From positions 1 through 64,000 of the forward strand of contig JARGOX010000010.1 of the NCBI GenBank assembly GCA_029233925.1: a DNA stretch of 64,000 nucleotides, read 5' to 3'. Positions within the stretch are counted from its first letter, which is position 1. Each line of letters starts with the position of its first letter. This DNA comes from Rhizobiaceae bacterium (GTDB taxonomy: Bacteria; Pseudomonadota; Alphaproteobacteria; Rhizobiales; Rhizobiaceae). A program made the position numbers and the translations under genes. The notes below the pieces were generated by a model. That model made no database searches and was not told the DNA's origin. It saw nothing but the letters and a program-made list of their open reading frames with translations. Shown here in pieces: positions 1-64,000 of this stretch.

Positions 1-55
1 CCAATCCAGTCCTCTGGAAAGGCAGCGGTGTCAGATCAAGTCGAGTCTTCTACAC

Positions 56-1012
56 CTAATTGCCGTTACCGCCGCCATTGCCGTTACCGCCGCCATTGCC
101 GTTGCCGCCGCCATTGCCGTTGCCGCCGCCATTGCCGTTGCCGCCACCATTGCCGTTGCCGCCACCATTGCCGTTGCCGCCACCATTGCCGTTGCCGCCA
201 CCATTGCCGTTGCCGCCGCCATTGCCGTTGCCGCCGCCATTGCCGTTGCCGCCGCCATTGCCGTTACCGCCGCCATTGCCGTTGCCGCCACCATTGCCGT
301 TGCCGCCGCCATTTCCGTTGCCGCCACCATTGCCATTGCCGCCGCCATTGCCTTTGCCGCCACCATTGCCATTGCCGCCACCATTGCCTTTGCCATTGCC
401 TTTGCCGTTGGATGCCGCGGAGTTATTTCCGCTCTTGGAGGCATTTGACTGACCATTGCTGCTTACCGAGACAGAGCCTTTTGAAGCATTGGAAACGGAT
501 GCTGTCTGCCCTGAGCTGACGTCCACGGTGCGACCGCCGTTGACTGAGGTAACACCAACGACCCCTCTTTCCACGCTGACTGCGGCAATTTTTCCGTTCA
601 CTGTGACCTGAAAACGGGTGCCCTTTACAACGGCCGCCAATAGTGGCGTTCTGACCGTGACATGCTTTCGTTTCTTTGTTTCCACGTCCAGAAGGAGCGT
701 GCCAAACTGCTGTTGCAAAGATGTATTGCGTCCGTGTTTCTGCGCACTCTTAAGGTGTGCCAATGTATTTGGATGATACATGATCATCTCTATTCCGCGT
801 TGCAAAACAAGGCGTCCGCGTTTCCCGGTATGAATCCAGCTTAACTTGGGCATTTTCATGCCACGCCGGATCACGGTCCAATTCTTGTTGTCTGTCGTGT
901 ACCGCGCTGGTTGACTGACCTTTGCAGCAATCCAATCGGATGCAAGGATGGGGCCTGATGACGCTGCGACCATAAGCAACGCAAATAAATACTTCAGGAC
1001 GAAACTGGGCAT
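56..1012 (-). CDS. FecR-domain secreted protein with long Gly/Asn hexapeptide-repeat tail
   Basis: The protein is about 318 aa from the ATG at 1012, which has a GGAG six bases upstream; a GTG at 1039 in the same frame has no ribosome site. Residues 1-25 form a signal peptide (hydrophobic core, then ASS-GPILAS). The middle carries a FecR-type domain, seen in FGTLLLDVETKKRKHVTVRT and in PLLAAVVKGTRFQV. A Ser/Asn linker follows, then about 18 copies of GGGNGN or GGGKGN to the stop. FecR domains usually sense or bind in the periplasm. A free FecR domain with no sigma factor or TonB receptor beside it and a disordered Gly tail looks more like an exported surface or matrix protein. Function is inferred only; the domain call is fairly secure. 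Confidence 0.8.
   Translation of the reverse strand: MPSFVLKYLFALLMVAASSGPILASDWIAAKVSQPARYTTDNKNWTVIRRGMKMPKLSWIHTGKRGRLVLQRGIEMIMYHPNTLAHLKSAQKHGRNTSLQQQFGTLLLDVETKKRKHVTVRTPLLAAVVKGTRFQVTVNGKIAAVSVERGVVGVTSVNGGRTVDVSSGQTASVSNASKGSVSVSSNGQSNASKSGNNSAASNGKGNGKGNGGGNGNGGGKGNGGGNGNGGGNGNGGGNGNGGGNGNGGGNGNGGGNGNGGGNGNGGGNGNGGGNGNGGGNGNGGGNGNGGGNGNGGGNGNGGGNGNGGGNGNGGGNGN
59..404. repeat. 18-bp tandem repeat encoding GGGNGN
   Basis: About 18 copies of an 18-bp unit (plus strand form CCGTTGCCGCCGCCATTG with single-base variants) fill the 3' end of the FecR-domain gene. The frame is kept throughout. Most differences between units are silent (CCG/CCA, GTT/GTA), which suggests selection for the protein repeat together with repeat-number slippage. 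Such arrays can expand or contract, and assembly from short reads may misjudge the copy number. Confidence 0.9.
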
Positions 1013-1331
1013 GGAAAACTCCGCGATAGGGTATACCACAATGACGTGGATGGATTAATATTTTACTGCCCAGTACCAATATATTTTAAGTAAGTGTGAG
1101 AAACCCTAATATTTTGGGTGGAAAAAGGTAGCAGTCCGTTTTAAAGTCATTCAATAGGTTGCTGCCTTGAAGAAACGTCCACATTCGCCTGAGCAAAACA
1201 GCAACGCGTCGCAGGTGCGAACGCCCTGTTCCAATTGGCAGAGGGTCCCGGTGGGTTACAATATGCTCTCAATGCCCCATGACATCTGAAATTTTGATAA
1301 TGCGGCGTCTCGGGAATCCTGCACCGGTTCT

Positions 1332-2594
1332 CTAATAATTTTCCTGCAGGATGTTTTCCAATTCATTCTCCAGCCATTTGCGAGAAGGAATATGGGTGGT
1401 GAGGGACAGGGCCTTTTCATAGGCTGTCCGTGCATCGGGCAAGTAACCGGCTTGCCGCAGCAAATAGGCCCGTGTCGCCCAATAGGGCTGAAAACCTTTG
1501 GTCTGATCTCCCTCAATGGCCGCGAGGGCGGCAAATCCTGCCTGGGGGCTGGCAGACCGGCCCAAGGCGACCGCATAGCCCACTGCGGCGCCGGTCGTTG
1601 GGGCAACAGCCATCAAGCCGGCATAGAGTTGCGCGATGACCTGCCAATCGACCTTGCCCAATTGCAGGCGATCACAATGGGCGCTTTGTATGGCCGCTTC
1701 CAGTTGAAACCGCGCAGGCGCCTTGAAGGTTGCGGCTTTGGCAAGCATGGTCTGGCCACGGCGGATCAAGAGACGATTCCATCTTGAAACGTCATGCGCT
1801 TCCAGCGGAACATAGACACCCTGCTGGTCAATGCGCGCATCGCGCCTCGCAAAAGAAAAGGCGATCAATGCGGCCAGCCCCAGTGCTTCCGGTTCGTCCG
1901 GCAACAATTCGCAAACAAGTGTAGACAGATAGAGCGCCTCGGAACTGATGTCCTGGGTCGGGTCGCAGTTCTGGTTGTTTTGCCAATCGAGTGAATAGGC
2001 ACCGTAAATGGCCTCCAAAACGGCAGCAAGACGCGGTTTCAGATCATCTGGTTCCGGCAGGGAAAAGGCAATTCCTGCCTGTTTGATCTTGCGCTTCGCA
2101 CGCACCAGACGTTGCGCCAGAACCGGACCGGGCATCAGGTAGGCAGAGGCTATTTCGCTTGCCTGAAAGCCCAAAACCGTTTGCAACATCAAGGGTGTGT
2201 GCACCTGTGCATCAATCGCCGGATGCGCACAGGCAAAAATCAGGTTCAAGCGGCGGTCGGGAAAGTGATCTGGCTCCTGCATATCGGTCTGCGCGGCCCT
2301 TTCCACCAGAATGAAATCCTCATCATCAAGTGAACCTGAAGCGGTTCTGGCTGCTGCGCTTTTTGCCGCATCCTTTCGCCGGTTCCTGGCCACCGTAACA
2401 AGCCAGCCTTCCGGGTTTGTAGGGATTCCATCCTTCGGCCATGTCTCCAAAGCACGGGCAAAGGCATCAGCCAATGCATCCTCTGCACTGGCGATGTCGG
2501 CGCCATTGCTGACAAGAATTGCGATCAACCGGCCATAGGAGGCTCGGGCAACTTTGTCTGCCTTTGCGCGAACCTCCCCGAACCGCCTATCCAC
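1332..2594 (-). CDS. ECF RNA polymerase sigma factor (DUF6596 type, YCII-associated)
   Basis: The product is 420 aa. Region 2 is near residues 15-80 (ASAEDALADAFARALETWP, then GWLVTVARNRRKDAAK). Region 4 is near 115-180 (LMLQTVLGFQASEIASAYLM). A long C-terminal extension (about 190-420) with repeat-like helices is typical of the large sigma-70 relatives carrying DUF6596. These are usually encoded next to YCII/DGPF proteins, and here the YCII gene ends 8 bases upstream. The long C-terminal domain is thought to replace a classical anti-sigma factor. It is the last gene of a three-gene operon with the YCII and SRPBCC proteins. The family call is firm; the signal it answers is unknown. Confidence 0.88.
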   Translation of the reverse strand: MDRRFGEVRAKADKVARASYGRLIAILVSNGADIASAEDALADAFARALETWPKDGIPTNPEGWLVTVARNRRKDAAKSAAARTASGSLDDEDFILVERAAQTDMQEPDHFPDRRLNLIFACAHPAIDAQVHTPLMLQTVLGFQASEIASAYLMPGPVLAQRLVRAKRKIKQAGIAFSLPEPDDLKPRLAAVLEAIYGAYSLDWQNNQNCDPTQDISSEALYLSTLVCELLPDEPEALGLAALIAFSFARRDARIDQQGVYVPLEAHDVSRWNRLLIRRGQTMLAKAATFKAPARFQLEAAIQSAHCDRLQLGKVDWQVIAQLYAGLMAVAPTTGAAVGYAVALGRSASPQAGFAALAAIEGDQTKGFQPYWATRAYLLRQAGYLPDARTAYEKALSLTTHIPSRKWLENELENILQENY

Positions 2595-2602
2595 GGGAAA
2601 GC

Positions 2603-2974
2603 CTATCCCGCATAGGGGTTTCCACCTTCAGGCATGGCGGAAGCCCTGACTTCGATCGTTCCATATTGTGCTGCCGGGCATTTTTCCGCCCATGCCAGCG
2701 CCGCATCGAGATCGGGCACATCGATTACGAAGGATCCACCTAGTTGCTCTTTGCTATCAGCAAAGGGGCCATCCTGGATCCTCTTTGCGCCATCTTTCAG
2801 GCTGAGGGTTGTTGCTGTCATGGACGGCTGGAGCCAATCGGTATCAACAAAAACACCGGCATCCTTGAGGGCGCGAATATAGGTTCCGTAGACCTTCAGG
2901 GTCTGTGCGATATCCTCCTGACTGGCATCTGCAAAGGCGGTTTCATCGCTGTAGAGGAAAAATGTGTAACGCAT
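2603..2974 (-). CDS. YCII/DGPF-domain protein
   Basis: The product is 123 aa from the ATG at 2974, with AAGGAACA upstream; a further upstream in-frame start at 3016 would overlap the preceding gene. The fold is a YCII-type alpha/beta dimer. The family hallmark DGPF is present in RIQDGPFADSKEQLGGSFVI, and the start MRYTFFLYSDE is standard. Proteins of this group are nearly always encoded with DUF6596 sigma factors, as here, and are thought to sense a small molecule or modulate the sigma factor, though no reaction is established. It lies between the SRPBCC gene and the sigma gene in one transcription unit. Confidence 0.88.
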   Translation of the reverse strand: MRYTFFLYSDETAFADASQEDIAQTLKVYGTYIRALKDAGVFVDTDWLQPSMTATTLSLKDGAKRIQDGPFADSKEQLGGSFVIDVPDLDAALAWAEKCPAAQYGTIEVRASAMPEGGNPYAG

Positions 2975-3012
2975 TATCTTGTTCCTTGTTCGGTAGGAAA
3001 TTCGTGAAATGT

Positions 3013-3570
3013 TCAAACAGCTTGGAAGGCTTGAGCAAGTTTCCGGAGACCTGTTTCATAGTCCGGCCCAAGCATGCCATCAAGGAAAAGTCCAAACACC
3101 CGGCCGATGGGATTCATGCCGAAATCGGATTTGGTCGACCAGGTCACGATGGTGGTGCCAGAAGAAGGCTCAAGCAGGCCAGAAGAAGGTTCAAGCAGGC
3201 CAGAAGAAGGTTCAAGCAGGAAGGTGGTAACGGGCCTGCCCATCGCACCCAGATCTATCTGCATTGTCACCGACCGGTTTTCTTCCAGTGCGACAATTGT
3301 CTGCGTGCCTTTGCCATCCTTTCCATCAAAAGCAAATCCTGACCCAATGCCTGATGAAGGACCATGCATGGTGATTTTCAGATCCGGATCCTTGACCTTG
3401 TAAGGGTTGAATCTCTGGTAGCCCTCACGCGAGGCAATAAGCGAAAAGACCTTGTCGACCGGCGCTTTGATCGTGGCCACACGCTCAACTGTTTTACTCG
3501 ACGGCAGTGCATAGGGAGCAACTGCCACGGCGGCAACGGCGATGGCGGAAATGATGATCCAGGATTGCAT
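3013..3570 (-). CDS. SRPBCC-family protein with N-terminal membrane anchor and internal 7-residue triplication
   Basis: The product is 185 aa from the ATG at 3570, with AGGAAA eight bases upstream. Residues 4-20 are a hydrophobic anchor (IIISAIAVAAVAVAPYALP). The rest is a START/SRPBCC (polyketide cyclase-like) ligand-binding fold, opening with VERVATIKAPVDKVFSLIAS and ending with a helix in GLFLDGMLGPDYETGLRKLA. Near residue 130 the seven residues LLEPSSG are repeated three times in a row, which is not expected in this fold. It is the first gene of the operon with the YCII protein and the sigma factor. It probably binds a hydrophobic ligand; no enzymatic role can be assigned. Confidence 0.82.
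   Translation of the reverse strand: MQSWIIISAIAVAAVAVAPYALPSSKTVERVATIKAPVDKVFSLIASREGYQRFNPYKVKDPDLKITMHGPSSGIGSGFAFDGKDGKGTQTIVALEENRSVTMQIDLGAMGRPVTTFLLEPSSGLLEPSSGLLEPSSGTTIVTWSTKSDFGMNPIGRVFGLFLDGMLGPDYETGLRKLAQAFQAV
3160..3220. repeat. 21-bp tandem triplication inside the SRPBCC gene
   Basis: Three head-to-tail copies of a 21-bp unit beginning AGAAGAAGG; copies two and three are identical over their shared length and copy one differs at one base. The unit length is a multiple of three, so the frame is kept and LLEPSSG is encoded three times. The near identity points to a recent duplication. Confidence 0.92.
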
Positions 3571-3820
3571 GGGTTTTCCTTTCGTCTGGCTTGAAAGCAG
3601 GATCGCTTTCACCTGCATGACGACAAGGGAAGACGTCAATCGACAAAAGCAGCTGATTTTTTTGATATTTGTTCAAAGAGCATCGAAAATAGTAAGTTCA
3701 TTCCCATAGGGCAGCGTCTTGCGCATGGTGAAGAACTGCGGACTCGGGTGCAATCGAGCACAAAGGATCAGGTTTTAAGGTATGGTGGTCCCTATGATCA
3801 TGGGTGCCACGGAGGTTTGC
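3571..3820. other. Divergent intergenic region
   Basis: This 250-base stretch separates the SRPBCC-YCII-sigma operon (leftward) from the AraC-type gene (rightward). Both promoters must lie here. A GGAGG at 3811-3815 fixes the AraC start. I could not pick convincing -35/-10 boxes or an inverted repeat. Confidence 0.5.
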
Positions 3821-4714
3821 ATGTCGCTCAAGTCTGACAGTCAATATCATGCGAGAATGCAATTGGTTCTGCGTTATATCGATGAGCATCTGGATGACGG
3901 ATTGGCAATCGAAGATCTTGCAGGAACTGCCGCTTTTTCAAAATACCATTTCCAGAGGCAATTTTCCGCACTCTTCAAAATCAGTGTTCACCGTTACATA
4001 CAACTTGTGCGTATGAAACGAGCCTCCTACAGGCTCGCATTTCGAAAGCAGGATTCCGTTCTCTCGGTTGCGCTGGACAGCGGTTATGCGGGTCCTGAGG
4101 CTTTTGCCCGGGCCTTCCGTCAATACATGGATCAAAGCCCCAGTGCGGCAAAACAGAACCCGGTATGGGCCCCCTGGCATCAGGCTTATGCACCACTCAA
4201 CCAGATAAGGAGCCAATACATGTCACCGACTTTCACCGCCGACGCTGTCGAGATCACGGATTTTCCAGAGACATCTGTCGCCATCAAATCCCATAGGGGT
4301 GATCCTGCCCTGGTCGGCGATGCCATTCGTCAATTTATCGCCTGGCGCCGTGCTGAGGGTCTTTCGCCAGCGCGAAGCGCTACATACAATATTTTCCATA
4401 ATGATCCCGATGAGACGCCTGCCGAGGACTACAGGCTGGACATTTGTGCCGGGACAAACCGCCAGGTGCCAGATAATGATGCGGGTGTCTTCGCAGGTAC
4501 GATACCAGCCGGGCCTTGCGCGCGTGTGCGCTTGGTTGGCTCGGCCGACAATCTGAGGCCGGCGATTTCCTATCTCTATGGCGAATGGCTGCCGGCAAGC
4601 AGCCATCAATTGCGGGACTATCCGATTTTCGCCCAGCGCATCCATTTCTTTCCGGACGTGCCTGAACATGAAGCTGTAACCGACGTCTTTCTGCCGCTCA
4701 AGAAGCCGGTATAG
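3821..4714 (+). CDS. AraC-family regulator with GyrI-like effector-binding domain
   Basis: The product is 297 aa. The ATG at 3821 has GGAGG five bases upstream, so the longer in-frame start at 3782 is not needed. Residues 7-105 are the double helix-turn-helix DNA-binding domain (LAIEDLAGTAAFSKYHFQRQ and SVLSVALDSGYAGPEAFARA). Residues 130-297 are a GyrI/SoxS-Rob type small-molecule binding domain. The order (HTH first, ligand domain last) matches the Rob/BmrR-like group, which answers drugs or toxic organic compounds. It is transcribed away from the sigma operon and may control it. The ligand is unknown. Confidence 0.88.
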   Translation: MSLKSDSQYHARMQLVLRYIDEHLDDGLAIEDLAGTAAFSKYHFQRQFSALFKISVHRYIQLVRMKRASYRLAFRKQDSVLSVALDSGYAGPEAFARAFRQYMDQSPSAAKQNPVWAPWHQAYAPLNQIRSQYMSPTFTADAVEITDFPETSVAIKSHRGDPALVGDAIRQFIAWRRAEGLSPARSATYNIFHNDPDETPAEDYRLDICAGTNRQVPDNDAGVFAGTIPAGPCARVRLVGSADNLRPAISYLYGEWLPASSHQLRDYPIFAQRIHFFPDVPEHEAVTDVFLPLKKPV

Positions 4715-5094
4715 ATCAAGAATGACTGTGGCAACGCATCAGGTCTGCTGCCTTTGGTGAACCTGTACCCGTTGCCACGGCGGGGGCGGAAAATGGAAGG
4801 ATGTCAAACCTTTCACGGCAATGCGGTCGCGCCTGCCTGATCCGACAAAGAGCACTGCGTCGGCAGGTTGGTATGCAATGAATGCAATAGCTGCTGCAGC
4901 CGGACCACCAAGCCCTTGGGCCTGTGCCGTTTCTGCGGGCAAAGATCGCCGTGCGGCAATTTTTTGCGTTTGCGCATTTCGTGACAATTTCAAATATATG
5001 TCGGCCGGCCTGGCAGTGGCTCCATCCATGTCATGCTGCCAATTGAGCTCTTCGACCATTCTGCAGATTTGAAAGCTGGCGTGGAAAGAGTCGA
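4715..5094. other. Intergenic region without a recognised gene
   Basis: No gene is recognised here. The largest open frame is 122 codons on the minus strand (4739-5107); it lacks a ribosome site and its translation resembles no family I know. A shorter plus-strand frame (4821-5072) is equally unsupported. The region may hold remnants of a lost gene. Confidence 0.5.
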
Positions 5095-5130
5095 TTGACA
5101 TTGCCAATTAAGTCCGTACTTTATTTTTAT
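5095..5130 (+). promoter_or_regulatory. Promoter and operator-like inverted repeat of the hydantoinase operon
   Basis: TTGACA at 5095-5100 and TACTTT at 5117-5122 are 16 bases apart, a good sigma-70 pair. The start point would fall at about 5129, the A of the hyuA ATG. There is no Shine-Dalgarno sequence upstream of that ATG. An inverted repeat AAGT-CCGT-ACTT (5110-5121) covers the -10 box and is a candidate site for the GntR regulator at the end of the operon. Confidence 0.55.
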
Positions 5131-7207
5131 GACCAGACTTTCCATCGACATTGGCGGAACATTCACAGACATTGTTCTTGAGGCAAATGGACGTCACGCC
5201 ACCCACAAGGTGCTCACCACGCCTGCCATGCCAGAGGCCAGTGCGATGAGGGGTATCACGGAGTTGTTGGTGCGGGAAAATGTCGTTTTGGCAGATGTGC
5301 ATTCTATTATTCACGGCACCACATTGGCAACCAACGCCCTGATTGAGCGTAAGGGTGCGCGCGTTGGGTTTGTGACGACAGCCGGCTTCAGAGATATTCT
5401 GGAAATGCGCAATGAGAAGCGCTTTGACCAATATGACCTCAACATCGAATTGCCCCAGCCGCTCGTTTCGCGCGATATGCGTTTTACCCTGGACGAACGG
5501 ATATTGACGAATGGCGACGTCCTGCGTGCGCCTGGATTGCGCCAGATCGATGCCATTGCCGACGATCTCATCGCCATGAATGTCGAGGCCGTGGCCATTG
5601 GTTTCCTGCATGCCTATGTGAATCCAGCCCACGAGGTGCAGGTTGCAGAGCGTCTTGCCCAAAAGCTCGGTGATGATGTTACTATTTGTCTAAGCGCGCA
5701 GGTGTCACCGGAAGCACGTGAGTACGATCGGTTTTCGACCGTTTGCGCCAACGCCTATGTGCGGCCCCTGATGTCACGTTATCTGGCGGGATTCAGCAAG
5801 GCGCTGAGTGATCAGGGCTTTTCAGGCTCCTTTTTGATGATGCTGTCGGGCGGTGGTTTGACAACGCTCGACCAGGCGATCAAAACGCCAATCAGACTGG
5901 TTGAATCAGGACCGGCCGGCGGCGTTGCGTTGGCCGCGCATGTTGCCAGGGACATTGGATCTGCCCAGACCCTTGCACTGGATATTGGCGGCACCACCGC
6001 AAAAATCTGTTTTCTGGAAAACGCCATACCGCAGACAACCCGAAAATTCGAGGTCGCGCGGGCCTGGCGCGACATCAAGGGCAGTGGTCTGCCGGTTCGC
6101 GTCCCGACGATTGAACTTGTCGAAATCGGCGCCGGTGGCGGATCGATTGCCAAGGTCGATGCCCTGTCGCGTTTGACGGTGGGGCCAAAGAGCGCAGGGG
6201 CTTCTCCCGGCCCCTGCGCTTACCAATTGGGCGGCACGGAAGCGACCCTTACCGATGCGCATATCGTTTTGGGAAATGTATCGCCCGAAGGGTTTTCTGG
6301 CGGTTCGATCACGCTTGACCCAAATCTCTCCGTTGCAGCAATCGAGGAACAGCTTGCAGCACCGCTCGGTTTGAAATCGGCTGAAAGCGCAGCATCAGGT
6401 GTTGTTGAAATGGCCGACGAGATCATGGCCAATGCGGCCCGGGTGCATGGTCTGGAACTTGGCAAGGACATTTCCCGGTTCGATCTGCTGGTCTCCGGCG
6501 GTGGCGGTGCATTGCATGCCGCACGCATTGCGGAAAAACTGTCCATCGACCGGATCATCGTTCCGCACAATGCCGGCGTCGGTTCGGCCGTCGGTTTTCT
6601 GCATGCGCCGGTCTCATTCGAATTGGCGCGATCCGTCATGCAGCCTGTGTCAAAGCTCGATGCACAGGCGGTTGAGGCCGCTGTGGTCAAGGCAAGAGAC
6701 GAAACACGGGAGGTGATTGCCGCCATCGCCGATCCCGAGGCCATTGAAATCACCGCCCATGCCGAATTGCGCTATGCGGGGCAGGGGCAGGAAGTGCGGC
6801 TGGATTTTGATGCCGAAATGCCTTTTGCGCCGCAACTGGCACATCTCGAGGAGCGATTTCATGCGGCCTACAAGAGCCTCTACAAATTTACCATGCGTGA
6901 AATCGATGTTGAATTTTTCTCTTTCAGCGTGACAGCCACCGCCCATTTGAAATCTTCTGCCTTGAGCATTGAGCAAGGGGACACTGCGGGTAAATCAGAA
7001 GCGCCTGATCGCCAGGTTTACGATCTTGATGGTGAGGCATTCATACCTTTCCATACAGTCTCACGCGATCAATGGATGCCCGGAGAAACGGTTACGGGGC
7101 CAGCGATCATAACGGAAAGCCAGACGACAACGCTCATTCGCAAAGGCTGGTCCTGCCACAAGCTGGCCAGTGGGCACCTGATCCTGGAAAGGGTGCATCC
7201 CGCATGA
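5129..7207 (+). CDS. hyuA: Hydantoinase/oxoprolinase family protein, subunit A
   Basis: The product is 692 aa, the usual length for the family. The N-terminal domain begins RLSIDIGGTFTDIVLEANG, the nucleotide-binding signature of Hydant_A_N. The main domain carries a second actin-like motif, LALDIGGTTAKICFLE, near residue 286. These proteins pair with subunit B to hydrolyse cyclic amides such as hydantoins, 5-oxoproline or caprolactam, or to carboxylate ketones, with ATP. It overlaps hyuB by ATGA and heads an operon with a TRAP transporter and a GntR regulator. The substrate cannot be read from sequence; the transporter suggests an imported organic anion. No ribosome site is visible, so translation may be leaderless. 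Confidence 0.9.
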   Translation: MTRLSIDIGGTFTDIVLEANGRHATHKVLTTPAMPEASAMRGITELLVRENVVLADVHSIIHGTTLATNALIERKGARVGFVTTAGFRDILEMRNEKRFDQYDLNIELPQPLVSRDMRFTLDERILTNGDVLRAPGLRQIDAIADDLIAMNVEAVAIGFLHAYVNPAHEVQVAERLAQKLGDDVTICLSAQVSPEAREYDRFSTVCANAYVRPLMSRYLAGFSKALSDQGFSGSFLMMLSGGGLTTLDQAIKTPIRLVESGPAGGVALAAHVARDIGSAQTLALDIGGTTAKICFLENAIPQTTRKFEVARAWRDIKGSGLPVRVPTIELVEIGAGGGSIAKVDALSRLTVGPKSAGASPGPCAYQLGGTEATLTDAHIVLGNVSPEGFSGGSITLDPNLSVAAIEEQLAAPLGLKSAESAASGVVEMADEIMANAARVHGLELGKDISRFDLLVSGGGGALHAARIAEKLSIDRIIVPHNAGVGSAVGFLHAPVSFELARSVMQPVSKLDAQAVEAAVVKARDETREVIAAIADPEAIEITAHAELRYAGQGQEVRLDFDAEMPFAPQLAHLEERFHAAYKSLYKFTMREIDVEFFSFSVTATAHLKSSALSIEQGDTAGKSEAPDRQVYDLDGEAFIPFHTVSRDQWMPGETVTGPAIITESQTTTLIRKGWSCHKLASGHLILERVHPA

Positions 7208-8883
7208 GCCAGCCAACAAAAAAACACGCGGTCACGGATCGCCAGATCATCGCGCTGAATGTCATATGGAACAGGCTCATTTCAGTGTGCGAAGAGCAGG
7301 CCAACGTTTTGATGCGGGTGGCCTTTGGAACAATCGTGCGCGAGGCAGGTGATCTTTCGGCAGGTGTGTTTGACGCCCATGGCGCCATGTTGGCGCAGGC
7401 TGTGACCGGCACCCCCGGCCATGTGAACACAATGGCTAAATCCGTTCGAGCCATGCTGGCGCGCATTCCTGCCGACACCTTGCAGCCCGGTGATGCGCTT
7501 GTCACCAATGATCCCTGGCTTGGCGCCGGGCATGTTTTCGATTTTGTTGTGGTCACGCCCGCCTTCCTCGATGGAAAGATCGTCGGCTACCTTGCCTCCA
7601 CCAGCCATGTTGTCGATGTCGGAGGGCTTGGCTGGTCTGCGGAAGGGCGCACTGTCTTTGAAGAAGGTGTGGTCATTCCTGTCAGCAAATTGCGCAGGCA
7701 AGGCGCTCTGAATGAGGACATCCTTGGCATTATCGGCATCAACTCGCGCATCCCCAAGGAAGCGCGCGGCGACATTCTTTCGCTGTTGAGTTGCAACGAC
7801 ACCGGCGCCGAACGGCTGATCGCCCTGATGCAGGAATTCAATTATTCCTCTCTTGAGGATATCGCTGATTTCATATTCGAGCGATCACGCGCCGGAATGG
7901 CTGCCGCCCTTGCCGAGGTGCCCAATGGCACATTCAGCAATGAACTGGAGTTGGACGGCTATGACAGCCCCATCGTCCTGAAAGCCACAATGGTGATTTC
8001 TGATCATCAAATTCACGTGGATCTGGCAGGATCATCTCCCTCCATCGACCGCGGCATCAATTGTCCCCTCAATTATTCGATTGCCTATGCGGCCTTCGGC
8101 ATTCGGGCATTGCTTGCGGGCCATGTGCCGAACAATGCTGCTGCGCTGGAAGCCATAAAAATCACGGCGCCTCCCGGTCTGATTGTCAGCGCCGAGCGTC
8201 CTTCTCCGGTCACGGCACGCCATGTCATTGGCCAGGCTTTGCCCGATCTCATGCTGGGATGCCTGGCCCAGGCGCTTCCCGGCAAGGTGCTGGCGGAAAG
8301 CTCCGGCGCTCTGTGGACCATCTCCCTTTCCGGACACGGAGACACACCCTTTTCGTCACTCAATGTTGCGCTTGGCGGCATGGGCGCACGGCCCGGTGCC
8401 GATGGCCTGTCGACGACGGCTTTTCCTTCAGGTGTTGGTTCGGTTCCCATCGAAATCGCCGAGAGCGCCGCTCCGGTAATTTATCACAGCAAGGAATTTG
8501 CCACGGATACGGGCGGTGCTGGTCGCTATCGCGGCGGATTGGGCCAGCGCGTGGAGATCGGAGCCCGCAACCAGGAAACTCTCAAACTGTCGGCAGCGGC
8601 CTTCGAGCGGCTGAAAATTGGCCCGGCGGGGCGTGATGGCGGGTTGCCGGGTGCGCCCGGTCGTGTCGAGATCACCGATGGGACGGTGATAGACGACAAG
8701 GGCAATTATGAAATTCCACCGGGAGAAAGACTGATCCTCAGAACGCCGGGTGGTGGTGGGTTTGGAGACCCCGGACTCAGGGCGGCAGACTTGATCAAAC
8801 GCGATATTGCCGAGGCGCTGGTCAGTGAGGATCAAGGCAGCAAACTCTATAAATATAACAGTCAAAACAGGAAGGAACAGTAA
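7204..8883 (+). CDS. hyuB: Hydantoinase/oxoprolinase family protein, subunit B
   Basis: The product is 559 aa from the ATG at 7204, which overlaps the hyuA stop as ATGA; the longer open frame upstream lies inside hyuA. It is the Hydantoinase_B fold, with DLSAGVFDAHGAMLAQAVTG and PGHVNTM near the N-terminus, NDPWLGAGHVFDFVVVTP near residue 100 and a Gly-rich end (LRTPGGGGFGDP). Subunit B forms the complex with HyuA and carries the hydrolytic or carboxylating site. Translation is probably coupled to hyuA. The binding-protein gene follows after one base. Confidence 0.9.
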   Translation: MSQPTKKHAVTDRQIIALNVIWNRLISVCEEQANVLMRVAFGTIVREAGDLSAGVFDAHGAMLAQAVTGTPGHVNTMAKSVRAMLARIPADTLQPGDALVTNDPWLGAGHVFDFVVVTPAFLDGKIVGYLASTSHVVDVGGLGWSAEGRTVFEEGVVIPVSKLRRQGALNEDILGIIGINSRIPKEARGDILSLLSCNDTGAERLIALMQEFNYSSLEDIADFIFERSRAGMAAALAEVPNGTFSNELELDGYDSPIVLKATMVISDHQIHVDLAGSSPSIDRGINCPLNYSIAYAAFGIRALLAGHVPNNAAALEAIKITAPPGLIVSAERPSPVTARHVIGQALPDLMLGCLAQALPGKVLAESSGALWTISLSGHGDTPFSSLNVALGGMGARPGADGLSTTAFPSGVGSVPIEIAESAAPVIYHSKEFATDTGGAGRYRGGLGQRVEIGARNQETLKLSAAAFERLKIGPAGRDGGLPGAPGRVEITDGTVIDDKGNYEIPPGERLILRTPGGGGFGDPGLRAADLIKRDIAEALVSEDQGSKLYKYNSQNRKEQ

Positions 8884-8884
8884 G

Positions 8885-9871
8885 ATGAACTATATGAGCA
8901 AAATCGCAGTGGCAGGCATAGCCCTTGCCATGAGCGGCGCGGCTGCAGAGGCCGAAACCAAATGGGACCTGTCAACAGCCTGGCCCGCAACCAATTTCCA
9001 GGCCAAGACCGCCATCGCATTTGCTGATGCGGTGCGTGAGGAAACCAATGGTTCGGTCGATATCACGGTTCACCTGAGTGGTGAGATCGGCGTCAAGATT
9101 TCTGAAAAACTCTCTGCCGTTGAAAATGGCATTGTTCAGATGGCAGACATGCTGTTGTTCCTGCAGGCCGGTGAAGAGCCGCTGCTTTCAATCGACACCT
9201 TGCCTTATCTCATTCAGGGCCAGGACGAAATGAAGGCTTTTCTTGAAGTTGCCGGTCCGACCTTTGACGAGATCGCAGCCAGACACAATCAGAAAATCCT
9301 CTATTATGTGCCTTGGCCGAGCCCGGGTGTTTACACCAAGTCGGCGATTGTCAGCGCCGACGATATGTCCGGCAAGCGCATTCGTGCCTTCAATGCCGCC
9401 AGTTTCGAGTTTTTGAAAAACCTCGGCGCAGCTCCATTGGAAATGCCATGGGGCGATGTCGCCGCGGCTGCAGCTGCAGGCACCATTGACGGCGCAGCAA
9501 CATCCTCTTCATCGGGTGTTGACGGCAAATTGTGGCAATTTACAAGTCACTTCAATCCTCTCAACTGGTCGACATCGACGGATGCCGTCACGGTCAATCT
9601 GGATGCATGGAACGCCCTGACAGACGACGAGCGCGCAACGATCGAAGGACTGGCCGCCAAAATGCAGCCTGAGTTCTGGGCGGTGTCTGCGGCTGAAGAC
9701 AGTGGCAAGGTCGACATTCTGAAAGAAAACGGGATGATCGTCACGAGCGCAGATGATTCCCTGAAGGCCAAATCGGCTGAGGCAGGCAAGGCCATGTGGG
9801 CCGCCTACATCGAGAAAAATCCGGATGCCAAGCCGCTCATTGATGCCTACGCGGCCAAGCTCGGCAAATAG
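8885..9871 (+). CDS. TRAP transporter substrate-binding protein DctP (hydantoinase operon)
   Basis: The product is 328 aa from the ATG at 8885, with AGGAAGGAACAG before it. Residues 1-23 are a signal peptide (KIAVAGIALAMSGAAAEAE). The mature part is a DctP/TAXI-unrelated TRAP receptor (KWDLSTAWPATNFQAKTAIA, ending in a TRAP-typical helix). It captures an organic acid in the periplasm for the permease encoded next. It starts one base after hyuB, so the transported compound is probably the hydantoinase substrate or a related amide. A strong stem-loop follows the stop. Confidence 0.9.
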   Translation: MNYMSKIAVAGIALAMSGAAAEAETKWDLSTAWPATNFQAKTAIAFADAVREETNGSVDITVHLSGEIGVKISEKLSAVENGIVQMADMLLFLQAGEEPLLSIDTLPYLIQGQDEMKAFLEVAGPTFDEIAARHNQKILYYVPWPSPGVYTKSAIVSADDMSGKRIRAFNAASFEFLKNLGAAPLEMPWGDVAAAAAAGTIDGAATSSSSGVDGKLWQFTSHFNPLNWSTSTDAVTVNLDAWNALTDDERATIEGLAAKMQPEFWAVSAAEDSGKVDILKENGMIVTSADDSLKAKSAEAGKAMWAAYIEKNPDAKPLIDAYAAKLGK

Positions 9872-9879
9872 GAAAGTGT

Positions 9880-9907
9880 GGCTGGATCGTGTTGACGCGA
9901 TCCGGCC
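9880..9907 (+). terminator. Intra-operon stem-loop after dctP
   Basis: GGCTGGATCG (9880-9889) pairs with CGATCCGGCC (9898-9907): ten pairs with one G-U, loop of eight. There is no T-run, so it is probably a leaky terminator or mRNA-stabilising hairpin that raises binding protein over permease. It also makes a start at the GTG at 9889 unlikely for the next gene. Confidence 0.65.
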
Positions 9908-9918
9908 ACCGTCAAAGC

Positions 9919-10452
9919 ATGGACAGATTTCTCAACACGGTTGATCGTTCGTCCCGTTTGCTCGAAGGCTTCGCGGTCCTTTTGCTGTTCGGTTTCTGTG
10001 GTCTGATGCTTGCCGAAGTTGTGGCGCGTGGCTTCTTTGGTCAGAGCCTTGCCTACTCCTGGGAGTTCAGCGCCTTTGCCATGGCCTCGGTTTTTCTGCT
10101 GGCATCGGGGCGAGCCGTTCGCACCGCAACCCATGTGCGGGTGTCGTTGATTCTGGAAGCCGTGCCGCTGCGCATGCGACCGGTCCTGGACATCCTCGCC
10201 AATGGGATCGCACTGATCATCGTCGCCCTTATCGGTTTTGCATTGTTCAATGCGCTCTCGACCTCCTTTGATCGCGGGTTGGTCTCGCCCACCATTGTTA
10301 GTACTCCGCTCTATATTCCGCAGGCCGTGCTGGTGCTTGGCGCCCTGCAATTGTGGTTTGATTTTCTTGCGCGCCTGATCCGTTTGCTGACGGGGCGCGA
10401 ACCGACCCTTACAGGCGCCGATGCAGCGCCGGAGGAGGTCGCTGATGTTTGA
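9919..10452 (+). CDS. TRAP transporter small permease DctQ (hydantoinase operon)
   Basis: The product is 177 aa from the ATG at 9919. A GTG at 9889 in frame would extend it by ten residues, but it lies in the stem-loop; the ATG has only a weak ribosome site, so the start is uncertain. Four membrane segments are visible, the first in LLEGFAVLLLFGFCGLMLAE, and the DctQ-typical ARGFFGQSLAYSWEFS follows. It bridges the binding protein and the large permease in the inner membrane. It overlaps the large permease gene by eight bases, which implies coupled translation. Confidence 0.85.
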   Translation: MDRFLNTVDRSSRLLEGFAVLLLFGFCGLMLAEVVARGFFGQSLAYSWEFSAFAMASVFLLASGRAVRTATHVRVSLILEAVPLRMRPVLDILANGIALIIVALIGFALFNALSTSFDRGLVSPTIVSTPLYIPQAVLVLGALQLWFDFLARLIRLLTGREPTLTGADAAPEEVADV

Positions 10453-11734
10453 CATCGCCCTTGTTGCCGTTTTGCTCTTTGTCGTGCTGCTGGGATCCTC
10501 GGTGTGGATCGGCCTGTCGCTCTTTGCCACCGGCTACATCCTCCTGTCCGTCTTCAAGCCCAATATTCCCATGGAGATTTATGCCGGCAAGGTGATCTGG
10601 GGATCGACAACCTCTCTTGAACTTCTTTCTCTGCCGCTGTTCATCCTGATGAGCGAAATACTGGTGTCGGCCCGTCTCGGGCGCTCTCTGTTTTCCGGTC
10701 TTGCGCCCTGGGTCGGGCGGCTTCCCGGCGGTCTTCTCCATGTGAATGTGGCCGGATCAACGCTCTTTGCAGCCGTCTCGGGTTCATCGGCGGCGACGAC
10801 AGCCATCGTCGGCAAGGTGACATTGCCGGAGCTTGCAGCACGCGGTTACAACCGCAGTCTGGCCATGGGGTCTTTGGCCGGTGCAGGCACGCTGGGTTTC
10901 CTGATACCGCCCTCGATCATCATGATCATCTATGGTGTTGTGGCAGGCCAGTCCATTCTTGAGCTGTTTGTGGCCGGGGTCGTTCCAGGCATTCTCCTGG
11001 CGCTTTGCTATTCCGGTTACATTGCCATCCATCAGATCGTCACCCGATCACAGCCAAAACAGGATGTTTCAACCTTTGCCGAGAAGCTCCAGGGGCTTCG
11101 TCAGATCGGGCCGATTGCAATATTGATCATCGGCATCATGGCCTCGCTCTATCTCGGGCTTGCCAGCCCGACCGAACTGGCAGCTGTTGGTGTTATGGGT
11201 GCCCTGTTGATTGCCGTTTTCACTGGTGAGTTTACTGTACGGGGCATGGTGGATGCGGGACGCCGCGCCGTGCGCACGACCTCGATGATCGGGCTGATCA
11301 TCATTGGCGCAGCACTGTTGAACGCGGCCTTCGGCTTTTTGGGCATTCCCAAGGCAATTGCCACCGAGATCGCGGCTCTTGGTCTTTCGCCCTTTGCGCT
11401 GATCTGTGTGCTTCTGGTATTCTATGTGATCATCGGAATGTTCCTTGATGGCACCTCGATCATCGTGATGACACTGCCCGTCACGCTGCCGCTCATCATG
11501 GCGGCCGGTTTTGACCCGATCTGGTTCGGCGTCTTTGTCGTGGTGACCGTCGAGATATCGCAGATCACCCCGCCCATCGGCTTCAATCTCTTCGTCATTC
11601 AATCCCAGACCGGGGAAACCATCGGCGCCATTGCGCGCGCGGCGCTGCCTTTTTTCCTTGTGCTTCTGGGTTTTGCCCTATTGATAACCCTCGTGCCCGA
11701 AATCGTGCTTTGGCTGCCAGGAACCCTGCAATGA
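10445..11734 (+). CDS. TRAP transporter large permease DctM (hydantoinase operon)
   Basis: The product is 429 aa from the ATG at 10445, with GGAGGAGG seven bases upstream; it overlaps the end of dctQ. About twelve membrane helices are visible, with the DctM motifs AAVSGSSAATTAIVGKVTLP (near residue 110) and GFLIPPSIIMIIYGVVAG (near 155), and ITPPIGFNLFVIQ near the end. It is the sodium-driven translocation subunit. Its last codon overlaps the GntR gene as ATGA, so the regulator is part of the same transcript. Confidence 0.92.
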   Translation: MFDIALVAVLLFVVLLGSSVWIGLSLFATGYILLSVFKPNIPMEIYAGKVIWGSTTSLELLSLPLFILMSEILVSARLGRSLFSGLAPWVGRLPGGLLHVNVAGSTLFAAVSGSSAATTAIVGKVTLPELAARGYNRSLAMGSLAGAGTLGFLIPPSIIMIIYGVVAGQSILELFVAGVVPGILLALCYSGYIAIHQIVTRSQPKQDVSTFAEKLQGLRQIGPIAILIIGIMASLYLGLASPTELAAVGVMGALLIAVFTGEFTVRGMVDAGRRAVRTTSMIGLIIIGAALLNAAFGFLGIPKAIATEIAALGLSPFALICVLLVFYVIIGMFLDGTSIIVMTLPVTLPLIMAAGFDPIWFGVFVVVTVEISQITPPIGFNLFVIQSQTGETIGAIARAALPFFLVLLGFALLITLVPEIVLWLPGTLQ

Positions 11735-12450
11735 CGCTCACCCTTCATGAACGTGTCGAAGACGATATCCTCGATCGCATTCAAACGGGGGATTGGCAGG
11801 TTGGAGACCGGTTGCCGCCGGAAAAGGACCTTGCTGCGCAATTGGGCATCAGTCGTTCAACCCTGCGTCTTGCGTTCGACGGGCTGGAACGAAAGGGTGT
11901 GCTGCAGCGTAAAAAGCGGGCCGGGACGCATATTATTTCAAACAGTCCGCAATCGCGTTTCCAGATGGTGACAAGTGGTCTGCGCGAAGTTTTGAGCCTG
12001 GGCCGCGATACGTTTCTGGATGTCAGCCAGACGCGGGTCGTTGCCGACGGAGAGATTGATCTGCTCGAGGGCCTCAAGAGCGAAACCGGCCATTGGCTGG
12101 AGATAACCGGTACCCGGAAAATTGATGGCAAGGAACCGGCCTTCAACTGGTCGCAGATCTATGTCACCGGTCGTTATGCCGGCATTGAACCGGCACTGGG
12201 AGATGCGTTCAGTTCCGTCTTTCAGGTGATCGAAAAAGCCTTTGGCACCTCTGTGGCCAGGGTCAACCAGAGTGTGCTGGCCATTGCCTGTCCCAAAGAG
12301 GCATCTGCTGCCATGGGCCTGAGGCAGGGTGATCCGGTTTTGCAGATTCTGGCCAGACTCTATGACGCTGATGACCGCTTGATCGAAGTGTCATCCGCCA
12401 TTTTTGACCCGGCCCGGTTTCAGGTGAACACGGATGTGCGGGTTGATTGA
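11731..12450 (+). CDS. GntR-family regulator, HutC/UTRA type
   Basis: The product is 239 aa from the ATG at 11731. Residues 5-70 are the winged helix (GDRLPPEKDLAAQLGISRST, LRLAFDGLERKGVLQRKKRA). Residues 90-235 form a UTRA ligand-binding domain. It is translated by overlap with the permease gene and therefore autoregulated if it controls this operon. The inverted repeat over the hyuA -10 box (5110-5121) is the best candidate operator in the window. The ligand is presumably the transported compound or an intermediate. Confidence 0.9.
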   Translation: MTLTLHERVEDDILDRIQTGDWQVGDRLPPEKDLAAQLGISRSTLRLAFDGLERKGVLQRKKRAGTHIISNSPQSRFQMVTSGLREVLSLGRDTFLDVSQTRVVADGEIDLLEGLKSETGHWLEITGTRKIDGKEPAFNWSQIYVTGRYAGIEPALGDAFSSVFQVIEKAFGTSVARVNQSVLAIACPKEASAAMGLRQGDPVLQILARLYDADDRLIEVSSAIFDPARFQVNTDVRVD

Positions 12451-12562
12451 TTCTGTTGTACCTGCGCCATCTTTCTGCAGCGCGGCAAATCCGTCGAGAT
12501 AAACCGCTTTGAACCGCCCAATATGAAGCCTGCTGTTGTCAACAGCCGCCAATGCGTCCGCA

Positions 12563-13252
12563 TCACCCGGTAAGCCAGACAAAGGCCCGTGCCAGGAAGG
12601 CTTTGGCGTCCTCTTTTATGGGGGGTCCGTGCGCCATGACAACAGACTTGGCAGGCCATGCCAGAATATTCTGGATAGCGGCCCGCGCGGCGCGGCGGTT
12701 GATGAATGCGAGGCGGAACTTTCGCGGGACCGATGGCTCGGGCGCAACCATCAGGTCCAGCTTTGCCACGATGCCGCGCCAGCCGGAATGCGCGTCGGGG
12801 GGGAATTGCTGGAGCAGATCGGTAAAAAGCACCGTGCCGCTTTTGATGTGAAAAAACACCACCTCGGTCGTGATGAGATTTCCGGGCACAACAACCTGAT
12901 CGATATCGCCAGCCCAAAGCGGATCGGGCGCATTTTCCAGGTCACCGTCAAAGGCAATATCCTGGCACTTCTTGCGCAATCCGGGCGGTGCAAAGACGCG
13001 GGCAGCCGGATAGGCGCGCTTCCAGTCCGCAAGCGACAGGTGATGAAGCGAATTTGGCGCTATGATGTGACGCACCGGGCCCAAAGCATCCACCTGCGTG
13101 CGAAGTTCTTCCGACAGGGCGATCGGGGACCAGATGAAAAGGCCTCCGTCAGCCAGCCGGATGATGGCCATGCGGGTGGGATAATGAAATCCGATCACTG
13201 CGACATCGGAACCATCCGCTGTCCAGATATCCTGACCGACTGTGTTCAACAT
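12563..13252 (-). CDS. DUF4336-like metallo-hydrolase-fold protein
   Basis: The product is 229 aa from the ATG at 13252; an in-frame start at 13375 would add a basic stretch and lacks support. The sequence MLNTVGQDIWTADGSDVAVI and the following strand-rich half resemble DUF4336 proteins, a metallo-beta-lactamase-like fold in which the classical HxHxDH motif is degenerate (here SPIALSEEL and IIAPNSLHHLSL). No catalytic set can be named. It follows the SMP-30 gene on the same strand with 198 bases between and a stem-loop in that gap. Function unknown. Confidence 0.7.
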   Translation of the reverse strand: MLNTVGQDIWTADGSDVAVIGFHYPTRMAIIRLADGGLFIWSPIALSEELRTQVDALGPVRHIIAPNSLHHLSLADWKRAYPAARVFAPPGLRKKCQDIAFDGDLENAPDPLWAGDIDQVVVPGNLITTEVVFFHIKSGTVLFTDLLQQFPPDAHSGWRGIVAKLDLMVAPEPSVPRKFRLAFINRRAARAAIQNILAWPAKSVVMAHGPPIKEDAKAFLARAFVWLTG

Positions 13253-13311
13253 GACTGATCCAATGCAACGTGCCGGAAAAAATATCAAGCGTCGCGCAAC
13301 AAATATGGGAA

Positions 13312-13347
13312 GGCGGCGGAGCCTGCAAGCTCTGCCGCCGTTTTGTT
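13312..13347 (+). terminator. Strong stem-loop with plus-strand T-run
   Basis: GGCGGCGGAGC (13312-13322) pairs with GCTCTGCCGCC (13329-13339), eleven pairs with one G-U, loop CTGCAA, followed by TTTTGTT. On the plus strand this is a good intrinsic terminator, yet the flanking genes are on the minus strand. It may block antisense read-through, or the hairpin may act on the minus-strand transcript between SMP-30 and the DUF4336 gene. Confidence 0.6.
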
Positions 13348-13450
13348 CAGATAGCCTGAATTTGATCACCCCCACTAACGCTGTTTACAAGTCGGCCATT
13401 TGATGCCGGTTTGGCGCAATGATGTTCGCGTTGGATGCCCGACCAGATGT

Positions 13451-14332
13451 TTAAGGGTTTTGGGGGCGCTTCCACCGCGGCTGTTGCAGCCCTTGAACAA
13501 TGTCCTGCGCGAAGGAGACGAAGGTCAGTCGTCCGCCTTTTGCGCCGTCGCTTTTTGATGTCACAGCCAGTTTTTCCAGACGCGGGCCGAAAAAGGCCGG
13601 CTTCGTTGGGCTTTGCACAGGCAAAGGAACCTCGAAAAGAAATTGCCCCTCAGGCGCATAGACATATAGGGCCGCGCCATCAACGGCGGCAATCCAGTAA
13701 CGGCCCGCGGCATCCAGCGCCGCGCCGTCGGGGCGACCGGCTTTGTTCTTCATATCCGCGAAAAAGACCGGTTCTCCAGCGTCGCCTGTATCGGGGTTGA
13801 TGGGTGCGGTCCAAATGGTCTGAATGTCCCAGTGAGAATCCGAATAGAACAGGCGACTTCGGCCGGTATCGACCGTCATGCCGTTGGGAATGCAAAGGTC
13901 CTGAATGACCGGCTTCAGCGCAAGGTCTGCAGCAACACGCCAAAGTGCAGCTGCTCCCTTGGCAAGATCAAGCGGCATGGTCGAAACCCATAGGGTTCCA
14001 CGATCATCGACTGTCGCATCGTTGAAGCGATGGCCTAGGCGCGTCTGATTAAGCAATGTTGCGAGCGTTGCTTTGTTGGGATCGAAAGCAAACAGGCCGG
14101 TTTCCATGCCGATTATCGGCTGTCCTGCCTGATCGAGGACAACAAAACCGGGCTCTTCGGGCATCGTCCAGAACTTGCTTTCTCCTCCATCAAGATCGGT
14201 GCGAAATAGCCGTCGTCCCGAGGTGTCGACCCACCAGACCTGTCCGGCCTGCTGATCAACCGCCGGGCTTTCTCCGAGCAGGGCAGTGGGGACTTTCGCG
14301 CTGCTGAACGCATAAGTTGGTGTGATGATCAT
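13451..14332 (-). CDS. SMP-30/gluconolactonase/LRE-like sugar lactonase
   Basis: The product is 293 aa, a six-bladed beta-propeller. Family landmarks are LLGESPAVDQQAGQVWWVD (the metal-binding Glu), FNDATVDDRGTLWVSTMPLD, CIPNGMTVD (metal-binding Asn region) and GRPDGAALDAAGRYWIA (Asp). These enzymes hydrolyse sugar lactones to aldonic acids using a divalent metal. The gene diverges from the TRAP-GntR-IlvD-RraA operon across a 148-base promoter region with shared palindromes, so it probably supplies the aldonate that IlvD/Edd dehydrates. The exact sugar is not readable. Confidence 0.88.
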   Translation of the reverse strand: MIITPTYAFSSAKVPTALLGESPAVDQQAGQVWWVDTSGRRLFRTDLDGGESKFWTMPEEPGFVVLDQAGQPIIGMETGLFAFDPNKATLATLLNQTRLGHRFNDATVDDRGTLWVSTMPLDLAKGAAALWRVAADLALKPVIQDLCIPNGMTVDTGRSRLFYSDSHWDIQTIWTAPINPDTGDAGEPVFFADMKNKAGRPDGAALDAAGRYWIAAVDGAALYVYAPEGQFLFEVPLPVQSPTKPAFFGPRLEKLAVTSKSDGAKGGRLTFVSFAQDIVQGLQQPRWKRPQNP

Positions 14333-14392
14333 GGGCAGTTCTACGCTCTGCAGGTTTGTAAAGTCACGTGTTTGCGGTCGTATGAAACGCGC

Positions 14393-14445
14393 TTGACAAC
14401 CAGAAAAATATATAATTAAAACATTAGTGCAACTAATATATTAGT
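14393..14445 (+). promoter_or_regulatory. Promoter region and overlapping palindromes between SMP-30 and the sugar-acid TRAP operon
   Basis: TTGACA at 14393-14398 is followed by an A/T-rich stretch; the best -10 (TTAAAA at 14416-14421) is weak. Downstream, ATTAGT-GCA-ACTAAT (14423-14437) overlaps the perfect palindrome ACTAATATATTAGT (14432-14445), giving three half-sites in 23 bases. The TNGT...ACNA shape fits FCD-type GntR operators. The GntR gene of this operon (17263-18009) is the likely binder. Confidence 0.6.
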
Positions 14446-14480
14446 GTGTAGGAAATTTCATCTATCTGGGAGGAAAACAA

Positions 14481-15461
14481 ATGAAAATCACCACTGGAGC
14501 GTTTGGCCTTTGTGTGGCCGCAGCACTTTCGCTGGGTCTGACACTGCCATCCAATGCGGCGGTTACCCTTAAGATCGGAACCGTCCTGGCACCGGCCGAC
14601 CCGATGGGGCAGGGGCTGGAAAAATTCAAGAAGGACGTCGAGGCCGCCACGTCGGGCGAGGTTGAAATCGAAATTTTTCACAGTTCGCAGCTTGGCGATA
14701 CAACTGAAATGATTGACCAGGCGCGCGCCGGCGCAAACGTCGGCACGCTGACGGACGTTGCTCGTCTGTCGAGTTTCGTGCCGTCGCTGGCGATCATGTC
14801 GGCGCCGTTCCTGTTCGACACCTATGAGCAGGCGGACAAATTTGCTCTTTCAGAGGAATACCTTGCCTGGGGTGGCGAATTGAAGGAAAAATCAGGCCTC
14901 GTGATGCTGGCGTCCAACTGGTACCAGGGCCCACGCCATCTGTTGACGCAGAAACCTGTTGCCGTCCCGGCGGATCTCAAAGGCGTGCGCATGCGCACCA
15001 TCGGCGCTCCGGTGTGGATCGAGACAATTCGGGCCATGGGAGCCGAGCCGACACCCATCGCATGGGGCGAAGTCTATTCGGCGCTGCAACTGGGTGCAAT
15101 TGACGCCGCAGAAGCCCAGCCGACAGCGATTACCGGCGCAAAACTGTTTGAAGTCGTCAAGGTTGTCACCAAGACCGGGCATATTCAGCTAGTGACTGCG
15201 CTCGTCGTGTCTGCCGATGCCTGGGACAAAATTACTGCAGAGAACCAGAAGATTGTCCGCGATCTGGCGGTGGAATCAGGTCGCTATGCTTCTGATCTGA
15301 CGATCAGCCTCGGCGTGGATGCGCTGGATCAGGTTGCCGCTGCAGGCCTGCAGGTCAACGATGTTGATCTTGCGCCATTCAAGGAGGCGGTGAAAGGGGT
15401 TTACGGAATGCTGAACCTCGAAAATGAAATGACGATCGTCAACAACACACTTGGGCGTTGA
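14481..15461 (+). CDS. TRAP transporter substrate-binding protein DctP (sugar-acid operon)
   Basis: The product is 326 aa with GGGAGGAAAACAA before the ATG. Residues 1-26 are a signal peptide (AFGLCVAAALSLGLTLPSNAA). The mature protein is a DctP-family receptor; the carboxylate-binding arginine is expected in GVRMRTIGAPVWIETIRAMG. It begins an operon with small and large permease, a GntR regulator, an IlvD/Edd dehydratase and an RraA-like protein, so a sugar acid is the expected cargo. Unlike the other TRAP operons here, no strong stem-loop follows its stop. Confidence 0.9.
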   Translation: MKITTGAFGLCVAAALSLGLTLPSNAAVTLKIGTVLAPADPMGQGLEKFKKDVEAATSGEVEIEIFHSSQLGDTTEMIDQARAGANVGTLTDVARLSSFVPSLAIMSAPFLFDTYEQADKFALSEEYLAWGGELKEKSGLVMLASNWYQGPRHLLTQKPVAVPADLKGVRMRTIGAPVWIETIRAMGAEPTPIAWGEVYSALQLGAIDAAEAQPTAITGAKLFEVVKVVTKTGHIQLVTALVVSADAWDKITAENQKIVRDLAVESGRYASDLTISLGVDALDQVAAAGLQVNDVDLAPFKEAVKGVYGMLNLENEMTIVNNTLGR

Positions 15462-15511
15462 ACGACCCAATTAACCATCGCAACGTCGATAGAACAAACA
15501 GGAAAATGCAT

Positions 15512-15949
15512 ATGTTGAGACGGATCGAATTTGCATCCGCTTCGCTCCTGCTGGCGGGCATTGTTTTGCTCGTCGGCACCGGATCAGTGGCCCGGGCTTT
15601 CGGCTGGCCCATTATCTGGTCCGTGGAAATTGCCCAGTTGATGTTCCTCTGGCTTTGCGTGCTGGCGATCGATCTGGCCATGCAGGACGAACGGCACTTC
15701 GGGCTTGAATTGATCCTCGACAATGTTTCACCTCCGCTACGCAGGGTGATTGAGGGCGCCAATATTGTCGTCATGATCTGCCTTCTGGCCTTCCTGCTGC
15801 GTTATGCATGGAAAAACACGATCCTCATGCATCCAAGGCTGGATGGCGCCCTGCAATTGCCGGGTTCGATTTTCCACGCGTCCATGGTGCTTGGCTTCGT
15901 GCTTCTTGTACGAACGCTTGTCGCCAAACTCATCAGTCTCACACGATAA
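15512..15949 (+). CDS. TRAP transporter small permease DctQ (sugar-acid operon)
   Basis: The product is 145 aa from the ATG at 15512, placed seven bases after ACAGGAA; an ATG at 15506 and a TTG at 15458 are in frame but badly spaced. Four membrane helices are predicted, with ASASLLLAGIVLLVGTGSVA first and IIWSVEIAQLMFLWLCVLAI next, typical of DctQ. It works with the adjacent binding protein and large permease. Only 15 bases separate it from the large permease gene. Confidence 0.85.
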   Translation: MLRRIEFASASLLLAGIVLLVGTGSVARAFGWPIIWSVEIAQLMFLWLCVLAIDLAMQDERHFGLELILDNVSPPLRRVIEGANIVVMICLLAFLLRYAWKNTILMHPRLDGALQLPGSIFHASMVLGFVLLVRTLVAKLISLTR

Positions 15950-15964
15950 TTGGCGGGCAGGACC

Positions 15965-17248
15965 ATGTTGTTACTCATCGGTGGATTGTTCGCCTTCTTC
16001 CTGCTTGTTGGCATGCCGGTCGCCTTTGCCCTGGCGCTTGCCTCCATCCCTGTTTTCGTCGTGACCGGCACAATGCCGCCGACAGTTGCCGTCCAGAAGA
16101 TGGTGACCGCCACGCAAAGTTTTCCGTTGCTGGCTGTTCCCTTTTTCATTCTCGCGGGCAATCTGATGAACGCGACCGGTATTACCAGACGTCTTGTCAA
16201 CTTCGCCCGACTGCTCACCGGCTGGATGGCCGGCGGGCTCGGTCAGGTGTCGATCGTTCTCAGCATGCTGATGGGTGGTATATCCGGTTCTGCCGTTGCC
16301 GATGCCGCGATGGAAGCCCGCCTGCTTGGCCCCGGTATGGTCAACCGGGGCGGCTATTCGAAAGCCGCGGCTGCGGCAGTCATTGCATTCGGTTCGGTGA
16401 TAACTGCAACCATTCCGCCAAGCATAGGGCTTATATTATTTGGTTTCATCAATGAAGTCTCCATTGGCCGCCTGTTTCTTGCCGGGGTCATCCCGGGAAT
16501 CCTTCTGACCGGCATCCTGATGGTCACCGCATGGCTGGTGGCAAAGAAGAATGATTATGCGGCGGAACTGCCAATCCTGCCGACGTTCCGGGAATTGCTT
16601 GCAAGCTTTTGGGACAGCATCTGGGCAATCGCCTTTCCGGTGATTCTCGTGGTCGGATTCCGGTTCGGATTTTTCACAGCCACCGAGGCAGGCGCATTTC
16701 TCACCTTCTATGCGCTGTTCGTCGGTTTTTTCATTCACCGAGAACTGACATTTCAGACGCTCTACTCCGCTGTGAAGGGCTCGGTGACGGATATCGGCAT
16801 GGTCATGCTCCTCATCATGATGGCCGGTGTGCTGGGCTATGCCGTCACCATTGAGCGTGGACCTCAGCAGATTACTGAATTCATGACTGCACTGACAAGT
16901 CAGCCGATGCTCATCCTGCTACTGGTGGTGATGCTTCTTGTCATGAGCGGCATGTTTCTCGAAGGAGCAGCAAACATATTGCTCATTACGCCGATCGTTC
17001 TGCCCGTTCTTGTGCAGGCCGGCTACGATCCCATTCACATGGGCATACTTATTGTTACGCTCATCAATCTGGGAGGACTGACGCCACCGGTCGGAATCAT
17101 CATGTTTACGGTTTGCGGTATTCTCGACGTCAAGACAGGAGCCTTTGCGCGCGCCGCCATACCTTACTTCGTCGCCATCGTGGTATTCCTCGCCGTCCTC
17201 GTGATTTTTCCGCAGCTGTCGCTACTTTTGCCCGGCAGGCTCATGTAA
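15965..17248 (+). CDS. TRAP transporter large permease DctM (sugar-acid operon)
   Basis: The product is 427 aa from the ATG at 15965, preceded by GGCAGG; a TTG at 15950 in frame has no spacing for a ribosome site. About twelve membrane helices are visible, with MGGISGSAVADAAMEARLLG and VITATIPPSIGLILFGFI as DctM signatures and GLTPPVGIIMFTVCGI near the end. It is the translocation subunit for the binding protein encoded first in the operon. The GntR gene follows after 14 bases. Confidence 0.92.
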   Translation: MLLLIGGLFAFFLLVGMPVAFALALASIPVFVVTGTMPPTVAVQKMVTATQSFPLLAVPFFILAGNLMNATGITRRLVNFARLLTGWMAGGLGQVSIVLSMLMGGISGSAVADAAMEARLLGPGMVNRGGYSKAAAAAVIAFGSVITATIPPSIGLILFGFINEVSIGRLFLAGVIPGILLTGILMVTAWLVAKKNDYAAELPILPTFRELLASFWDSIWAIAFPVILVVGFRFGFFTATEAGAFLTFYALFVGFFIHRELTFQTLYSAVKGSVTDIGMVMLLIMMAGVLGYAVTIERGPQQITEFMTALTSQPMLILLLVVMLLVMSGMFLEGAANILLITPIVLPVLVQAGYDPIHMGILIVTLINLGGLTPPVGIIMFTVCGILDVKTGAFARAAIPYFVAIVVFLAVLVIFPQLSLLLPGRLM

Positions 17249-17262
17249 GTGGAGAAACACAA

Positions 17263-18009
17263 TTGAAAGACGGAACAACGAATGAGCGTAAAATGACAGT
17301 GAATCAGCTATCTGCAGCATTGACCAGCGTGCACGAGGAACAGTTTCGCCCCAGTGCGCAGGGATCGGCCGCAGCCCGGGTCTATGCCGGGATTCGCGCG
17401 CAGATCATCTCCCTTGAGTTGCAACCGCATTCCAACCTCGTTCGCACCGAAATTGCCGAAAGTTATGGAGTCAGCCAATCGCCGATCCGCGAGGCGATCC
17501 ACCGGCTTGAGCAGGAAGGATTGGTCGTTTCCTATCCGCAGTCGCGCACAGCCGTCGCCAAGATTGACGTCGACCATGCGCGAGAAACGCAGTTTCTCAG
17601 AGTTGCCATAGAACTGGAGGTCGCTCGCACTTTGGCAAAGATGGCGCAGCCAGACCTTTTGCGCCCGGCCCGCCGCATCCTTGCGATGCAGAAAATGGCC
17701 GGTGACGATCTGGACATTGATGAATTCACCTCGCTCGACAGACTGTTTCATCTATCGCTGGTAGAGCCTACGGGTTTTGTTGCTCTATACCATCTGGTGT
17801 CCAGCAGGTCGGGCCATATCGACCGGCTGCGTCGGCTCAATCTGCCAGATCCTGGCAAGATCGTTTCCGTGCTGCACCACCATGGGGAAATACTGGACGC
17901 CATCGCTGCGGGTGACCTGGCGCAGACGGAGAAGGCCGTGCGCGCGCATCTGGGCGGGACACTGGCGGCAGTTCCGCAGATCATGGAGCAATATCCGCAT
18001 TATTTTTGA
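17263..18009 (+). CDS. GntR-family regulator, FadR/FCD type
   Basis: The product is 248 aa from the TTG at 17263, which has GGAG eight bases upstream; an ATG at 17293 would shorten it by ten residues and has a weaker site, so the start is not settled. Residues 35-100 are the winged helix (RTEIAESYGVSQSPIREAIH, RLEQEGLVVSYPQSRTAVAK). Residues 110-235 are the all-helical FCD domain, which usually binds a metal and an organic acid. It probably controls its own operon and the SMP-30 gene through the palindromes at 14423-14445. Confidence 0.88.
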   Translation: MKDGTTNERKMTVNQLSAALTSVHEEQFRPSAQGSAAARVYAGIRAQIISLELQPHSNLVRTEIAESYGVSQSPIREAIHRLEQEGLVVSYPQSRTAVAKIDVDHARETQFLRVAIELEVARTLAKMAQPDLLRPARRILAMQKMAGDDLDIDEFTSLDRLFHLSLVEPTGFVALYHLVSSRSGHIDRLRRLNLPDPGKIVSVLHHHGEILDAIAAGDLAQTEKAVRAHLGGTLAAVPQIMEQYPHYF

Positions 18010-18086
18010 CCGAGGCGCTGCTGCCAAGCGGCAATTGCCTGAAAGACCGAGCGGTTCCGACCCTTTCGAACAAGAGGAACGACCTG

Positions 18087-18104
18087 ATGAGCATAGCCCC
18101 ATGA
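18087..18104 (+). other. Five-codon leader ORF overlapping the dehydratase start
   Basis: ATG AGC ATA GCC CCA TGA has GAGGAA seven bases upstream, the only good ribosome site here. Its stop overlaps the dehydratase ATG (18101) as ATGA. The dehydratase ATG itself has no site of its own, so ribosomes finishing this minicistron may re-start on it. Confidence 0.45.
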
Positions 18105-19834
18105 CCCGGAAAACGCCTTCGCAATTGCGCTCTGCGCGCTGGTTCGCTCCCGACGATCTGCGCAGCTTTGGCCATCGCTCACGAATGATGCAGCTTGGCT
18201 ACAGCGCGGAAGATTTCGTCGACAAGCCGCTGATCGGCGTGCTCAACACCTGGTCTGAACTCAACACCTGCCATGCACACTTTCGCGAACGGGTGCAGGA
18301 TGTGAAGCGCGGAATTGCTCAGGCTGGCGGCTTTGGTGTCGAAATGCCGTCCCTTTCGGTTGATGAGAGCTTCACCAAGCCGACCTCGATGCTCTACCGC
18401 AACATGTTGGCGATGGAGACCGAGGAGATGATCCGCTCGCATCCGCTTGATGGCGTCGTGCTGATGGGTGGTTGCGACAAGACCACGCCCGGTCTGGTCA
18501 TGGGGGCGCTTTCGGCGGGTGTGCCGATGATCTATCTGCCCGCAGGCCCCATGCTGCGTGGCAATTATGCCGGCAAGATTCTTGGCTCCGGTTCGGATGC
18601 CTGGAAATATTGGGACGAGCGCCGCGCCGGCAATATTTCAGATGAGGAATGGATCGGGGTGCAAGGCGGCATCGCCCGCTCGGCTGGCACCTGCATGACC
18701 ATGGGCACTGCCTCGACGATGACGGCGATTGCTGATGCGATGGGGCTGACTCTGCCTGGCGCATCCTCGATCCCGGCGGTAGATTCCAGCCACCAGCGCA
18801 TGGGCGCTTCTTGCGGAAGGCGCATCGTCGAGATGGTCTGGGAAGATCTGACACCGGACAAGATTGTCACGCCCGCCGCCTGCCGCAACGCCGCCATCGT
18901 TGCCATGGCCACCGGCTGTTCGACCAATGCAGTGGTCCATCTGATCGCTATGGCCCGGCGCGCTGGTGTTGCTTTGACGCTCGATGATCTTGACGCTCTC
19001 GGGCGGGTCACACCGCTGATCGCCAATGTCCGCCCGGCAGGCAAGGATTACCTGATGGAAGACTTCTACTATGCCGGTGGATTGCGTGCTTTGATGAAGC
19101 AGATCGAAGACCGTCTTGATTGCGCGGCAATGACGGTGACTGGCAAAACCATGGGTGAAAACCTCGAGGGCGCGCAGGTCTACAATGACGACGTCATCCG
19201 GCCGTTGTCCAACCCGGTGTATCAGGAAGGCTCGCTGGCGGTACTGCGCGGCAATCTGTGCCCCGATGGTTCCGTCATCAAACCGGCGGCCTGCGATCCA
19301 AAATTCCTTGTGCACGAGGGCCCGGCGCTGGTCTTTGACAATTATCCGGATATGAAGAAGGCCATTGATGATGAGGATCTCGATGTGACGCCAGACCACG
19401 TGCTGGTCCTGCGCAATGCCGGACCTCAAGGAGGGCCTGGTTTCCCGGAATGGGGAATGCTGCCGATCCCCAAGGCACTGATCAAGCAGGGGCACCGCGA
19501 CATGTTGCGGATTTCAGATGCGCGCATGTCGGGAACCTCCTACGGTGCCTGCGTGCTGCATGTGGCGCCGGAAAGCCATGTGGGTGGCCCGCTTGCCCTG
19601 CTGAAAACCGGTGACATAATTCGCCTTGACCTGCCCAGCCGACGCCTCGACATGCTGGTGGACGAAGCCGAACTTGCCCGCCGCCGCGCCGCATGGAAAG
19701 CCCCGGAATCTCGCTTCGAGCGCGGTTATGGCTATATCTTCAGTAAACATGTGACACAGGCTGATCAGGGCTGTGATTTTGACTTCCTGCAATCCGATTT
19801 CGGCCGCACCGCCGGTGACCCGGAGATTTTTTGA
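18101..19834 (+). CDS. IlvD/Edd-family sugar-acid dehydratase
   Basis: The product is 577 aa, close to L-arabonate and D-xylonate dehydratases. Three cysteines that ligate the iron-sulfur cluster are visible: in NTWSELNTCHAHFRERVQ, in LMGGCDKTTPGLVMGA and in RSAGTCMTMGTASTM. The C-terminal catalytic region GFPEWGMLPIPKAL and RISDARMSGTSYGACVLH is intact. It dehydrates an aldonic acid to a 2-keto-3-deoxy acid. Neighbours fit: TRAP importer, SMP-30 lactonase and an RraA-like aldolase seven bases downstream. Sugar-acid dehydratase is far likelier than branched-chain IlvD because of this context and of the RSARWFAPDDLRSFGHRSR start. Confidence 0.88.
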   Translation: MTRKTPSQLRSARWFAPDDLRSFGHRSRMMQLGYSAEDFVDKPLIGVLNTWSELNTCHAHFRERVQDVKRGIAQAGGFGVEMPSLSVDESFTKPTSMLYRNMLAMETEEMIRSHPLDGVVLMGGCDKTTPGLVMGALSAGVPMIYLPAGPMLRGNYAGKILGSGSDAWKYWDERRAGNISDEEWIGVQGGIARSAGTCMTMGTASTMTAIADAMGLTLPGASSIPAVDSSHQRMGASCGRRIVEMVWEDLTPDKIVTPAACRNAAIVAMATGCSTNAVVHLIAMARRAGVALTLDDLDALGRVTPLIANVRPAGKDYLMEDFYYAGGLRALMKQIEDRLDCAAMTVTGKTMGENLEGAQVYNDDVIRPLSNPVYQEGSLAVLRGNLCPDGSVIKPAACDPKFLVHEGPALVFDNYPDMKKAIDDEDLDVTPDHVLVLRNAGPQGGPGFPEWGMLPIPKALIKQGHRDMLRISDARMSGTSYGACVLHVAPESHVGGPLALLKTGDIIRLDLPSRRLDMLVDEAELARRRAAWKAPESRFERGYGYIFSKHVTQADQGCDFDFLQSDFGRTAGDPEIF

Positions 19835-19841
19835 GGGACCC

Positions 19842-20567
19842 ATGAGCGATTCCATTCTTTCCGACGAGATCCGCGCCAGGCTGAAAAAAGTGTCCACGGC
19901 CTCTGTGGCGACCGCGCTTTTCAAACGGGGCTTGCGCAACCAGTACATTCAGGGTGTCGTGCCGGTTTCAGCCAAGGATGAGACCATGGTCGGCCAGGCC
20001 TTCACCCTGCGCTATATTCCCGCCCGAGAGGACCGCAATCCGATCACGGTCTTTCAAAATCCCGACCACCCGCAGCGGGTGGCGATCGAGACATGCCCTC
20101 CCGGTTGGGTTCTTGTGATGGATGGGCGCAAGGACGCGCGCGCCGCGACCGCTGGCTCCATTTTGATCACGCGGCTTGCCCTGCGCGGGGCCGCAGGCGT
20201 CGTCTCCGACGCCGGCTTCCGGGACGCCGAGGGCATCGGCGCACTCGACATGCCTGCCTATTTTGCCCGGCCCTCAGCGCCAACGAACCTCATCCTCCAC
20301 GAAGCGCTTGATATCAACGTGCCGATCTCCTGCGGTGATGTCGCGGTGTTTCCCGGCGACGTCATGCTCGGCGACCGCGACGGCGTCATGGTCATCCCGG
20401 CGCATCTGGCCGATGAACTGGCCGATGAATGCACGAATATGGAAAGCTTCGAAGATTTCGTACTGGAACAGGTCAACGACGGCGCAGCGATCATCGGCCT
20501 CTATCCGCCGACCAAGCCAGAGCACCAGAAAAGTTTTGAGGAATGGCGCAAGCGTAACGGTCGATAG
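19842..20567 (+). CDS. RraA-like protein (HMG/CHA-aldolase superfamily)
   Basis: The product is 241 aa from the ATG at 19842, seven bases after the dehydratase stop, with GAGGGACCC before it. The conserved core GSILITRLALRGAAGVVSDA, then GFRDAEGI, holds the Arg-Asp pair used for substrate and metal binding in 4-hydroxy-4-methyl-2-oxoglutarate aldolase and related RraA-fold enzymes; GDRDGVMVIPAHLADELADE is also typical. In this setting it is more likely a pyruvate-releasing aldolase or 2-keto-3-deoxy-acid enzyme than an RNase E inhibitor. The reaction is inferred. Confidence 0.82.
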   Translation: MSDSILSDEIRARLKKVSTASVATALFKRGLRNQYIQGVVPVSAKDETMVGQAFTLRYIPAREDRNPITVFQNPDHPQRVAIETCPPGWVLVMDGRKDARAATAGSILITRLALRGAAGVVSDAGFRDAEGIGALDMPAYFARPSAPTNLILHEALDINVPISCGDVAVFPGDVMLGDRDGVMVIPAHLADELADECTNMESFEDFVLEQVNDGAAIIGLYPPTKPEHQKSFEEWRKRNGR

Positions 20568-20691
20568 GCAATGGATGGGTAACGTCAGTACCGGTCAACG
20601 GGGCTGATGCGATCAAAAGTGCCGCCAACCTTTGTGCTATCTGCTCTGCCATTCATGATGACTTCACATTCAGCGAAATAAATACAATCAA

Positions 20692-21702
20692 CTAAAACCC
20701 CGGCCCAAGAAACCACAGACCAGCGAAAATGAAGGCTGCAAGAAATACGGTTTCCGAGACCAGCAGTCCTATGGCTGGCAGGCCCACTTTCAAGGTTTCA
20801 CGCAGCGATGTTTTCATCCCGACGCCTGCAATGGCGGTCAAAAGGGCCCATCTGGACACAGTCGCCGCCATTTCGCTGATTTCGTCCGGAACAAGGCCAA
20901 AGGATTTGGCTGTTGCAAAGACGATGAATACAGCAACAAAGGCCGGCAGCAGAGGTGGTCGTTTGGAAAGATCATCAGAAGAACGCCCTGCCGCGCGAAC
21001 CACGATCGATGCGACCAGGACAATCGGCGCCAGCATGGCGACCCTGAGCAGTTTCACGAAAGTTGCGACTTCGCCAGCCTCGTCGGAAATTGAAAAGCCC
21101 GCGCCGACCACCTGAGCGACGTCGTGGATCGTCGCTCCGATAAAGATACCTGCGGAATGATTATCCATCCCGATATCCGATATGCCGATCGGGTAGAGGA
21201 TCATTGCAAGGGTCGAAAGCAGGGTTACGCCTACAACCGTGAACACAAGTCGCTGTTCGGATTTGTCATCCTTGGGCAGGATGGCAGCAATCGCCATTGC
21301 CGCCGATGCCCCGCAGATCGCCACGGCACCTGCCGACAAAAAAGAGAACCGACGGCGAAATCCAAAGAACCGTCCTACAAGCATGCCAAAGGCGATGGTG
21401 AGGATGACCCCGCCGATGACCATGCCGACAATCGGCCAGCCCAGCTCCTGGGTCATGCCAAGACTGATCCGCAGTCCCAGCAGGGCAACCCCGAAACGCA
21501 AGATCGTACGGGCCGAAAAGGCGATACCTTCGACGCAACGGCCTTCTTCCGACAGAAAGTTCAATGCTATGCCAAACAGCAAGGCCATGAGCATTGCCGG
21601 TGCGCCGTAGTGTTCGGCTATGAATTGTCCGGCCAGAGCGATAAGGGCGGCGACAAGAAAGCCGGGAAATATCGCGTGGAGCTTCGATTGCAATTGTTGC
21701 AT
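20692..21702 (-). CDS. YeiH/PSE-family putative sulfate (sulfite) exporter
   Basis: The product is 336 aa with about ten membrane helices (PGFLVAALIALAGQFIAEHY first; AGAVAICGASAAMAIAAILP is the most conserved segment). It belongs to the UPF0324/YeiH group, called the putative sulfate exporter family. It lies at the end of the DHPS/sulfolactate operon, 25 bases after the ComC-like gene. SuyAB releases sulfite in the cytoplasm, so export of sulfite is the obvious role, comparable to other exporters found in sulfonate clusters. Substrate is inferred from context. Confidence 0.85.
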   Translation of the reverse strand: MQQLQSKLHAIFPGFLVAALIALAGQFIAEHYGAPAMLMALLFGIALNFLSEEGRCVEGIAFSARTILRFGVALLGLRISLGMTQELGWPIVGMVIGGVILTIAFGMLVGRFFGFRRRFSFLSAGAVAICGASAAMAIAAILPKDDKSEQRLVFTVVGVTLLSTLAMILYPIGISDIGMDNHSAGIFIGATIHDVAQVVGAGFSISDEAGEVATFVKLLRVAMLAPIVLVASIVVRAAGRSSDDLSKRPPLLPAFVAVFIVFATAKSFGLVPDEISEMAATVSRWALLTAIAGVGMKTSLRETLKVGLPAIGLLVSETVFLAAFIFAGLWFLGPGF

Positions 21703-21727
21703 TTTGTTCCTTTCCGGCGTGCGGCGA

Positions 21728-22735
21728 TCATGTCACCAGCATCGCGCGGATGTCTGTCAGATAGTGTGCGGGCACCAGCAGCCCGTTCTTGTGCGCGTCG
21801 TCGCGTGCATTCAGCCGCCGCTCGCCTGGCAGACGTGTGCCCTCCAGAGCGCTGATGTGCGCAAGCAGGCTTTCAAGACGCATCAGGAAGCCGTCGCGCC
21901 GTCTGGATGGATCAATGGCAATCAGAAACTGTCCGACAGCTGGCGGTGGCCCGTCTGCGGTAAAGAAGGAACTGGCCTCGTGGCTGAACTGGCTTCCTGT
22001 AAGGGCGGCAGCCAATATTTCAACCATCAGTGCAAGCGATGTGCCTTTGGCATCGCCAATGGGCAACATTGTTCCCTCCAGTGCCGCCTGAGGGTCCGTT
22101 GTCGGCTGACCGGAGGCATCAAGCGCCCATCCCGAAGGAATGGACGTGCCGGATTTCCTGGCATGCATGACTTTTCCGCGTGCGACCCTGGAGAGCGAAA
22201 GGTCGATCACCAGAGCAGGGGCATCTTGCCGTGGAGCGGCAAAGGCGATCGGATTTGTACCAAAAACCGGCACGTTTGATCCCCAGGGTGCAATGGCCTT
22301 TGGCCCATTGACCATCATCAGTCCGATCATGCCGGCATCAGCCACTTTCTCGACATGATAGGCGAGGGACCCGCAATGGTGGGAATTGAAAACCGACATC
22401 AGGGCCATGCCATGCTGCCTGGCGGTTTGAATACCCTGTGCAATGGATTCATCAAGAGCGGGATAGGCAAGTCCGTAGTCGGCGTTGGTCCTGACGGCCG
22501 TGTCATTTTCCTTCACGCTCGAGATCCGGGCATTCCGGTTGATCTTGCCGCTGCGGATCTGCGCAATATAGTCACCCGCCCGGGAGAACCCGTGTCCCGA
22601 TTGCCCTTCGGCCTCGGCGGCAACCAAGGCACTGGAAACCGAGCGTGCAGCCGTCTCACTGATTCCACTTGCCAGAAAGGCCCGGTAGAGCAGCAGTTCG
22701 CATTCAGCGATGCTGAGACGTTCAACATTTTCCAT
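21728..22735 (-). CDS. comC: Malate/L-lactate dehydrogenase-like enzyme, ComC-type sulfolactate dehydrogenase
   Basis: The product is 335 aa from the ATG at 22735 (GGAA six bases upstream); an in-frame start at 22783 has no better support. It is the Ldh_2 fold, different from classical Rossmann dehydrogenases, with SHHCGSLAYHVEKVADAGMI and GLMMVNGPKAIAPWG (cofactor and substrate loop) visible. In sulfonate clusters this family member is ComC, the NAD(P)-dependent (R)-sulfolactate/sulfopyruvate dehydrogenase. It follows suyB in the operon. Family certain; the sulfolactate role is inferred from the neighbours. Confidence 0.82.
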   Translation of the reverse strand: MENVERLSIAECELLLYRAFLASGISETAARSVSSALVAAEAEGQSGHGFSRAGDYIAQIRSGKINRNARISSVKENDTAVRTNADYGLAYPALDESIAQGIQTARQHGMALMSVFNSHHCGSLAYHVEKVADAGMIGLMMVNGPKAIAPWGSNVPVFGTNPIAFAAPRQDAPALVIDLSLSRVARGKVMHARKSGTSIPSGWALDASGQPTTDPQAALEGTMLPIGDAKGTSLALMVEILAAALTGSQFSHEASSFFTADGPPPAVGQFLIAIDPSRRRDGFLMRLESLLAHISALEGTRLPGERRLNARDDAHKNGLLVPAHYLTDIRAMLVT

Positions 22736-22792
22736 GACGTTCCATTGTTCGGAGAGGGTGGCCACCTTGAAGATGGCCACCATGAAGGAAAA

Positions 22793-23971
22793 TCAGGCGC
22801 TTCGATAGTACTTGGTCATCGAAAATTCACGGTGACCCAGAGCTTCGGCGGCCGTGTTGCGACCGTTCGCCGTGCGGCATATCATTTCGATCAGTTCGTC
22901 GCCGGCCTGATCAATCGTCATGTCACGACGCAGAATGCCCGAAACGTCCACATCAACGTGTTCGCTCATGGTGCGCACTGTCCGCGGGTTCGCCGTGATC
23001 TTGATCACAGGCACAATCGGATTGCCGATCACGTTGCCCTGACCCGTCGGGAAGGTGTGCAGAACGTAACCACCGGCGGCCATCAATGTCACACATTCAG
23101 CCGCAGCCGAAGACGAGTCCATGAAGTAAAGACCCATGCCCGATTGCGGTGCTTCTGCCGGCTCCAGAATATCGATGTACTGTGAGGTGCGGCCGATCTT
23201 TTCCAGATTGCCGAGCGCCTTTTCCTCAATCGTCGTCAAGCCGCCTTCGATATTGCCTTTGGTTGGCTGGCTATCGGACAGGTCGTCGGTCTGATTCGCA
23301 AAGATCACCTCTTCCGAATAGGCCTTCCACATCTTGTACCAGCGCTCGCCAACCTCTTCGTTGATTGCCCGCTTTTTGCAGATATGTTCCGCACCGGTAA
23401 TTTCCGATGTTTCGCCAAAGCAGCCATAGATGCCGTGCGGCAACAGCTTGTCGTACATATTGCCGACCGTCGGGCAGGACCCCAGACCTGTTGTCGTGTC
23501 GGACTCACCGCATTTGGTCGAGATCCACAGATCGCTGATCGAACATTCCTCACGCTGCAATTCGGATGCATAATGCACCATGTCCTTTGCCGCGCGCGAT
23601 GCGTTCATGATGGTTTTCAGATCGCCGTTTTGCTCGATCGAGAAGCCCTGAACAGGCTTTCCAGTCGCTGCAATGCCGTCGACGACCTTTTGCGTCCAGC
23701 CCGGTTCGATGCCGATGACGACAACAGCTGCAACATTGGGGTTGCACCCGGTGCCGATGATGGTGCGAAAGTGCACGTCAAGGTCGATGCCAAACTGCAA
23801 ACGGCCATAGGCGTGCGGAATCGCTAGGGTGCCCTTGATGTTGTTTGCAACAGCTTCACAGGCTGCGTTCGAAATATCATCCAGTGGCAGGATCAACACG
23901 TGGTTGCGTACACCGACACGTCCGTTGTCGCGTCTGTAGCCCTGGATCGTCACTTTTGAGAGGTCTGTCAT
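22793..23971 (-). CDS. suyB: (R)-sulfolactate sulfo-lyase large subunit
   Basis: The product is 392 aa from the ATG at 23971, with AAGGATAA seven bases upstream; the longer open frame runs back through suyA and is not coding. It is a UxaA-family large subunit (altronate dehydratase-like), with [19 protein letters not shown] at the start, the cysteine-containing [10 protein letters not shown], and [19 protein letters not shown], which carry iron-sulfur or metal ligands. With SuyA it splits (R)-3-sulfolactate into pyruvate and sulfite. Only 11 bases separate it from suyA. Confidence 0.88.
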
Positions 23972-23982
23972 GGTCGTTATCC

Positions 23983-24273
23983 TTACCAGCGCTTGGTTTT
24001 GCAATTTTGCGTGTGCAGGTGATGGCCTTTTTTGACATCGGCAGTCATGATGCCGATGTCTTCGCCGTATTTGAATACGGTGTCGCCCTTGGCTAGGTCC
24101 TTCAGCGCGATCTTGTGGCCGATGGGGACAGCCTCGAGCGCGGTCAGCCGAAAGGTCGAATTGTCGTGTGTGACACACACAAGCATATCAGTGTTGGCTT
24201 CCAGCCCTTCGACAACAACAACTCCAACGCTGTCGCCTTGTTCATGCACCAACAGATGCGGGATTTCAGACAT
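23983..24273 (-). CDS. suyA: (R)-sulfolactate sulfo-lyase small subunit
   Basis: The product is 96 aa, an SAF-domain protein ([39 protein letters not shown]) equivalent to the N-terminal part of altronate dehydratase. Its end [10 protein letters not shown] is characteristic of this UxaA small-subunit group. It pairs with SuyB. The start codon abuts the stop of the zinc dehydrogenase gene (TGA then ATG), so translation is probably coupled. The SuyA call rests on size, motif and pairing with suyB inside a DHPS operon. Confidence 0.87.
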
Positions 24274-25281
24274 TCAAGTCTCCATTTCCAGGTTAGGTTT
24301 GAGAATAATTTTCGGGGAGGCCGTCTTGCCGGCACGTATGTCGGCAAAAGCAGCCAATCCGTCAGACAGCAAGCGGCTTTCTGTCCAATCAAGGGCGCCC
24401 AGACGCCCGTCATAGATCGCTTGTGCTGTCTGACGAAAATCTTCGGCAGTATAGGTATAGGTGCCGATAAAAGTGATTTCCTGAAGTGTCATTCGGCGTA
24501 TATCAAGGCCGCCGTCGCTCTGACCCAGACCGATATGTGCTATGACACCGCCGGGCCGCGCGCGGTCGGAGGCCGTGGCTCGCGTCTCGGCATAGCCCAC
24601 ACCGTCAATGACGATGTCGAAAAACGCATCTTCGCCGATCGCTGCGGCCTCGCGCGCATCCTGACCGCAATTGTGTTTGAGAAAATCCCGGCGCAGGCTG
24701 TTCGGCTCGACGATGATGACATCTGTGATGCCCTGCGCGGCAAGACTGAGCGCGGCGCCAAGACCGATCGCACCGCCGCCCAGAACAAGGGCGCGCATTG
24801 GCGTGTCCTGTTCAACCAGGATGCGACGGGCCTCCCGCACGGCATGCCAGCCACAGGCGATGGGTTCCGCCAGCGCGGCCCTTTCAAGTGTCATATGATC
24901 GGGAACCGTTACAAGATTGCTTTGCGGAATGGCCAGAAGTTCGGCAAAGCCGCCCTGCCGTGGCTCCATCGAGATGATCTGACGGTCTGGGCAAATGTTG
25001 TCGCGCCCCGATTTGCAGGCCGCACAGGCTCCACAGGTCACCAGAGGGTTGACCGTGACCCGTTCACCGGCGCGTTGGCCGCCTTGCACGATGCCCGCCG
25101 CTTCATGACCAAGTATCAGCGGCGCCGGGCGGCGTTCGTCATGGCCGAGAAATGCATGCATGTCAGAGCCGCAGATGCCAATGCTTTCAACCCGGACAAT
25201 CACCTCGCCGTCGCGCGCGACGGGATCAGGAACATTTGTGTATTCGAGCGTCTCTGGCCCGCTGTAAACAAGTGCCTTCAT
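24274..25281 (-). CDS. hpsP: Zinc-dependent alcohol dehydrogenase of the DHPS operon
   Basis: The product is 335 aa from the ATG at 25281, which overlaps the stop of the SDR gene as ATGA. The catalytic zinc site is in SIGICGSDMHAFLGHDERR and LILGHEAAGIV; the structural zinc loop is CGACAACKSGRDNICPD; the cofactor motif is LVLGGGAIGLGAALSLAA. In DHPS operons two 2-dehydrogenases, HpsO and HpsP, interconvert the two DHPS enantiomers through a ketone. The assignment of this zinc enzyme to P rather than O is by analogy and could be reversed. Confidence 0.8.
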   Translation of the reverse strand: MKALVYSGPETLEYTNVPDPVARDGEVIVRVESIGICGSDMHAFLGHDERRPAPLILGHEAAGIVQGGQRAGERVTVNPLVTCGACAACKSGRDNICPDRQIISMEPRQGGFAELLAIPQSNLVTVPDHMTLERAALAEPIACGWHAVREARRILVEQDTPMRALVLGGGAIGLGAALSLAAQGITDVIIVEPNSLRRDFLKHNCGQDAREAAAIGEDAFFDIVIDGVGYAETRATASDRARPGGVIAHIGLGQSDGGLDIRRMTLQEITFIGTYTYTAEDFRQTAQAIYDGRLGALDWTESRLLSDGLAAFADIRAGKTASPKIILKPNLEMET

Positions 25282-26048
25282 TTGGATGTGAACCCTCCGT
25301 CGATCATGATCGTCTGACCGGTGACATAGGCTGAAGCGTCGGAACACAGGAACAGTATCGGTCCGTCGATATCCTGCGGTTCGCCGTTGCGCCCGATGCA
25401 GGTTTGCGCAGCGTTGCGCGCGGCCCGCTCCGGGTTTGAAAAGACAGCTGCTGTCAGTTCCGTTCGGAAAAACCCAGGTCCGATGGCGTTGATATTGATG
25501 CCATGGGATGACCAGGCCTCCGCCATGGCGCGGGTCAGTTGGGAGACGCCGGCCTTTGACGCGCCATAGGACAATCCGCCGGGAAAGGCCCGGGTGGATT
25601 GCAGCGATGCAAAATTGACGATCCGGCCCCAACCCTTGGTTTTCATTGGCGCAACAAGGTGTTGGCTCAGAAAGAATGGCGCTGCCAGGTTGAGGTCAAG
25701 TGTCAGGTCCCAGCTTTCCGGCGTCACGTCATCGGCAGCCTGCCGTGTGTTGATCCCGGCGGCATGAACCAGAATGTCCGGCGCCCCGAAGGGGTCGGCA
25801 ATCTTTTGTGCCAGATCCGCAAGCCCGGCCCGGTCCGCCAGATCATGGACAATGGAATAGGTCTCGCCAGTTGATTCAGCTTCCCATTCAGCAAGCTGGT
25901 CAGAGCGGCGCGCCACGCCCACGACCTGCGCACCGGCTGCCGCCAGAACCAGGGCAGCACGTCGCCCCAGCCCCGAGCTGGCGCCCGTCACACAGGCGAT
26001 TTTGCCCGTGAAGTCAAAAAGTTCTGTCAGGGGCAATGGATTACTCAT
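25278..26048 (-). CDS. hpsO: Short-chain dehydrogenase of the DHPS operon
   Basis: The product is 256 aa, a classical SDR: cofactor motif CVTGASSGLGRRAALVLAAA, then the catalytic Ser in NFASLQSTRAFPGGLSY and the YxxxK in SYGASKAGVSQLTRAMAEAW. It overlaps the end of hpsN by eight bases and the start of the zinc dehydrogenase by four. Expected role: oxidation or reduction at C2 of DHPS, working with the zinc enzyme as an enantiomer-converting pair so that HpsN sees the (R) form. The enantiomer it handles cannot be told from sequence. Confidence 0.8.
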   Translation of the reverse strand: MSNPLPLTELFDFTGKIACVTGASSGLGRRAALVLAAAGAQVVGVARRSDQLAEWEAESTGETYSIVHDLADRAGLADLAQKIADPFGAPDILVHAAGINTRQAADDVTPESWDLTLDLNLAAPFFLSQHLVAPMKTKGWGRIVNFASLQSTRAFPGGLSYGASKAGVSQLTRAMAEAWSSHGININAIGPGFFRTELTAAVFSNPERAARNAAQTCIGRNGEPQDIDGPILFLCSDASAYVTGQTIMIDGGFTSK

Positions 26049-27348
26049 CTGCGGTCAGGTCAAACACTTGGTCGGGAAAATATTTTGCCAGTCGGATGTC
26101 GGCGGTGCGCGCATGGCCTTCCATGCCTTCGAGCCTTGCGATCCTCGCGGTTGCCTCGGCAACAGATTTCGATCCTTCACGCGTTGCCCGCTGCCAGGTC
26201 ACGATTTTCATGTACTTGTGGACGGACAGGCCCCCTGTGTATTTCGCTGCGCCCGATGTTGGCAGGACATGGTTGGTGCCGGACGCTTTGTCACCATAGG
26301 CAACGGTTGTTTCCTCACCCAGAAACAGCGATCCGTAACAGGCCAGACGGTTCAACCACCAATCCAGATCCTGCGCCTGAACAGTCAGGTGTTCCGGAGC
26401 ATATTCATCGGATGTCGCTGCCATTTCCTCGCGGTCGGCACATACAATGACCTCTGCATAATCCCGCCAGGCGGCGGTGGCGTTTTCGCGGTTCACCTCT
26501 GGCAAGCTGTCGATCAGAACCGGCACCAGTTTCATAACCTCTTGCGCCAGCGGGCGATCATCCGTCACCAGCCAGACGGGAGAATTGTAGCCATGTTCGG
26601 CCTGGCCGACGAGATCGGCCGCAACGATCATGGCATCGGCAGAGCCATCGGCAAGGATCAGGCTGTCGGTTGGTCCGGCGATCATGTCGATGCCAACGCG
26701 TCCGAACAAGATGCGCTTGGCTTCGGCAACAAACTGGTTGCCGGGACCGACCAGAATATTGGCCTCCGGCAGACCGAACAGGCCATAGGTCATGGCCGCG
26801 ATAGCCTGCACGCCGCCCATCGCAAGAATGGTATCAGCGCCTGATATATGGGCCGCATAGACTATCGCCGGCGCAATTCCCACACCCGGGCGCGGTGGTG
26901 AACAGGCAACAATGTTTTCGCAGCCTGCAACCTTGGCTGTGGTCACGGTCATGATCGCGCTGGCAATATGGCTGTAACGTCCGCCCGGCACATAACAACC
27001 AGCCGATTTTACCGGGATGGTTCTTTGTCCGGCAATCAGGCCCGGCACAATCTCGATCTCGATGTCTTTCAGCGTTGCCTTCTGGGCTTCCGCAAACCTT
27101 TTGACGTTCGCATGGCTGAATTCGATGTCGCGTTTCAGCTTTTCCGGGACCTGCGCAACAGCGGCCTTGATGTCACTTTCAGACAACACGATACTGCCTT
27201 CGTATTTGTCGAATTTGGCCGCATATTCCAGCGCTTTCGCGTCCCCGCCAGCTTCAATATCCTTCAGAATCGTCTTGACGATTTCCTGCACGTCAGAAGC
27301 GTCGCTGGCTGAAGTCAGTCTTGCTTTTTTTAAGTATTCTCGGGTCAT
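26041..27348 (-). CDS. hpsN: Sulfopropanediol 3-dehydrogenase (histidinol dehydrogenase-like)
   Basis: The product is 435 aa, a histidinol dehydrogenase-family protein (YVPGGRYSHIASAIMTVTTA, MIAGPTDSLILADGSADAM, VAADLVGQAEHG). There are no other histidine genes around it; instead it sits between the TRAP permease and two further dehydrogenases with suyAB downstream. This is the HpsN context: NAD-dependent four-electron oxidation of (R)-DHPS to (R)-sulfolactate. The gene begins 10 bases after the permease gene and its start has AGGACA nearby. Confidence 0.87.
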   Translation of the reverse strand: MTREYLKKARLTSASDASDVQEIVKTILKDIEAGGDAKALEYAAKFDKYEGSIVLSESDIKAAVAQVPEKLKRDIEFSHANVKRFAEAQKATLKDIEIEIVPGLIAGQRTIPVKSAGCYVPGGRYSHIASAIMTVTTAKVAGCENIVACSPPRPGVGIAPAIVYAAHISGADTILAMGGVQAIAAMTYGLFGLPEANILVGPGNQFVAEAKRILFGRVGIDMIAGPTDSLILADGSADAMIVAADLVGQAEHGYNSPVWLVTDDRPLAQEVMKLVPVLIDSLPEVNRENATAAWRDYAEVIVCADREEMAATSDEYAPEHLTVQAQDLDWWLNRLACYGSLFLGEETTVAYGDKASGTNHVLPTSGAAKYTGGLSVHKYMKIVTWQRATREGSKSVAEATARIARLEGMEGHARTADIRLAKYFPDQVFDLTADE

Positions 27349-27358
27349 CTATCGTGTC

Positions 27359-28690
27359 CTATTTGTAGATGTCTGGAAGAAGCACTGTGGAAACCAATGG
27401 CACGTAGGCGATCAGCAGGACCACAATGAGCATGAAGAAAACAAAGGGCACTGCGCGGGCCGCAATCTTGAGTATGGACTCGCCTGTAATGCCGGAGACG
27501 ACGAAGAGGTTCAGACCCAGTGGTGGCGTGATGAAACCGACCCCAAGCGAGGTAATCATCATGATGCAGAACTGGATTTCGTTCATGCCGATGTTGTCAG
27601 CCAGCGGTTTGAGGATCGGCGCCAGGATCACGATATTCGGCGTTGTTTCCATGACGCAGCCGGCGGCAATCAGGATGCCGACCATCATCAACAACAGAAC
27701 GTAATAGTTTTCAGTCAGCGAGGTGACGGCATAGACGAAACCCTGCGGAACACCCATGACCGCCAGTGCCTCGGCCAGCGGCAGTGAAAAGGCGATGATC
27801 GGCAGGATCACGCCGTTGACTTTTGCCGAGCTGACCAGCATCGACGGGAAATCCGACAGTTTGAGCGTGCCCAGAATGAATCCGAGAATGATGGTCACGA
27901 TAATGGCCGTCGCACCCGCTTCGGTTGGCGTAAGACGACCGGAAAAGATGCCATAGAAGATGATGCCGGGGACAAGGAAGGCGTACCAGCCGGATTTGAT
28001 GGCCGTTACAAGCTGCCCTGACCATTCACCAAATGTCATCAGGCCGCCACCTTCATAGGCGTGTTTGCGGTTGACGATGATATTGGTAACAAGGATGGAA
28101 ACCAAAATCAGAATGCCGGGTATCAATGCAGCCTGAAACAAGGTCGAAGCTGATATGCCCAACACGAGACCGATGATGATATAGGCAATCGACGGCGGAA
28201 TAAGAATGCCCGTACAGGCACCCGCGGCCACCAGGGCACAGGCGTAGGGGCGGGGGTATCCGCTTTCCACCAGCCGGTTGATTGTCATGCGCCCGACAGC
28301 AGCAGCCCCTGCAGCGTCCGATCCGGAAATGGCGGAAAACATGCCGCAAACAAGCACCGTCGCTGATCCGAACCCGCCGCGCGCCCAACAGGTCAGCGCC
28401 TCGGCGACGTCGAGGAATTTGCGCGACAGGCCGGTGCGAACCAGCGCGTCTCCCGTCAGGATAAAGAGAGGCACAGCAGTCAGGGCAAAAGCGTCGATCC
28501 CGGAAAAAAGAGATTCACCCATCAATGACATGGGCAAGACGCCGGAGAAATACAGCATGCCAATGGCGCAGCTGCCGATGGCCGCCCAGACCGGCACGCC
28601 GAGCGTGCACAGAAGGACGAAGATCAGGACCGGGCCGTAGAAGGACCAACCAAGTTCGACTGTTTGTTCTTGTAAGGTATTCCAGAGCAT
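27359..28690 (-). CDS. hpsM: TRAP transporter large permease of the DHPS operon
   Basis: The product is 443 aa with about twelve membrane helices. DctM landmarks are MFSAISGSDAAGAAAVGRMT, ACTGILIPPSIAYIIIGLV and VGFITPPLGLNLFVVSGI. It forms the DHPS importer with the small permease (28700-29206) and the binding protein (29281-30429). The gene lies between the small permease and hpsN, with spacings of 9 and 10 bases, so all are on one transcript. Confidence 0.9.
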   Translation of the reverse strand: MLWNTLQEQTVELGWSFYGPVLIFVLLCTLGVPVWAAIGSCAIGMLYFSGVLPMSLMGESLFSGIDAFALTAVPLFILTGDALVRTGLSRKFLDVAEALTCWARGGFGSATVLVCGMFSAISGSDAAGAAAVGRMTINRLVESGYPRPYACALVAAGACTGILIPPSIAYIIIGLVLGISASTLFQAALIPGILILVSILVTNIIVNRKHAYEGGGLMTFGEWSGQLVTAIKSGWYAFLVPGIIFYGIFSGRLTPTEAGATAIIVTIILGFILGTLKLSDFPSMLVSSAKVNGVILPIIAFSLPLAEALAVMGVPQGFVYAVTSLTENYYVLLLMMVGILIAAGCVMETTPNIVILAPILKPLADNIGMNEIQFCIMMITSLGVGFITPPLGLNLFVVSGITGESILKIAARAVPFVFFMLIVVLLIAYVPLVSTVLLPDIYK

Positions 28691-28699
28691 TGTTCAGCC

Positions 28700-29206
28700 T
28701 CACTCAAACAGGGTGTTTCCTTCGAAGACCGGACGACCATTTTTCAGGTCGCGAAAGTCACGAAGAAAAGATTGAACGAGACGAAATGCGATCAGGCCAA
28801 AACCGATTGGCACAGCGGCCAGAGCCCAGACTTTTGAGATGCGCAATCCGTCGGTGACGGAACCGAATTTCCAACTGACGTGTACAGTTTCCAAAGCGTA
28901 GTAGAGTGCAACCAATGCAACGAAGAACATCACGAGGTCACCGAAGATATAAAGCAGCGCCTTGCCCCGCTGGCCGACATAGTAAAACAGCACGTCAATG
29001 CGAATATGAGCGCGTTCCTTGACTGCCGAAGCAGCCCCGATCCAGGCGAGATAGATGAATGCGTAGCGCACAACCTCTTCACCCCAGATCGATGAATAGG
29101 AAAATACTTCGCGTCTGATCACTTCGACAGCCATGGTGAGGACGAGCATTGTGTAGAAAACCAACAGCGCCCATTTCTCCAGATTCTTGTCAATTTCATG
29201 CAACAT
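28700..29206 (-). CDS. hpsL: TRAP transporter small permease of the DHPS operon
   Basis: The product is 168 aa with GGGAGG five bases before the ATG. Four membrane helices are visible, the first in LLVFYTMLVLTMAVEVIRRE, followed by the DctQ-typical YSSIWGEEVVRYAFIYLAWI. It links the receptor to the large permease. A 31-base stem-loop lies between it and the receptor gene, so its expression is probably lower than that of the receptor. Confidence 0.87.
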   Translation of the reverse strand: MLHEIDKNLEKWALLVFYTMLVLTMAVEVIRREVFSYSSIWGEEVVRYAFIYLAWIGAASAVKERAHIRIDVLFYYVGQRGKALLYIFGDLVMFFVALVALYYALETVHVSWKFGSVTDGLRISKVWALAAVPIGFGLIAFRLVQSFLRDFRDLKNGRPVFEGNTLFE

Positions 29207-29230
29207 ACGCGCCTCCCTGCGGTGTGTTGG

Positions 29231-29261
29231 GCTACCCGAATGGCGGAACCATCCGGGTAGC
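29231..29261 (-). terminator. Intra-operon stem-loop after hpsK
   Basis: GCTACCCG pairs with CGGGTAGC (eight pairs), then one mismatch, then ATGG with CCAT around the loop CGGAA. It starts 20 bases after the receptor stop. There is no T-run; a role as a leaky terminator or 3'-end stabiliser is inferred. Confidence 0.65.
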
Positions 29262-29280
29262 TTGATGAATATTTTGGGTA

Positions 29281-30429
29281 TCAGGCGTCGTGGACGTAGT
29301 AGCGGCTTTGTGTGTTCGCGCCTTCTTCGAGCTTGGCGAAATTGTCCATTGATCCGGCCAGTTCAACCTTGAACTCGTCCCACTCGCTGCGCTGGTAGCC
29401 GCCGGCATCTTTCCATTCAGCAAGCTGATCCTGCGTCAGGCTGTGGAATTCAACGCCTGATTTGGACAGTTCCGACATTGCATAAGCACGCGCTGCCGGA
29501 ACCTTCGCAAGGTTTTGCTGTGATGTAACTTCGGATGCAAATTCAATGCCTTCCTGCACGTCAGCAGGCAGCGAATTGAACCATTCGAGATTGCAGGAAT
29601 AGACCTGGCTGTCGGGTACGGCCTGGGTGAATGTCACATGACTCAGAATGTCCTTGAAGCCAAAGACATAAAGCGCACCGACGGATGGATCCAGGGCATC
29701 GGCAACGCCCTGTTTGATCGCTGAAGGTGTTTCACCCCAGGCGACCGGCGTCGGATTGGCGCCAACCATGCGGTAATACTGCTGCAACATCGCGCTGCCC
29801 GGAACACGGAACTTGATGCCGTCCAGATCGCCTGGCGACAGAACTGCGCCTGCACCACCCTTGCGAATCGCCACAACGCGCGGGTCGATCACGACATAGA
29901 ACAGCGGTTTGAAGCCACGTTCGGCGATCTTCGGGTTTACTTCGGCTTTCCATGCATCGGAGTTTACAAGGTTGGTGAAACGCTGATTGGAACCGCAGAA
30001 GTAGGGCAGGTTGATCAGGTCCGTTGCAGGCGCAAAGGGCGCAAAGTTCGAAACGGAGTGTTGAGCCGCCTGAATTGTGCCGCCCTGAACCTTTTGCACA
30101 AGGCTGCCACCGGCACCCAACTGACCACCTGGAGCAAGCTTGACGTAGACCTTGCCATTCGTCGCGTTCTGGATGTTTTCTTTCAGGTCCAATTGCATGA
30201 TCGGGTAGCTGCGTGATGCGCCAAGCACATAAGCGGTCGCAATCGTCATGATATGGTCCGCGGCAGCTTCGCGCTCTTTTTCCTCTGATGCTGTCTGGGC
30301 AACAGATTCGGACGACCAAAGCGTTCCGGCAACACCTGCAACCATTGCAGCAGTGAATGCGCCGGCGCTGGTCAGCTTCATGAAATTGCGGCGTGCCGCA
30401 GACTGCAATTCATTTGTTGGATTTGTCAT
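29281..30429 (-). CDS. hpsK: TRAP transporter substrate-binding protein of the DHPS operon
   Basis: The product is 382 aa. The N-terminus has a twin-arginine motif (AARRNFMKLTSAGAF) followed by a hydrophobic stretch and VAQTAS, so export through Tat is likely, which is less common than Sec for TRAP receptors. The mature region is DctP-like (GKVYVKLAPGGQLGAGGSLV, the binding arginine expected in GIKFRVPGSAMLQQYYRMVG). It should bind DHPS or a related sulfonate. A short gene for a two-helix membrane protein precedes it and a stem-loop follows it. Confidence 0.87.
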   Translation of the reverse strand: MTNPTNELQSAARRNFMKLTSAGAFTAAMVAGVAGTLWSSESVAQTASEEKEREAAADHIMTIATAYVLGASRSYPIMQLDLKENIQNATNGKVYVKLAPGGQLGAGGSLVQKVQGGTIQAAQHSVSNFAPFAPATDLINLPYFCGSNQRFTNLVNSDAWKAEVNPKIAERGFKPLFYVVIDPRVVAIRKGGAGAVLSPGDLDGIKFRVPGSAMLQQYYRMVGANPTPVAWGETPSAIKQGVADALDPSVGALYVFGFKDILSHVTFTQAVPDSQVYSCNLEWFNSLPADVQEGIEFASEVTSQQNLAKVPAARAYAMSELSKSGVEFHSLTQDQLAEWKDAGGYQRSEWDEFKVELAGSMDNFAKLEEGANTQSRYYVHDA

Positions 30430-30462
30430 AGATTTCCTCCCAAAAATCGAAGCACAATTGCT

Positions 30463-30651
30463 TCATCTATTCCGTTTGCTTTCAGTGTCTTCAGCCGCCC
30501 GTTTCAGGATCGCAGCCACGAAGAATACCGAGGTTGCAAACAGCAACAGCATTTCCCCAACATCCCCGACGAGCGGAGAATTGGAGCTTGAACCCAAGAC
30601 AACATTGCCAATGAATGCTGCAAAAAACACACCTGAAATGGATAACAACAT
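30463..30651 (-). CDS. Small two-helix membrane protein at the head of the DHPS operon
   Basis: The product is 62 aa. GGAGAAACC stands right before the ATG at 30651, an excellent ribosome site. Two hydrophobic segments are visible (residues 2-20, LLSISGVFFAAFIGNVVLG; residues 33-50, EMLLLFATSVFFVAAILKR), joined by a short SSSNSPLVGD loop and ending in a basic tail. It is the first gene after the operon promoter and lies 33 bases before the TRAP receptor gene. I do not recognise a family. A helper or regulator of the TRAP permease is a guess from position. Confidence 0.75.
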   Translation of the reverse strand: MLLSISGVFFAAFIGNVVLGSSSNSPLVGDVGEMLLLFATSVFFVAAILKRAAEDTESKRNR

Positions 30652-30689
30652 GGTTTCTCCTGTCGATGATCTGATGCTGGTTCAAGTGA

Positions 30690-30753
30690 TTTGTAAGCTG
30701 TTACATTTTGAAATGCAAGCTGTTACATTCACAATATGTAACAGCTTGCATTT
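30690..30753. promoter_or_regulatory. Divergent DHPS/lacI promoter with three LacI-like operators
   Basis: Three TGYAA-N4-TTRCA sites lie at 30692-30705, 30714-30727 and 30737-30750, with centres 22 and 23 bases apart, about two helical turns. The last two form a perfect inverted repeat with 18-base arms (30711-30728 and 30736-30753). On the minus strand, TTGCAT (30718-30713) and TACAAA (30695-30690) are 17 bases apart, so the first site covers the -10 and the second the -35 of the DHPS operon. On the plus strand TTGAAA at 30708-30713 may serve lacI. Confidence 0.8.
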
Positions 30754-30850
30754 GCTGATGTGGTTGCTGTCACCAAAAGAGCTTTCACTCAGGTGGATCG
30801 AAGGATACAAATCGGTAAGCAGCGAAACAGCGATTTTACGGGGGCAGAAG

Positions 30851-31903
30851 ATGCCGGAACACAGCGGCACAAATTTTCCGACGATGGTCGATGTCGCGCG
30901 GCTGGCGGGTGTGTCGACGGCAACCGTTTCGCGCTACCTTAGTTCCCCCGAGGCCGTAAAAACAAAGACCCGTGACAAAGTTGCCCTGGCAATCGACAGC
31001 CTTGGCTACACGCCAAATTTTGGCGCACGGGCCATGGCGGCGAAACGCACCCAGACGATTGGAGCGATTATTCCAACAATGGAAAATGCCATATTCGCCA
31101 GGGGCATTCAGGCATTCCAGGAGGAACTGATCAGGCATGGCTATACGCTGCTTGTCGCAAGCTCATCCTATCGGCAGGATATTGAAGAGGAACAAATCCG
31201 GATGCTCGTGGCCCGTGGGGCGGATGCATTGTTGCTCATCGGCTATGACCGCAGCCAGAAAACCTATCAGTTTCTGAAGGAGCGCGGCGTTCCGATCCTT
31301 GTGGCCTGGGTCTATCAACAGGATACGCCGCAATTGTCCATCGGCTTTGACAACCGTGAGGCCATGGCCGGTTTGACACGGGAGGTCCTGCGCCTGGGGC
31401 ATACAAGAATAGGGTGTATTTCAGCCTTCACCGATAACAACGACCGCGCAAGAGAGCGTGTCGTCGGTATTTCGGACGCCATCAAAGCGTTTGGACTGCT
31501 GCCGGAATGTCTGACGGTCGTTCAAACAACCTATTCAGTGGAATCCGGCGGAAGAGCTCTCGAACAGCTCATGTCAAAATCTGAAAAACCCACAGTGATC
31601 ATGTGCGGTAATGATGTGCTTGCTGTGGGTGCGTTGCGCAAGGCCAAGGCGATGGGGTTTTCCGTTCCGCGTGAACTCTCGATAACAGGCTTTGACGACA
31701 TCGAGCTTGCGACTCTGACCGAACCGCAGATTACAACGGTGCACGTGCCGCATCGCAAGATGGGCCGGCTTGCAGCCCGCATGATCGTTGATCGCTTGCA
31801 AGGCAAGCCACGAAGACCCAGCCTCAAACTGAAAACCGATATCCGTATGCGCGGAACACTGGCACAGGCCCAGAAAACGCCGTCCGGGATCGGGTCCCGC
31901 TGA
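30851..31903 (+). CDS. LacI-family regulator of the DHPS operon
   Basis: The product is 350 aa from the ATG at 30851 (GGGGCAGAAG upstream); the long in-frame extension crosses the operator region and is not coding. Residues 12-60 form the LacI helix-turn-helix with hinge (TMVDVARLAGVSTATVSRYL). The rest is a periplasmic-binding-protein-like sensor (TIGAIIPTMENAIFARGIQ, ELSITGFDDIELATLTEPQI). It diverges from the DHPS operon and three LacI-type sites lie between, so it is the probable repressor. The inducer is likely DHPS or a metabolite of it. Confidence 0.9.
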   Translation: MPEHSGTNFPTMVDVARLAGVSTATVSRYLSSPEAVKTKTRDKVALAIDSLGYTPNFGARAMAAKRTQTIGAIIPTMENAIFARGIQAFQEELIRHGYTLLVASSSYRQDIEEEQIRMLVARGADALLLIGYDRSQKTYQFLKERGVPILVAWVYQQDTPQLSIGFDNREAMAGLTREVLRLGHTRIGCISAFTDNNDRARERVVGISDAIKAFGLLPECLTVVQTTYSVESGGRALEQLMSKSEKPTVIMCGNDVLAVGALRKAKAMGFSVPRELSITGFDDIELATLTEPQITTVHVPHRKMGRLAARMIVDRLQGKPRRPSLKLKTDIRMRGTLAQAQKTPSGIGSR

Positions 31904-31998
31904 ACGGGAAAATCCGTTGCAACATTCTGCGTTAAATTGGAGTGTATGGGGTCTCGGCGATACCGACAAACGCGTAGGTTAGACGCCGTTTGGCCGCA

Positions 31999-32316
31999 TC
32001 ATTCGTCACCCACGACACGCACAATCATGCCATTGAGCTCTTCTGTCACCGTGACCTGACATCCAAGCCGGGAGTTCGGCTTTCTGCTGTCCGAGAAGTC
32101 CAGCATGTCTTCCTCGTCATCGACGGGGGCGCCGGTGATCTTGAAATGAGGCTCTTCGATATGGATGTGGCAGGTGGCGCAGGAGCATTGGCCGCCGCAT
32201 TCCGCGGCAATGCCCTGAATATTGTTGCGCACCGCGACTTCCATCACCGACAGTCCGAGGGTGGACTCCACGATCTTTTGCGTTTCGTCCGGTTCGATAA
32301 AGGTGATCGTCACCAT
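31999..32316 (-). CDS. [2Fe-2S] ferredoxin of the aromatic dioxygenase system
   Basis: The product is 105 aa with GGAGAAGACAAA before the ATG. It is an adrenodoxin/putidaredoxin-type ferredoxin; the cluster ligands are in AAECGGQCSCATCHIHIEE and the last cysteine is in NSRLGCQVTVTEEL. It would pass electrons from the FAD reductase (35551-36798) to the Rieske dioxygenase (alpha at 38851-40224, beta at 37454-38020). It is the final gene of the dioxygenase operon, 39 bases after the aldehyde dehydrogenase. The plant-type fold rather than a Rieske ferredoxin places the system in the group of three-component dioxygenases with a [2Fe-2S] Cys4 ferredoxin. Confidence 0.9.
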   Translation of the reverse strand: MVTITFIEPDETQKIVESTLGLSVMEVAVRNNIQGIAAECGGQCSCATCHIHIEEPHFKITGAPVDDEEDMLDFSDSRKPNSRLGCQVTVTEELNGMIVRVVGDE

Positions 32317-32355
32317 TTTGTCTTCTCCAAATTCAAAATGCCATTCGACCGCGGC

Positions 32356-33840
32356 TCAGGCCGTGCGGATCCAGGCAGTCTTTCGTTTCTGATATTTCTC
32401 GATTGCCGCAAATGAGCGATCAAAGCCGTTGCCCGATTGCTTGTGTCCCACCAGGGGGGCGGTGATATCCGCGCCGCCATAACAATTGACGTGGACCACT
32501 CCGGCCTGAAGCCGCTCGACCATGCGATGCGCACGGGAAAGATTCTGGGTCCAGACCCCCGAAGCAAGTCCATAGGTTGTGCTGTTTGCCAGCCTGACAG
32601 CCTCTTCCTCGTCGCGGAAGCGCTGCACCGACAGGATCGGACCGAAGACCTCTTCCTGCACAATTGGGCTGTTTTCGCTGCTTGCCTCGATAACGGTTGG
32701 GCGGAAGTAAAAACCCTCTGCCGAGATGGGGTCGCCACCGGCCAGTACTTTGTCACCGGCCTGCCTGGCACGCTCCACGAAAGCGCTGTTCTTTTCCAAT
32801 TGTGCTGCAGTGCCAATCGCACCAGACTGACTGCCAACGCTAAGGGGATCGCCGACGATGGTCTGATCCGCAGCCGCGCAAATATGGGTAAGGAATTCGT
32901 CGTAGATTGCGTCCTGCACCAGCAGCCTGCTTGCGGCAACGCAAACCTGCCCGGAATTGGCAAAGATCGCGCGGGCGGACTGGCGCGCCACGGCGGCCAG
33001 GTCGCCGCAATCTGCGAAAACCACATTCGGTGATTTGCCGCCCAGTTCCAGATGCACAGGCTTGAAGTTGGAATCGGCGGCGTAGTGCAGCAGTTGACGG
33101 CCGACAGCGCCGGAGCCGGTAAAGGTGAGAACATCGACGTCATTGCTCAAGGCGATTATTCGTCCGGCAGAGCCGCGCCCGGTGACCACGTTGAACACCC
33201 CATCGGGAACGCCCGCCTCGCTGGCCAGTTCGGCCAGCTTCAGCAATGTGAGGGAGGCCGCCTCGGATGGCTTGAGCACCACGGAGTTCCCGGCAGCCAG
33301 CGCCGGGGCACTTTTCCAGGCCCCGATCATCATGGGGAAATTCCAAGGAACGATGGCACCGACCACCCCGGCAGCTTCGCGATGGATCAGACTGAGGATC
33401 CCGGGAGCGGTGGGCGTGATATCTCCGTTCATCTTGTCGAGCGCTTCGGCGTAGAAGCGGAACGTTGCCGCCGCGCTGCCAGGTTCTGCGCCGATGGCCA
33501 TGGAGATTTCAGTGCCATTGTCACGTACACCCAGCACCGCAAGTTCCAGAGCGTCTCTTTCAATCAGTGCGGCAAGGCGGAACAGAGTGGCCTTGCGTTG
33601 CGCCGGGGCCATGCGTGACCAAACGCCGGCCTCGAAGCTGCGCCGCGCCGCGGCGATGGCGGTTTCGACATCGGCCTCGCTACTGTCGATGAGCGTTGCG
33701 ATTGGTGCGCCCGTACCGGGGCTTGTAACGTCCATACGGTCGCCACCGGCGCTGGATCGCCATTCACCATCGATAAAGTTTTTCATGTCGCCGAGCGGCC
33801 GGTCGCGCAGGGCGTCGATACGGGTCTGGTCCAGAGCCAT
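32356..33840 (-). CDS. NAD(P)-dependent aldehyde dehydrogenase
   Basis: The product is 494 aa, the standard length. The general base is in HLELGGKSPNVVFADCGDLA, the catalytic cysteine in ANSGQVCVAASRLLVQD, and the cofactor loop in LTFTGSGAVGRQLLHYAA. It lies between the ThDP enzyme gene (14 bases upstream) and the ferredoxin gene. Together with a 2-oxo acid decarboxylase this suggests oxidation of an aldehyde, possibly a benzaldehyde-like compound, to the acid. The substrate is inferred from context; sequence alone supports only a broad class. Confidence 0.88.
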   Translation of the reverse strand: MALDQTRIDALRDRPLGDMKNFIDGEWRSSAGGDRMDVTSPGTGAPIATLIDSSEADVETAIAAARRSFEAGVWSRMAPAQRKATLFRLAALIERDALELAVLGVRDNGTEISMAIGAEPGSAAATFRFYAEALDKMNGDITPTAPGILSLIHREAAGVVGAIVPWNFPMMIGAWKSAPALAAGNSVVLKPSEAASLTLLKLAELASEAGVPDGVFNVVTGRGSAGRIIALSNDVDVLTFTGSGAVGRQLLHYAADSNFKPVHLELGGKSPNVVFADCGDLAAVARQSARAIFANSGQVCVAASRLLVQDAIYDEFLTHICAAADQTIVGDPLSVGSQSGAIGTAAQLEKNSAFVERARQAGDKVLAGGDPISAEGFYFRPTVIEASSENSPIVQEEVFGPILSVQRFRDEEEAVRLANSTTYGLASGVWTQNLSRAHRMVERLQAGVVHVNCYGGADITAPLVGHKQSGNGFDRSFAAIEKYQKRKTAWIRTA

Positions 33841-33854
33841 CGTGATTGTCTCGC

Positions 33855-35525
33855 TTATTTCGCAAAGAGGTTGTCGTAGTTGACGTCGCTGCCGCCGCCC
33901 ATCGGTCGCAGGCGCAGGAAAGGCCAGGGGTTGGCCAATTTGCCAACGGGCACTTCCACCAGGACCGGTCCATCCGTTTGCACGCTTTGGCTGAGAGCAG
34001 CCTCAAGTTCGGTCGGTGAGGTCGCACGGGTAAAATCGATACCGAAGGCGCTTGCCAGCTGTGCGAAATCCGGGTTGCTGAGTTCGGTGATGTAGTTGCG
34101 CCCGAAGGTCGATGACTGGATCGAACGCACATTGCCATAGTGGCCATCATTGAAGACCACCAGTGTCACCGGAAGATTGTAGCGTCTTGCTGTTGCCAGT
34201 TCCTGCATCGACCAGCCAAATCCGCCATCGCCGGTGATTGAAAAGACCCGGCGTCCGGCCCCGCCCACGGCAGCGCCCAGCGCCGTGGGAAAACTGTAGC
34301 CCAGCGTTCCCTGATAACCGGGGCCGATAATCGTACGCGGTTGGCGGCACTCGAAGGCAATCCGGGCAAAATAACCCACCTGTGTCAATTCGTTGACGAA
34401 AATGCCGTCATCGGGCAGCGCATCGCGCAGCGCTTTGACATAGTGCCACAATGTGCCGGTTGCCTCGATTTGATCCTGTGCCCAGCGTTTGATGCGTGTC
34501 GCCGTTGCCGCATCAAGAACCGTGCGCGGTGACACGGCTTCCGCCAGCGCGCGCGCGCCGACAGCCGCATCGGCCGCGATTTCCACCGCCGCTTTGCGCG
34601 GGTTGGTCATGTCCGTGGGGTCGATATTGAGGTAGATGTAGGTCTTGCTGTCCTGCGGCCAGCTGGGCTCCGGTGTCATGATGTCCATGAAACGCGAACC
34701 GATGACGAGAACGACATCGGCGCGTGAAAAAAGCGGACGACCGGCAAGCGACGTAAAGGAAAGGGCAGCACTATCGGGTATGGCGCCGCGCCCGTTGTCG
34801 CTGGCAATGACTGCCGCACCCATGCGTTCGGCAAGGGCCAGGATGTCAGCGCCCGCGTCCATCGCGCCGCCACCAATATAGATCACCGGAAATTCAGCGC
34901 CGTCGAGCAGCTTTGCAGCCTTCTCGATGGCCTGGGGATCGATGTTTGTGCCCGGTACGCCTGATGCTTCGGCGGCAGGTGCATTTGGTGCTGAGCGTGC
35001 CATCAGTATGTCGAAGGGAACTTCCACCGTCGCCGGTCTGCGCCGTCCTTCCATCGCGCTGTTGAACGCATTGGAGACAGCGCCGGGTATGCGCCCGGCA
35101 TCCATGACCAATTCATGGGATTTTGACAATCCCCGCAAGACGCCACTCTGATCGGGAATTTCGTGAAGGTTGCCATATCCCTTGCCGATTGCCTGCGAGT
35201 GGATCTGACCGACGAGAAAGACCACCGGCGAATTGCAGGCATATGCGGTGCTCAGGCCGGCGGTGGCATTCAGCATGCCTGGACCAGGCACCACCATGCC
35301 GACACCCGGTCGCCCGGTAACCCGCGCGTAGCCGTCGGCCATATAGCTTACGGATTGCTCATGGCGTGGCACGAAGACAGAAATATCCGGCCGTTGCGAA
35401 AGCGCATCCACGGCCCAGTCGAGCTGGATGCCGGGAATTGCAAAGAGCGTGTCGGCGCCATTCTCGATGAGCGCGGTGCAAAGCGCCTCGCCCCCGGTAG
35501 GCAATTTGGTCTTCGGGTCAGACAT
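33855..35525 (-). CDS. Thiamine diphosphate enzyme (acetolactate synthase/benzoylformate decarboxylase-like)
   Basis: The product is 556 aa from the ATG at 35525; the longer open frame to 35651 enters the reductase gene. The catalytic glutamate lies in VPRHEQSVSYMADGYARVTG, and the ThDP motif GDG...N in ITGDGGFGWSMQELATARRY and VFNDGHYGN. The middle domain binds a nucleotide in relatives. Family members include acetolactate synthase, benzoylformate decarboxylase and oxalyl-CoA decarboxylase. Beside an aldehyde dehydrogenase and a Rieske dioxygenase, a 2-oxo acid decarboxylase is the best guess; no branched-chain amino acid genes or regulatory subunit are present. Confidence 0.85.
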   Translation of the reverse strand: MSDPKTKLPTGGEALCTALIENGADTLFAIPGIQLDWAVDALSQRPDISVFVPRHEQSVSYMADGYARVTGRPGVGMVVPGPGMLNATAGLSTAYACNSPVVFLVGQIHSQAIGKGYGNLHEIPDQSGVLRGLSKSHELVMDAGRIPGAVSNAFNSAMEGRRRPATVEVPFDILMARSAPNAPAAEASGVPGTNIDPQAIEKAAKLLDGAEFPVIYIGGGAMDAGADILALAERMGAAVIASDNGRGAIPDSAALSFTSLAGRPLFSRADVVLVIGSRFMDIMTPEPSWPQDSKTYIYLNIDPTDMTNPRKAAVEIAADAAVGARALAEAVSPRTVLDAATATRIKRWAQDQIEATGTLWHYVKALRDALPDDGIFVNELTQVGYFARIAFECRQPRTIIGPGYQGTLGYSFPTALGAAVGGAGRRVFSITGDGGFGWSMQELATARRYNLPVTLVVFNDGHYGNVRSIQSSTFGRNYITELSNPDFAQLASAFGIDFTRATSPTELEAALSQSVQTDGPVLVEVPVGKLANPWPFLRLRPMGGGSDVNYDNLFAK

Positions 35526-35550
35526 TTGTTTTCCTCGCTCATGTGCGTGC

Positions 35551-36798
35551 TTAGGCAGCCGCAGCCGCCTGTGTGTCTTTTGTGGGGATGTCCTTGATCG
35601 GCAGGTCTGGATCGGCCAGGGCGATCTGGTCGGGCGATTGCCCTTTTGCAAGCCAGCGCTTGCCCATCATATAGGCCTTTGCGTCATTCATCGCGTCAAC
35701 GGCCAGCAGGCGTTCACCGATGAAATACCACAGCGAAATGGCGCCGGGTTTTTCGCCGGGACGTGTGACGACATGGTCAAAACCCCGATTGAATCCGGCA
35801 ATCTTGAGTGAAACGTCATATTGATCGGACCAGAACCAGGGTTCAGGCAAATAGTTTGCCGGCGCCTGCCCGAGAATGTGTTCGGCCACGTATTCGCCCT
35901 GATCGCAGGCATTCTGGACCGACTCGAGCCTGGTCATCTCGCCACGGAAAGGAAAGGCGGCGCAGTCGCCGATGGCGTAGATGTCCGGATCCGAGGTCAG
36001 GCAGCTTTCATCTGTCAGCACGCCGTTCTCGACGAAAAGCCCGGCTGAGCGCGCCAACCGATCGTTTGCGCTGACCCCGATGCCCGCGACCACAAGATCG
36101 ACGCCGACTGCCGAGCCATCGCTCAAGGCGGCAAGCGTGGCACGGTTCCCGTCAGCGATGAGCCGCTCGAGCCCAACGCCTTCGCGCAGGTCAACACCTC
36201 GGTCAAGGTGAAGCTTGCGAAACCATTGGGCGGTTTCGTGTGCGGCAACACGGTTCAAGATCCGGTCCTGCATTTCAATCAATGTGACTTCGAGGCCAAG
36301 ATCAATCGCGACTGCCGCCATTTCCAGGCCAATGTATCCACCGCCCACCACCAGCAACCGCTGGCCGGGGCGCACCTCCCCAGACAGCAGGTCAGCGTCT
36401 GCGAGGGAGCGGCAGGTATAGACGTTTTCGAGATCGCCGCCGACGCTTGCCGGCAGGCAGCGCGGCGTTGCGCCAGTCGCCAGGATCAATTTGTCGTAGA
36501 CAATTGCGCCCCTGTTGCTGGTGGCGACGTGTTTTTTCAGTCGGTCGATAAAGTGGGCCTGGGTCTCGCGGTGAAGGGTGATCTTCAGATCCTGATAAAC
36601 CTCTTCGGGGCGCAGGTGCAGCCTTTCGCGATCAAGCTCGCCCTTGAGGTATTTTTTCGAAAGCGGTGGCCTTTGATAGGGCAGGCCAGGCTCTTCGCAA
36701 AGAATCTCTATGCTGCCTTCGAAGCTCTGGGAGCGAAGGCGCAGGGCGGCTGAGACGGCGGCCTGACCACCGCCGATGATCACGACGCGTTGGGTCAT
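35551..36798 (-). CDS. FAD-dependent ferredoxin reductase
   Basis: The product is 415 aa from the ATG at 36798. Two dinucleotide-binding motifs are visible: VVIIGGGQAAVSAALRLRS for FAD and LLVVGGGYIGLEMAAVAIDL for NADH; DIYAIGDCAAFPFRGE is the second FAD contact. This is the rubredoxin/putidaredoxin reductase-like family that reduces ferredoxin for dioxygenases. It lies eight bases after an unknown gene (36806-37222) in the dioxygenase operon and would serve the ferredoxin at 31999-32316. Confidence 0.9.
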   Translation of the reverse strand: MTQRVVIIGGGQAAVSAALRLRSQSFEGSIEILCEEPGLPYQRPPLSKKYLKGELDRERLHLRPEEVYQDLKITLHRETQAHFIDRLKKHVATSNRGAIVYDKLILATGATPRCLPASVGGDLENVYTCRSLADADLLSGEVRPGQRLLVVGGGYIGLEMAAVAIDLGLEVTLIEMQDRILNRVAAHETAQWFRKLHLDRGVDLREGVGLERLIADGNRATLAALSDGSAVGVDLVVAGIGVSANDRLARSAGLFVENGVLTDESCLTSDPDIYAIGDCAAFPFRGEMTRLESVQNACDQGEYVAEHILGQAPANYLPEPWFWSDQYDVSLKIAGFNRGFDHVVTRPGEKPGAISLWYFIGERLLAVDAMNDAKAYMMGKRWLAKGQSPDQIALADPDLPIKDIPTKDTQAAAAA

Positions 36799-36805
36799 TT
36801 GATCC

Positions 36806-37222
36806 TCATCTGAAATCGTCGGTGAGGTAGTCTTCTTCCCACTCACCAATGGAAACCTTGACGCGAATTTCACTGAGGACATCGCATTCGAGCGTCACCG
36901 ATCCTGCGGGCTCGCCCGAGTTGGCAAGGTTGGCCACCTCATTCGAGAAAATCCAGGCGTAGTTCTTTGGCAGACGCCAGACCAGGTCCGTTGCGCCCTT
37001 TTCGACCTGCCACAACCCGGGATTCCGTTCACCCTCAAGGTCGATTTCCTCCAGTGTGACCCTTGTATCAGTAGAGAACACACCGGCATCATTCAGCACG
37101 GCCTTGCCGCCCTTCTGGGAAAAGGCCTCCAGCGCATCAGCGAGGATCAGAAGTTGTTCGGGGGTGCCGAGAACCAGCAGAATCGGATGGAAATCGCTCG
37201 GCATGTAGCTCATGCGTAACAT
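36806..37222 (-). CDS. Uncharacterised protein of the dioxygenase operon (138 aa)
   Basis: The product is 138 aa. The ATG at 37222 has AGGAACG seven bases upstream. No signal peptide or membrane segment is seen. The sequence is acidic, with an N-terminal alpha/beta part (FHPILLVLGTPEQLLILADA) and a strand-rich C-terminal part (GSVTLECDVLSEIRVKVSIG) ending in EEDYLTDDFR. I do not recognise a family. It lies in the middle of the dioxygenase operon between a 65-residue protein and the reductase, with gaps of 11 and 7 bases, so its role is probably tied to the oxygenase. Confidence 0.7.
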   Translation of the reverse strand: MLRMSYMPSDFHPILLVLGTPEQLLILADALEAFSQKGGKAVLNDAGVFSTDTRVTLEEIDLEGERNPGLWQVEKGATDLVWRLPKNYAWIFSNEVANLANSGEPAGSVTLECDVLSEIRVKVSIGEWEEDYLTDDFR

Positions 37223-37233
37223 CGGCTCGTTCC

Positions 37234-37431
37234 TTACTCGGGTTCGTGGACTTCCTTGATGTCCTGGCTGTGGGCAAGTTCCTCTTCGCCATCATCGAAC
37301 ATCAGGCTGAGCCACTGACCGTCACCCATATTTTCAGCCACCTTTCCCGTGCGCCCATCAAGCAGCACAATCGTGGCGCCTTCGGGCACCTTGAGCAGGT
37401 CGGTGGTTGTATTCAGGACTAGTCGTGCCAT
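37234..37431 (-). CDS. Uncharacterised small protein of the dioxygenase operon (65 aa)
   Basis: The product is 65 aa from the ATG at 37431, with AAGGAG seven bases upstream; an in-frame start at 37569 would run into the beta-subunit gene. The sequence is a short strand-rich, acidic domain (ATIVLLDGRTGKVAENMGDG then a DDGEEELAHSQDIKEV end). No cysteine, signal peptide or membrane segment is present. It lies between the beta subunit and the 138-residue protein. Function unknown; chaperone, electron-transfer accessory or subunit of the oxygenase are all open. Confidence 0.7.
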   Translation of the reverse strand: MARLVLNTTTDLLKVPEGATIVLLDGRTGKVAENMGDGQWLSLMFDDGEEELAHSQDIKEVHEPE

Positions 37432-37453
37432 TTTCGGCTCCTTAGCAGCGTCA

Positions 37454-38020
37454 TCAGAAGAAAGTGGACAGGTTTTTGGCCTGCAGGATGTTCTGGTCGA
37501 GGAGGATCTTGCGGTGGCGGACTTTCCAGTCGCCATCGACCCGTACCAATCGGTCGTAGCGCTTGCCAACGAAGTTGTAGGTCTCGTATTCCACCCGGTT
37601 CAAATAGGTGTGGAAGCGGCAGGACGTGTGCACCTCCTGAGCGGAGGCCGCATCGGGGAGGGCTTGCAGCACCTGCACATTGGTAACCATATGGGTGGTG
37701 CGAGACAGCGGTTCCTCAGCATAGTGAACACCGGTGAGAATCTGCTCGACACGCTTGGTGACAGTCCACTTGTCCTCGTTGAACCAGCTGATGCCTTCGT
37801 CTTCACGGGTGTTCTCGCGTTCGGCGTGCTGGCCGAATTTGACATTGTGCCGCATGGGCATGAAATACCGCAGGTCTTCATGCAGCATGTCGAGCCATTC
37901 GGTAAAACGGCGGGTGTCGATGCATTCGGCTTCGTCGTAATAGAACTCTTCGATCTCACGGCGCAAAGTGTAATAGGCGTCATCGCGGAGGATGCGCGGG
38001 GTTTCGACGGTTGCGTCCAT
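37454..38020 (-). CDS. Aromatic ring-hydroxylating dioxygenase, beta subunit
   Basis: The product is 188 aa with GGAG before the ATG. It has the cone-shaped Ring_hydroxyl_B fold; typical segments are RREIEEFYYDEAECIDTRRF, TEWLDMLHEDLRYFMPMRHN and WKVRHRKILLDQNIL near the end. It stabilises the alpha subunit in an alpha3beta3 hexamer and has no metal of its own. It follows the SDR gene by 15 bases. The relatives are those of benzoate-, cinnamate- and biphenyl-type dioxygenases; the substrate cannot be read from beta. Confidence 0.88.
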   Translation of the reverse strand: MDATVETPRILRDDAYYTLRREIEEFYYDEAECIDTRRFTEWLDMLHEDLRYFMPMRHNVKFGQHAERENTREDEGISWFNEDKWTVTKRVEQILTGVHYAEEPLSRTTHMVTNVQVLQALPDAASAQEVHTSCRFHTYLNRVEYETYNFVGKRYDRLVRVDGDWKVRHRKILLDQNILQAKNLSTFF

Positions 38021-38035
38021 CTTGTTTCTCCTGGT

Positions 38036-38854
38036 TCAGGCGCGTTTCGGGAGCGGGGCCGATGACCCCTGATGCGCAAAGCACCCGACATCAATGACCG
38101 TGCCGGAAATGGCCTGGGCTTCGGGTGACATTAAAAAGCGGATGGTGCCGGCGAGATCCTGGCCATTCATGAAGCGGCCGGCTACCGTGCCGACGGCCTT
38201 GGCCTGAAGCTTTTGTGCATCGCCGGACACCCGTCCAAGACTCATGCCGGAGAGGATTCCGCCACCGCCCGGAATGACCGTGTTGACCGCAATCCCGTCG
38301 GCAAAGAAATCCAGCGCCAGAGAAGCCGAAAAGGCGAGCAAGCCCCCCTTGCTGGTGGAATAGGCCGCCATATTCGGTTTGCCATAGCCGGCGCCCGAGC
38401 CGACATTGACGATCCGCCCGCCACCGGCTGCAATCATGTGGGGCAGGGCGGCCCGGCACAATTGGTAAGGGCCTTTCAGATTGACTTCAAGAATGCGCTG
38501 GAACAGATCCGGCTCCGTGTCGAGAATCGTGCCGAGAGGACCAATGGCGGCATTGTTGACCACCCCGTGCAGCCGCGCGCCATCGCGCAGTGCGACCTCG
38601 ATGACATTGGCCACATCGCTTTGCGAGGTGACATCACCGGCGAGAAATTCAAGAGACAGACCTCTGGCCTGTGCATCTGCGTTCAGGGCGTCAACCGATG
38701 CATTCGCCACACTGGAGACGGGCGCCTTTTCAAGCCCGAAGCCAACGACCCGCCAGCCTGCCTCAGCCAGGTAAACGGCGATGTCGTGGCCGATCCCGAA
38801 GGTCGCTCCGGACATGACAATAGTGTCTTTGACCGATGCGGGCGTATTGGTCAT
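38036..38854 (-). CDS. SDR-family dehydrogenase (candidate cis-dihydrodiol dehydrogenase)
   Basis: The product is 272 aa. The cofactor motif is IVMSGATFGIGHDIAVYLAE, the catalytic serine lies in IVNVGSGAGYGKPNMAAYS, and YSTSKGGLLAFSASLALDF holds the Tyr and Lys. The start overlaps the alpha stop as ATGA, so it is made in step with the oxygenase. This position fits a cis-dihydrodiol dehydrogenase that re-aromatises the dioxygenase product to a catechol. Other SDR roles cannot be excluded. Confidence 0.8.
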   Translation of the reverse strand: MTNTPASVKDTIVMSGATFGIGHDIAVYLAEAGWRVVGFGLEKAPVSSVANASVDALNADAQARGLSLEFLAGDVTSQSDVANVIEVALRDGARLHGVVNNAAIGPLGTILDTEPDLFQRILEVNLKGPYQLCRAALPHMIAAGGGRIVNVGSGAGYGKPNMAAYSTSKGGLLAFSASLALDFFADGIAVNTVIPGGGGILSGMSLGRVSGDAQKLQAKAVGTVAGRFMNGQDLAGTIRFLMSPEAQAISGTVIDVGCFAHQGSSAPLPKRA

Positions 38855-40224
38855 TCCTCCGCCGCCTTTGGGGTGAAACGTTCGTCGCCCTTGCCCATGA
38901 GAACATCCCAGGGTTCCTGATCGAGATATTGCGCCCAGCGGCGGTAGAAGCCGACCGCCATATGTTCGGTCACCTGTTGCGAGACATCACCGCGCACTTC
39001 AATGCCGTTGACCACGGGGTTGAGCTCGCTGGCGCCCATGGACTGAGTGTAGTTGAAGTTGTGCCGGCGTGCGATCGTTCCCATGGAAGCCTTTGTGGCG
39101 TAGAGCCAGTTTTCCATGTCGTCTTGCTCGGTCATGCCCGCTGGACCTGAATAGCGCATGTAATAGGTCCGCAGGAAATCCTTGATCTTGGTCGGTGCAT
39201 CGGCGTCGACCAGGAAGAAGCGCCAGCCTTCGGTCTCATTGGCACTGTGCGGGTGCCAGGAGCACAGGCTGCGCGGTTGGCGACCGTGATAGGAGGTATT
39301 GGGGAAGATCGTGCCGACGAAGGGCAGGAACCGCGCGTCTTCGCCAAGACGGCGTTTGCGCTCCTCGTGGCAGTAGCGGAAGTAGTCGGCAATTTCGGGA
39401 TCGTTTTTGAACTGATCGACAAACTCATAGCCTTCAGGCTGCACCGCTGAATGCACGCCATGGCCTGCCGGAAAACTGCACCATACGTGCTGGGCCTGCT
39501 CGAGTTCATTGTCGCGCCGCCCTTTCACACCTTCCAGAGCCGAAGGGCCGATGCCGATCATGTCGACAGAGCGGTGGCTGGGGTTGTGATAGGTGTCGCC
39601 GAGAAAATTCTCGGCAGCAAATTTCCAGTTGGCAGGAAAAACCCATTTGTGCACGCCGATGACTTCCGAGCCGCCGGGCCGGCCATCGCGGCAATCCAGC
39701 GCCTGGTCGAGATGGATCTTCGCGTCACCCAGATAAGTCAGGAAATCCGGCGCATCAGGGTCCCAGGTTGCCCAGATCGTGCCCTTGTAGTTATGAAGCT
39801 TGGCGACCTCGACGAGCGACCACTCGTCCCTGTTGAGATTGCCATCATAGAGGGCTTTGTAGAGCGGAATGCCGCGGATGCGTCCGTCCGTCGTATAGGT
39901 CCATGAGTGATAGGGGCAGGTAAACAATGAAGTGTTGCCCGATTCGTAACGGCAGACCTTCATGCCACGATGGCGGCAGCTGTTGAGCAGAACGTGAATC
40001 ACGCCTGCCTTGTCGCGCACCAGAATGACCGATTCCTCGCCCATGCGGGATGTGAAGAAATCACCCGGATTGGGGATCTGGCTTTCATGGCCGACAAACA
40101 GCCATGCGCGGGTGAACAGCGTTTCCAATTCGCGACGGTAGACATCTTCGCTGACATAAATTTCGCGGCTGATCTGTCCGCGACGCCAGTCAACGAAATC
40201 CGCAGCCTTGCTCGGATGGGTCAT
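38851..40224 (-). CDS. Aromatic ring-hydroxylating dioxygenase, alpha subunit (Rieske)
   Basis: The product is 457 aa with AGGAGG upstream of the ATG. The Rieske cluster ligands are CRHRG in LLNSCRHRGMKVCRYESG and CPYH in SLFTCPYHSWTYTTDG. The catalytic iron site is in AAENFLGDTYHNPSHRSVD (two His; the Asp lies further on). It inserts both atoms of O2 into an aromatic ring with electrons from the ferredoxin and reductase of the same operon. It is the first gene of that operon; a promoter with an operator-like word lies at 40266-40293. Substrate unknown; neighbours suggest an aryl acid or aldehyde-derived compound. Confidence 0.9.
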   Translation of the reverse strand: MTHPSKAADFVDWRRGQISREIYVSEDVYRRELETLFTRAWLFVGHESQIPNPGDFFTSRMGEESVILVRDKAGVIHVLLNSCRHRGMKVCRYESGNTSLFTCPYHSWTYTTDGRIRGIPLYKALYDGNLNRDEWSLVEVAKLHNYKGTIWATWDPDAPDFLTYLGDAKIHLDQALDCRDGRPGGSEVIGVHKWVFPANWKFAAENFLGDTYHNPSHRSVDMIGIGPSALEGVKGRRDNELEQAQHVWCSFPAGHGVHSAVQPEGYEFVDQFKNDPEIADYFRYCHEERKRRLGEDARFLPFVGTIFPNTSYHGRQPRSLCSWHPHSANETEGWRFFLVDADAPTKIKDFLRTYYMRYSGPAGMTEQDDMENWLYATKASMGTIARRHNFNYTQSMGASELNPVVNGIEVRGDVSQQVTEHMAVGFYRRWAQYLDQEPWDVLMGKGDERFTPKAAEE

Positions 40225-40265
40225 GGCGATTTCCTCCTGAACTCATGGGGTGTTGCTTCAAAAGA

Positions 40266-40293
40266 AGTTAACATGTTTACTGTATATGTCAAG
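40266..40293 (-). promoter_or_regulatory. Promoter and operator-like element of the dioxygenase operon
   Basis: Minus-strand TTGACA (40293-40288) and TAACTT (40271-40266) are 16 bases apart. Between and overlapping them is GTAAACATGTTAAC (40281-40268), a palindrome with one mismatch. Thirteen of its bases recur at the TAXI receptor promoter (43324-43336). A MarR-type repressor at 44970 is the best candidate binder. Confidence 0.65.
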
Positions 40294-40319
40294 CGACGCC
40301 GTGGCAAAAACCCTGGATC

Positions 40320-42218
40320 TCATGCCCGTGCGGCGGCGGTCTTGTTTTGGTCGCTGGAGCTGGCCCGCGTGATAATCACCGCCAGTACAACCGCGATGAC
40401 TGTGACAAGGACGGGGGCCATGCCGTTGGTTCCCAGATAGGCGGTGGCGGTCATGACGGCGAGGCCGGCAACCATCATCAGCTTGCCGTAGAGCCAGCCT
40501 GGCACCGCGACCCTGGGGGCGGGAAGCATCGACAGTTTGAGCAGATAGGCCCCGGCAAGCGAGTTGGAGACCACGATCGCAATTTCCAGAGGCGTGCCTT
40601 CAAGCAGCAGTGCCGGGTTGTAGACCCAAACGAATGGCATGCAGTAGGCGACGATGCCGATGCGCATTCCAAGAAAGCCGGTCTGCCACATATTGGCCTC
40701 GGCCAGCCGCGCCGCGACGATACTGCCGATCGCGATTGGCGGTGTGACCATGCTCATCAGGCCGAAATACAGCAGGAACATATGTGCGGAAATCGGTGCG
40801 ACGCCGAGATCAATCATGGTCGGTGCAACAACGGTGACGAGCACGATATAAACCGCGGCCGTGGGCATCCCCATGCCGAGGATGATCGCCACCAGCGCAG
40901 AGAGCAGAAGCAGGGCGATCAGACCGTAGGCACTGGCCATATGGGTGAGCGCCAGAGAGAGTTGAAAAGCAAAGCCGGTGGAGTTCATAAGCCCGATGAT
41001 GACACCGGCAGCGCCACCAATCAGCAACAGGGGTCCAAGCTCACGGCCCAGATTGAACAGAGCGCGGCCCAGCAGGGGCAGGTCGTAGCGGAAGCCGATT
41101 TTCACCGAGTAGACCACCAGCATGGTTGCTGACGCGATCAGCGCACAAAGACCGGGATTATAACCCGTACCAAAGAGCATGTAGAACAGGACCGCAATTG
41201 AGATCAGGATTTCCCATCCACCCTTGAGCGTCTCCTTGACCGATGGGATCTCGGACTTGTCGAGCCCGGTCAATCCGTTGGCGCTGGCCATGGCATCGAC
41301 CTTGAAGAAGAGCACCAGAAAATAGAGAAAGGCAGGGATCGAAGCGGCAATGACGATTTCGGAGTAAGGCACCTGCAGCACTTCGGCCATGATGAAGGCG
41401 GTCGCACCCATGATCGGTGGGGCAATCTGGCCGCCGTTCGATGCCACGGCCTCGATCGCTGCGGCCTGGACCCGGGTCATGCCGGTGCGGATCATCATCG
41501 GGATTGTGAACACCCCGGTGGACATGATGTTGGCCACGGTCGAGCCGGACATCGTTCCGAAGAAGCCGGAGGCGACAATTGCCACCTTGGCCGGGCCGCC
41601 GCGACGGTGTCCGACGGCACCAAGTGCAAGGTTGTTGAAAAAAGTCATGCCGTTGGCGACTTCAAGCACCTTGCCGAAGACCATGAAGGGCAGCACCAGT
41701 GTGACGATCACCGTGATCACCAGGCCGGGAACGCCATTGCTGTCGGCGTAGAGGTAGAGGATTGTGCGCGTCGGCGCAAAAACAGAGGCTTCCAGCAGGC
41801 CTGGTATCATGTCGCCGAAGAAACCATAGGCGGCAATGACCCAGACCAGCGCGGCAATCACAATACCCATCGATTTGCGCAGGGCTTCAGCCATCAATAC
41901 CAGAGCGATGGCGCCCGGAATCCACATATCGGGCGTCCGGTAGGCCATGGTCACCATCCAGCCCTTGAAGTTGTAAGCGTACCAGATCCACGTTCCTGCA
42001 CCGGCCAGAGCAAGGATCAGATCAATAATTGGCAGTGTTCGGGGATAGGGATGCGACAACAGTCCACCGGCAACAGCCAGACCCAGCATGACGGCGACAA
42101 TCTGCTGTGTCACAAAAGAAAGCCCGAGCATCTGAGGCACGTTGAGCGCCCAAAGTACGCCGATCACCGGTGCGGCTATCACCGTCACGACGAGGACGAT
42201 GTGATTGATCCGTTCCAT
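40320..42218 (-). CDS. TRAP transporter fused permease (TAXI system)
   Basis: The product is 632 aa, with the small DctQ-like and large DctM-like parts fused, as is usual in TAXI systems. About sixteen or more membrane helices are seen; the large part has GFFGTMSGSTVANIMSTGVF, SNGGQIAPPIMGATAFIMAE and MSMVTPPIAIGSIVAARLAE. It pairs with the TAXI receptor gene upstream, which is separated by 78 bases and a strong stem-loop. Because it lies immediately upstream of the dioxygenase operon and shares its operator word, an aromatic acid is the expected cargo. Confidence 0.9.
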   Translation of the reverse strand: MERINHIVLVVTVIAAPVIGVLWALNVPQMLGLSFVTQQIVAVMLGLAVAGGLLSHPYPRTLPIIDLILALAGAGTWIWYAYNFKGWMVTMAYRTPDMWIPGAIALVLMAEALRKSMGIVIAALVWVIAAYGFFGDMIPGLLEASVFAPTRTILYLYADSNGVPGLVITVIVTLVLPFMVFGKVLEVANGMTFFNNLALGAVGHRRGGPAKVAIVASGFFGTMSGSTVANIMSTGVFTIPMMIRTGMTRVQAAAIEAVASNGGQIAPPIMGATAFIMAEVLQVPYSEIVIAASIPAFLYFLVLFFKVDAMASANGLTGLDKSEIPSVKETLKGGWEILISIAVLFYMLFGTGYNPGLCALIASATMLVVYSVKIGFRYDLPLLGRALFNLGRELGPLLLIGGAAGVIIGLMNSTGFAFQLSLALTHMASAYGLIALLLLSALVAIILGMGMPTAAVYIVLVTVVAPTMIDLGVAPISAHMFLLYFGLMSMVTPPIAIGSIVAARLAEANMWQTGFLGMRIGIVAYCMPFVWVYNPALLLEGTPLEIAIVVSNSLAGAYLLKLSMLPAPRVAVPGWLYGKLMMVAGLAVMTATAYLGTNGMAPVLVTVIAVVLAVIITRASSSDQNKTAAARA

Positions 42219-42246
42219 GAAACTCCACCCGGGCTAAACAATAGTG

Positions 42247-42280
42247 GCCTTTCCCGTCGTTCGCAGGTGACGGGAAAGGC
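42247..42280 (-). terminator. Intra-operon stem-loop after the TAXI receptor gene
   Basis: GCCTTTCCCGTC (42247-42258) pairs perfectly with GACGGGAAAGGC (42269-42280), loop of ten. It starts 17 bases after the receptor stop. There is no T-run. It likely limits read-through into, or protects the receptor mRNA from, the permease part. Confidence 0.7.
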
Positions 42281-42296
42281 TCTTGAGGTTTGAAGA

Positions 42297-43289
42297 TTAG
42301 AACCGAGCCTGGTTCGCTTCGTGCGCGTCGTTCCAGAGGCCGACTTCCTTGTAGAACTTGACGGCGCCTGCATGGTAGGGGATTGATGAGGTCGCAAGCG
42401 GCAGTTTGTCTTTCGGAACGCTGCGCAATTGGCCAATGTTTTTCTGCATCGTTTCCCAGTTGTCGTAGAGCGTCTTGGCCAGAGCGTAGGCATCATCATC
42501 CGAAATGGCTTCTGCGCCGACCAGAAGTGTATTGTAGGTCACAACGGGTGTTTCACCGATGATGTAGGGACGCTTTTCGTTCTCCTTGACGACGCCTGCG
42601 GATACACCAGCCACTGATTTGGCGAAGAATGCATCATTGCCGAGGCTGCCGTTGCCGACGATCCGCAGACCACCATCAACGGATGCCTGTGATTCAACCA
42701 GAACCGGCATGGATGTCGCCACCGGGGCAGCATCAGCGCGACCTTCAACAACGGCATTGATACCGTCCATCAGGCCACCACTGGTCATGAAATCGACATC
42801 CTCAAGCTTCAGCCCACCCGAAGCGACGATGGCCTTGTTGATCTCGGTCAGGGCCTGCGACGCAGGAAGTTCGCCCATCACGCGCTTGCCGCGCAGATCG
42901 TCGGCGGTCATGATGCCGGAGTCGGCACGGGTGATGAATGCGTAGGGAATGTTCCAGACGTTGGCGATGGCCCTCAGGTTGGGAAGCTTCTGCGGGTATC
43001 CGGCGCCGCCCGTATAGGCCAGGCCTGAGTCCACTGTCGATGCAAGTCCAAGTGTCATGTCGCCCACAGAGATGGCAGGCAGATAGACCGAAGACCCGGC
43101 AAAGGGCTGTGCATTGGTGCGAACACCCAGTTCTTCCTGGAACAGCTTCGCAAAGCCGCTTCCGATCAGGTAGAACGAGGACCCTGAGGGGTTTGTCCCG
43201 ATTGTTATGTTCTTGAATTCAGCCTGTGCTGGTTGCTGCAGAGTGCAGAATGCAACAGCTGCGAGGGCGATAGCTTGCTTGATTTTCAT
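42297..43289 (-). CDS. TAXI-family TRAP transporter solute receptor
   Basis: The product is 330 aa with GGAGGAAAAAC before the ATG. Residues 1-24 are a signal peptide (AIALAAVAFCTLQQPAQAE). The TAXI hallmark is NITIGTNPSGSSFYLIGSGF, followed by TNAQPFAGSSVYLPAISVGD, unlike DctP receptors. It feeds the fused permease downstream. Its promoter region is shared with the divergent FAD oxidase gene at 43467 and carries the operator word found at the dioxygenase promoter. Confidence 0.9.
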   Translation of the reverse strand: MKIKQAIALAAVAFCTLQQPAQAEFKNITIGTNPSGSSFYLIGSGFAKLFQEELGVRTNAQPFAGSSVYLPAISVGDMTLGLASTVDSGLAYTGGAGYPQKLPNLRAIANVWNIPYAFITRADSGIMTADDLRGKRVMGELPASQALTEINKAIVASGGLKLEDVDFMTSGGLMDGINAVVEGRADAAPVATSMPVLVESQASVDGGLRIVGNGSLGNDAFFAKSVAGVSAGVVKENEKRPYIIGETPVVTYNTLLVGAEAISDDDAYALAKTLYDNWETMQKNIGQLRSVPKDKLPLATSSIPYHAGAVKFYKEVGLWNDAHEANQARF

Positions 43290-43323
43290 GTTTTTCCTCC
43301 AATGAATAGTGCTTGCTTTCTAA

Positions 43324-43357
43324 TAAACATGTTAACCTTATTGCCAGGCGCCGTCAA
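43324..43357 (-). promoter_or_regulatory. Promoter and operator-like element of the TAXI operon
   Basis: Minus-strand TTGACG (43357-43352) and TAACAT (43334-43329) are 17 bases apart. The -10 lies inside TAAACATGTTAAC (43324-43336, plus strand), identical over 13 bases to the word at 40268-40281. The region is divergent with the FAD oxidase gene. Confidence 0.65.
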
Positions 43358-43466
43358 ATGGGAAAAACTGTTGTCAGTGTAAAATCGCAATTGGACCACG
43401 GCCTTATTCGCCAGTTAACAGGCCAGCCGATGGCGGTTTGGAGAACCTAGGAAAGAGTCGCAAAAA

Positions 43467-44864
43467 ATGGAAAAAATCATTGAAGAACTGAAGCTTATCG
43501 TCGGTGAAAAAGGCTGGTTGGCCGTCGAGGATGCTCCCGAAATGCTAGGCGATATCACCGGTTCCGGCGAAGATTGTTTGCTCGTTTTGCGACCGGAATC
43601 GACTGAGGAAGTTTCCAGAATCACCGCTGTGTGTTGTGCAAACGGGATTGCGATCGTGCCCCAGGGCGGCAATACGAACCTCTGCCGCATGGCAATTCCG
43701 ACAGAAAAATCACCGACAATTGTGCTCTCGCTAAAGCGGATGAACCGCATCATCGACCTGAATGTTGCCAATGCCACGGTGACTGTGGAAGCAGGCTGCG
43801 TGATGCAGGTGCTGCAGGAGACGGCGGCGCAAAATGGGCTGTTGTTTGCGCCTGATTGGGGCGCACGCGGCGCAGCAACTGTTGGCGGAGCGGTTGGCAC
43901 CAATGGTGGCGGGCTGAACGTTTTGCGCTACGGGACGACCCGTGAACAGGTGCTCGGGCTGGAAGTCGTGCTACCCGATGGTCGGGTGTGGAACGGCTTG
44001 CGCCGGTTGATAAAGGACAATTCGGGATTTGATCTCAAGCAATTGTTTATTGGCTCGGAGGGCACGTTGGGAATTATCACCAAGCTGGCCTTCAAACTGC
44101 ATCCCGAGCAGGCAGTGTCCCAGTCCATGATGGTTGCACTCTCGGATGTGTCGCGGTTGATCGAGCTCTATCAGTTGGGACGCCAGATTGCCGGTGAGCG
44201 GCTGGCAGCCTTCGAACTCATGCCAGGCATCGGCATCGAAAAAGCGCTGCAACGCTATCCGGACATCAAGCGCCCAATGGAGGCACGCGCCGATTGGTAC
44301 GTGCTCATTCGCATGTCTGATCGCGGCAGCGTGGAGGAGCACCTGATGTCTCTCTTCGAGCAAGGCTTGCACAGGGAGGTGATCGCTGATGGGGTGCTGG
44401 CGAGCTCCGGAACGCAGGAGCGAAACCTGTGGGAACTGCGCGAACAGATGATCCCGCATCAGTATTTCAAAGACTATACGATGCTCAAATGGGACGTGTC
44501 GGTCCCCGTTGATCGCATAGCTGATTTTCTGTTGTCTGCACAGGCGAAGGTGCATGGGCTTTGCTCTGATGCGATATGCTATGCAGTCAGTCACGTCGGG
44601 GATGGCAACATCCACTATACGGCCTATCTCGACCCTGAGATTGGCAAAACCGGCGTCAAGGATGAGATCTACGATGTCATCGATGAACTCATCTGGTCGT
44701 TTGGCGGCTCGGTTGTTGCCGAACATGGGGTTGGCGCGCTATTTCGCAATCAGGTCAAGCGCCAGAAGAGCGATGTTGAATACGATCTTCTGACCAGAGT
44801 GAAGGAAACATTTGACCCGCAGGGTCTCATGAATCCCGGAAAGATGCTCTTTGGTCGCGCGTAG
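43467..44864 (+). CDS. FAD-binding 2-hydroxyacid oxidase/dehydrogenase (GlcD-like)
   Basis: The product is 465 aa, an FAD-linked oxidase of the vanillyl-alcohol oxidase fold, GlcD/D-lactate dehydrogenase group. The FAD pyrophosphate loop is GIAIVPQGGNTNLCRMAIPT, and the conserved GARGAATVGGAVGTNGGGLN follows near residue 132; the C-terminal metal site is SHVGDGNIHYTAYLD and EHGVGALFRNQV. It oxidises a D-2-hydroxyacid to a 2-oxo acid. It diverges from the TAXI receptor and precedes a MarR gene. A D-mandelate-like or aryl-lactate substrate is inferred from the neighbouring ThDP enzyme. Confidence 0.87.
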   Translation: MEKIIEELKLIVGEKGWLAVEDAPEMLGDITGSGEDCLLVLRPESTEEVSRITAVCCANGIAIVPQGGNTNLCRMAIPTEKSPTIVLSLKRMNRIIDLNVANATVTVEAGCVMQVLQETAAQNGLLFAPDWGARGAATVGGAVGTNGGGLNVLRYGTTREQVLGLEVVLPDGRVWNGLRRLIKDNSGFDLKQLFIGSEGTLGIITKLAFKLHPEQAVSQSMMVALSDVSRLIELYQLGRQIAGERLAAFELMPGIGIEKALQRYPDIKRPMEARADWYVLIRMSDRGSVEEHLMSLFEQGLHREVIADGVLASSGTQERNLWELREQMIPHQYFKDYTMLKWDVSVPVDRIADFLLSAQAKVHGLCSDAICYAVSHVGDGNIHYTAYLDPEIGKTGVKDEIYDVIDELIWSFGGSVVAEHGVGALFRNQVKRQKSDVEYDLLTRVKETFDPQGLMNPGKMLFGRA

Positions 44865-44969
44865 ATCTTCGTTCGCTTGCGAATTGCAATCTGCGGGTGC
44901 GACTTCTATCCTCTCCATGATCCGGGATCCAGGGGCGAAAATCCAGAAAGTGAAACAGGCAATATTCGT

Positions 44970-45443
44970 ATGAACAAGTCCGAAAAGGCCGAAGAAAAAT
45001 ATAACAGAGTCATGGGTGATCTGAAATATATGGATCGTTCCCTTGCGATTGCCTGCACGCGCGGACGTGAAGCGGTGGTTTCACGGTTTCGGACCCTGCT
45101 GCACAGGCAGAAACTGTCTGAGCAGCAGTGGCGGGTGCTGCGGCTGCTCTGCGACCAGAATTCACTGACGGCGGTGGAAATCTCGGCCCGTTCCTGCATC
45201 CACAAGGTGAGTATCTCGAGGATTCTCAAATCTCTGGAACAGCGCAATATGGTTGAGCGGATCGCAAGCACCTCGGATCTGCGGGCGAGCTACGTGGTTC
45301 TGACTGAGCACGGCAAGGTGGTGATGGCGCCCTTGGTCGAAGAGAGCACCAGGATCAACAAGGGGATCGTTGAAGCCTTTGGCTACGAGGATTATGACAA
45401 GCTCCTGGTGCTTCTCAGGAAACTCTCTCACATCAACGACTGA
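44970..45443 (+). CDS. MarR-family regulator (HpaR-like)
   Basis: The product is 157 aa from the ATG at 44970; earlier in-frame codons have no better site. The winged helix is in residues 55-115 (QQWRVLRLLCDQNSLTAVEI, SRILKSLEQRNMVERIAS, DLRASYVVLTEHGK). It resembles the HpaR type that represses aromatic-acid catabolic operons and is released by the aromatic acid. It is downstream of the FAD oxidase in the same direction, and is the probable reader of TAAACATGTTAAC at 40268 and 43324. The ligand is unknown. Confidence 0.87.
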   Translation: MNKSEKAEEKYNRVMGDLKYMDRSLAIACTRGREAVVSRFRTLLHRQKLSEQQWRVLRLLCDQNSLTAVEISARSCIHKVSISRILKSLEQRNMVERIASTSDLRASYVVLTEHGKVVMAPLVEESTRINKGIVEAFGYEDYDKLLVLLRKLSHIND

Positions 45444-45463
45444 AGGCCGAAGGGGTGGCGTTT

Positions 45464-45481
45464 GGGCGCGCTGACGCGCCC
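45464..45481. terminator. Hairpin between convergent genes
   Basis: GGGCGCG (45464-45470) pairs with CGCGCCC (45475-45481) around CTGA, seven G/C pairs. It lies between the MarR gene and the convergent monooxygenase gene and may end both transcripts. The T-run is poor on either strand. Confidence 0.5.
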
Positions 45482-45498
45482 GACCTGTTTCCATGTGA

Positions 45499-47157
45499 TC
45501 ACGCTGCCGTCGTGCCTGCACCCCGTATCGTATCGACCAGCGCAGGGGTGTCCTTCGGTAGCGTGTCGCCGCGCCAGGCCACATGCTGGTCGGGCCGCAC
45601 CAGTACAAGCCTGCTGCTGTAAGCCGTCCCCGCTTCATCGGAAGTCGCCTCCAGCACCTTGAAGGGCAAGCCGCATTGCGTCGCCGCAGTTTCAAAAGGC
45701 GAGACATCCACGTCGGGATCAAGCCGCAACAATGCAAAACCATCACCCATCGCATCATAAAGCGAGCGTCCGTCTTCGAACCAGAAATGCGGGGCTCGGC
45801 AGCCTGGAACGGTGGATGATTCGAACATATCCATCGAATAATCCGGTTGGGCCACACCATCGTAGCAAATGATCGGAGACGTGTCGTAATAATAGCCGAA
45901 ATTGAGCCCACCGCAGCAATATTGCCGGACATTCAGCGCGTAGGCACGGCGGCCCAGTTCGGCGCGCTTGTGCTCTGCCTCCGGCCCTTCGGCTTCAATA
46001 TCTGCAGGAACGCTGCCACGTTGCTGCGCCATCTTGTGGGCGTGGTTCATGGCAAACCGCGAGACCTGTTCCGTGATCGGCTGACGTTCGGCTTCATGCG
46101 CACTCAGGATTTCGATTGGCGCCCAGCCCTGCAAATGGGCTGCCATCAACCACGCGAGGTTCGCGGCGTCAGCGATGCCGGCGTTCATTCCGTAGCCTGC
46201 ATAGGGCACCCACAGGTGCGCGGCGTCGCCACAGATGAACACCCTGCGGTCGCGGAACTTGTCCGCAACAAGGCGGCGTCCAAACCAGTCTTCCTTGTTG
46301 AGCACTTCGATTTCGAAGTCATCGTCAACCCCCAGGATGGTACGGATCGACCGATCCCTGTCGACGGACTCGAAATCCGGTTCGTCGTCCCGCAGATAAT
46401 TGTGAACCAGCCATTTTTCCTTGCCATCGATGGCGTATGTATTGCCACTGCGTCTCGGGTTGAGTGAGAACATCGCCCATGCCGGACCGGCTTTCAGCAA
46501 ATCCAGAAGGCCTGGCGCGCGAATGTAGGTGGATTGCACCCGCTGGACTACGGCATCACCAATGAAGCGGGCGCCGATTTCTTTGCGCACGAAAGACCGT
46601 CCACCGTCACATCCAATCATGAAATCGCTGCGGATTGCAGTCTTTTCACCCGTTTCCAGATCATGGGCAATTGCGGTTACGCCGTCCTCGTCCTGATTGA
46701 ATTCGACGATCTCGGTGCGGTTCATCAGGCGAATACCAGCAGCGGCTGCGGCCTGTTCGATCAGCACCGGCTCCAGATAGATCTGGTTGACGCGATGCGG
46801 CGGTTCAGGCGTCGGCCAGGCCGTATCGGGGCCCTCCGCCCCGCTCTTGCGGCCGTTGCGGGACGGGATTTTGATCCGTGTCAGTTCGATGCCTGTGGCC
46901 GACGTGCGATAGGACACGTCGTGCGGGAAATCATCCGGCAGGCCAGCGGCCCGCACCTTTTCAGAGACACCCAGACGACGAAAAATCTCCATCGAACGGG
47001 CGGAAACATGATTGCATTTGACGCTGGGCGCCTCGCCGAACGTGCGGGTTTCCACCACCGTCACCTGCAAGCCCCGCGATGCAAGGTCGAGGGCGAGCGT
47101 TAGTCCGACGGGGCCAGCTCCAATGACCAGAACCTGTGTATCAATCATCTCATTCAT
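45499..47157 (-). CDS. FAD-dependent aromatic monooxygenase (MhpA/PheA-like)
   Basis: The product is 552 aa from the ATG at 47157 with AAGGTAC upstream; the start at 47181 is less well placed. The FAD motif is VLVIGAGPVGLTLALDLASR; the second contact DG is in DFMIGCDGGRSFVRKEIGAR; and GDAAHLWVPYAGYGMNAGIA is the third. The family hydroxylates phenols and aromatic acids with NAD(P)H. It converges with MarR and diverges from the IclR gene, so that regulator probably controls it. It may add the hydroxyl that allows later ring cleavage, but no ring-cleavage gene is in the window. Confidence 0.87.
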   Translation of the reverse strand: MNEMIDTQVLVIGAGPVGLTLALDLASRGLQVTVVETRTFGEAPSVKCNHVSARSMEIFRRLGVSEKVRAAGLPDDFPHDVSYRTSATGIELTRIKIPSRNGRKSGAEGPDTAWPTPEPPHRVNQIYLEPVLIEQAAAAAGIRLMNRTEIVEFNQDEDGVTAIAHDLETGEKTAIRSDFMIGCDGGRSFVRKEIGARFIGDAVVQRVQSTYIRAPGLLDLLKAGPAWAMFSLNPRRSGNTYAIDGKEKWLVHNYLRDDEPDFESVDRDRSIRTILGVDDDFEIEVLNKEDWFGRRLVADKFRDRRVFICGDAAHLWVPYAGYGMNAGIADAANLAWLMAAHLQGWAPIEILSAHEAERQPITEQVSRFAMNHAHKMAQQRGSVPADIEAEGPEAEHKRAELGRRAYALNVRQYCCGGLNFGYYYDTSPIICYDGVAQPDYSMDMFESSTVPGCRAPHFWFEDGRSLYDAMGDGFALLRLDPDVDVSPFETAATQCGLPFKVLEATSDEAGTAYSSRLVLVRPDQHVAWRGDTLPKDTPALVDTIRGAGTTAA

Positions 47158-47499
47158 ATTTGTACCTTTCGATGCGGTCATTTTTCACGGACGGGCGTCC
47201 GTACGCGCCTGAGTGGCGTTTCGCCTACCTCCAGAAACGAAGGCTGCTGATGAACAGGAAGGCATCTCGCAGATAGCAACGCCAATCTCGCGAAATATTC
47301 CATCGCCCTTTTTCGGCAAGGCCCAATGTCCAATTATCGGACAAAATGTAAATCGAATGAATTCGATTGATCTTCATATTGCCTTGTGGAAGCCAAAAAC
47401 TGGACGCGAAAACCCTCCATTATTTCGTATTTCCTGAAATTGATGGTGACTATTGCAATTACTTATCTTGTTTAGCATTATGTTGGCAACGTCCATTAA
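47158..47499. other. Divergent intergenic region, monooxygenase/IclR
   Basis: About 340 bases without a recognisable gene; the part near 47400-47490 is A/T-rich and should hold both divergent promoters. I did not find a convincing inverted repeat that could be named an IclR operator. Confidence 0.5.
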
Positions 47500-48363
47500 A
47501 TGAGAAATTTTATGAAATCTTTCATTGCATACGCGACGACCACACAGCTCAAAGCGCCTGACGGATTGGAAACTGCAGCGAATCTGGAGCCCATGGGGAA
47601 GACAGGCAGTCTTTCCAGGGCAGCCCGGATATTGCGTGCCGTTGCCGCGGGTGGGCAAAAGGGCGTTTCGGCGGCAGACATCGTCAGGGCGACGGGCCTG
47701 CCGAGGCCCACGGTCTACCGGGTGATTCAGATGCTGGAGGAACTCGGTTGGCTGGAACGCGCTGAGGGCAGCCGACGGGTGTTCCTGGGTTCGGATCTGG
47801 CCCTCTTGGGTTTGAGCGCCTCACACCGTCATTCGCTGGACCTGGTCGCCGGCGACATCCTTGATTCGCTCAGTCTTGAAATCGGTCAGACGATCTATCT
47901 GAGTGTGCGTTCCGGCGATGACGCTGTCTGCGTGGCGCGTGTTGAGAGCGGAGCACAGATTCGTACCTTGGTGCTTGAGGTCGGGTCGCGGCATCCGCTG
48001 GGTCTCGGCGCTGGCAGTATGGCGCTGTTGGCCGCCCAGTCTGATAATGAAATTGCAGCCATTGTCGCGCGCAACATGCCACGCTTTCGCACCAGGCCCT
48101 CTTTTGATGAAGCGGCATTCAATCGGGCTTTGGCTTTGGCGCGGGAGGGACGGCATGCCAGTCATCAGGGGCTTTTCACCCATGGCGTCAGCGGCATCGG
48201 CGTGGCCGTGCGCGATGACAACGGCCACCCGGCCGCCGCAATCAGCGCCGCATTCATCACCGGTTGGCTGGATACGGCACAGCTTGAACAATGCACATTG
48301 AAAATGGAGCAGGCGGCCCAGGCCGTTGCCAGCCGTTTAGCCATGGCAGCACAGCGAGATTGA
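47500..48363 (+). CDS. IclR-family regulator
   Basis: The product is 287 aa from the ATG at 47500. Other in-frame ATGs lie at 47512 and at 47593; the last has GGAG just upstream and starts right before the DNA-binding domain, so the true start is unsure. The winged helix is in SLSRAARILRAVAAGGQKGV and IVRATGLPRPTVYRVIQMLE. The C-terminal effector domain is IclR-type (VLEVGSRHPLGLGAGSMALL). It diverges from the FAD monooxygenase gene and is its likely regulator, with an aromatic acid as effector. Confidence 0.88.
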   Translation: MRNFMKSFIAYATTTQLKAPDGLETAANLEPMGKTGSLSRAARILRAVAAGGQKGVSAADIVRATGLPRPTVYRVIQMLEELGWLERAEGSRRVFLGSDLALLGLSASHRHSLDLVAGDILDSLSLEIGQTIYLSVRSGDDAVCVARVESGAQIRTLVLEVGSRHPLGLGAGSMALLAAQSDNEIAAIVARNMPRFRTRPSFDEAAFNRALALAREGRHASHQGLFTHGVSGIGVAVRDDNGHPAAAISAAFITGWLDTAQLEQCTLKMEQAAQAVASRLAMAAQRD

Positions 48364-48671
48364 GCGGCTTTTCAGCGCTGCACGTCGGGTTGCTGCCTTC
48401 TTTGGCCACGTTGCAGTGTAGAGCGTAATACTTGAGGGCCGTCCATGCGAGTAATCAAAAAGTAGGAAAAGGACTCAGCGGTTGTAATCGCGGGGAAGGA
48501 AAGAGAACCCCTTCGCCCGCCATTGTGTCGCGCATACATTCAACAAGGCTGTTGCCACGACAATGTGTTGGTGGCGCACTGGTTGGTATTTGTCGGCATG
48601 CGCCCCGCAAGTGTTTACGCTGCAGACGGTCCAGGATCGTCAAAGTCCTCCTGTCTGCCTGCGATACACAT
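48364..48671. other. Intergenic region between IclR and Rnk-like gene
   Basis: About 308 bases with no gene I can support. A stretch near 48470-48540 has a tRNA-like look (GGGG...CCCC spacing and CCGCCA), but it does not fold as a tRNA. Confidence 0.5.
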
Positions 48672-49145
48672 TTATGGGGTGTCGAGCGAGCCATGAACAA
48701 GTTTGAGCGTGGGTTTGGCGCGCGCCGGGTTTTCCACACCTTGCCTTTTGCGTCTTGCCGCTTCTGGCTGATACAGGACTTTCTCCAGAAAGATGCGTTC
48801 TTCGCAGCCCTCCTGGTTGAGCAGGATGAACGCCTGGCCTTCGGCAAGGCCGATCAACGCCAGTCCTCGCGCAGTGGTAACGGGGAGCGATATGCCGACG
48901 GGGTAAGCCGATCCGTCTTTAGAGATTACCCGCGTATCCGAGGCGCTCCCATTCACACGAAAAATGACGCGGCTGTTTATTGTCGCGACATGCGCGGGGA
49001 CATCACTTTGGAACACCACGCGCGCCGTATCGATTTTTCTCTTCAGGATCGGCGCGAGCGGGTCTTCTGTTCCGCGGCAACGGGCACGCATGAATTCAAG
49101 GGTGGTGAAATCCCTGTTGGTAAGGGTGCAGGTCTGGTTTGACAT
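48672..49145 (-). CDS. Rnk/GreA-C-terminal-domain protein, copy 1
   Basis: The product is 157 aa with GGAG upstream of the ATG. Its C-terminal half is a GreA/GreB-type domain as in Rnk, the nucleoside diphosphate kinase regulator (VFRVNGSASDTRVISKDG is atypical; the hydrophobic end GISLPVTTARGLALIGLAEG matches). The coiled-coil of GreA is absent, so transcript cleavage is not expected. A homologous gene lies 152 bases upstream on the same strand. Both probably bind RNA polymerase or a nucleotide; no target is known. Confidence 0.72.
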   Translation of the reverse strand: MSNQTCTLTNRDFTTLEFMRARCRGTEDPLAPILKRKIDTARVVFQSDVPAHVATINSRVIFRVNGSASDTRVISKDGSAYPVGISLPVTTARGLALIGLAEGQAFILLNQEGCEERIFLEKVLYQPEAARRKRQGVENPARAKPTLKLVHGSLDTP

Positions 49146-49297
49146 CGCAGGTCTCCATCGCTCCTCAAGTGGGAACGCTTTTAACGAATGAACTTGGTTT
49201 GGAGGATCCCCTGGCCGCAGGCAGCGACGCAGGGGCTAGAATCCTGCGATGAGGCAACCACCCATCAAAGAGAAGCGGGGCAGAAAGCGAATTCCGT

Positions 49298-49741
49298 TCA
49301 TGACTGTAGCGCGGCTGATACGGGCATCCTGGATATTGCACCGGGTGCGTTGACGCTTTCAACGGTCAGACGGTGGACGCGCCCGTCACGTGCAGTCCAG
49401 TCGATAGACTGTCCCACAGACAGGCCGATCAGCGCCACGCCTATCGGTGTGAGGATCGAGATCCTGTTTTTCGCGATATCTGCCTCACCGGGCATGACCA
49501 GGGTGACGGATCTGTCTTCACCCAGATCGCTGGTAAAGCGCAGAACGGATCGCATCCGCACGATATTGTCTGAAATTCTCCCGTCTGTGACGATGCGCGC
49601 CCGATCGAGTTCGACAAAGAGTTCGCCGGCTACCGAAACAGCCGAAGTGGGCAGGGATTCGGCGAGGTTCGAAAGCCGTTGATGATCGGAGCGCGTCATG
49701 GTGATTGCGGGCTTTTGTTTTTTTCTGGTTGCGAGAGCCAT
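49298..49741 (-). CDS. Rnk/GreA-C-terminal-domain protein, copy 2
   Basis: The product is 147 aa with GAGGAGG before the ATG. It has the Rnk layout: a basic N-terminus, then a short helical part (MTRSDHQRLSNLAESLPTSA), then the GreA/GreB C-terminal fold (SVTLVMPGEADIAKNRISIL, TPIGVALIGLSVGQSIDW). It is more canonical than copy 1. The same-strand gene at 48672-49145 looks like a diverged duplicate. Their shared core is TPIGVALIGLSVGQ versus LPVTTARGLALIGLAEGQ. Confidence 0.78.
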   Translation of the reverse strand: MALATRKKQKPAITMTRSDHQRLSNLAESLPTSAVSVAGELFVELDRARIVTDGRISDNIVRMRSVLRFTSDLGEDRSVTLVMPGEADIAKNRISILTPIGVALIGLSVGQSIDWTARDGRVHRLTVESVNAPGAISRMPVSAALQS

Positions 49742-50355
49742 CAGTTGGCCTCCTCATTGGAACGTGAACCGAGCGCGCACCTATGGCGTCGCTGAGTTCA
49801 AAATGGTAAATCTGGAAATGTATGTCGCGTATCTGGCTTCGGTCATCAGCAATGTGTGAAACGAGCCTATACCCCTCGACTGGGGCGCGACGCGACCAAG
49901 CCGGGGGTCAAATGCCCGCGATGGGGCATACCCTGAAATATATCTGCAGCTGTTGTTTGGTCACGTACATAGGGGAAGCCTGAGCCTTTGCAAATCAAAT
50001 GTCAAGTTGGTCGATTGGCGGGCGCCCGGAAGTCCATCCGCATCGATCATTTGACGCCAGCGGCGCCCATTTGTTTGCCACGGAACTGCGAATGTGGGCA
50101 CTGAATTTCCAGGCGACCACGACCTTTGATGGGCGTGCTGATAGTTACGCCGTCACTGCGGCGTTTGGGTGAAAGCCGGCCTGCCGGGTGCCGTTCATCA
50201 ATGCCTATCCCAGTCCAGACGCAGGGCTTTCACTTGAAAGACGTCACCAACTACAACTGGATTGATGATCTGCAATGTTTGTCAGGATGCTGGGTGTGTC
50301 GGCGTTAAAGCGGTGCCTTTCTCGGCCAGCCAATGACCTTTCAGGGGAGGTAGAT
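49742..50355. other. Intergenic region, possibly decayed coding DNA
   Basis: This 614-base stretch has no supported gene. One frame of 57 codons (49999-50172) reads without interruption (LFATELRMWALNFQATTTFD, ending in VTAAFG), but it has no ribosome site and no family I know. It sits just before a broken ABC-transporter gene, so it could be debris of a lost operon. Confidence 0.45.
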
Positions 50356-50963
50356 ATGGGGAGAATTAATCTGATCCGCGGGATCGCTGCTGCGGCTGTG
50401 TCCGTGGGTGCACTTGCGGCTGCGGGGCAGGTGCGAGCGGAGTTCACGGCAGACATAGTGGTGGAAGCCGCCAAGAAATACGCCGGAACGGAAATTATAG
50501 TGAGCCGGGAGGCGGGGCTGCAATCGCTGGACTCACTAAACTTTGCCGGCCCGATCTATGAAGAGTTGACTGGCCTCAAAGTGAAAGTGATTGAAGTGCC
50601 GGGCGGCGAATTGTTTACCCAGACGCTTCAGAACATCGCGCAGGAACGGGCGCTTATGATGCGCTCAAGTGTGTCCCGTCTTGGATGCCGGATCTTGTGC
50701 GTGGCGGAGCACTTGAAGATCTCGGTCCCTATGTGGATAAATATGGCTGCTGTGAATACCTCGTGACCATTGCGCCCGTATACCGCGACAACCAGATGAC
50801 CGCGAACGGCAAGATCTGCGGTTTGCAGGATGATGGTGACATCTTTGTTTTCAATTATCGCAAAGACATTCTGGGCGACCCGGCAATTCAGGAGGCGTTG
50901 CTCATGCCTTGTCGCCCGTGCCTGCAATCAAAAAATCATCTAGCCAATTTACGCATTATATGA
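50356..50963 (+). pseudogene. ABC sugar-transporter substrate-binding protein, frameshifted and truncated
   Basis: The ATG at 50356 has GGGAGG six bases upstream and begins a signal peptide (GIAAAAVSVGALAAAGQVRA), then a binding-protein start (FAGPIYEELTGLKVKVIEVP, GELFTQTLQNIAQERA). Near 50646-50652 the frame shifts: the next frame continues as AYDALKCVPSWMPDLVRGGA, LEDLGPYVDKYG and IFVFNYRKDILGDPAIQEA. Homology then ends by about 50905, where the family should run some 250 residues longer. It is a dead remnant of an extracellular solute-binding family 1 gene; no permease or ATPase remains nearby. Confidence 0.8.
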
Positions 50964-51021
50964 CATAAGTGGCACTATAATACAAAAATTATGTTTATAT
51001 CGTTCAAAAGGGAGGAACCAA

Positions 51022-52071
51022 ATGAACACTCGTAGAACACTCATGGGCCTGCTGGGTGGGGCAACGCTTGCCCTGGCTTGCGGATTGACAGCCACATCGG
51101 CAATTGCGCAGGAAGTAACCCTGCGTATGCATCAGTTCTTGCCGGCGCAGGCCAATGTGCCTCGACTGGTTCTGGATGTATGGGCCGACAAGGTCGAGGC
51201 TGACAGCGATGGCCGTATCAAGATCGAGCGTTACCCGTCGATGCAACTGGGCGGCAAGCCGCCTGAATTGATGGATCAGGCTGTTGACGGCATTGCCGAT
51301 ATTGTCTGGACCGTGGTCGGCTATACGCCGGGCCGCTTTCCGACAACGGAAGTGTTTGAACTGCCCTTCATGGTGTCGGACGCGCGCGCAGCGTCCTATG
51401 CCTATTGGAAAATGTTCGAAGAGCATATGAAGGATTCCGAGTTCTCGGATCTCCATATCCTTGGCACATGGGTACACGGACCCGGCATGTTCCACACCAG
51501 CAAACCTGTTCTGGTTCCATCCGACTTGCAGGGCATGAAGATTCGTGGCGGTTCGCGTCTGGTGAACCAGCTTCTCGAACTGGTCGGTGCGACGCCGGTC
51601 GGCATGCCCGTTCCTGCCGTGTCCGAGGCACTGTCCAAGGGCGTGATTGACGGGACCACCATCCCCTGGGAGGTGACTGCTGCGCTGAAGGTTCCCGAAT
51701 TGGTCCATAACCACACCGAGTTTCAGGGACCTGCGCTCTACAATCTGACCTTTGTCCTGGCGATGAACAAGGGCGCCTACGACAATCTGCCCGACGATCT
51801 GAAGACGGTTGTCGATCAGAATTCAGGTCTTGATTTCTCTGTTTTCGCCGGCGGTACCCAGGCTGATGCGGACGGACCTGCCCGGCAGGCGGCTGTTGAT
51901 CTTGGCAACAACATCGTTACTGTCACGCAAGAGCAGGCGGCGGAATGGGAAGCTTTGGTCCAGCCGATCTATGCCACCTGGATTGCAGACATGGCAAAGC
52001 AGGGTAAAGACGGTCAGGCCTTGATTGATCAGGCGCGCGCGCTGATGGCTGAATACGAAGCCAACAAATAA
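51022..52071 (+). CDS. TRAP transporter substrate-binding protein DctP (benzoate region)
   Basis: The product is 349 aa with GGGAGGAACCAA before the ATG and a TATAAT at 50976-50981 upstream. Residues 1-29 are a signal peptide (GGATLALACGLTATSAIA). The mature DctP receptor has TLRMHQFLPAQANVPRLVLD at the start and GMKIRGGSRLVNQLLELVGA, where the carboxylate-binding arginine is expected. It starts a DctPQM operon right before the benzoate genes, so benzoate or a related aromatic acid is the likely cargo. A strong stem-loop follows. Confidence 0.9.
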   Translation: MNTRRTLMGLLGGATLALACGLTATSAIAQEVTLRMHQFLPAQANVPRLVLDVWADKVEADSDGRIKIERYPSMQLGGKPPELMDQAVDGIADIVWTVVGYTPGRFPTTEVFELPFMVSDARAASYAYWKMFEEHMKDSEFSDLHILGTWVHGPGMFHTSKPVLVPSDLQGMKIRGGSRLVNQLLELVGATPVGMPVPAVSEALSKGVIDGTTIPWEVTAALKVPELVHNHTEFQGPALYNLTFVLAMNKGAYDNLPDDLKTVVDQNSGLDFSVFAGGTQADADGPARQAAVDLGNNIVTVTQEQAAEWEALVQPIYATWIADMAKQGKDGQALIDQARALMAEYEANK

Positions 52072-52087
52072 GCTCCAAGGGGCTTCA

Positions 52088-52115
52088 GGCCGCGGTCGGG
52101 AAACCTGCCGCGGCC
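52088..52115 (+). terminator. Intra-operon stem-loop after dctP (benzoate region)
   Basis: GGCCGCGG (52088-52095) pairs with CCGCGGCC (52108-52115), with GG/CC pairs inside and a GAAA tetraloop. It begins 17 bases after the stop. Like the other hairpins at this position, it lacks a T-run. Confidence 0.65.
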
Positions 52116-52151
52116 TTCATATGCTGAGAATTGACGCCTGGGAGGGGTGGA

Positions 52152-52736
52152 ATGCACCGATTTTTTACGGGATTATCCCGCCTTATGGCAATTCTGGGAG
52201 GTTCCGTTCTCACCCTCCTCATCCTGCTCATCTGCGTATCCATCCTCGGACGCTCGTTGAACACCATCCTGCACGGCCCCCTGTTCGATGGCGCTCTCTC
52301 CGGAGTGGCTGCCTGGCTTCTTGCCCTGGGTATCGGGCCTGTCAACGGTGACTTTGAACTCGTGGAGGCCGGCATCGCATTCACCATCTTTGCCTTCATG
52401 CCACTTTGCCATATTACGGGTGGTCATGCTTCTGTTGAAATTTTCACATCCTGGTTGCCCGAAAAGGCCAACAGCCTGTGGGGGATGATCATCGAAATCG
52501 TCTTCGCTCTGGTCATGGTGACCATTGCAATCAAGTTGAAGGATGGCATGTATAGCCAGATCCGCACCGGAACGACGACCTTCCTGCTGGAATTCCCGAT
52601 CTGGTGGGCCTATGCGCTCAGCCTTCTGGGGGCATCGGTCGCAGCTGTTGTCGCGGTCTACATGGCCTGTGCGCGCGTTGTTGAAGCGCTGACGGGACGC
52701 GTGATTATCCCGATTGCCGAGGGAGCTGAACATTGA
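52152..52736 (+). CDS. TRAP transporter small permease DctQ (benzoate region)
   Basis: The product is 194 aa from the ATG at 52152, with GGAGGGG upstream; an ATG at 52131 has none. Four membrane helices are visible (LMAILGGSVLTLLILLICVS; ELVEAGIAFTIFAFMPLCHI). It is somewhat longer than most DctQ because of an extended first loop (NTILHGPLFDGALSGVAAWL). Its stop overlaps the TTG start of the large permease. It works with the receptor (51022-52071) and the large permease (52733-54049). Confidence 0.87.
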   Translation: MHRFFTGLSRLMAILGGSVLTLLILLICVSILGRSLNTILHGPLFDGALSGVAAWLLALGIGPVNGDFELVEAGIAFTIFAFMPLCHITGGHASVEIFTSWLPEKANSLWGMIIEIVFALVMVTIAIKLKDGMYSQIRTGTTTFLLEFPIWWAYALSLLGASVAAVVAVYMACARVVEALTGRVIIPIAEGAEH

Positions 52737-54049
52737 CCAACCTTGAAATAGGCCTGGTCTCGTTTCCGGCGCTTCTGATCCTGATATTCCTGCGCGTGCC
52801 GATCGGACTGGCCATGTTCGTCACCGGAGCGGTCGGCCTTGGGTTGGTGGACGGGCGTCCGGATATCGTCCTGGCCAAGCTGAAGACCGAGAGCTTTTCC
52901 GCATTTTCCAGCTACTCGCTGTCGATCGTGCCTATGTTTCTTCTGATGGGACAATTTTCGACCCTGGGTGGGATGAGCCAGTCGCTGTTCAAGGCCGCCG
53001 AAAGCTGGCTCGGTCATCGTCGCGGCGGTGTTGCCATGGCGGCGGTGGGCGCCTGTGCGGGATTTGGTTCTATCTGCGGTTCATCCCTGGCGACGGCGGC
53101 CACCATGGGCCGGGTGGCGCTACCCGAACTGCGCCGCTATGGCTATTCCGGCGGATTTGCCAGCGCCACACTGGCAGCGGGCGGAACCCTGGGGATCCTT
53201 ATCCCGCCATCCATCGTCTTGGTGATCTATGCAATCCTGACCGAGCAGAATATTGCCAAACTGTTTCTGGCAGCGATGATTCCGGGCCTGCTTGCTGCCG
53301 TCGGATACGTGTTGGTGATCTCCATCTATGTGCGTCTGCACCCGGACGCGGCAGGTACACGCCCTCCGGTGCCGATGAATGAGCGCTGGCGCGCGCTTCT
53401 CGACGTGTGGCCGGTCATGCTGATATTTGGAAGCGTCGTCGGCGGTATCTATCTGGGCTGGTTCACGCCAACGGAAGGTGCTGCCGTGGGAGCTTTCGGC
53501 ACCGGTCTGATTGCCTGGCTGAACAAGGGGCTGACCCTCAAGACGCTGGCTGAAAGCTTTGTGATGGTGGCGCGGTCGACGGCCATGATCTTTTTCATTG
53601 TCCTGGGCGCAGGATTGTTCAATGGCTTTCTCGCACGCACGCAGGTGCCACAGGAGATATCGCAATTTGTGGTCAGTCAGGGCTTCAGCCCCTGGGTCGT
53701 ACTGACCATCATCCTGGTTTTTTACCTGATCTTTGGGTGCCTGATGGACAGCCTGTCAATGATCCTGCTGACGATCCCGATCTTTTTCCCGGTGATTGCC
53801 GTGCTGGATTTTGGACTCAGCATGGAACATCTGGCGATCTGGTTCGGCATTCTGGTGTTGATCGTGGTCGAAGTCGGATTGATCACGCCGCCTGTGGGGA
53901 TGAATCTGTTCATCATCAATGCGATGGACCGCGATACCCCCATCTCCGAGACCTACAAGGCCGTGGCCTATTTCGTCACATCGGATATCGTGCGCGTCAT
54001 CCTGCTGGTGCTTTTTCCGGCCATCACGCTTTTCCTGCTGCCGAGTTAG
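52733..54049 (+). CDS. TRAP transporter large permease DctM (benzoate region)
   Basis: The product is 438 aa from the TTG at 52733, with GAGGGAG upstream and TTGA overlapping the small permease stop. About twelve membrane helices are visible, with GACAGFGSICGSSLATAATM and AAGGTLGILIPPSIVLVIYA as DctM signatures and GLITPPVGMNLFIINAMD near the end. It is the translocation subunit. A 345-base gap with a box-type operator separates it from bclA, so the transporter is a separate unit from the benzoate genes. Confidence 0.92.
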   Translation: MTNLEIGLVSFPALLILIFLRVPIGLAMFVTGAVGLGLVDGRPDIVLAKLKTESFSAFSSYSLSIVPMFLLMGQFSTLGGMSQSLFKAAESWLGHRRGGVAMAAVGACAGFGSICGSSLATAATMGRVALPELRRYGYSGGFASATLAAGGTLGILIPPSIVLVIYAILTEQNIAKLFLAAMIPGLLAAVGYVLVISIYVRLHPDAAGTRPPVPMNERWRALLDVWPVMLIFGSVVGGIYLGWFTPTEGAAVGAFGTGLIAWLNKGLTLKTLAESFVMVARSTAMIFFIVLGAGLFNGFLARTQVPQEISQFVVSQGFSPWVVLTIILVFYLIFGCLMDSLSMILLTIPIFFPVIAVLDFGLSMEHLAIWFGILVLIVVEVGLITPPVGMNLFIINAMDRDTPISETYKAVAYFVTSDIVRVILLVLFPAITLFLLPS

Positions 54050-54136
54050 TCACCGGCCATACGGCTGGATAGGTCCGTCGGGGAGGGGGCTTTCGGTGTG
54101 CTGATTGAATGGCTGGAGGCACCAATCAGCAGATTG

Positions 54137-54150
54137 TGCAAAAAAATGCA
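54137..54150. promoter_or_regulatory. TGCA-N6-TGCA element upstream of bclA
   Basis: TGCAAAAAAATGCA, followed by TAA. The same spacing recurs at 56914 and, degenerate, at 56965, 62110 and 62181. TGCA repeats are the known recognition feature of the BoxR/BzdR family, whose gene is in this cluster. A site for BoxR is inferred. Confidence 0.6.
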
Positions 54151-54233
54151 TAAATTCGAAGTGATCATTGCGTTATTTGAAGTATAAGGAATTATAGAGC
54201 ATAAAGCGTTCAGCGATTTGGGGAGGAGCTCCA

Positions 54234-54503
54234 ATGGCGGAAACACAGTTCAATGACCTTGCGGGCATGTTTGCTGCACGCAATGCAGGCATGCCCATGT
54301 GTTTTTGTTTTCTGCTCGAAGGCGCGATCGAATTGAATGGCAACCAAGGGAATGTGTCGCCGGTTCGCCCGGGACAGGTTCAGGGAGGAACGACATGCCG
54401 CAATCACAAAATGCAGCGACCTATTTCGTGGATCGCCATCTCGATGAAGGGCGGGCGGACAAGGTCGCATTTCGCGAAGCCGATGGGCTCAAACGCAGCC
54501 TGA
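54234..54503 (+). CDS. Possible small ORF ahead of bclA
   Basis: An 89-codon frame beginning with MAETQFNDLAGMFAARNAGM has GGGGAGGAG five bases before its ATG, the best ribosome site of this gap. It overlaps the first 36 codons of bclA out of frame, so only the first 50 or so residues are free of it. I recognise no family. It could be a leader ORF, a remnant, or chance; treat as tentative. Confidence 0.3.
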   Translation: MAETQFNDLAGMFAARNAGMPMCFCFLLEGAIELNGNQGNVSPVRPGQVQGGTTCRNHKMQRPISWIAISMKGGRTRSHFAKPMGSNAA

Positions 54504-55933
54504 CCTATGGCCAACTGGCTGAGGAAACGGCCCGTTTTGCCGGCGCGCTCGACCGGCGCGGGGTGCGGCGCGAAGAACGCATTGCGATGATCGTACGCGA
54601 TCAGATTGAGTTCCCGATCATATTTTGGGGGGCGCTGAAGGCCGGGGCCATTCCCGTGCCGATGAACACGCTCCTGTCGCCATCCGTTTATGAAGCCATG
54701 CTGACCGACAGTCGCGCCTCGATTCTGGTGGTGTCTGCGGCCCAGTGGGATGTGGTCGCGCCCGCTGTTGAGGGTAACCGGTTTCTGCGCGCCATCATTG
54801 TTATCGGCGAGGCACCGGATGGAACTGAAAGCTACGCCGACTTCATCAACGGCGCAGAACGCCTTGAGACGGTTGAGGCCGATGGGGATGAACTGGCCTT
54901 CTGGCTCTATTCCTCCGGTTCGACCGGAGCGCCCAAAGGGGTGCGCCATGTGCATTCCAGCCTCAAGGCGACGGCTGATACATTTGGCCAACAGATTATC
55001 GGCATCGCCGAAGATGATGTCGTTCATTCGGCCGCCAAATTGTTTTTTGCCTATGGATTGGGCAATGGCATGAGCTTCCCGATGTCGGTGGGCGCAATGA
55101 CCATTCTCAACAGCGGGCGTCCGACCCCGGAGGCCGTTATCGACATTCTTACAAACGAGCAGCCAACGGTATTCTGCGGCGTTCCCACCCTGTTTGTTGC
55201 TTTGAACGCCGCATGGGACAAGCTGGAAGTCAAGCCAGTGACCCATATGCGGATCTGTACGTCGGCGGGCGAGGCTCTGCCCCGCGAAGTCGGCGAGCGA
55301 TGGAAAGAGTCCTGGGGCGTTGATATTATTGACGGCGTCGGGTCGACGGAAATGTTGCACATCTTCCTTTCAAACAGTCCCGGCGACATTGTCTATGGAT
55401 CGTCGGGCAGGGCTGTGCCCGGATACGAAGTGCGTCTGGTGGACGAACATGACGAGGCAGTCGCGACTGGAGAGGTCGGCGAATTGCTGGTGCGCGGGCC
55501 GTCATCAGCGGATGGATACTGGAATCGCCGTCACAAATCCCAGGCCACCTTTCAGGGGCACTGGACCCGCACCGGTGACAAATACGAGCAGACGGAAGAT
55601 GGCAGGTTTATCTATTGCGGGCGCACGGACGACATGTTCAAGGTGTCGGGAATCTGGGTGGCCCCATTCGAAGTGGAGCAGGCATTGATGGCGCATGAGG
55701 GCGTGCTTGAGGCTGCCGTGGTGGCCTGGAAAGACGAGGAAGGGCTGGAAAAACCCAAGGCCTATATTGTCCTGAAAGAGGGGCATGATGCCGCCGGTCT
55801 GGGGGACTTGAGGGCGTTTGTGAAAGATCGGATCGGCATGTGGAAATATCCACGCTGGATTGATGTGGTCGATGATCTGCCCAAGACCGCGACTGGAAAA
55901 ATTCAACGCTTCAAACTGCGGCAGGAGACCTGA
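54395..55933 (+). CDS. bclA: Benzoate-CoA ligase
   Basis: The product is 512 aa from the ATG at 54395, with GGGAGGAACGAC before it. It is an acyl-adenylating enzyme: the P-loop motif YSSGSTGAPKGVRHVHSS, the ATP-binding GVGSTEMLHIFLSN and YCGRTDDMFKVSGIWVAP, and the C-terminal catalytic lysine in LPKTATGKIQRFKL. The benzoate-CoA ligase subfamily fits with KLFFAYGLGNGMSFPMSVGA. It turns benzoate, ATP and CoA into benzoyl-CoA, the substrate of BoxAB. The next gene starts one base after its stop. A 2- or 4-substituted benzoate preference cannot be excluded. Confidence 0.9.
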   Translation: MPQSQNAATYFVDRHLDEGRADKVAFREADGLKRSLTYGQLAEETARFAGALDRRGVRREERIAMIVRDQIEFPIIFWGALKAGAIPVPMNTLLSPSVYEAMLTDSRASILVVSAAQWDVVAPAVEGNRFLRAIIVIGEAPDGTESYADFINGAERLETVEADGDELAFWLYSSGSTGAPKGVRHVHSSLKATADTFGQQIIGIAEDDVVHSAAKLFFAYGLGNGMSFPMSVGAMTILNSGRPTPEAVIDILTNEQPTVFCGVPTLFVALNAAWDKLEVKPVTHMRICTSAGEALPREVGERWKESWGVDIIDGVGSTEMLHIFLSNSPGDIVYGSSGRAVPGYEVRLVDEHDEAVATGEVGELLVRGPSSADGYWNRRHKSQATFQGHWTRTGDKYEQTEDGRFIYCGRTDDMFKVSGIWVAPFEVEQALMAHEGVLEAAVVAWKDEEGLEKPKAYIVLKEGHDAAGLGDLRAFVKDRIGMWKYPRWIDVVDDLPKTATGKIQRFKLRQET

Positions 55934-56773
55934 ATGGCCCCCGTTGCATGGCCCGTTTCCTGGAATAAAAACCCGCCCGCACCCCTGAGCATTCAGGGCC
56001 GCAATCTGGAATATGCCTGTTATGGGCCGCCGCCGGATCAGGCCCCGACATTTGTGCTTCTGCATGAAGGACTGGGCAGTCTGGCGCTGTGGCGCGACTT
56101 TCCAGAAAAGCTGGCCGATGCAACAGGCTGGGGCGTCGTGGCCTATTCCCGAGCCGGCTATGGCCAGTCGGATCCGGCCGATTTGCCGCGTCCGCTGGAC
56201 TATATGACACGCGAGGCAATGGATGTTTTGCCGCAGGTGCTGGATCAGATCGGCTTTCAGCGCGGCATCTTGCTGGGCCATTCGGACGGCGCCACGATTG
56301 CCGCGATCTATGCCGGAAGTGTGACGGATTTCCGGGTGCGTGGTCTGGTTCTGATGGCGCCGCATTTTTTCACTGAAGACGTGGGACTGTCGGAGATCGC
56401 CAAGGCGAAAGAGGCCTTTGCCTCCGGCAATCTGGCGCAGCGCATGGCCCGGTATCACCGCGATGCCGAATTGACCTTTCGGGGCTGGAATGACGTCTGG
56501 CTGCACCCGGACTTCAAGGACTGGAATGTTGCTGATGTCATCGATTATCTGCGTATCCCGGTGTTGGCAATGCAAGGGCGCCATGACCAGTATGGTACGC
56601 TGGCGCAAATCGATGAAGTGGCCAGCCGCAGCTATGCGCCGGTCGATGTGGAAATCCTCGAAGATTGCCGCCACGCGCCGTTTCTCGATCAACCTGAAAA
56701 GACCCTGTCCGCCATCTCGGAATTTGCCGCGCGGCTGCAACGCATTGAATCTGAAGAAGTGAGGATCGCCTGA
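55934..56773 (+). CDS. Alpha/beta hydrolase of the box cluster
   Basis: The product is 279 aa from the ATG abutting the bclA stop. The nucleophile elbow is ILLGHSDGATIAAIYAGSV, the acid in QGRHDQYGTLAQIDEVASRS, and the base in DCRHAPFLDQPEKT; all three catalytic residues are visible. The oxyanion motif is VLLHEGLGSLALWRDFPEKL. Such hydrolases are common next to bclA. It may rescue CoA from a dead-end thioester or cleave an ester or thioester of the pathway. No reaction is established. Confidence 0.85.
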   Translation: MAPVAWPVSWNKNPPAPLSIQGRNLEYACYGPPPDQAPTFVLLHEGLGSLALWRDFPEKLADATGWGVVAYSRAGYGQSDPADLPRPLDYMTREAMDVLPQVLDQIGFQRGILLGHSDGATIAAIYAGSVTDFRVRGLVLMAPHFFTEDVGLSEIAKAKEAFASGNLAQRMARYHRDAELTFRGWNDVWLHPDFKDWNVADVIDYLRIPVLAMQGRHDQYGTLAQIDEVASRSYAPVDVEILEDCRHAPFLDQPEKTLSAISEFAARLQRIESEEVRIA

Positions 56774-56913
56774 CGATGAAGCTTTGCTGGTCACCGCCCG
56801 GGTCAGCGGCGGCGCAGACAGCCGGTTGTGCAAACGAGAGCGGCACAATGAAATTGACTGGAGTAACCGACGATTTGGAATCGCTAGGGCTTCAGTCCAA
56901 AAATCCGAAAAAC

Positions 56914-56978
56914 TGCAATATAATGCAAAATTCAGAGAGGTTTTGAGAATGCAGGGCCAAAAAATGCGATATTATGCA
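56914..56978. promoter_or_regulatory. Two TGCA-type elements upstream of boxC
   Basis: TGCAATATAATGCA at 56914-56927 matches TGCA-N6-TGCA exactly; TGCGATATTATGCA at 56965-56978 has one changed base. The centres are 51 bases apart, about five helical turns. The space between 56774 and 57046 carries no gene and must hold the boxC promoter. Binding by BoxR is inferred. Confidence 0.65.
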
Positions 56979-57046
56979 TAAGTCGACTTTACAGGATGGT
57001 ACTCAGCATTATAAAACAGACCAAGAGCCGACTGAGGAGATGCGCA

Positions 57047-58708
57047 ATGACCAGGCAGATCGATTTCCAGACCGACCCTTCGCAATACCGCCATTGGCGC
57101 GTGGAATACGACGGCCCCGTCGCCAATCTTTACATGGATGTCGATGAAAACGGCGGCCTGTTTGAAGGCTACCAGTTGAAGCTCAATTCCTACGATCTGG
57201 GCGTCGATATCGAACTGGCCGATGTCGTGCAGCGGATGCGTTTCGAGCACCCGCAAGTCAAGGTGGTGATCATGCGATCGGGCAAGCCGGGGGTGTTCTG
57301 CGCCGGCGCCAATATTCGCATGCTGGGCAAGGCGGCCCATGGCCACAAGGTGAATTTCTGCAAATTCACCAATGAGACCCGCAACACATTTGAAGCCGCA
57401 GAGGCCGATTCCGGTCAGAAGTACATCGCGGCGGTCAGGGGCGCCTGCGCAGGCGGTGGTTATGAACTGGCTCTGGCCTGCAATCACATCATGCTGACCA
57501 ATGACAGCACCTCGTCCGTTGCCTTGCCGGAGGTGCCGCTTCTGGCAGTGTTGCCGGGCACCGGCGGCCTGACCCGCGTGACCGACAAACGCAAAGTACG
57601 CCGGGACCGCGCCGATATTTTTTGTTCGATCGAGGAAGGCGTAAAAGGGCAGCGCGCCGTTGACTGGCGGTTGGTTGACGAAATTGTGCCCAATTCGAAA
57701 TTCGACGATGTGGTGCTGCAACGCGCCGGTGAATTCGCTGCCGCATCGCACAAGGCCGATGTTGCCGAAGGTATAAAGCTGACCCCACTGAACCGCACCA
57801 TCGGCGAGGATGGGTCGCTGACCTATTCGACGCTGGAAGCCCAGGTCGACCGCAAGGGGGGCAAGGTGACGATCACGCTGCATGGCCCCGATTCAGACGC
57901 ACCTGCCGACATGGATGCCTTTTTTGCCATGGGTGACCAAGCCTATATGCTGCGGCTGGCGCGCGAACTGGATGATGCCATTTTGCATCTGCGTCTCAAC
58001 GAGATGGAACTGGGCCTGTGGGTCATCCGCTCCCAGGGAGATCCCGAGAAATTTGCCGCCCACGAAGCGCTGTTGATGAGCAATGCCGATCACTGGCTGG
58101 CAAACGAGGTTCTCAAATACTGGAAACGTATTCTCAAGCGCCTTGACGTCACCTCCCGGTCACTGGTGGCATTGGTCGAGCATGGATCCTGTTTCACCGG
58201 AATTCTGGCCGAAATCCTGTTTGCGGTCGACCGTTCCTACATGATGGAGGGGGAATTTGAAGGCGACAACCGCAGGATCGCTACCGTGACCCTCAGCGAT
58301 GCCAATTTCGGACCCATGCCGATGGGCAACGACCTGACCCGACTGCAAACGCGTTTTCTCGGAGAGCCTGAATCAGTGGGCCTTGCCCAGGCCCGCATGG
58401 GTGAAGCGCTGGATGCCGGTGAAGCTGATGATCTCGGCCTGGTCACGACCATTCTGGACGATATCGACTGGGAAGACGAAATCCGCATCTTCCTGGAGGA
58501 GCGGGCCAGCTTCTCTCCCGATGCCATGACCGGCATGGAGGCCAATCTGCGTTTTGCCGGCCCCGAAACCATGGAGACCCGGATTTTTGGACGACTGACG
58601 GCCTGGCAGAACTGGATTTTTATCCGTCCCAATGCGGTTGGAGAAGATGGCGCCCTGCAACGCTACGGAACCGGTGTGCGCGGCGATTTCAACAAGGAGC
58701 GCGTGTAA
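57047..58708 (+). CDS. boxC: 2,3-Epoxybenzoyl-CoA dihydrolase
   Basis: The product is 553 aa from the ATG at 57047, with GAGGAG seven bases upstream. It has two crotonase-like halves, as in BoxC of Azoarcus: the first oxyanion hole is in CAGANIRMLGKAAHGHKVNF, and ACAGGGYELALACNHIMLT is the classic enoyl-CoA hydratase signature. It opens the ring of 2,3-epoxybenzoyl-CoA with two waters to 3,4-dehydroadipyl-CoA semialdehyde and formate. It is the first gene of the boxC-B-A run. Length and pairing with boxB/boxA make the call secure. Confidence 0.92.
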   Translation: MTRQIDFQTDPSQYRHWRVEYDGPVANLYMDVDENGGLFEGYQLKLNSYDLGVDIELADVVQRMRFEHPQVKVVIMRSGKPGVFCAGANIRMLGKAAHGHKVNFCKFTNETRNTFEAAEADSGQKYIAAVRGACAGGGYELALACNHIMLTNDSTSSVALPEVPLLAVLPGTGGLTRVTDKRKVRRDRADIFCSIEEGVKGQRAVDWRLVDEIVPNSKFDDVVLQRAGEFAAASHKADVAEGIKLTPLNRTIGEDGSLTYSTLEAQVDRKGGKVTITLHGPDSDAPADMDAFFAMGDQAYMLRLARELDDAILHLRLNEMELGLWVIRSQGDPEKFAAHEALLMSNADHWLANEVLKYWKRILKRLDVTSRSLVALVEHGSCFTGILAEILFAVDRSYMMEGEFEGDNRRIATVTLSDANFGPMPMGNDLTRLQTRFLGEPESVGLAQARMGEALDAGEADDLGLVTTILDDIDWEDEIRIFLEERASFSPDAMTGMEANLRFAGPETMETRIFGRLTAWQNWIFIRPNAVGEDGALQRYGTGVRGDFNKERV

Positions 58709-58773
58709 CCCGCGCGAGGCAGACAACCTGCTCCGCTGTTGCGGTCGTGGGCTGACACATACAGGAGAGACCA

Positions 58774-60225
58774 ATGCTAGATCTTATCAATGTGAGCTAT
58801 GACACGCAGATCCCCAACAATGTCGGGCTCAGCGAAGACAAGACCGTGCTCAAGGCGCTGGAAAAGTGGCACCCCGGTTATATCAATTGGTGGAACGACC
58901 TGATCCCTGACAAGTTTCAGCAGTCGCTGGTCTATCTGCGCACAGCTGTCAGCGTGGACCCAAAGGGATGGGCCAAGTTCGATTACGTGAAGATGCCGGA
59001 ATATCGCTGGGGCATTCTGTTGGCGCCGCAAGTCGAAGGCCGGACCATTCCCTGCGGTGAACATATGGGCAAACCCGCCTGGCAGGAAGTGCCGGGTGAA
59101 TATCGCAACATGATGAAACGCCTGATCGTCATCCAGGGCGATACGGAGCCGGCCAGCGTTGAACAGCAGCGGTTTCTCGGAAAGACCGCGCCGTCCCTTT
59201 ATGATATGCGCAACCTGTTTCAGGTGAATGTAGAGGAAGGCAGGCACCTTTGGGCGATGGTCTATCTGCTGCAAAAATATTTTGGCAAGGATGGCCGCGA
59301 AGAAGCCAACGACCTGCTGCTGCGATCATCGGGCAGTGAAGAGGCGCCGCGTATGCTGGGCGCCTTCAATGAGGAAACGCCCGATTGGCTATCATTCTTC
59401 ATGTTTACCTATTTCACCGACCGCGACGGCAAGATGCAGCTGGAAAGCCTTGCACAGTCGGGTTTTGATCCGCTCTCGCGCACCTGCCGATTCATGCTGA
59501 CAGAAGAAGCCCACCACATGTTCGTGGGAGAAACAGGCGTTGGCCGCACCATTGAGCGCACCTGCCAGGTGATGAATGAGAACGGCATTACGGATCCCTA
59601 TGACGTCGACAAGATCCGCGCGCTGGGTGTGATCGATCTGCCGACTATCCAGAAAAAGATGAACCTGCACTACACCTTGTCGCTGGACCTGTTTGGCCAG
59701 GAAGTCTCGACCAATGCCGCCAATGCTTTCAATTCAGGCATCAAGGGCCGCTTTCTGGAGCATCGGATTGACGATGATCACCAGCTCAAGGGCGACACCT
59801 ACAAGGTTTGGGACATGGTTGACGGCAAACTGGTGCAGCATGAAGTGCCGGCGCTCACCGCCATCAACATGCGCCTGAGAGACGATTACTCCCGTGACGC
59901 TGCTGGTGGAGTCGGCCGCTGGAACAAGCTCATCGCAAAAATGGGTGTTCAGTTCGAAATGAAGCTGCCGCATGAATCCTTCAACCGCAAGATCGGGGTG
60001 TTTGCCGGTCACAATTTCGACCCCGAAGGAAATCTGGTGTCGGGCGCCGAATACGACGCGGGCATGGCGGACTGGTTGCCGAACCATGCGGATGGTGATT
60101 TTATCCAGTCGCTGATGGTGTCGGTCACCGAACCCGGACAATATGCCGGTTGGATCAGCCCACCCAAGGTGGGAATCGATAACAAGCCGGGCGACTTCGA
60201 ATACGTCAAGCTGCATATGGCCTGA
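58774..60225 (+). CDS. boxB: Benzoyl-CoA 2,3-epoxidase, oxygenase subunit
   Basis: The product is 483 aa with AGGAGAGACCA before the ATG. It is a diiron protein of the BoxB/PaaA-like kind; the iron ligands are in VNVEEGRHLWAMVYLLQKYF and FMLTEEAHHMFVGETGVGRT. It adds one O2 atom to benzoyl-CoA to give the 2,3-epoxide, using electrons from BoxA. It is separated from boxC by 65 bases and is followed by a 56-residue unknown protein before boxA. Confidence 0.93.
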   Translation: MLDLINVSYDTQIPNNVGLSEDKTVLKALEKWHPGYINWWNDLIPDKFQQSLVYLRTAVSVDPKGWAKFDYVKMPEYRWGILLAPQVEGRTIPCGEHMGKPAWQEVPGEYRNMMKRLIVIQGDTEPASVEQQRFLGKTAPSLYDMRNLFQVNVEEGRHLWAMVYLLQKYFGKDGREEANDLLLRSSGSEEAPRMLGAFNEETPDWLSFFMFTYFTDRDGKMQLESLAQSGFDPLSRTCRFMLTEEAHHMFVGETGVGRTIERTCQVMNENGITDPYDVDKIRALGVIDLPTIQKKMNLHYTLSLDLFGQEVSTNAANAFNSGIKGRFLEHRIDDDHQLKGDTYKVWDMVDGKLVQHEVPALTAINMRLRDDYSRDAAGGVGRWNKLIAKMGVQFEMKLPHESFNRKIGVFAGHNFDPEGNLVSGAEYDAGMADWLPNHADGDFIQSLMVSVTEPGQYAGWISPPKVGIDNKPGDFEYVKLHMA

Positions 60226-60285
60226 TCCATGTTCCGGTGGCGGTCAAAAGGACCGTCGGCCGGCCCGTACCGGAGGAGTTGGGAG

Positions 60286-60456
60286 ATGAACATCGAACGC
60301 AGGATCGGGTATCCGTTCAAGGCCGCAGAGCTGGAGCAGAACCTTGCCCGGCTGAAAGAAGCCTGTTTCGGCTGCGCCGATTGTCGTGGTTTGTGCACGG
60401 CGCTGATCGAAGCGATGCTCCTCCCGGACCTGATTATGGCGGAAGTGAAAAACTGA
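60286..60456 (+). CDS. 56-aa four-cysteine protein between boxB and boxA
   Basis: The product is 56 aa from the ATG at 60286, with GGGAG just upstream; boxA begins one base after its stop, so their translation is probably coupled. Cysteines 27, 30, 33 and 37 form CxxCxxCxxxC, the spacing of a [4Fe-4S] site and the same spacing as in the ferredoxin part of BoxA. The rest is a helical, amphipathic peptide (ERRIGYPFKAAELEQNLARL before; LIEAMLLPDLIMAE after). I know no name for it. It could be a small ferredoxin, a zinc protein or an assembly factor for BoxAB. Confidence 0.75.
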   Translation: MNIERRIGYPFKAAELEQNLARLKEACFGCADCRGLCTALIEAMLLPDLIMAEVKN

Positions 60457-60457
60457 T

Positions 60458-61654
60458 ATGACAACGCCCTTCAAACAGCATCTGATCGACCCCGAGATCT
60501 GCATCCGCTGCTATACCTGCGAGATGACATGTCAGGTTGGCGCGATCGAACATGACGCCAACAATGTCGTGATCAACGCGGATATCTGCAACTTCTGCAT
60601 GGATTGCATTCCGGTCTGTCCCACCGGATCCATTGATGAATGGCGCGTGGTGGCCGAACCCTATTCGCTGGAACAGCAATACGAATGGGAAGAGATGCCG
60701 GTGCAGGAAGAGATCGCTGCGCCGCAGGGCGGATCCGCAACGGACGTTGAAGTCTATGACAAGGCGATGGCGGATCTCCTTGCCGATGCGCATTCAGGCG
60801 TGGGGGGCAAGTCGGTCGCGCCGGCGCGCGCTGCCAAGCCGACAGTCAATATGTACAATCTGGACAGGCCCGCAGAAGCCAGCGTGCAGGGCAATTACCG
60901 CCTGACTGCCAAGGAAAGCGATTCTGATGTCCGCCACATCATTCTGAGCTTCGGGGCGCTGCCATTCCCGGTCCTGGAGGGCCAGTCGATCGGCATCATC
61001 CCGCCGGGCACGGATGAAAACGGCAAGCCGCATTTGCCGCGACTCTATTCGGTTTCCTCGCCGCGCGATGGTGAAAGAGAGAACTTTCACAACATTTCGC
61101 TGACGGTCAAACGCGAAGAACATGGTGTGTGTTCGAACTTTATTTGCGATCTTGCCAAAGGGGACACGGTCAAGGTCACCGGTCCATTCGGGGCAACCTT
61201 CCTGATGCCGGATGATCCCGATGCCCGGCTTTTGATGATCTGCACTGGTACGGGGTCCGCGCCCATGCGAAGTTTTACCATGCGCCGCCAGCGCACGGTG
61301 GGCAACAAATCCGGCGGAATGACGATGTTTTTTGGCGCCCGCGACGCCGACAGCCTGCCCTATTTCGGGCCGTTGAAAAAGGTGCCCGAAAGCCTGTTGC
61401 ACACCCATATGGTGTTCAGCCGTATCCCCGGCGCGCCGAAGGAATATGTGCAGGACCGGATGATGGTCGAAGAAGAAGCAGTTGCCGAACTGCTGGCCGA
61501 TCCAAATACGCATATCTATATCTGCGGCCTGCGGGGTATGGAGGAAGGTGTCGAGAAGGCTTTCAACAATATAGCCGAGAGCATTGGTACCCAATGGGTT
61601 GCACTGCGCGATACAATGCGCGAAGAGGGTCGCTATCACGTGGAAACCTATTGA
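60458..61654 (+). CDS. boxA: Benzoyl-CoA 2,3-epoxidase, reductase subunit
   Basis: The product is 398 aa. The N-terminal ferredoxin part carries two cysteine clusters, CIRCYTCEMTCQVGAIEHD and CNFCMDCIPVCPTGSIDEWR. After an Ala/Gly linker comes an FNR-type FAD/NADPH domain: LPRLYSVSSPRDGERENFHN for FAD, MICTGTGSAPMRSFTMRRQR for the nucleotide, and a C-terminal Tyr (HVETY). It moves electrons from NADPH to BoxB. Its weak ribosome site and the one-base gap to the 56-residue gene suggest coupled translation. Confidence 0.93.
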   Translation: MTTPFKQHLIDPEICIRCYTCEMTCQVGAIEHDANNVVINADICNFCMDCIPVCPTGSIDEWRVVAEPYSLEQQYEWEEMPVQEEIAAPQGGSATDVEVYDKAMADLLADAHSGVGGKSVAPARAAKPTVNMYNLDRPAEASVQGNYRLTAKESDSDVRHIILSFGALPFPVLEGQSIGIIPPGTDENGKPHLPRLYSVSSPRDGERENFHNISLTVKREEHGVCSNFICDLAKGDTVKVTGPFGATFLMPDDPDARLLMICTGTGSAPMRSFTMRRQRTVGNKSGGMTMFFGARDADSLPYFGPLKKVPESLLHTHMVFSRIPGAPKEYVQDRMMVEEEAVAELLADPNTHIYICGLRGMEEGVEKAFNNIAESIGTQWVALRDTMREEGRYHVETY

Positions 61655-61655
61655 G

Positions 61656-62108
61656 ATGCTGAACGAACAGACGGATCACCATCAGGCGACGCATCATTTC
61701 GAACATGAAATCCGGGTCACCTGGGGCGATTGCGATCCGGCCAATATTGTGTACACGGCCCGCATTCCGTGGTTTGCGCTTGATGCAATCAATGCCTGGT
61801 GGGAGCATTATCTGGGCGCGGGTGGCTGGTACCACATGGAGCTGGACCGCAATATCGGCACGCCATTTGTTCATATGAGCCTGGATTTCACATCACCGAT
61901 AACCCCGCGCCATCGCCTCAAATGTCAGGTACGCCCGATGCGGCTGGGCGAAAGCTCGATTGAATTCGAGGTCATCGGCAGCCAGAATGCCATTGAATGT
62001 TTCAAGGGGCGGTTTGTTTGCGTGTTTACGGTGGCTGACGCCTTCCAGAAACAACCGGTTCCTGCAGAAATCAGACAGATTGTTGATCCGCTTTTGCCAA
62101 AAGCATGA
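61656..62108 (+). CDS. Hotdog-fold acyl-CoA thioesterase
   Basis: The product is 150 aa from the ATG one base after the boxA stop. It is a 4-hydroxybenzoyl-CoA thioesterase-like hotdog protein; the catalytic Asp lies in IRVTWGDCDPANIVYTARIP. Such genes are standard in box clusters and probably hydrolyse excess or non-productive benzoyl-CoA or substituted benzoyl-CoA to recover CoA. Gene order is boxC-boxB-56 aa-boxA-thioesterase-boxR. Confidence 0.85.
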   Translation: MLNEQTDHHQATHHFEHEIRVTWGDCDPANIVYTARIPWFALDAINAWWEHYLGAGGWYHMELDRNIGTPFVHMSLDFTSPITPRHRLKCQVRPMRLGESSIEFEVIGSQNAIECFKGRFVCVFTVADAFQKQPVPAEIRQIVDPLLPKA

Positions 62109-62109
62109 T

Positions 62110-62194
62110 GCATAATTTTGCCAGTATTCATGAACAACCGGTCAAATTTCATTGAAATTTTCCGCATTTCGCGCTAATTTTGCACTATTGTTCA
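62110..62194. promoter_or_regulatory. Degenerate TGCA elements upstream of boxR
   Basis: TGCATAATTTTGCC (62110-62123) and TGCACTATTGTTCA (62181-62194) keep one TGCA and six-base spacing but change the second half. TGCATAA also occurs at 54147 and 56975. They may be weak autoregulatory sites for boxR. Confidence 0.45.
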
Positions 62195-62209
62195 TATCAG
62201 GCGGAGCGC

Positions 62210-63127
62210 ATGGCGGAAATTACGAACTTCAGGGGCGAAGCGCAGATTGTCGAACAGATAGCGCCGATCGACTTGGTGGTGAACCAATTGATCCTGCGGG
62301 TCGGCGACCGCGTGCGCAAAGCCCGTGAGCGTAGAGGCATCCCGCGTCGGGTGCTGTCCGAGATGTCCGGCGTTTCACCCCGCTATCTGGCGCAATTGGA
62401 AACCGGCGAGGGCAATATTTCAATCGCGTTGCTGCAGCGCATAGCGGTTGCACTGGACCACAAGATTGAATGGTTTGTCGGTGAAGATGACCCTTGGACG
62501 TCTGACGCATTGCGCGTCGCTGACCTGTATCGCCAGTCGAACGGGCAAATTCAGCAATCCGTCCTGCAATTGCTCAATCCAGTTACGCCCGGACGCAAAA
62601 AGACCCGGCGTATCTGCCTGTTGGGGCTGCGCGGTGCCGGAAAATCGACATTGGGCACGATCGTCAGCGCCAGGTTGGGCGTGCCCTTCCTTGAGCTCAA
62701 TCGGGAGATTGAAGAACACAGCGGCATGCCGGTCAACGAGGTCATCGCGCTCTACGGCCAGGAAGGCTACCGCAAACTGGAAGAACAGGCCGTTCAGCGT
62801 GTGATCGCCATCCACGATACTCTTATTCTGGCAGTGGCCGGTGGCGTGGTCGGTGATCCCCTGGCCTACAACACGCTTTTGAATGGCTTCCACACGATCT
62901 GGATCAAGGCCTCGCCCGAGGAGCATATGAGCCGTGTCCGAGCACAAGGCGATGAGCGTCCGATGATCGGCAATCCCGAAGCAATGGATCAACTCAAGGC
63001 GCTGCTTGCCAGTCGCGAGGCCATGTATGACCGGGCGACCGTCAAGCTGGATACGAGTGGAAAGACATTGGAGCAGTCGACCTGCGATCTGATGAACCTG
63101 ATTGAAGCGCAACAATTCCTGGCTTGA
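62210..63127 (+). CDS. boxR: BoxR-type regulator (HTH plus shikimate kinase-like sensor)
   Basis: The product is 305 aa from the ATG at 62210, with GGAG upstream; a TTG at 62180 lies in an operator-like site. Residues 30-90 are an XRE-type helix-turn-helix (GIPRRVLSEMSGVSPRYLAQ). Residues 135-305 form a shikimate kinase-like domain, whose P-loop is ICLLGLRGAGKSTLG. In BoxR and BzdR this domain senses benzoyl-CoA and relieves repression. It sits at the end of the box genes, near TGCA elements that resemble its sites. Confidence 0.92.
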   Translation: MAEITNFRGEAQIVEQIAPIDLVVNQLILRVGDRVRKARERRGIPRRVLSEMSGVSPRYLAQLETGEGNISIALLQRIAVALDHKIEWFVGEDDPWTSDALRVADLYRQSNGQIQQSVLQLLNPVTPGRKKTRRICLLGLRGAGKSTLGTIVSARLGVPFLELNREIEEHSGMPVNEVIALYGQEGYRKLEEQAVQRVIAIHDTLILAVAGGVVGDPLAYNTLLNGFHTIWIKASPEEHMSRVRAQGDERPMIGNPEAMDQLKALLASREAMYDRATVKLDTSGKTLEQSTCDLMNLIEAQQFLA

Positions 63128-63256
63128 AAAGCCGTCTGAAAATCGCGCTACTCTTGCGTTCCGCAAGGACGACACAGCCAGAAGCCCGTCCGCCTTGCCG
63201 GTTGGCTACAATGAATCGGCTGTATTGCACCTAAACAGGTTTCCAGGGAGAACTGC

Positions 63257-63631
63257 ATGCCCGTTTCGTTCCGTCGTGTAGGGCCGGTCGCAAACGTGGC
63301 GGTGGACAGCTCTTTGGTGGACGCCATGGGTATCGAAATGGGTATCGAAATGCGTCAGGGCCTTGCAGACGCGGTTTCCCGGGTCGCCAGACAAACCGGA
63401 CTTGAACGCGTCGTTCTGAGCGGCACGCGGCAGGCCTTTGCGATCGGTGATGATGCACGAGAGCCTGGTGCAGAGCCGATACAACCGCAATTGGTGGACA
63501 TTGTAGCAAAGATCGAGACATCCGTAGTGAACTGGATTGCTGCCATCGACGGCGCGGCACTGGGCGCAGGCTGCGCACTGGCCCTTGGCTGCCGCTTTCA
63601 TATTGCTTTGCCCGGCAGCGTGAAACCTTGA
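63257..63631 (+). pseudogene. Truncated enoyl-CoA hydratase half of a bifunctional fatty-acid oxidation protein
   Basis: The 124-residue frame starts with GGGAGAACTGC before the ATG and covers the first half of a crotonase: AVDSSLVDAMG, a 12-base duplication giving GIEMGIEM, the first oxyanion segment and IDGAALGAGCALALGCRFHI. It stops at a TGA after PGSVKP, where the family should continue with the second catalytic half. The adjacent frame resumes with the linker and dehydrogenase part, so about half of the hydratase domain has been lost by deletion. It cannot be a working hydratase by itself. Confidence 0.75.
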
Positions 63632-64000
63632 TGCGTTTGCGGGGCAACCAACAGGCGCGCGCGCTTCGCCACATCGCCCGTGCTGAACATGAAGCCGGGA
63701 CCGCGATCTTTGCTGCAGATGTGCAGACGCCTGACATCCGCCATTGTGTCGTGGTCGGCGGCGGAACAATCGGGGCAGAGATCGCCTGCGCCCTGCTGAA
63801 TGCCGGGATAGGGACCACCCTGGTGGAAACCGATGATGAGAGCGTGGCGCGGGCGCGCAGCAATGTCGAGACCATGATTGCTGCAAGCCTGAAAAGGGGC
63901 CTGATTGATGGGGCCGGTGCAGCGGCGCGGCGCGGGAAATTTTCCGCCACCGTTGATTATTCCAGGGCGCAGGATGCGGATCTGGCCATTGAAGCGGCCT
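63631..64000 (+). CDS. 3-Hydroxyacyl-CoA dehydrogenase part, runs off the window
   Basis: The ATG at 63631 overlaps the TGA of the truncated hydratase (TGATG), so re-initiation is possible. The frame begins with linker sequence (LRGNQQARALRHIARAEHE) and then the NAD-binding domain (RHCVVVGGGTIGAEIACALL, LVETDDESVARARSNVETMI). It is open to the window edge at base 64000. The intact family member is a FadJ-like bifunctional enzyme acting on box-pathway intermediates. Whether the downstream remainder is intact cannot be seen. Confidence 0.7.
   Translation, partial: MRLRGNQQARALRHIARAEHEAGTAIFAADVQTPDIRHCVVVGGGTIGAEIACALLNAGIGTTLVETDDESVARARSNVETMIAASLKRGLIDGAGAAARRGKFSATVDYSRAQDADLAIEAA

Follow-up and report, generated by a model that had tools for sequence, protein, structure and literature searches.

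Gene organisation of the locus

The window analysed here is a 64,000-nucleotide stretch from a Rhizobiaceae bacterium. Eleven genes form a compact run on its minus strand, and because the gaps between them are only -4 to 95 bp, a single operon is likely (Table 1). Scans for promoters and terminators gave counts near the shuffled level (8 against a mean of 6.3, and 17 against a mean of 14.9). The genes for a GlcD-type FAD oxidase and a MarR regulator are on the plus strand, divergent from the run, and therefore cannot share its transcript. Profile searches recovered, each in its place, all the families named in the original prediction, whose gene list had left out the flavin monooxygenase.

Table 1. 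Features of the locus, with positions in the window and supporting evidence
Feature	Position	Strand	Evidence
2Fe-2S ferredoxin	31999..32316	-	PF00111
Aldehyde dehydrogenase (ALDH), proposed arylacetaldehyde dehydrogenase	32356..33840	-	PF00171
ThDP enzyme PRK08266, proposed arylpyruvate decarboxylase	33855..35525	-	661 bits, cut-off 571
HcaD-like ferredoxin reductase	35551..36798	-	PF07992, PF14759; HcaD model 302 bits, 450 needed
138-aa protein, predicted alpha/beta fold	36806..37222	-	41/80 loci; model pLDDT 90
65-aa protein, predicted small beta barrel	37234..37431	-	67/80 loci; model pLDDT 83
Rieske oxygenase beta	37454..38020	-	PF00866
SDR, proposed cis-dihydrodiol dehydrogenase	38036..38854	-	PF13561; present in 60/80 loci
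Rieske oxygenase alpha, uncharacterised clade	38851..40224	-	PF00355, PF00848, tree, D-x2-H-x3-H motif
Fused TRAP permease	40320..42218	-	TIGR02123 455 bits, cut-off 320.65
TAXI-type TRAP solute receptor	42297..43289	-	TIGR02122 123.9 bits, cut-off 84.35
GlcD-type FAD oxidase, proposed D-aryl-lactate dehydrogenase	43467..44864	+	PF01565, PF02913
MarR regulator (longest frame; ATG at 44970)	44877..45443	+	PF01047
Class A flavin monooxygenase PRK06126, proposed hydroxyphenylacetate hydroxylase	45499..47181	-	696 bits, cut-off 445

The eleven genes, together with the GlcD and MarR genes, all recur in Hoeflea NORP7 (L017) and Pararhodobacter CCB-MM2 (L018), which is more than chance. Protein identities to these counterparts were 59-91% (51-59% for MarR). 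In the window and in L017, the genes for the ThDP enzyme and ALDH are flanked by those for reductase and ferredoxin; in L018, the ALDH gene has moved beside the flavin monooxygenase. Gene counts over a panel of 80 alpha loci were obtained with a codon-usage gene caller and loose single-linkage clusters. Orthologues of the flavin monooxygenase were found near alpha in 21 of these loci (58-92% identity), after exclusion of L046, at 27% identity, from a cluster of 22 loci. An isoflavone (ifc) reading of this enzyme, based on PMC11069340, was set aside, not disproved.

The Rieske oxygenase alpha subunit and its partners

In a tree with reference enzymes, alpha fell in a clade of 86 sequences that held none of them. 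Its place apart from these references supports the original prediction. Record names put members of the clade in Actinomycetota and in several classes of proteobacteria, from soil, plant-associated and marine settings. Three plasmid relatives (L013, L014 and L015) lay outside the 86-member clade and were excluded from the functional reading.

The window alpha has the Rieske motif, C-x-H-x(n)-C-x2-H (PF00355, 1.5e-17), as does every aligned row listed. The two-histidine iron site of Rieske dioxygenases usually has the spacing D-x2-H-x4/5-H. Both histidines of the predicted site were retained in alpha, with the spacing H-x3-H in 86 of 86 clade rows, against x4 or x5 in the 8 reference rows. The beta subunit, ferredoxin and reductase are all encoded together with alpha. 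A fold search with the predicted structures of the 65-aa and 138-aa proteins gave no match at E <=0.001.

The nearest models were those of the 3-phenylpropionate/cinnamate dioxygenase system (HcaEFCD/HcaB), which likewise combines a multicomponent oxygenase with an SDR. HcaE was the best NCBIfam model for alpha and HcaD that for the reductase. However, alpha reached 350.7 bits where the HcaE equivalog cut-off is 830, and was 39% identical over the aligned part to a Vibrio HcaE. The window system also differs from Hca in the shorter iron-site spacing of alpha, in its two extra small proteins and in its other neighbours.

Homoprotocatechuate genes beside alpha and in the same genomes

Ring-cleavage genes of the homoprotocatechuate (hpa) pathway accompanied alpha in 11 of the 80 loci, from three bacterial groups, as counted with identity thresholds set by hand; in some cases they formed one run with alpha. 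The other 69 loci had no hpa gene within the fetched flank, many of these flanks ending at contig ends. Eight of the hpa-bearing loci are from Burkholderiales by record name (L055, L064, L072, L080, L081, L085, L087 and L090), and L069, from a proteobacterial metagenome-assembled genome, groups with them. Cut-offs were passed by HpaD, HpaE, HpaG-C and HpaH of L085 and by HpaI of L090. In Nocardia (L021), HpaD scored 433 bits (cut-off 321) and HpaE 657 (cut-off 638). The Hoeflea locus L017 carries an HpaI-like gene, at 338 bits below the cut-off of 369, plus an SSADH-like gene.

In L080, one strand carries the genes in the order alpha-SDR-beta-p65-hpaG-hpaG-hpaE-hpaD-hpaF-hpaH-hpaI-SSADH. L081 and L087 have their ThDP and ALDH genes next to hpa genes; in L081 (Variovorax WDL1), ThDP-ALDH-hpaG-hpaG-hpaE is one run, divergent from the Rieske operon. 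A PRK08266 protein is encoded at the end of an hpa run in Bradyrhizobium (L126), and in Acinetobacter (L020) the contig with the alpha locus also holds a full hpa set, which lies some 8.5 kb past the reductase gene.

The window's own genome carries, on another contig (C3), the cluster hpaF-hpaE-hpaD-FAH-hpaH-hpaI. Four of its six genes were over the cut-offs (HpaE 781, HpaD 418, HpaH 374.6 and HpaI 374.5 bits); FAH (172.8 bits, 276.4 needed) and hpaF (31% identity) were assigned by similarity only. HpaE was present in 11 of 17 alphaproteobacterial genomes with alpha, against 11 of 289 genomes of the class, a comparison which counts the window's genome on both sides and ignores kinship (L016 is a near twin, and 5 of the 17 genomes are Bradyrhizobium). 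This class background covers HpaE only, with at most 5 candidates scored per genome.

HpaE, PaaA and HpaB were scored in 29 genomes, namely the window's own and those of 28 hand-chosen loci of the 80, 6 of them with hpa genes in view. HpaE was below the set limit in 8 of the 29 (L029, L044, L046, L050, L052, L059, L055 and L064). In L055 and L064, hpa genes are visible in the locus despite the HpaE miss, and the HpaE gene of L055 is cut by a contig end. No HpaB match was obtained in 13 of the 21 HpaE-positive genomes, including that of the window; PF03241 misses another known type of 4-hydroxyphenylacetate hydroxylase. The Paa marker PaaA was found in 19 of the 29 genomes, again including the window's, and phenylacetate therefore has another route there.

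The side-chain genes

The ThDP enzyme passed the PRK08266 cut-off (Table 1) and scored 296.5 bits against the acetolactate synthase model TIGR00118 (cut-off 538). On these family models it is not an acetolactate synthase, in line with the original prediction. No equivalog cut-off was passed by the aldehyde dehydrogenase among its best 25 models. The FAD_binding_4 and FAD-oxidase_C domains of the GlcD-type oxidase were over their cut-offs; the glcD equivalog was missed (265.7 against 567.9), and the closest structures include D-2-hydroxyglutarate and D-lactate dehydrogenases. The predicted coupling of a 2-hydroxyacid/2-oxoacid/aldehyde/acid module with a ring-hydroxylating dioxygenase and an SDR is supported.

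Alpha loci can do without the side-chain module. ThDP orthologues occur in 9 of 80 loci, not counting cut pieces in L080, L029 and L052, and GlcD in 6 of 80; in the 15.9 kb of the Sulfitobacter locus L019, genes for the importer, the Rieske components, the SDR and ferredoxins are present, but none for ThDP enzyme, ALDH or GlcD. That most loci, L019 among them, have no side-chain genes would suit a separate side task for these three enzymes, for example on arylpyruvates or arginine-type 2-oxo acids, with only a promoter or neighbourhood shared. The second-best ThDP model, 5-guanidino-2-oxopentanoate decarboxylase (341 bits, cut-off 500), points in the same direction. However, the ThDP and ALDH genes sit inside the operon in the window and L017 and adjoin hpa genes in the loci L081 and L087, and we regard a separate task as quite improbable.

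The original prediction had described a mandelate-like logic. Mandelate, or dihydroxymandelate made by the Rieske oxygenase and SDR, would then pass through arylglyoxylate and benzaldehyde to benzoate or protocatechuate. Two loci, L083 and L084, speak for this reading, since each encodes a benzoylformate decarboxylase (724 and 717 bits, cut-off 493) close to where the ThDP gene normally lies. It is also favoured by protocatechuate 3,4-dioxygenase-like gene pairs in L044, L052 and L029, in the last of which the pair adjoins GlcD. The window ThDP enzyme, in contrast, lies outside the benzoylformate decarboxylase family: PRK07092 (cut-off 493) was absent from its best 25 of 54 models, the lowest at 198 bits. 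As the 11 loci described above are accompanied by hpa genes and not by genes for benzoate or protocatechuate, the mandelate route is considered unlikely. The link to a dioxygenase stands, but because the hpa genes near alpha point to 3,4-dihydroxyphenylacetate, the side chain handled is probably that of a phenyllactate-like acid, which has one carbon more than mandelate. For the same reason, the product is probably homoprotocatechuate rather than the catechol originally predicted.

Proposed pathway

The operon may feed short acids that carry a phenyl group into meta-cleavage of homoprotocatechuate (3,4-dihydroxyphenylacetate), a reading to which we give about an even chance. Against it weigh the 69 loci with no hpa gene in the fetched flank, the genomes in which HpaE fell below the set limit, the benzoylformate decarboxylase and protocatechuate 3,4-dioxygenase-like genes of some loci, the low counts of ThDP and GlcD, the presence of PaaA, and the placing of the window genome's hpa cluster, with its low-scoring FAH, on a separate contig. 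The TAXI-TRAP importer would take up a small aromatic acid. The GlcD-type oxidase would convert aryl-lactate to arylpyruvate, the ThDP enzyme would decarboxylate this to arylacetaldehyde, and the ALDH would yield arylacetate. The alpha-beta oxygenase, with ferredoxin and reductase, would place O2 on positions 3 and 4 of the ring; the SDR would then re-aromatise the cis-diol to homoprotocatechuate, and the hpa cluster on contig C3 would open the ring. The flavin monooxygenase may replace HpaB by converting hydroxyphenylacetates to homoprotocatechuate. What each enzyme acts on, the 3,4 position of attack, and what the flavin monooxygenase and the 65- and 138-aa proteins do are all inferred.

Tentatively, and with clearly less confidence, the whole clade could be a phenylacetate (phenyl-C2-acid) 3,4-dioxygenase whose iron ligands are more closely spaced in sequence, assisted by two small proteins of a new kind. 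With the SDR, it would let phenyllactate, phenylpyruvate or phenylacetate reach homoprotocatechuate aerobically and without CoA, parallel to Paa.

Alternatively, the Rieske substrate might be a 4-substituted arylacetate (carboxy, sulfo or chloro), prepared by the ThDP enzyme, ALDH and GlcD, which would lose its substituent to give homoprotocatechuate. Aromatic or dicarboxylic acids are frequent cargo of TAXI and TctC receptors, a 4-chlorophenylacetate 3,4-dioxygenase is a known enzyme, and Paa already serves plain phenylacetate in most of the genomes scored. The receptor argument also draws on PMC6362003. The SDR, retained in most loci (Table 1), suits a plain cis-diol instead, no gene for desulfonation or dehalogenation was noted among the genes assigned, and a 4-substituted substrate appears rather improbable.

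Relation to known systems

The hpa pathway resembles the proposed route in its central intermediate, and an hpa cluster is present both in the same genome and beside relatives of the operon. Homoprotocatechuate is usually formed from 4-hydroxyphenylacetate by flavin hydroxylases, HpaB-type enzymes being the usual hpa feeder; here a Rieske oxygenase with an SDR, and in addition a flavin monooxygenase of class A, would do the feeding, with no HpaB match. The mandelate pathway shares the side-chain chemistry if oxidase, ThDP enzyme and ALDH act in series, but the window has a GlcD-type oxidase, PRK08266 instead of benzoylformate decarboxylase, and a joined dioxygenase.

Alpha matched 7yls, which we take to be the IadD structure, at 2.6e-33 (rank 21 of 42), against 2.8e-87 for biphenyl dioxygenase. 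An indole-acetate (iad) reading was dropped because this match is distant and the hpa genes fit better. The Variovorax auxin iad operon (PMC10374108, PMC12633357) is similar in that its Rieske oxygenase system acts on an arylacetate-like acid. In the o-phthalate opa cluster of Pseudomonas PTH10, a Rieske dioxygenase encoded by four genes stands together with a dihydrodiol dehydrogenase and TRAP transporter genes (PMC6362003). A phthalate reading was rejected, the common ground being only the transporter kind and the general layout: OpaAa is AntA/BenA-like (30% in PMC6362003), meta-cleavage genes lie inside the opa cluster, and the opa gene table has no ThDP enzyme or hydroxyacid oxidase (PMC6362003). 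PMC4996985, on arylmalonate decarboxylases, gave no link to the operon. Literature searches, limited to open-licence papers, brought up none in which the full set was recognised, in line with the original prediction.

Biological significance

Aerobic breakdown of phenylacetate is usually described as proceeding via phenylacetyl-CoA. If the proposed pathway is true, it would be an undescribed bacterial way to use phenylacetate-type compounds. Entry into homoprotocatechuate through a Rieske oxygenase would give the hpa pathway one more feeder enzyme, would explain hpa genes in genomes without an HpaB match and would assign a function to an uncharacterised oxygenase clade. Phenylacetate is also a plant auxin, and the presence of the clade in Bradyrhizobium and Variovorax is therefore of interest for plant effects.

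Organisation of the Rieske operon

Eleven genes form one run on the minus strand, with intergenic distances of -4 to 95 bp. In transcription order they encode a TAXI receptor, a fused TRAP permease, the Rieske oxygenase alpha subunit, the SDR (the proposed dihydrodiol dehydrogenase), the beta subunit, a 65-aa protein, a 138-aa protein, a ferredoxin reductase, a thiamine-type decarboxylase-like enzyme (ThDP), an aldehyde dehydrogenase (ALDH) and a 2Fe-2S ferredoxin. On the opposite strand, 177 bp separate the start of a GlcD-type FAD oxidase gene from that of TAXI; next come a MarR gene, then the minus-strand flavin monooxygenase gene and an IclR gene. The families named in the original prediction were correct, as identified for the 11-gene run and for GlcD. 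Promoter and terminator scans of the window gave counts near the shuffled level. The window is contig C30 of a 6.1 Mb genome (43 contigs, 99.4% completeness), and the proteins of a second locus (L016), in the Rhizobiaceae MAG bin_ce_oilr1.030, were one by one 87-100% identical to its own. The operon is real and conserved.

An adjoining sugar-acid block, probably separate from the operon, contains genes for a LacI regulator, a TRAP receptor and permease, a histidinol-dehydrogenase-like protein, an alcohol dehydrogenase and an altronate/galactarate dehydratase-like protein.

Coordinates of the features in the window and in related loci
Feature	Location	Coordinates	Strand
Sugar-acid block	window	22793-31903	
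ThDP enzyme	window	33855-35525	-
138-aa protein	window	36806-37222	-
65-aa protein	window	37234-37431	-
Rieske alpha subunit	window	38851-40224	-
GlcD-type FAD oxidase	window	43467-44864	+
Flavin monooxygenase	window	45499-47181	-
Remoter alpha homologue	L009 (G138 C5)	509711-511060	
PRK08266 protein	L126	10653-12278	
Class II aldolase-family gene	L068	14644-15375	
Protocatechuate 3,4-dioxygenase alpha and beta	L044	16005-17277	
Protocatechuate 3,4-dioxygenase-like pair	L029	2755-4094	
Benzoylformate decarboxylase family protein	L083	5323-6915	
Benzoylformate decarboxylase family protein	L084	5332-6927	
hpaD and partial copy	L098 (G000 C23)	5303-13061	

Neither small protein matched a Pfam model at cut-off. 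Their structure models had mean pLDDT values of 90 (138-aa) and 83 (65-aa), and fold searches with both returned nothing at E 0.001 or less; the 138-aa model weakly resembled Suppressor of fused (Foldseek E 0.011, probability 0.99, TM 0.47). The 65-aa protein, a predicted five-strand barrel, keeps the motif E-N-M-x-D-G-x-W, and its gene is mostly immediately 3' of beta.

Related loci and the oxygenase clade

A single scan of GTDB contigs with alpha gave 307 relatives, of which the best 80 (65-100% identity) were used; in the class sample, 6 of 289 genomes, including the window's own, had a match at 1e-100. Among these 80 loci beta was present in 79, the 65-aa protein in 67, the SDR in 60, ferredoxin in 15, reductase in 13, GlcD in 6 and TAXI in 4, and the flavin monooxygenase in 21 at at least 58% identity (22 in its cluster). 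These counts are lower bounds, as contig ends cut several loci, and truncated ThDP genes were seen in L080, L029 and L052. The 138-aa protein and ThDP, whose co-occurrence with alpha the original prediction proposed to check, were present in 41 and 9 of the 80 loci. A Sulfitobacter locus (L019) is without ThDP, ALDH and GlcD, indicating that the side-chain module is an extension and not part of the core. A BenC-like one-piece reductase replaces ferredoxin and reductase in 20 of the 80 loci (L055, L062, L064 and L068-L070 among them), and a separate ferredoxin gene is present in 15 (L016-L022 and L024 among them), 13 of which have an HcaD-like reductase in the locus. No locus of the 80 combined the two set-ups, and this mutual exclusion within one clade indicates that the oxygenase clade changed its electron-transfer partner. 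A class II aldolase-family gene, often adjoining the flavin monooxygenase, was observed in 12 of the 80 loci; that of L068 is PRK07044 (300 bits, cut-off 207).

Alpha carries the Rieske motif. Its top NCBIfam model was HcaE (351 bits, below the cut-off of 830), and the nearest solved structures were biphenyl (297 bits), cinnamate (290) and benzene (287) dioxygenases. In a tree of 104 sequences alpha fell in an 86-member clade (support 0.96), and all eight reference rows lay outside it. Among those eight, the HcaE row and two BphA rows are the only ones named after characterised enzymes, and two duplicate plasmid rows. The closest relatives were from Hoeflea, Pararhodobacter, Acinetobacter, Marinosulfonomonas and Sulfitobacter. 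All 86 members have D-x2-H-x3-H at the putative iron site, directly followed by Arg (window position 218) in 84; in the reference rows the spacing is H-x4-H or H-x5-H, one or two residues longer between the histidines. A remoter alpha homologue (L009, 45% identity) has one in-frame TGA within the match.

Association with homoprotocatechuate genes

Genes for homoprotocatechuate ring cleavage (hpa) were found by tblastn in 11 of the best 80 loci (L055, L064, L069, L072, L080, L081, L085, L087, L090, L021 and L017). Eight are Burkholderiales by name, and L069 is a proteobacterial MAG on the same tree branch. L085 exceeded the cut-offs for HpaG-C (351 bits, cut-off 276), HpaD (509, 316), HpaE (805, 638) and HpaH (446, 352), with hpaF at 45 bits, well under 215; HpaI of L090 scored 387 (369). 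In Variovorax WDL1 (L081) a ThDP-ALDH-hpaG-hpaG-hpaE run diverges from the Rieske operon, and in L087, whose locus contains hpaD, hpaG, hpaE, hpaF and hpaH as well, the ThDP and ALDH genes share 10 bp. In Acinetobacter (L020) two hpaG genes, hpaE, hpaD, hpaF, hpaH, hpaI and an SSADH-like gene lie on the contig and strand of alpha, about 8.5 kb past the reductase gene. Nocardia (L021) encodes HpaD and HpaE in the opposite orientation to alpha. Hoeflea (L017), which has the window's 13-gene set, has an HpaI-like aldolase (338 bits, under 369) together with a gene of SSADH type, for which the match starts at residue 63.

The window's genome has an hpaF-hpaE-hpaD-FAH-hpaH-hpaI cluster on contig C3, with HpaE (781), HpaD (418), HpaH (374.6) and HpaI (374.5) over their cut-offs, FAH at 173 of the 276 bits needed and hpaF named from 31% identity. 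An iron-type HpaD (452 bits, cut-off 316) is on C23, with no further hpa genes in the 20 kb examined. PaaA, of the phenylacetyl-CoA route, was found in this genome, and HpaB, the usual hydroxylase, had no match at 1e-30. L098 shows an apparent tandem duplication, in which a complete iron-type hpaD and an incomplete further copy of 143 aa each adjoin a frame; the two frames (308 and 609 aa) start identically.

Across 29 genomes (the window's own and 28 of the 80 loci), HpaE was found in 21, iron-type HpaD in 13, HpaG-C over cut-off in 10, HpaB in 12 and PaaA in 19. Since six of the 28 loci, besides L017 and L021, were chosen with hpa genes already in view, the 17 Alphaproteobacteria (assigned by name) give a fairer comparison. 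HpaE was present in 11 of these 17 and in 11 of the 289 class genomes, where at most five candidates per genome were scored, the window's genome being in both (Fisher p 8e-11 for 11/17 vs 10/288, ignoring kinship, with L016 a near twin and five Bradyrhizobium). No HpaB was seen in 13 of the 21 HpaE-positive genomes. HpaB was present in 2 of 14 genomes with the flavin monooxygenase in the locus vs 10 of 15 without it (p 0.008, kinship ignored), which hints, with the caution that PF03241 is broad, that the flavin monooxygenase might stand in place of HpaB. By family model the flavin monooxygenase belongs to PRK06126 (696 bits against a cut-off of 445), and RebC is its nearest structure.

Probable substrate and product of the proposed pathway

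Among family models the ThDP enzyme matched PRK08266 best (661 bits against a cut-off of 571); 5-guanidino-2-oxopentanoate decarboxylase came second (341, under 500) and acetolactate synthase, the assignment that mattered for the proposed decarboxylation, fourth (296, under 538). A clue to the subfamily comes from Bradyrhizobium murdochi (L126), where the last gene of an hpa run encodes a PRK08266 protein (905 bits) that shares 40% identity with the ThDP of Hoeflea. The FAD oxidase is nearest to 3pm9, a putative oxidoreductase, then to D-2-hydroxyglutarate and D-lactate dehydrogenases.

Several observations stand against the hpa link. HpaE was not found at the set limit in 8 of the 29 genomes, two of which (L055 and L064) have other hpa genes in the locus. 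Protocatechuate 3,4-dioxygenase-like gene pairs lie near the Rieske alpha in L044 (both subunits over cut-offs), L029 (alpha over, beta under) and L052 (assigned by clustering only). Benzoylformate decarboxylase family proteins lie beside the Rieske locus in L083 and L084, adjoining TctC and IclR genes near the usual PRK08266 place, and the nearest structures to that of L083 are solved benzoylformate decarboxylases. More than one substrate may be used across the clade, or several phenyl-C2-acids may be accepted at the Rieske step. As hpa and protocatechuate enzymes both act on 3,4-dihydroxy rings, the 3,4 position was given more weight than the side chain.

Neither the oxygenase clade nor the gene set is described in the parts consulted of PMC10374108, PMC11069340, PMC12445004, PMC4996985, PMC12633357 and PMC6362003. 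The mandelate-like route from hydroxyacid to catechol originally proposed appears half right: judged from gene content, the likeliest product would be homoprotocatechuate, formed from acids of the phenyllactate, phenylpyruvate and phenylacetate type.
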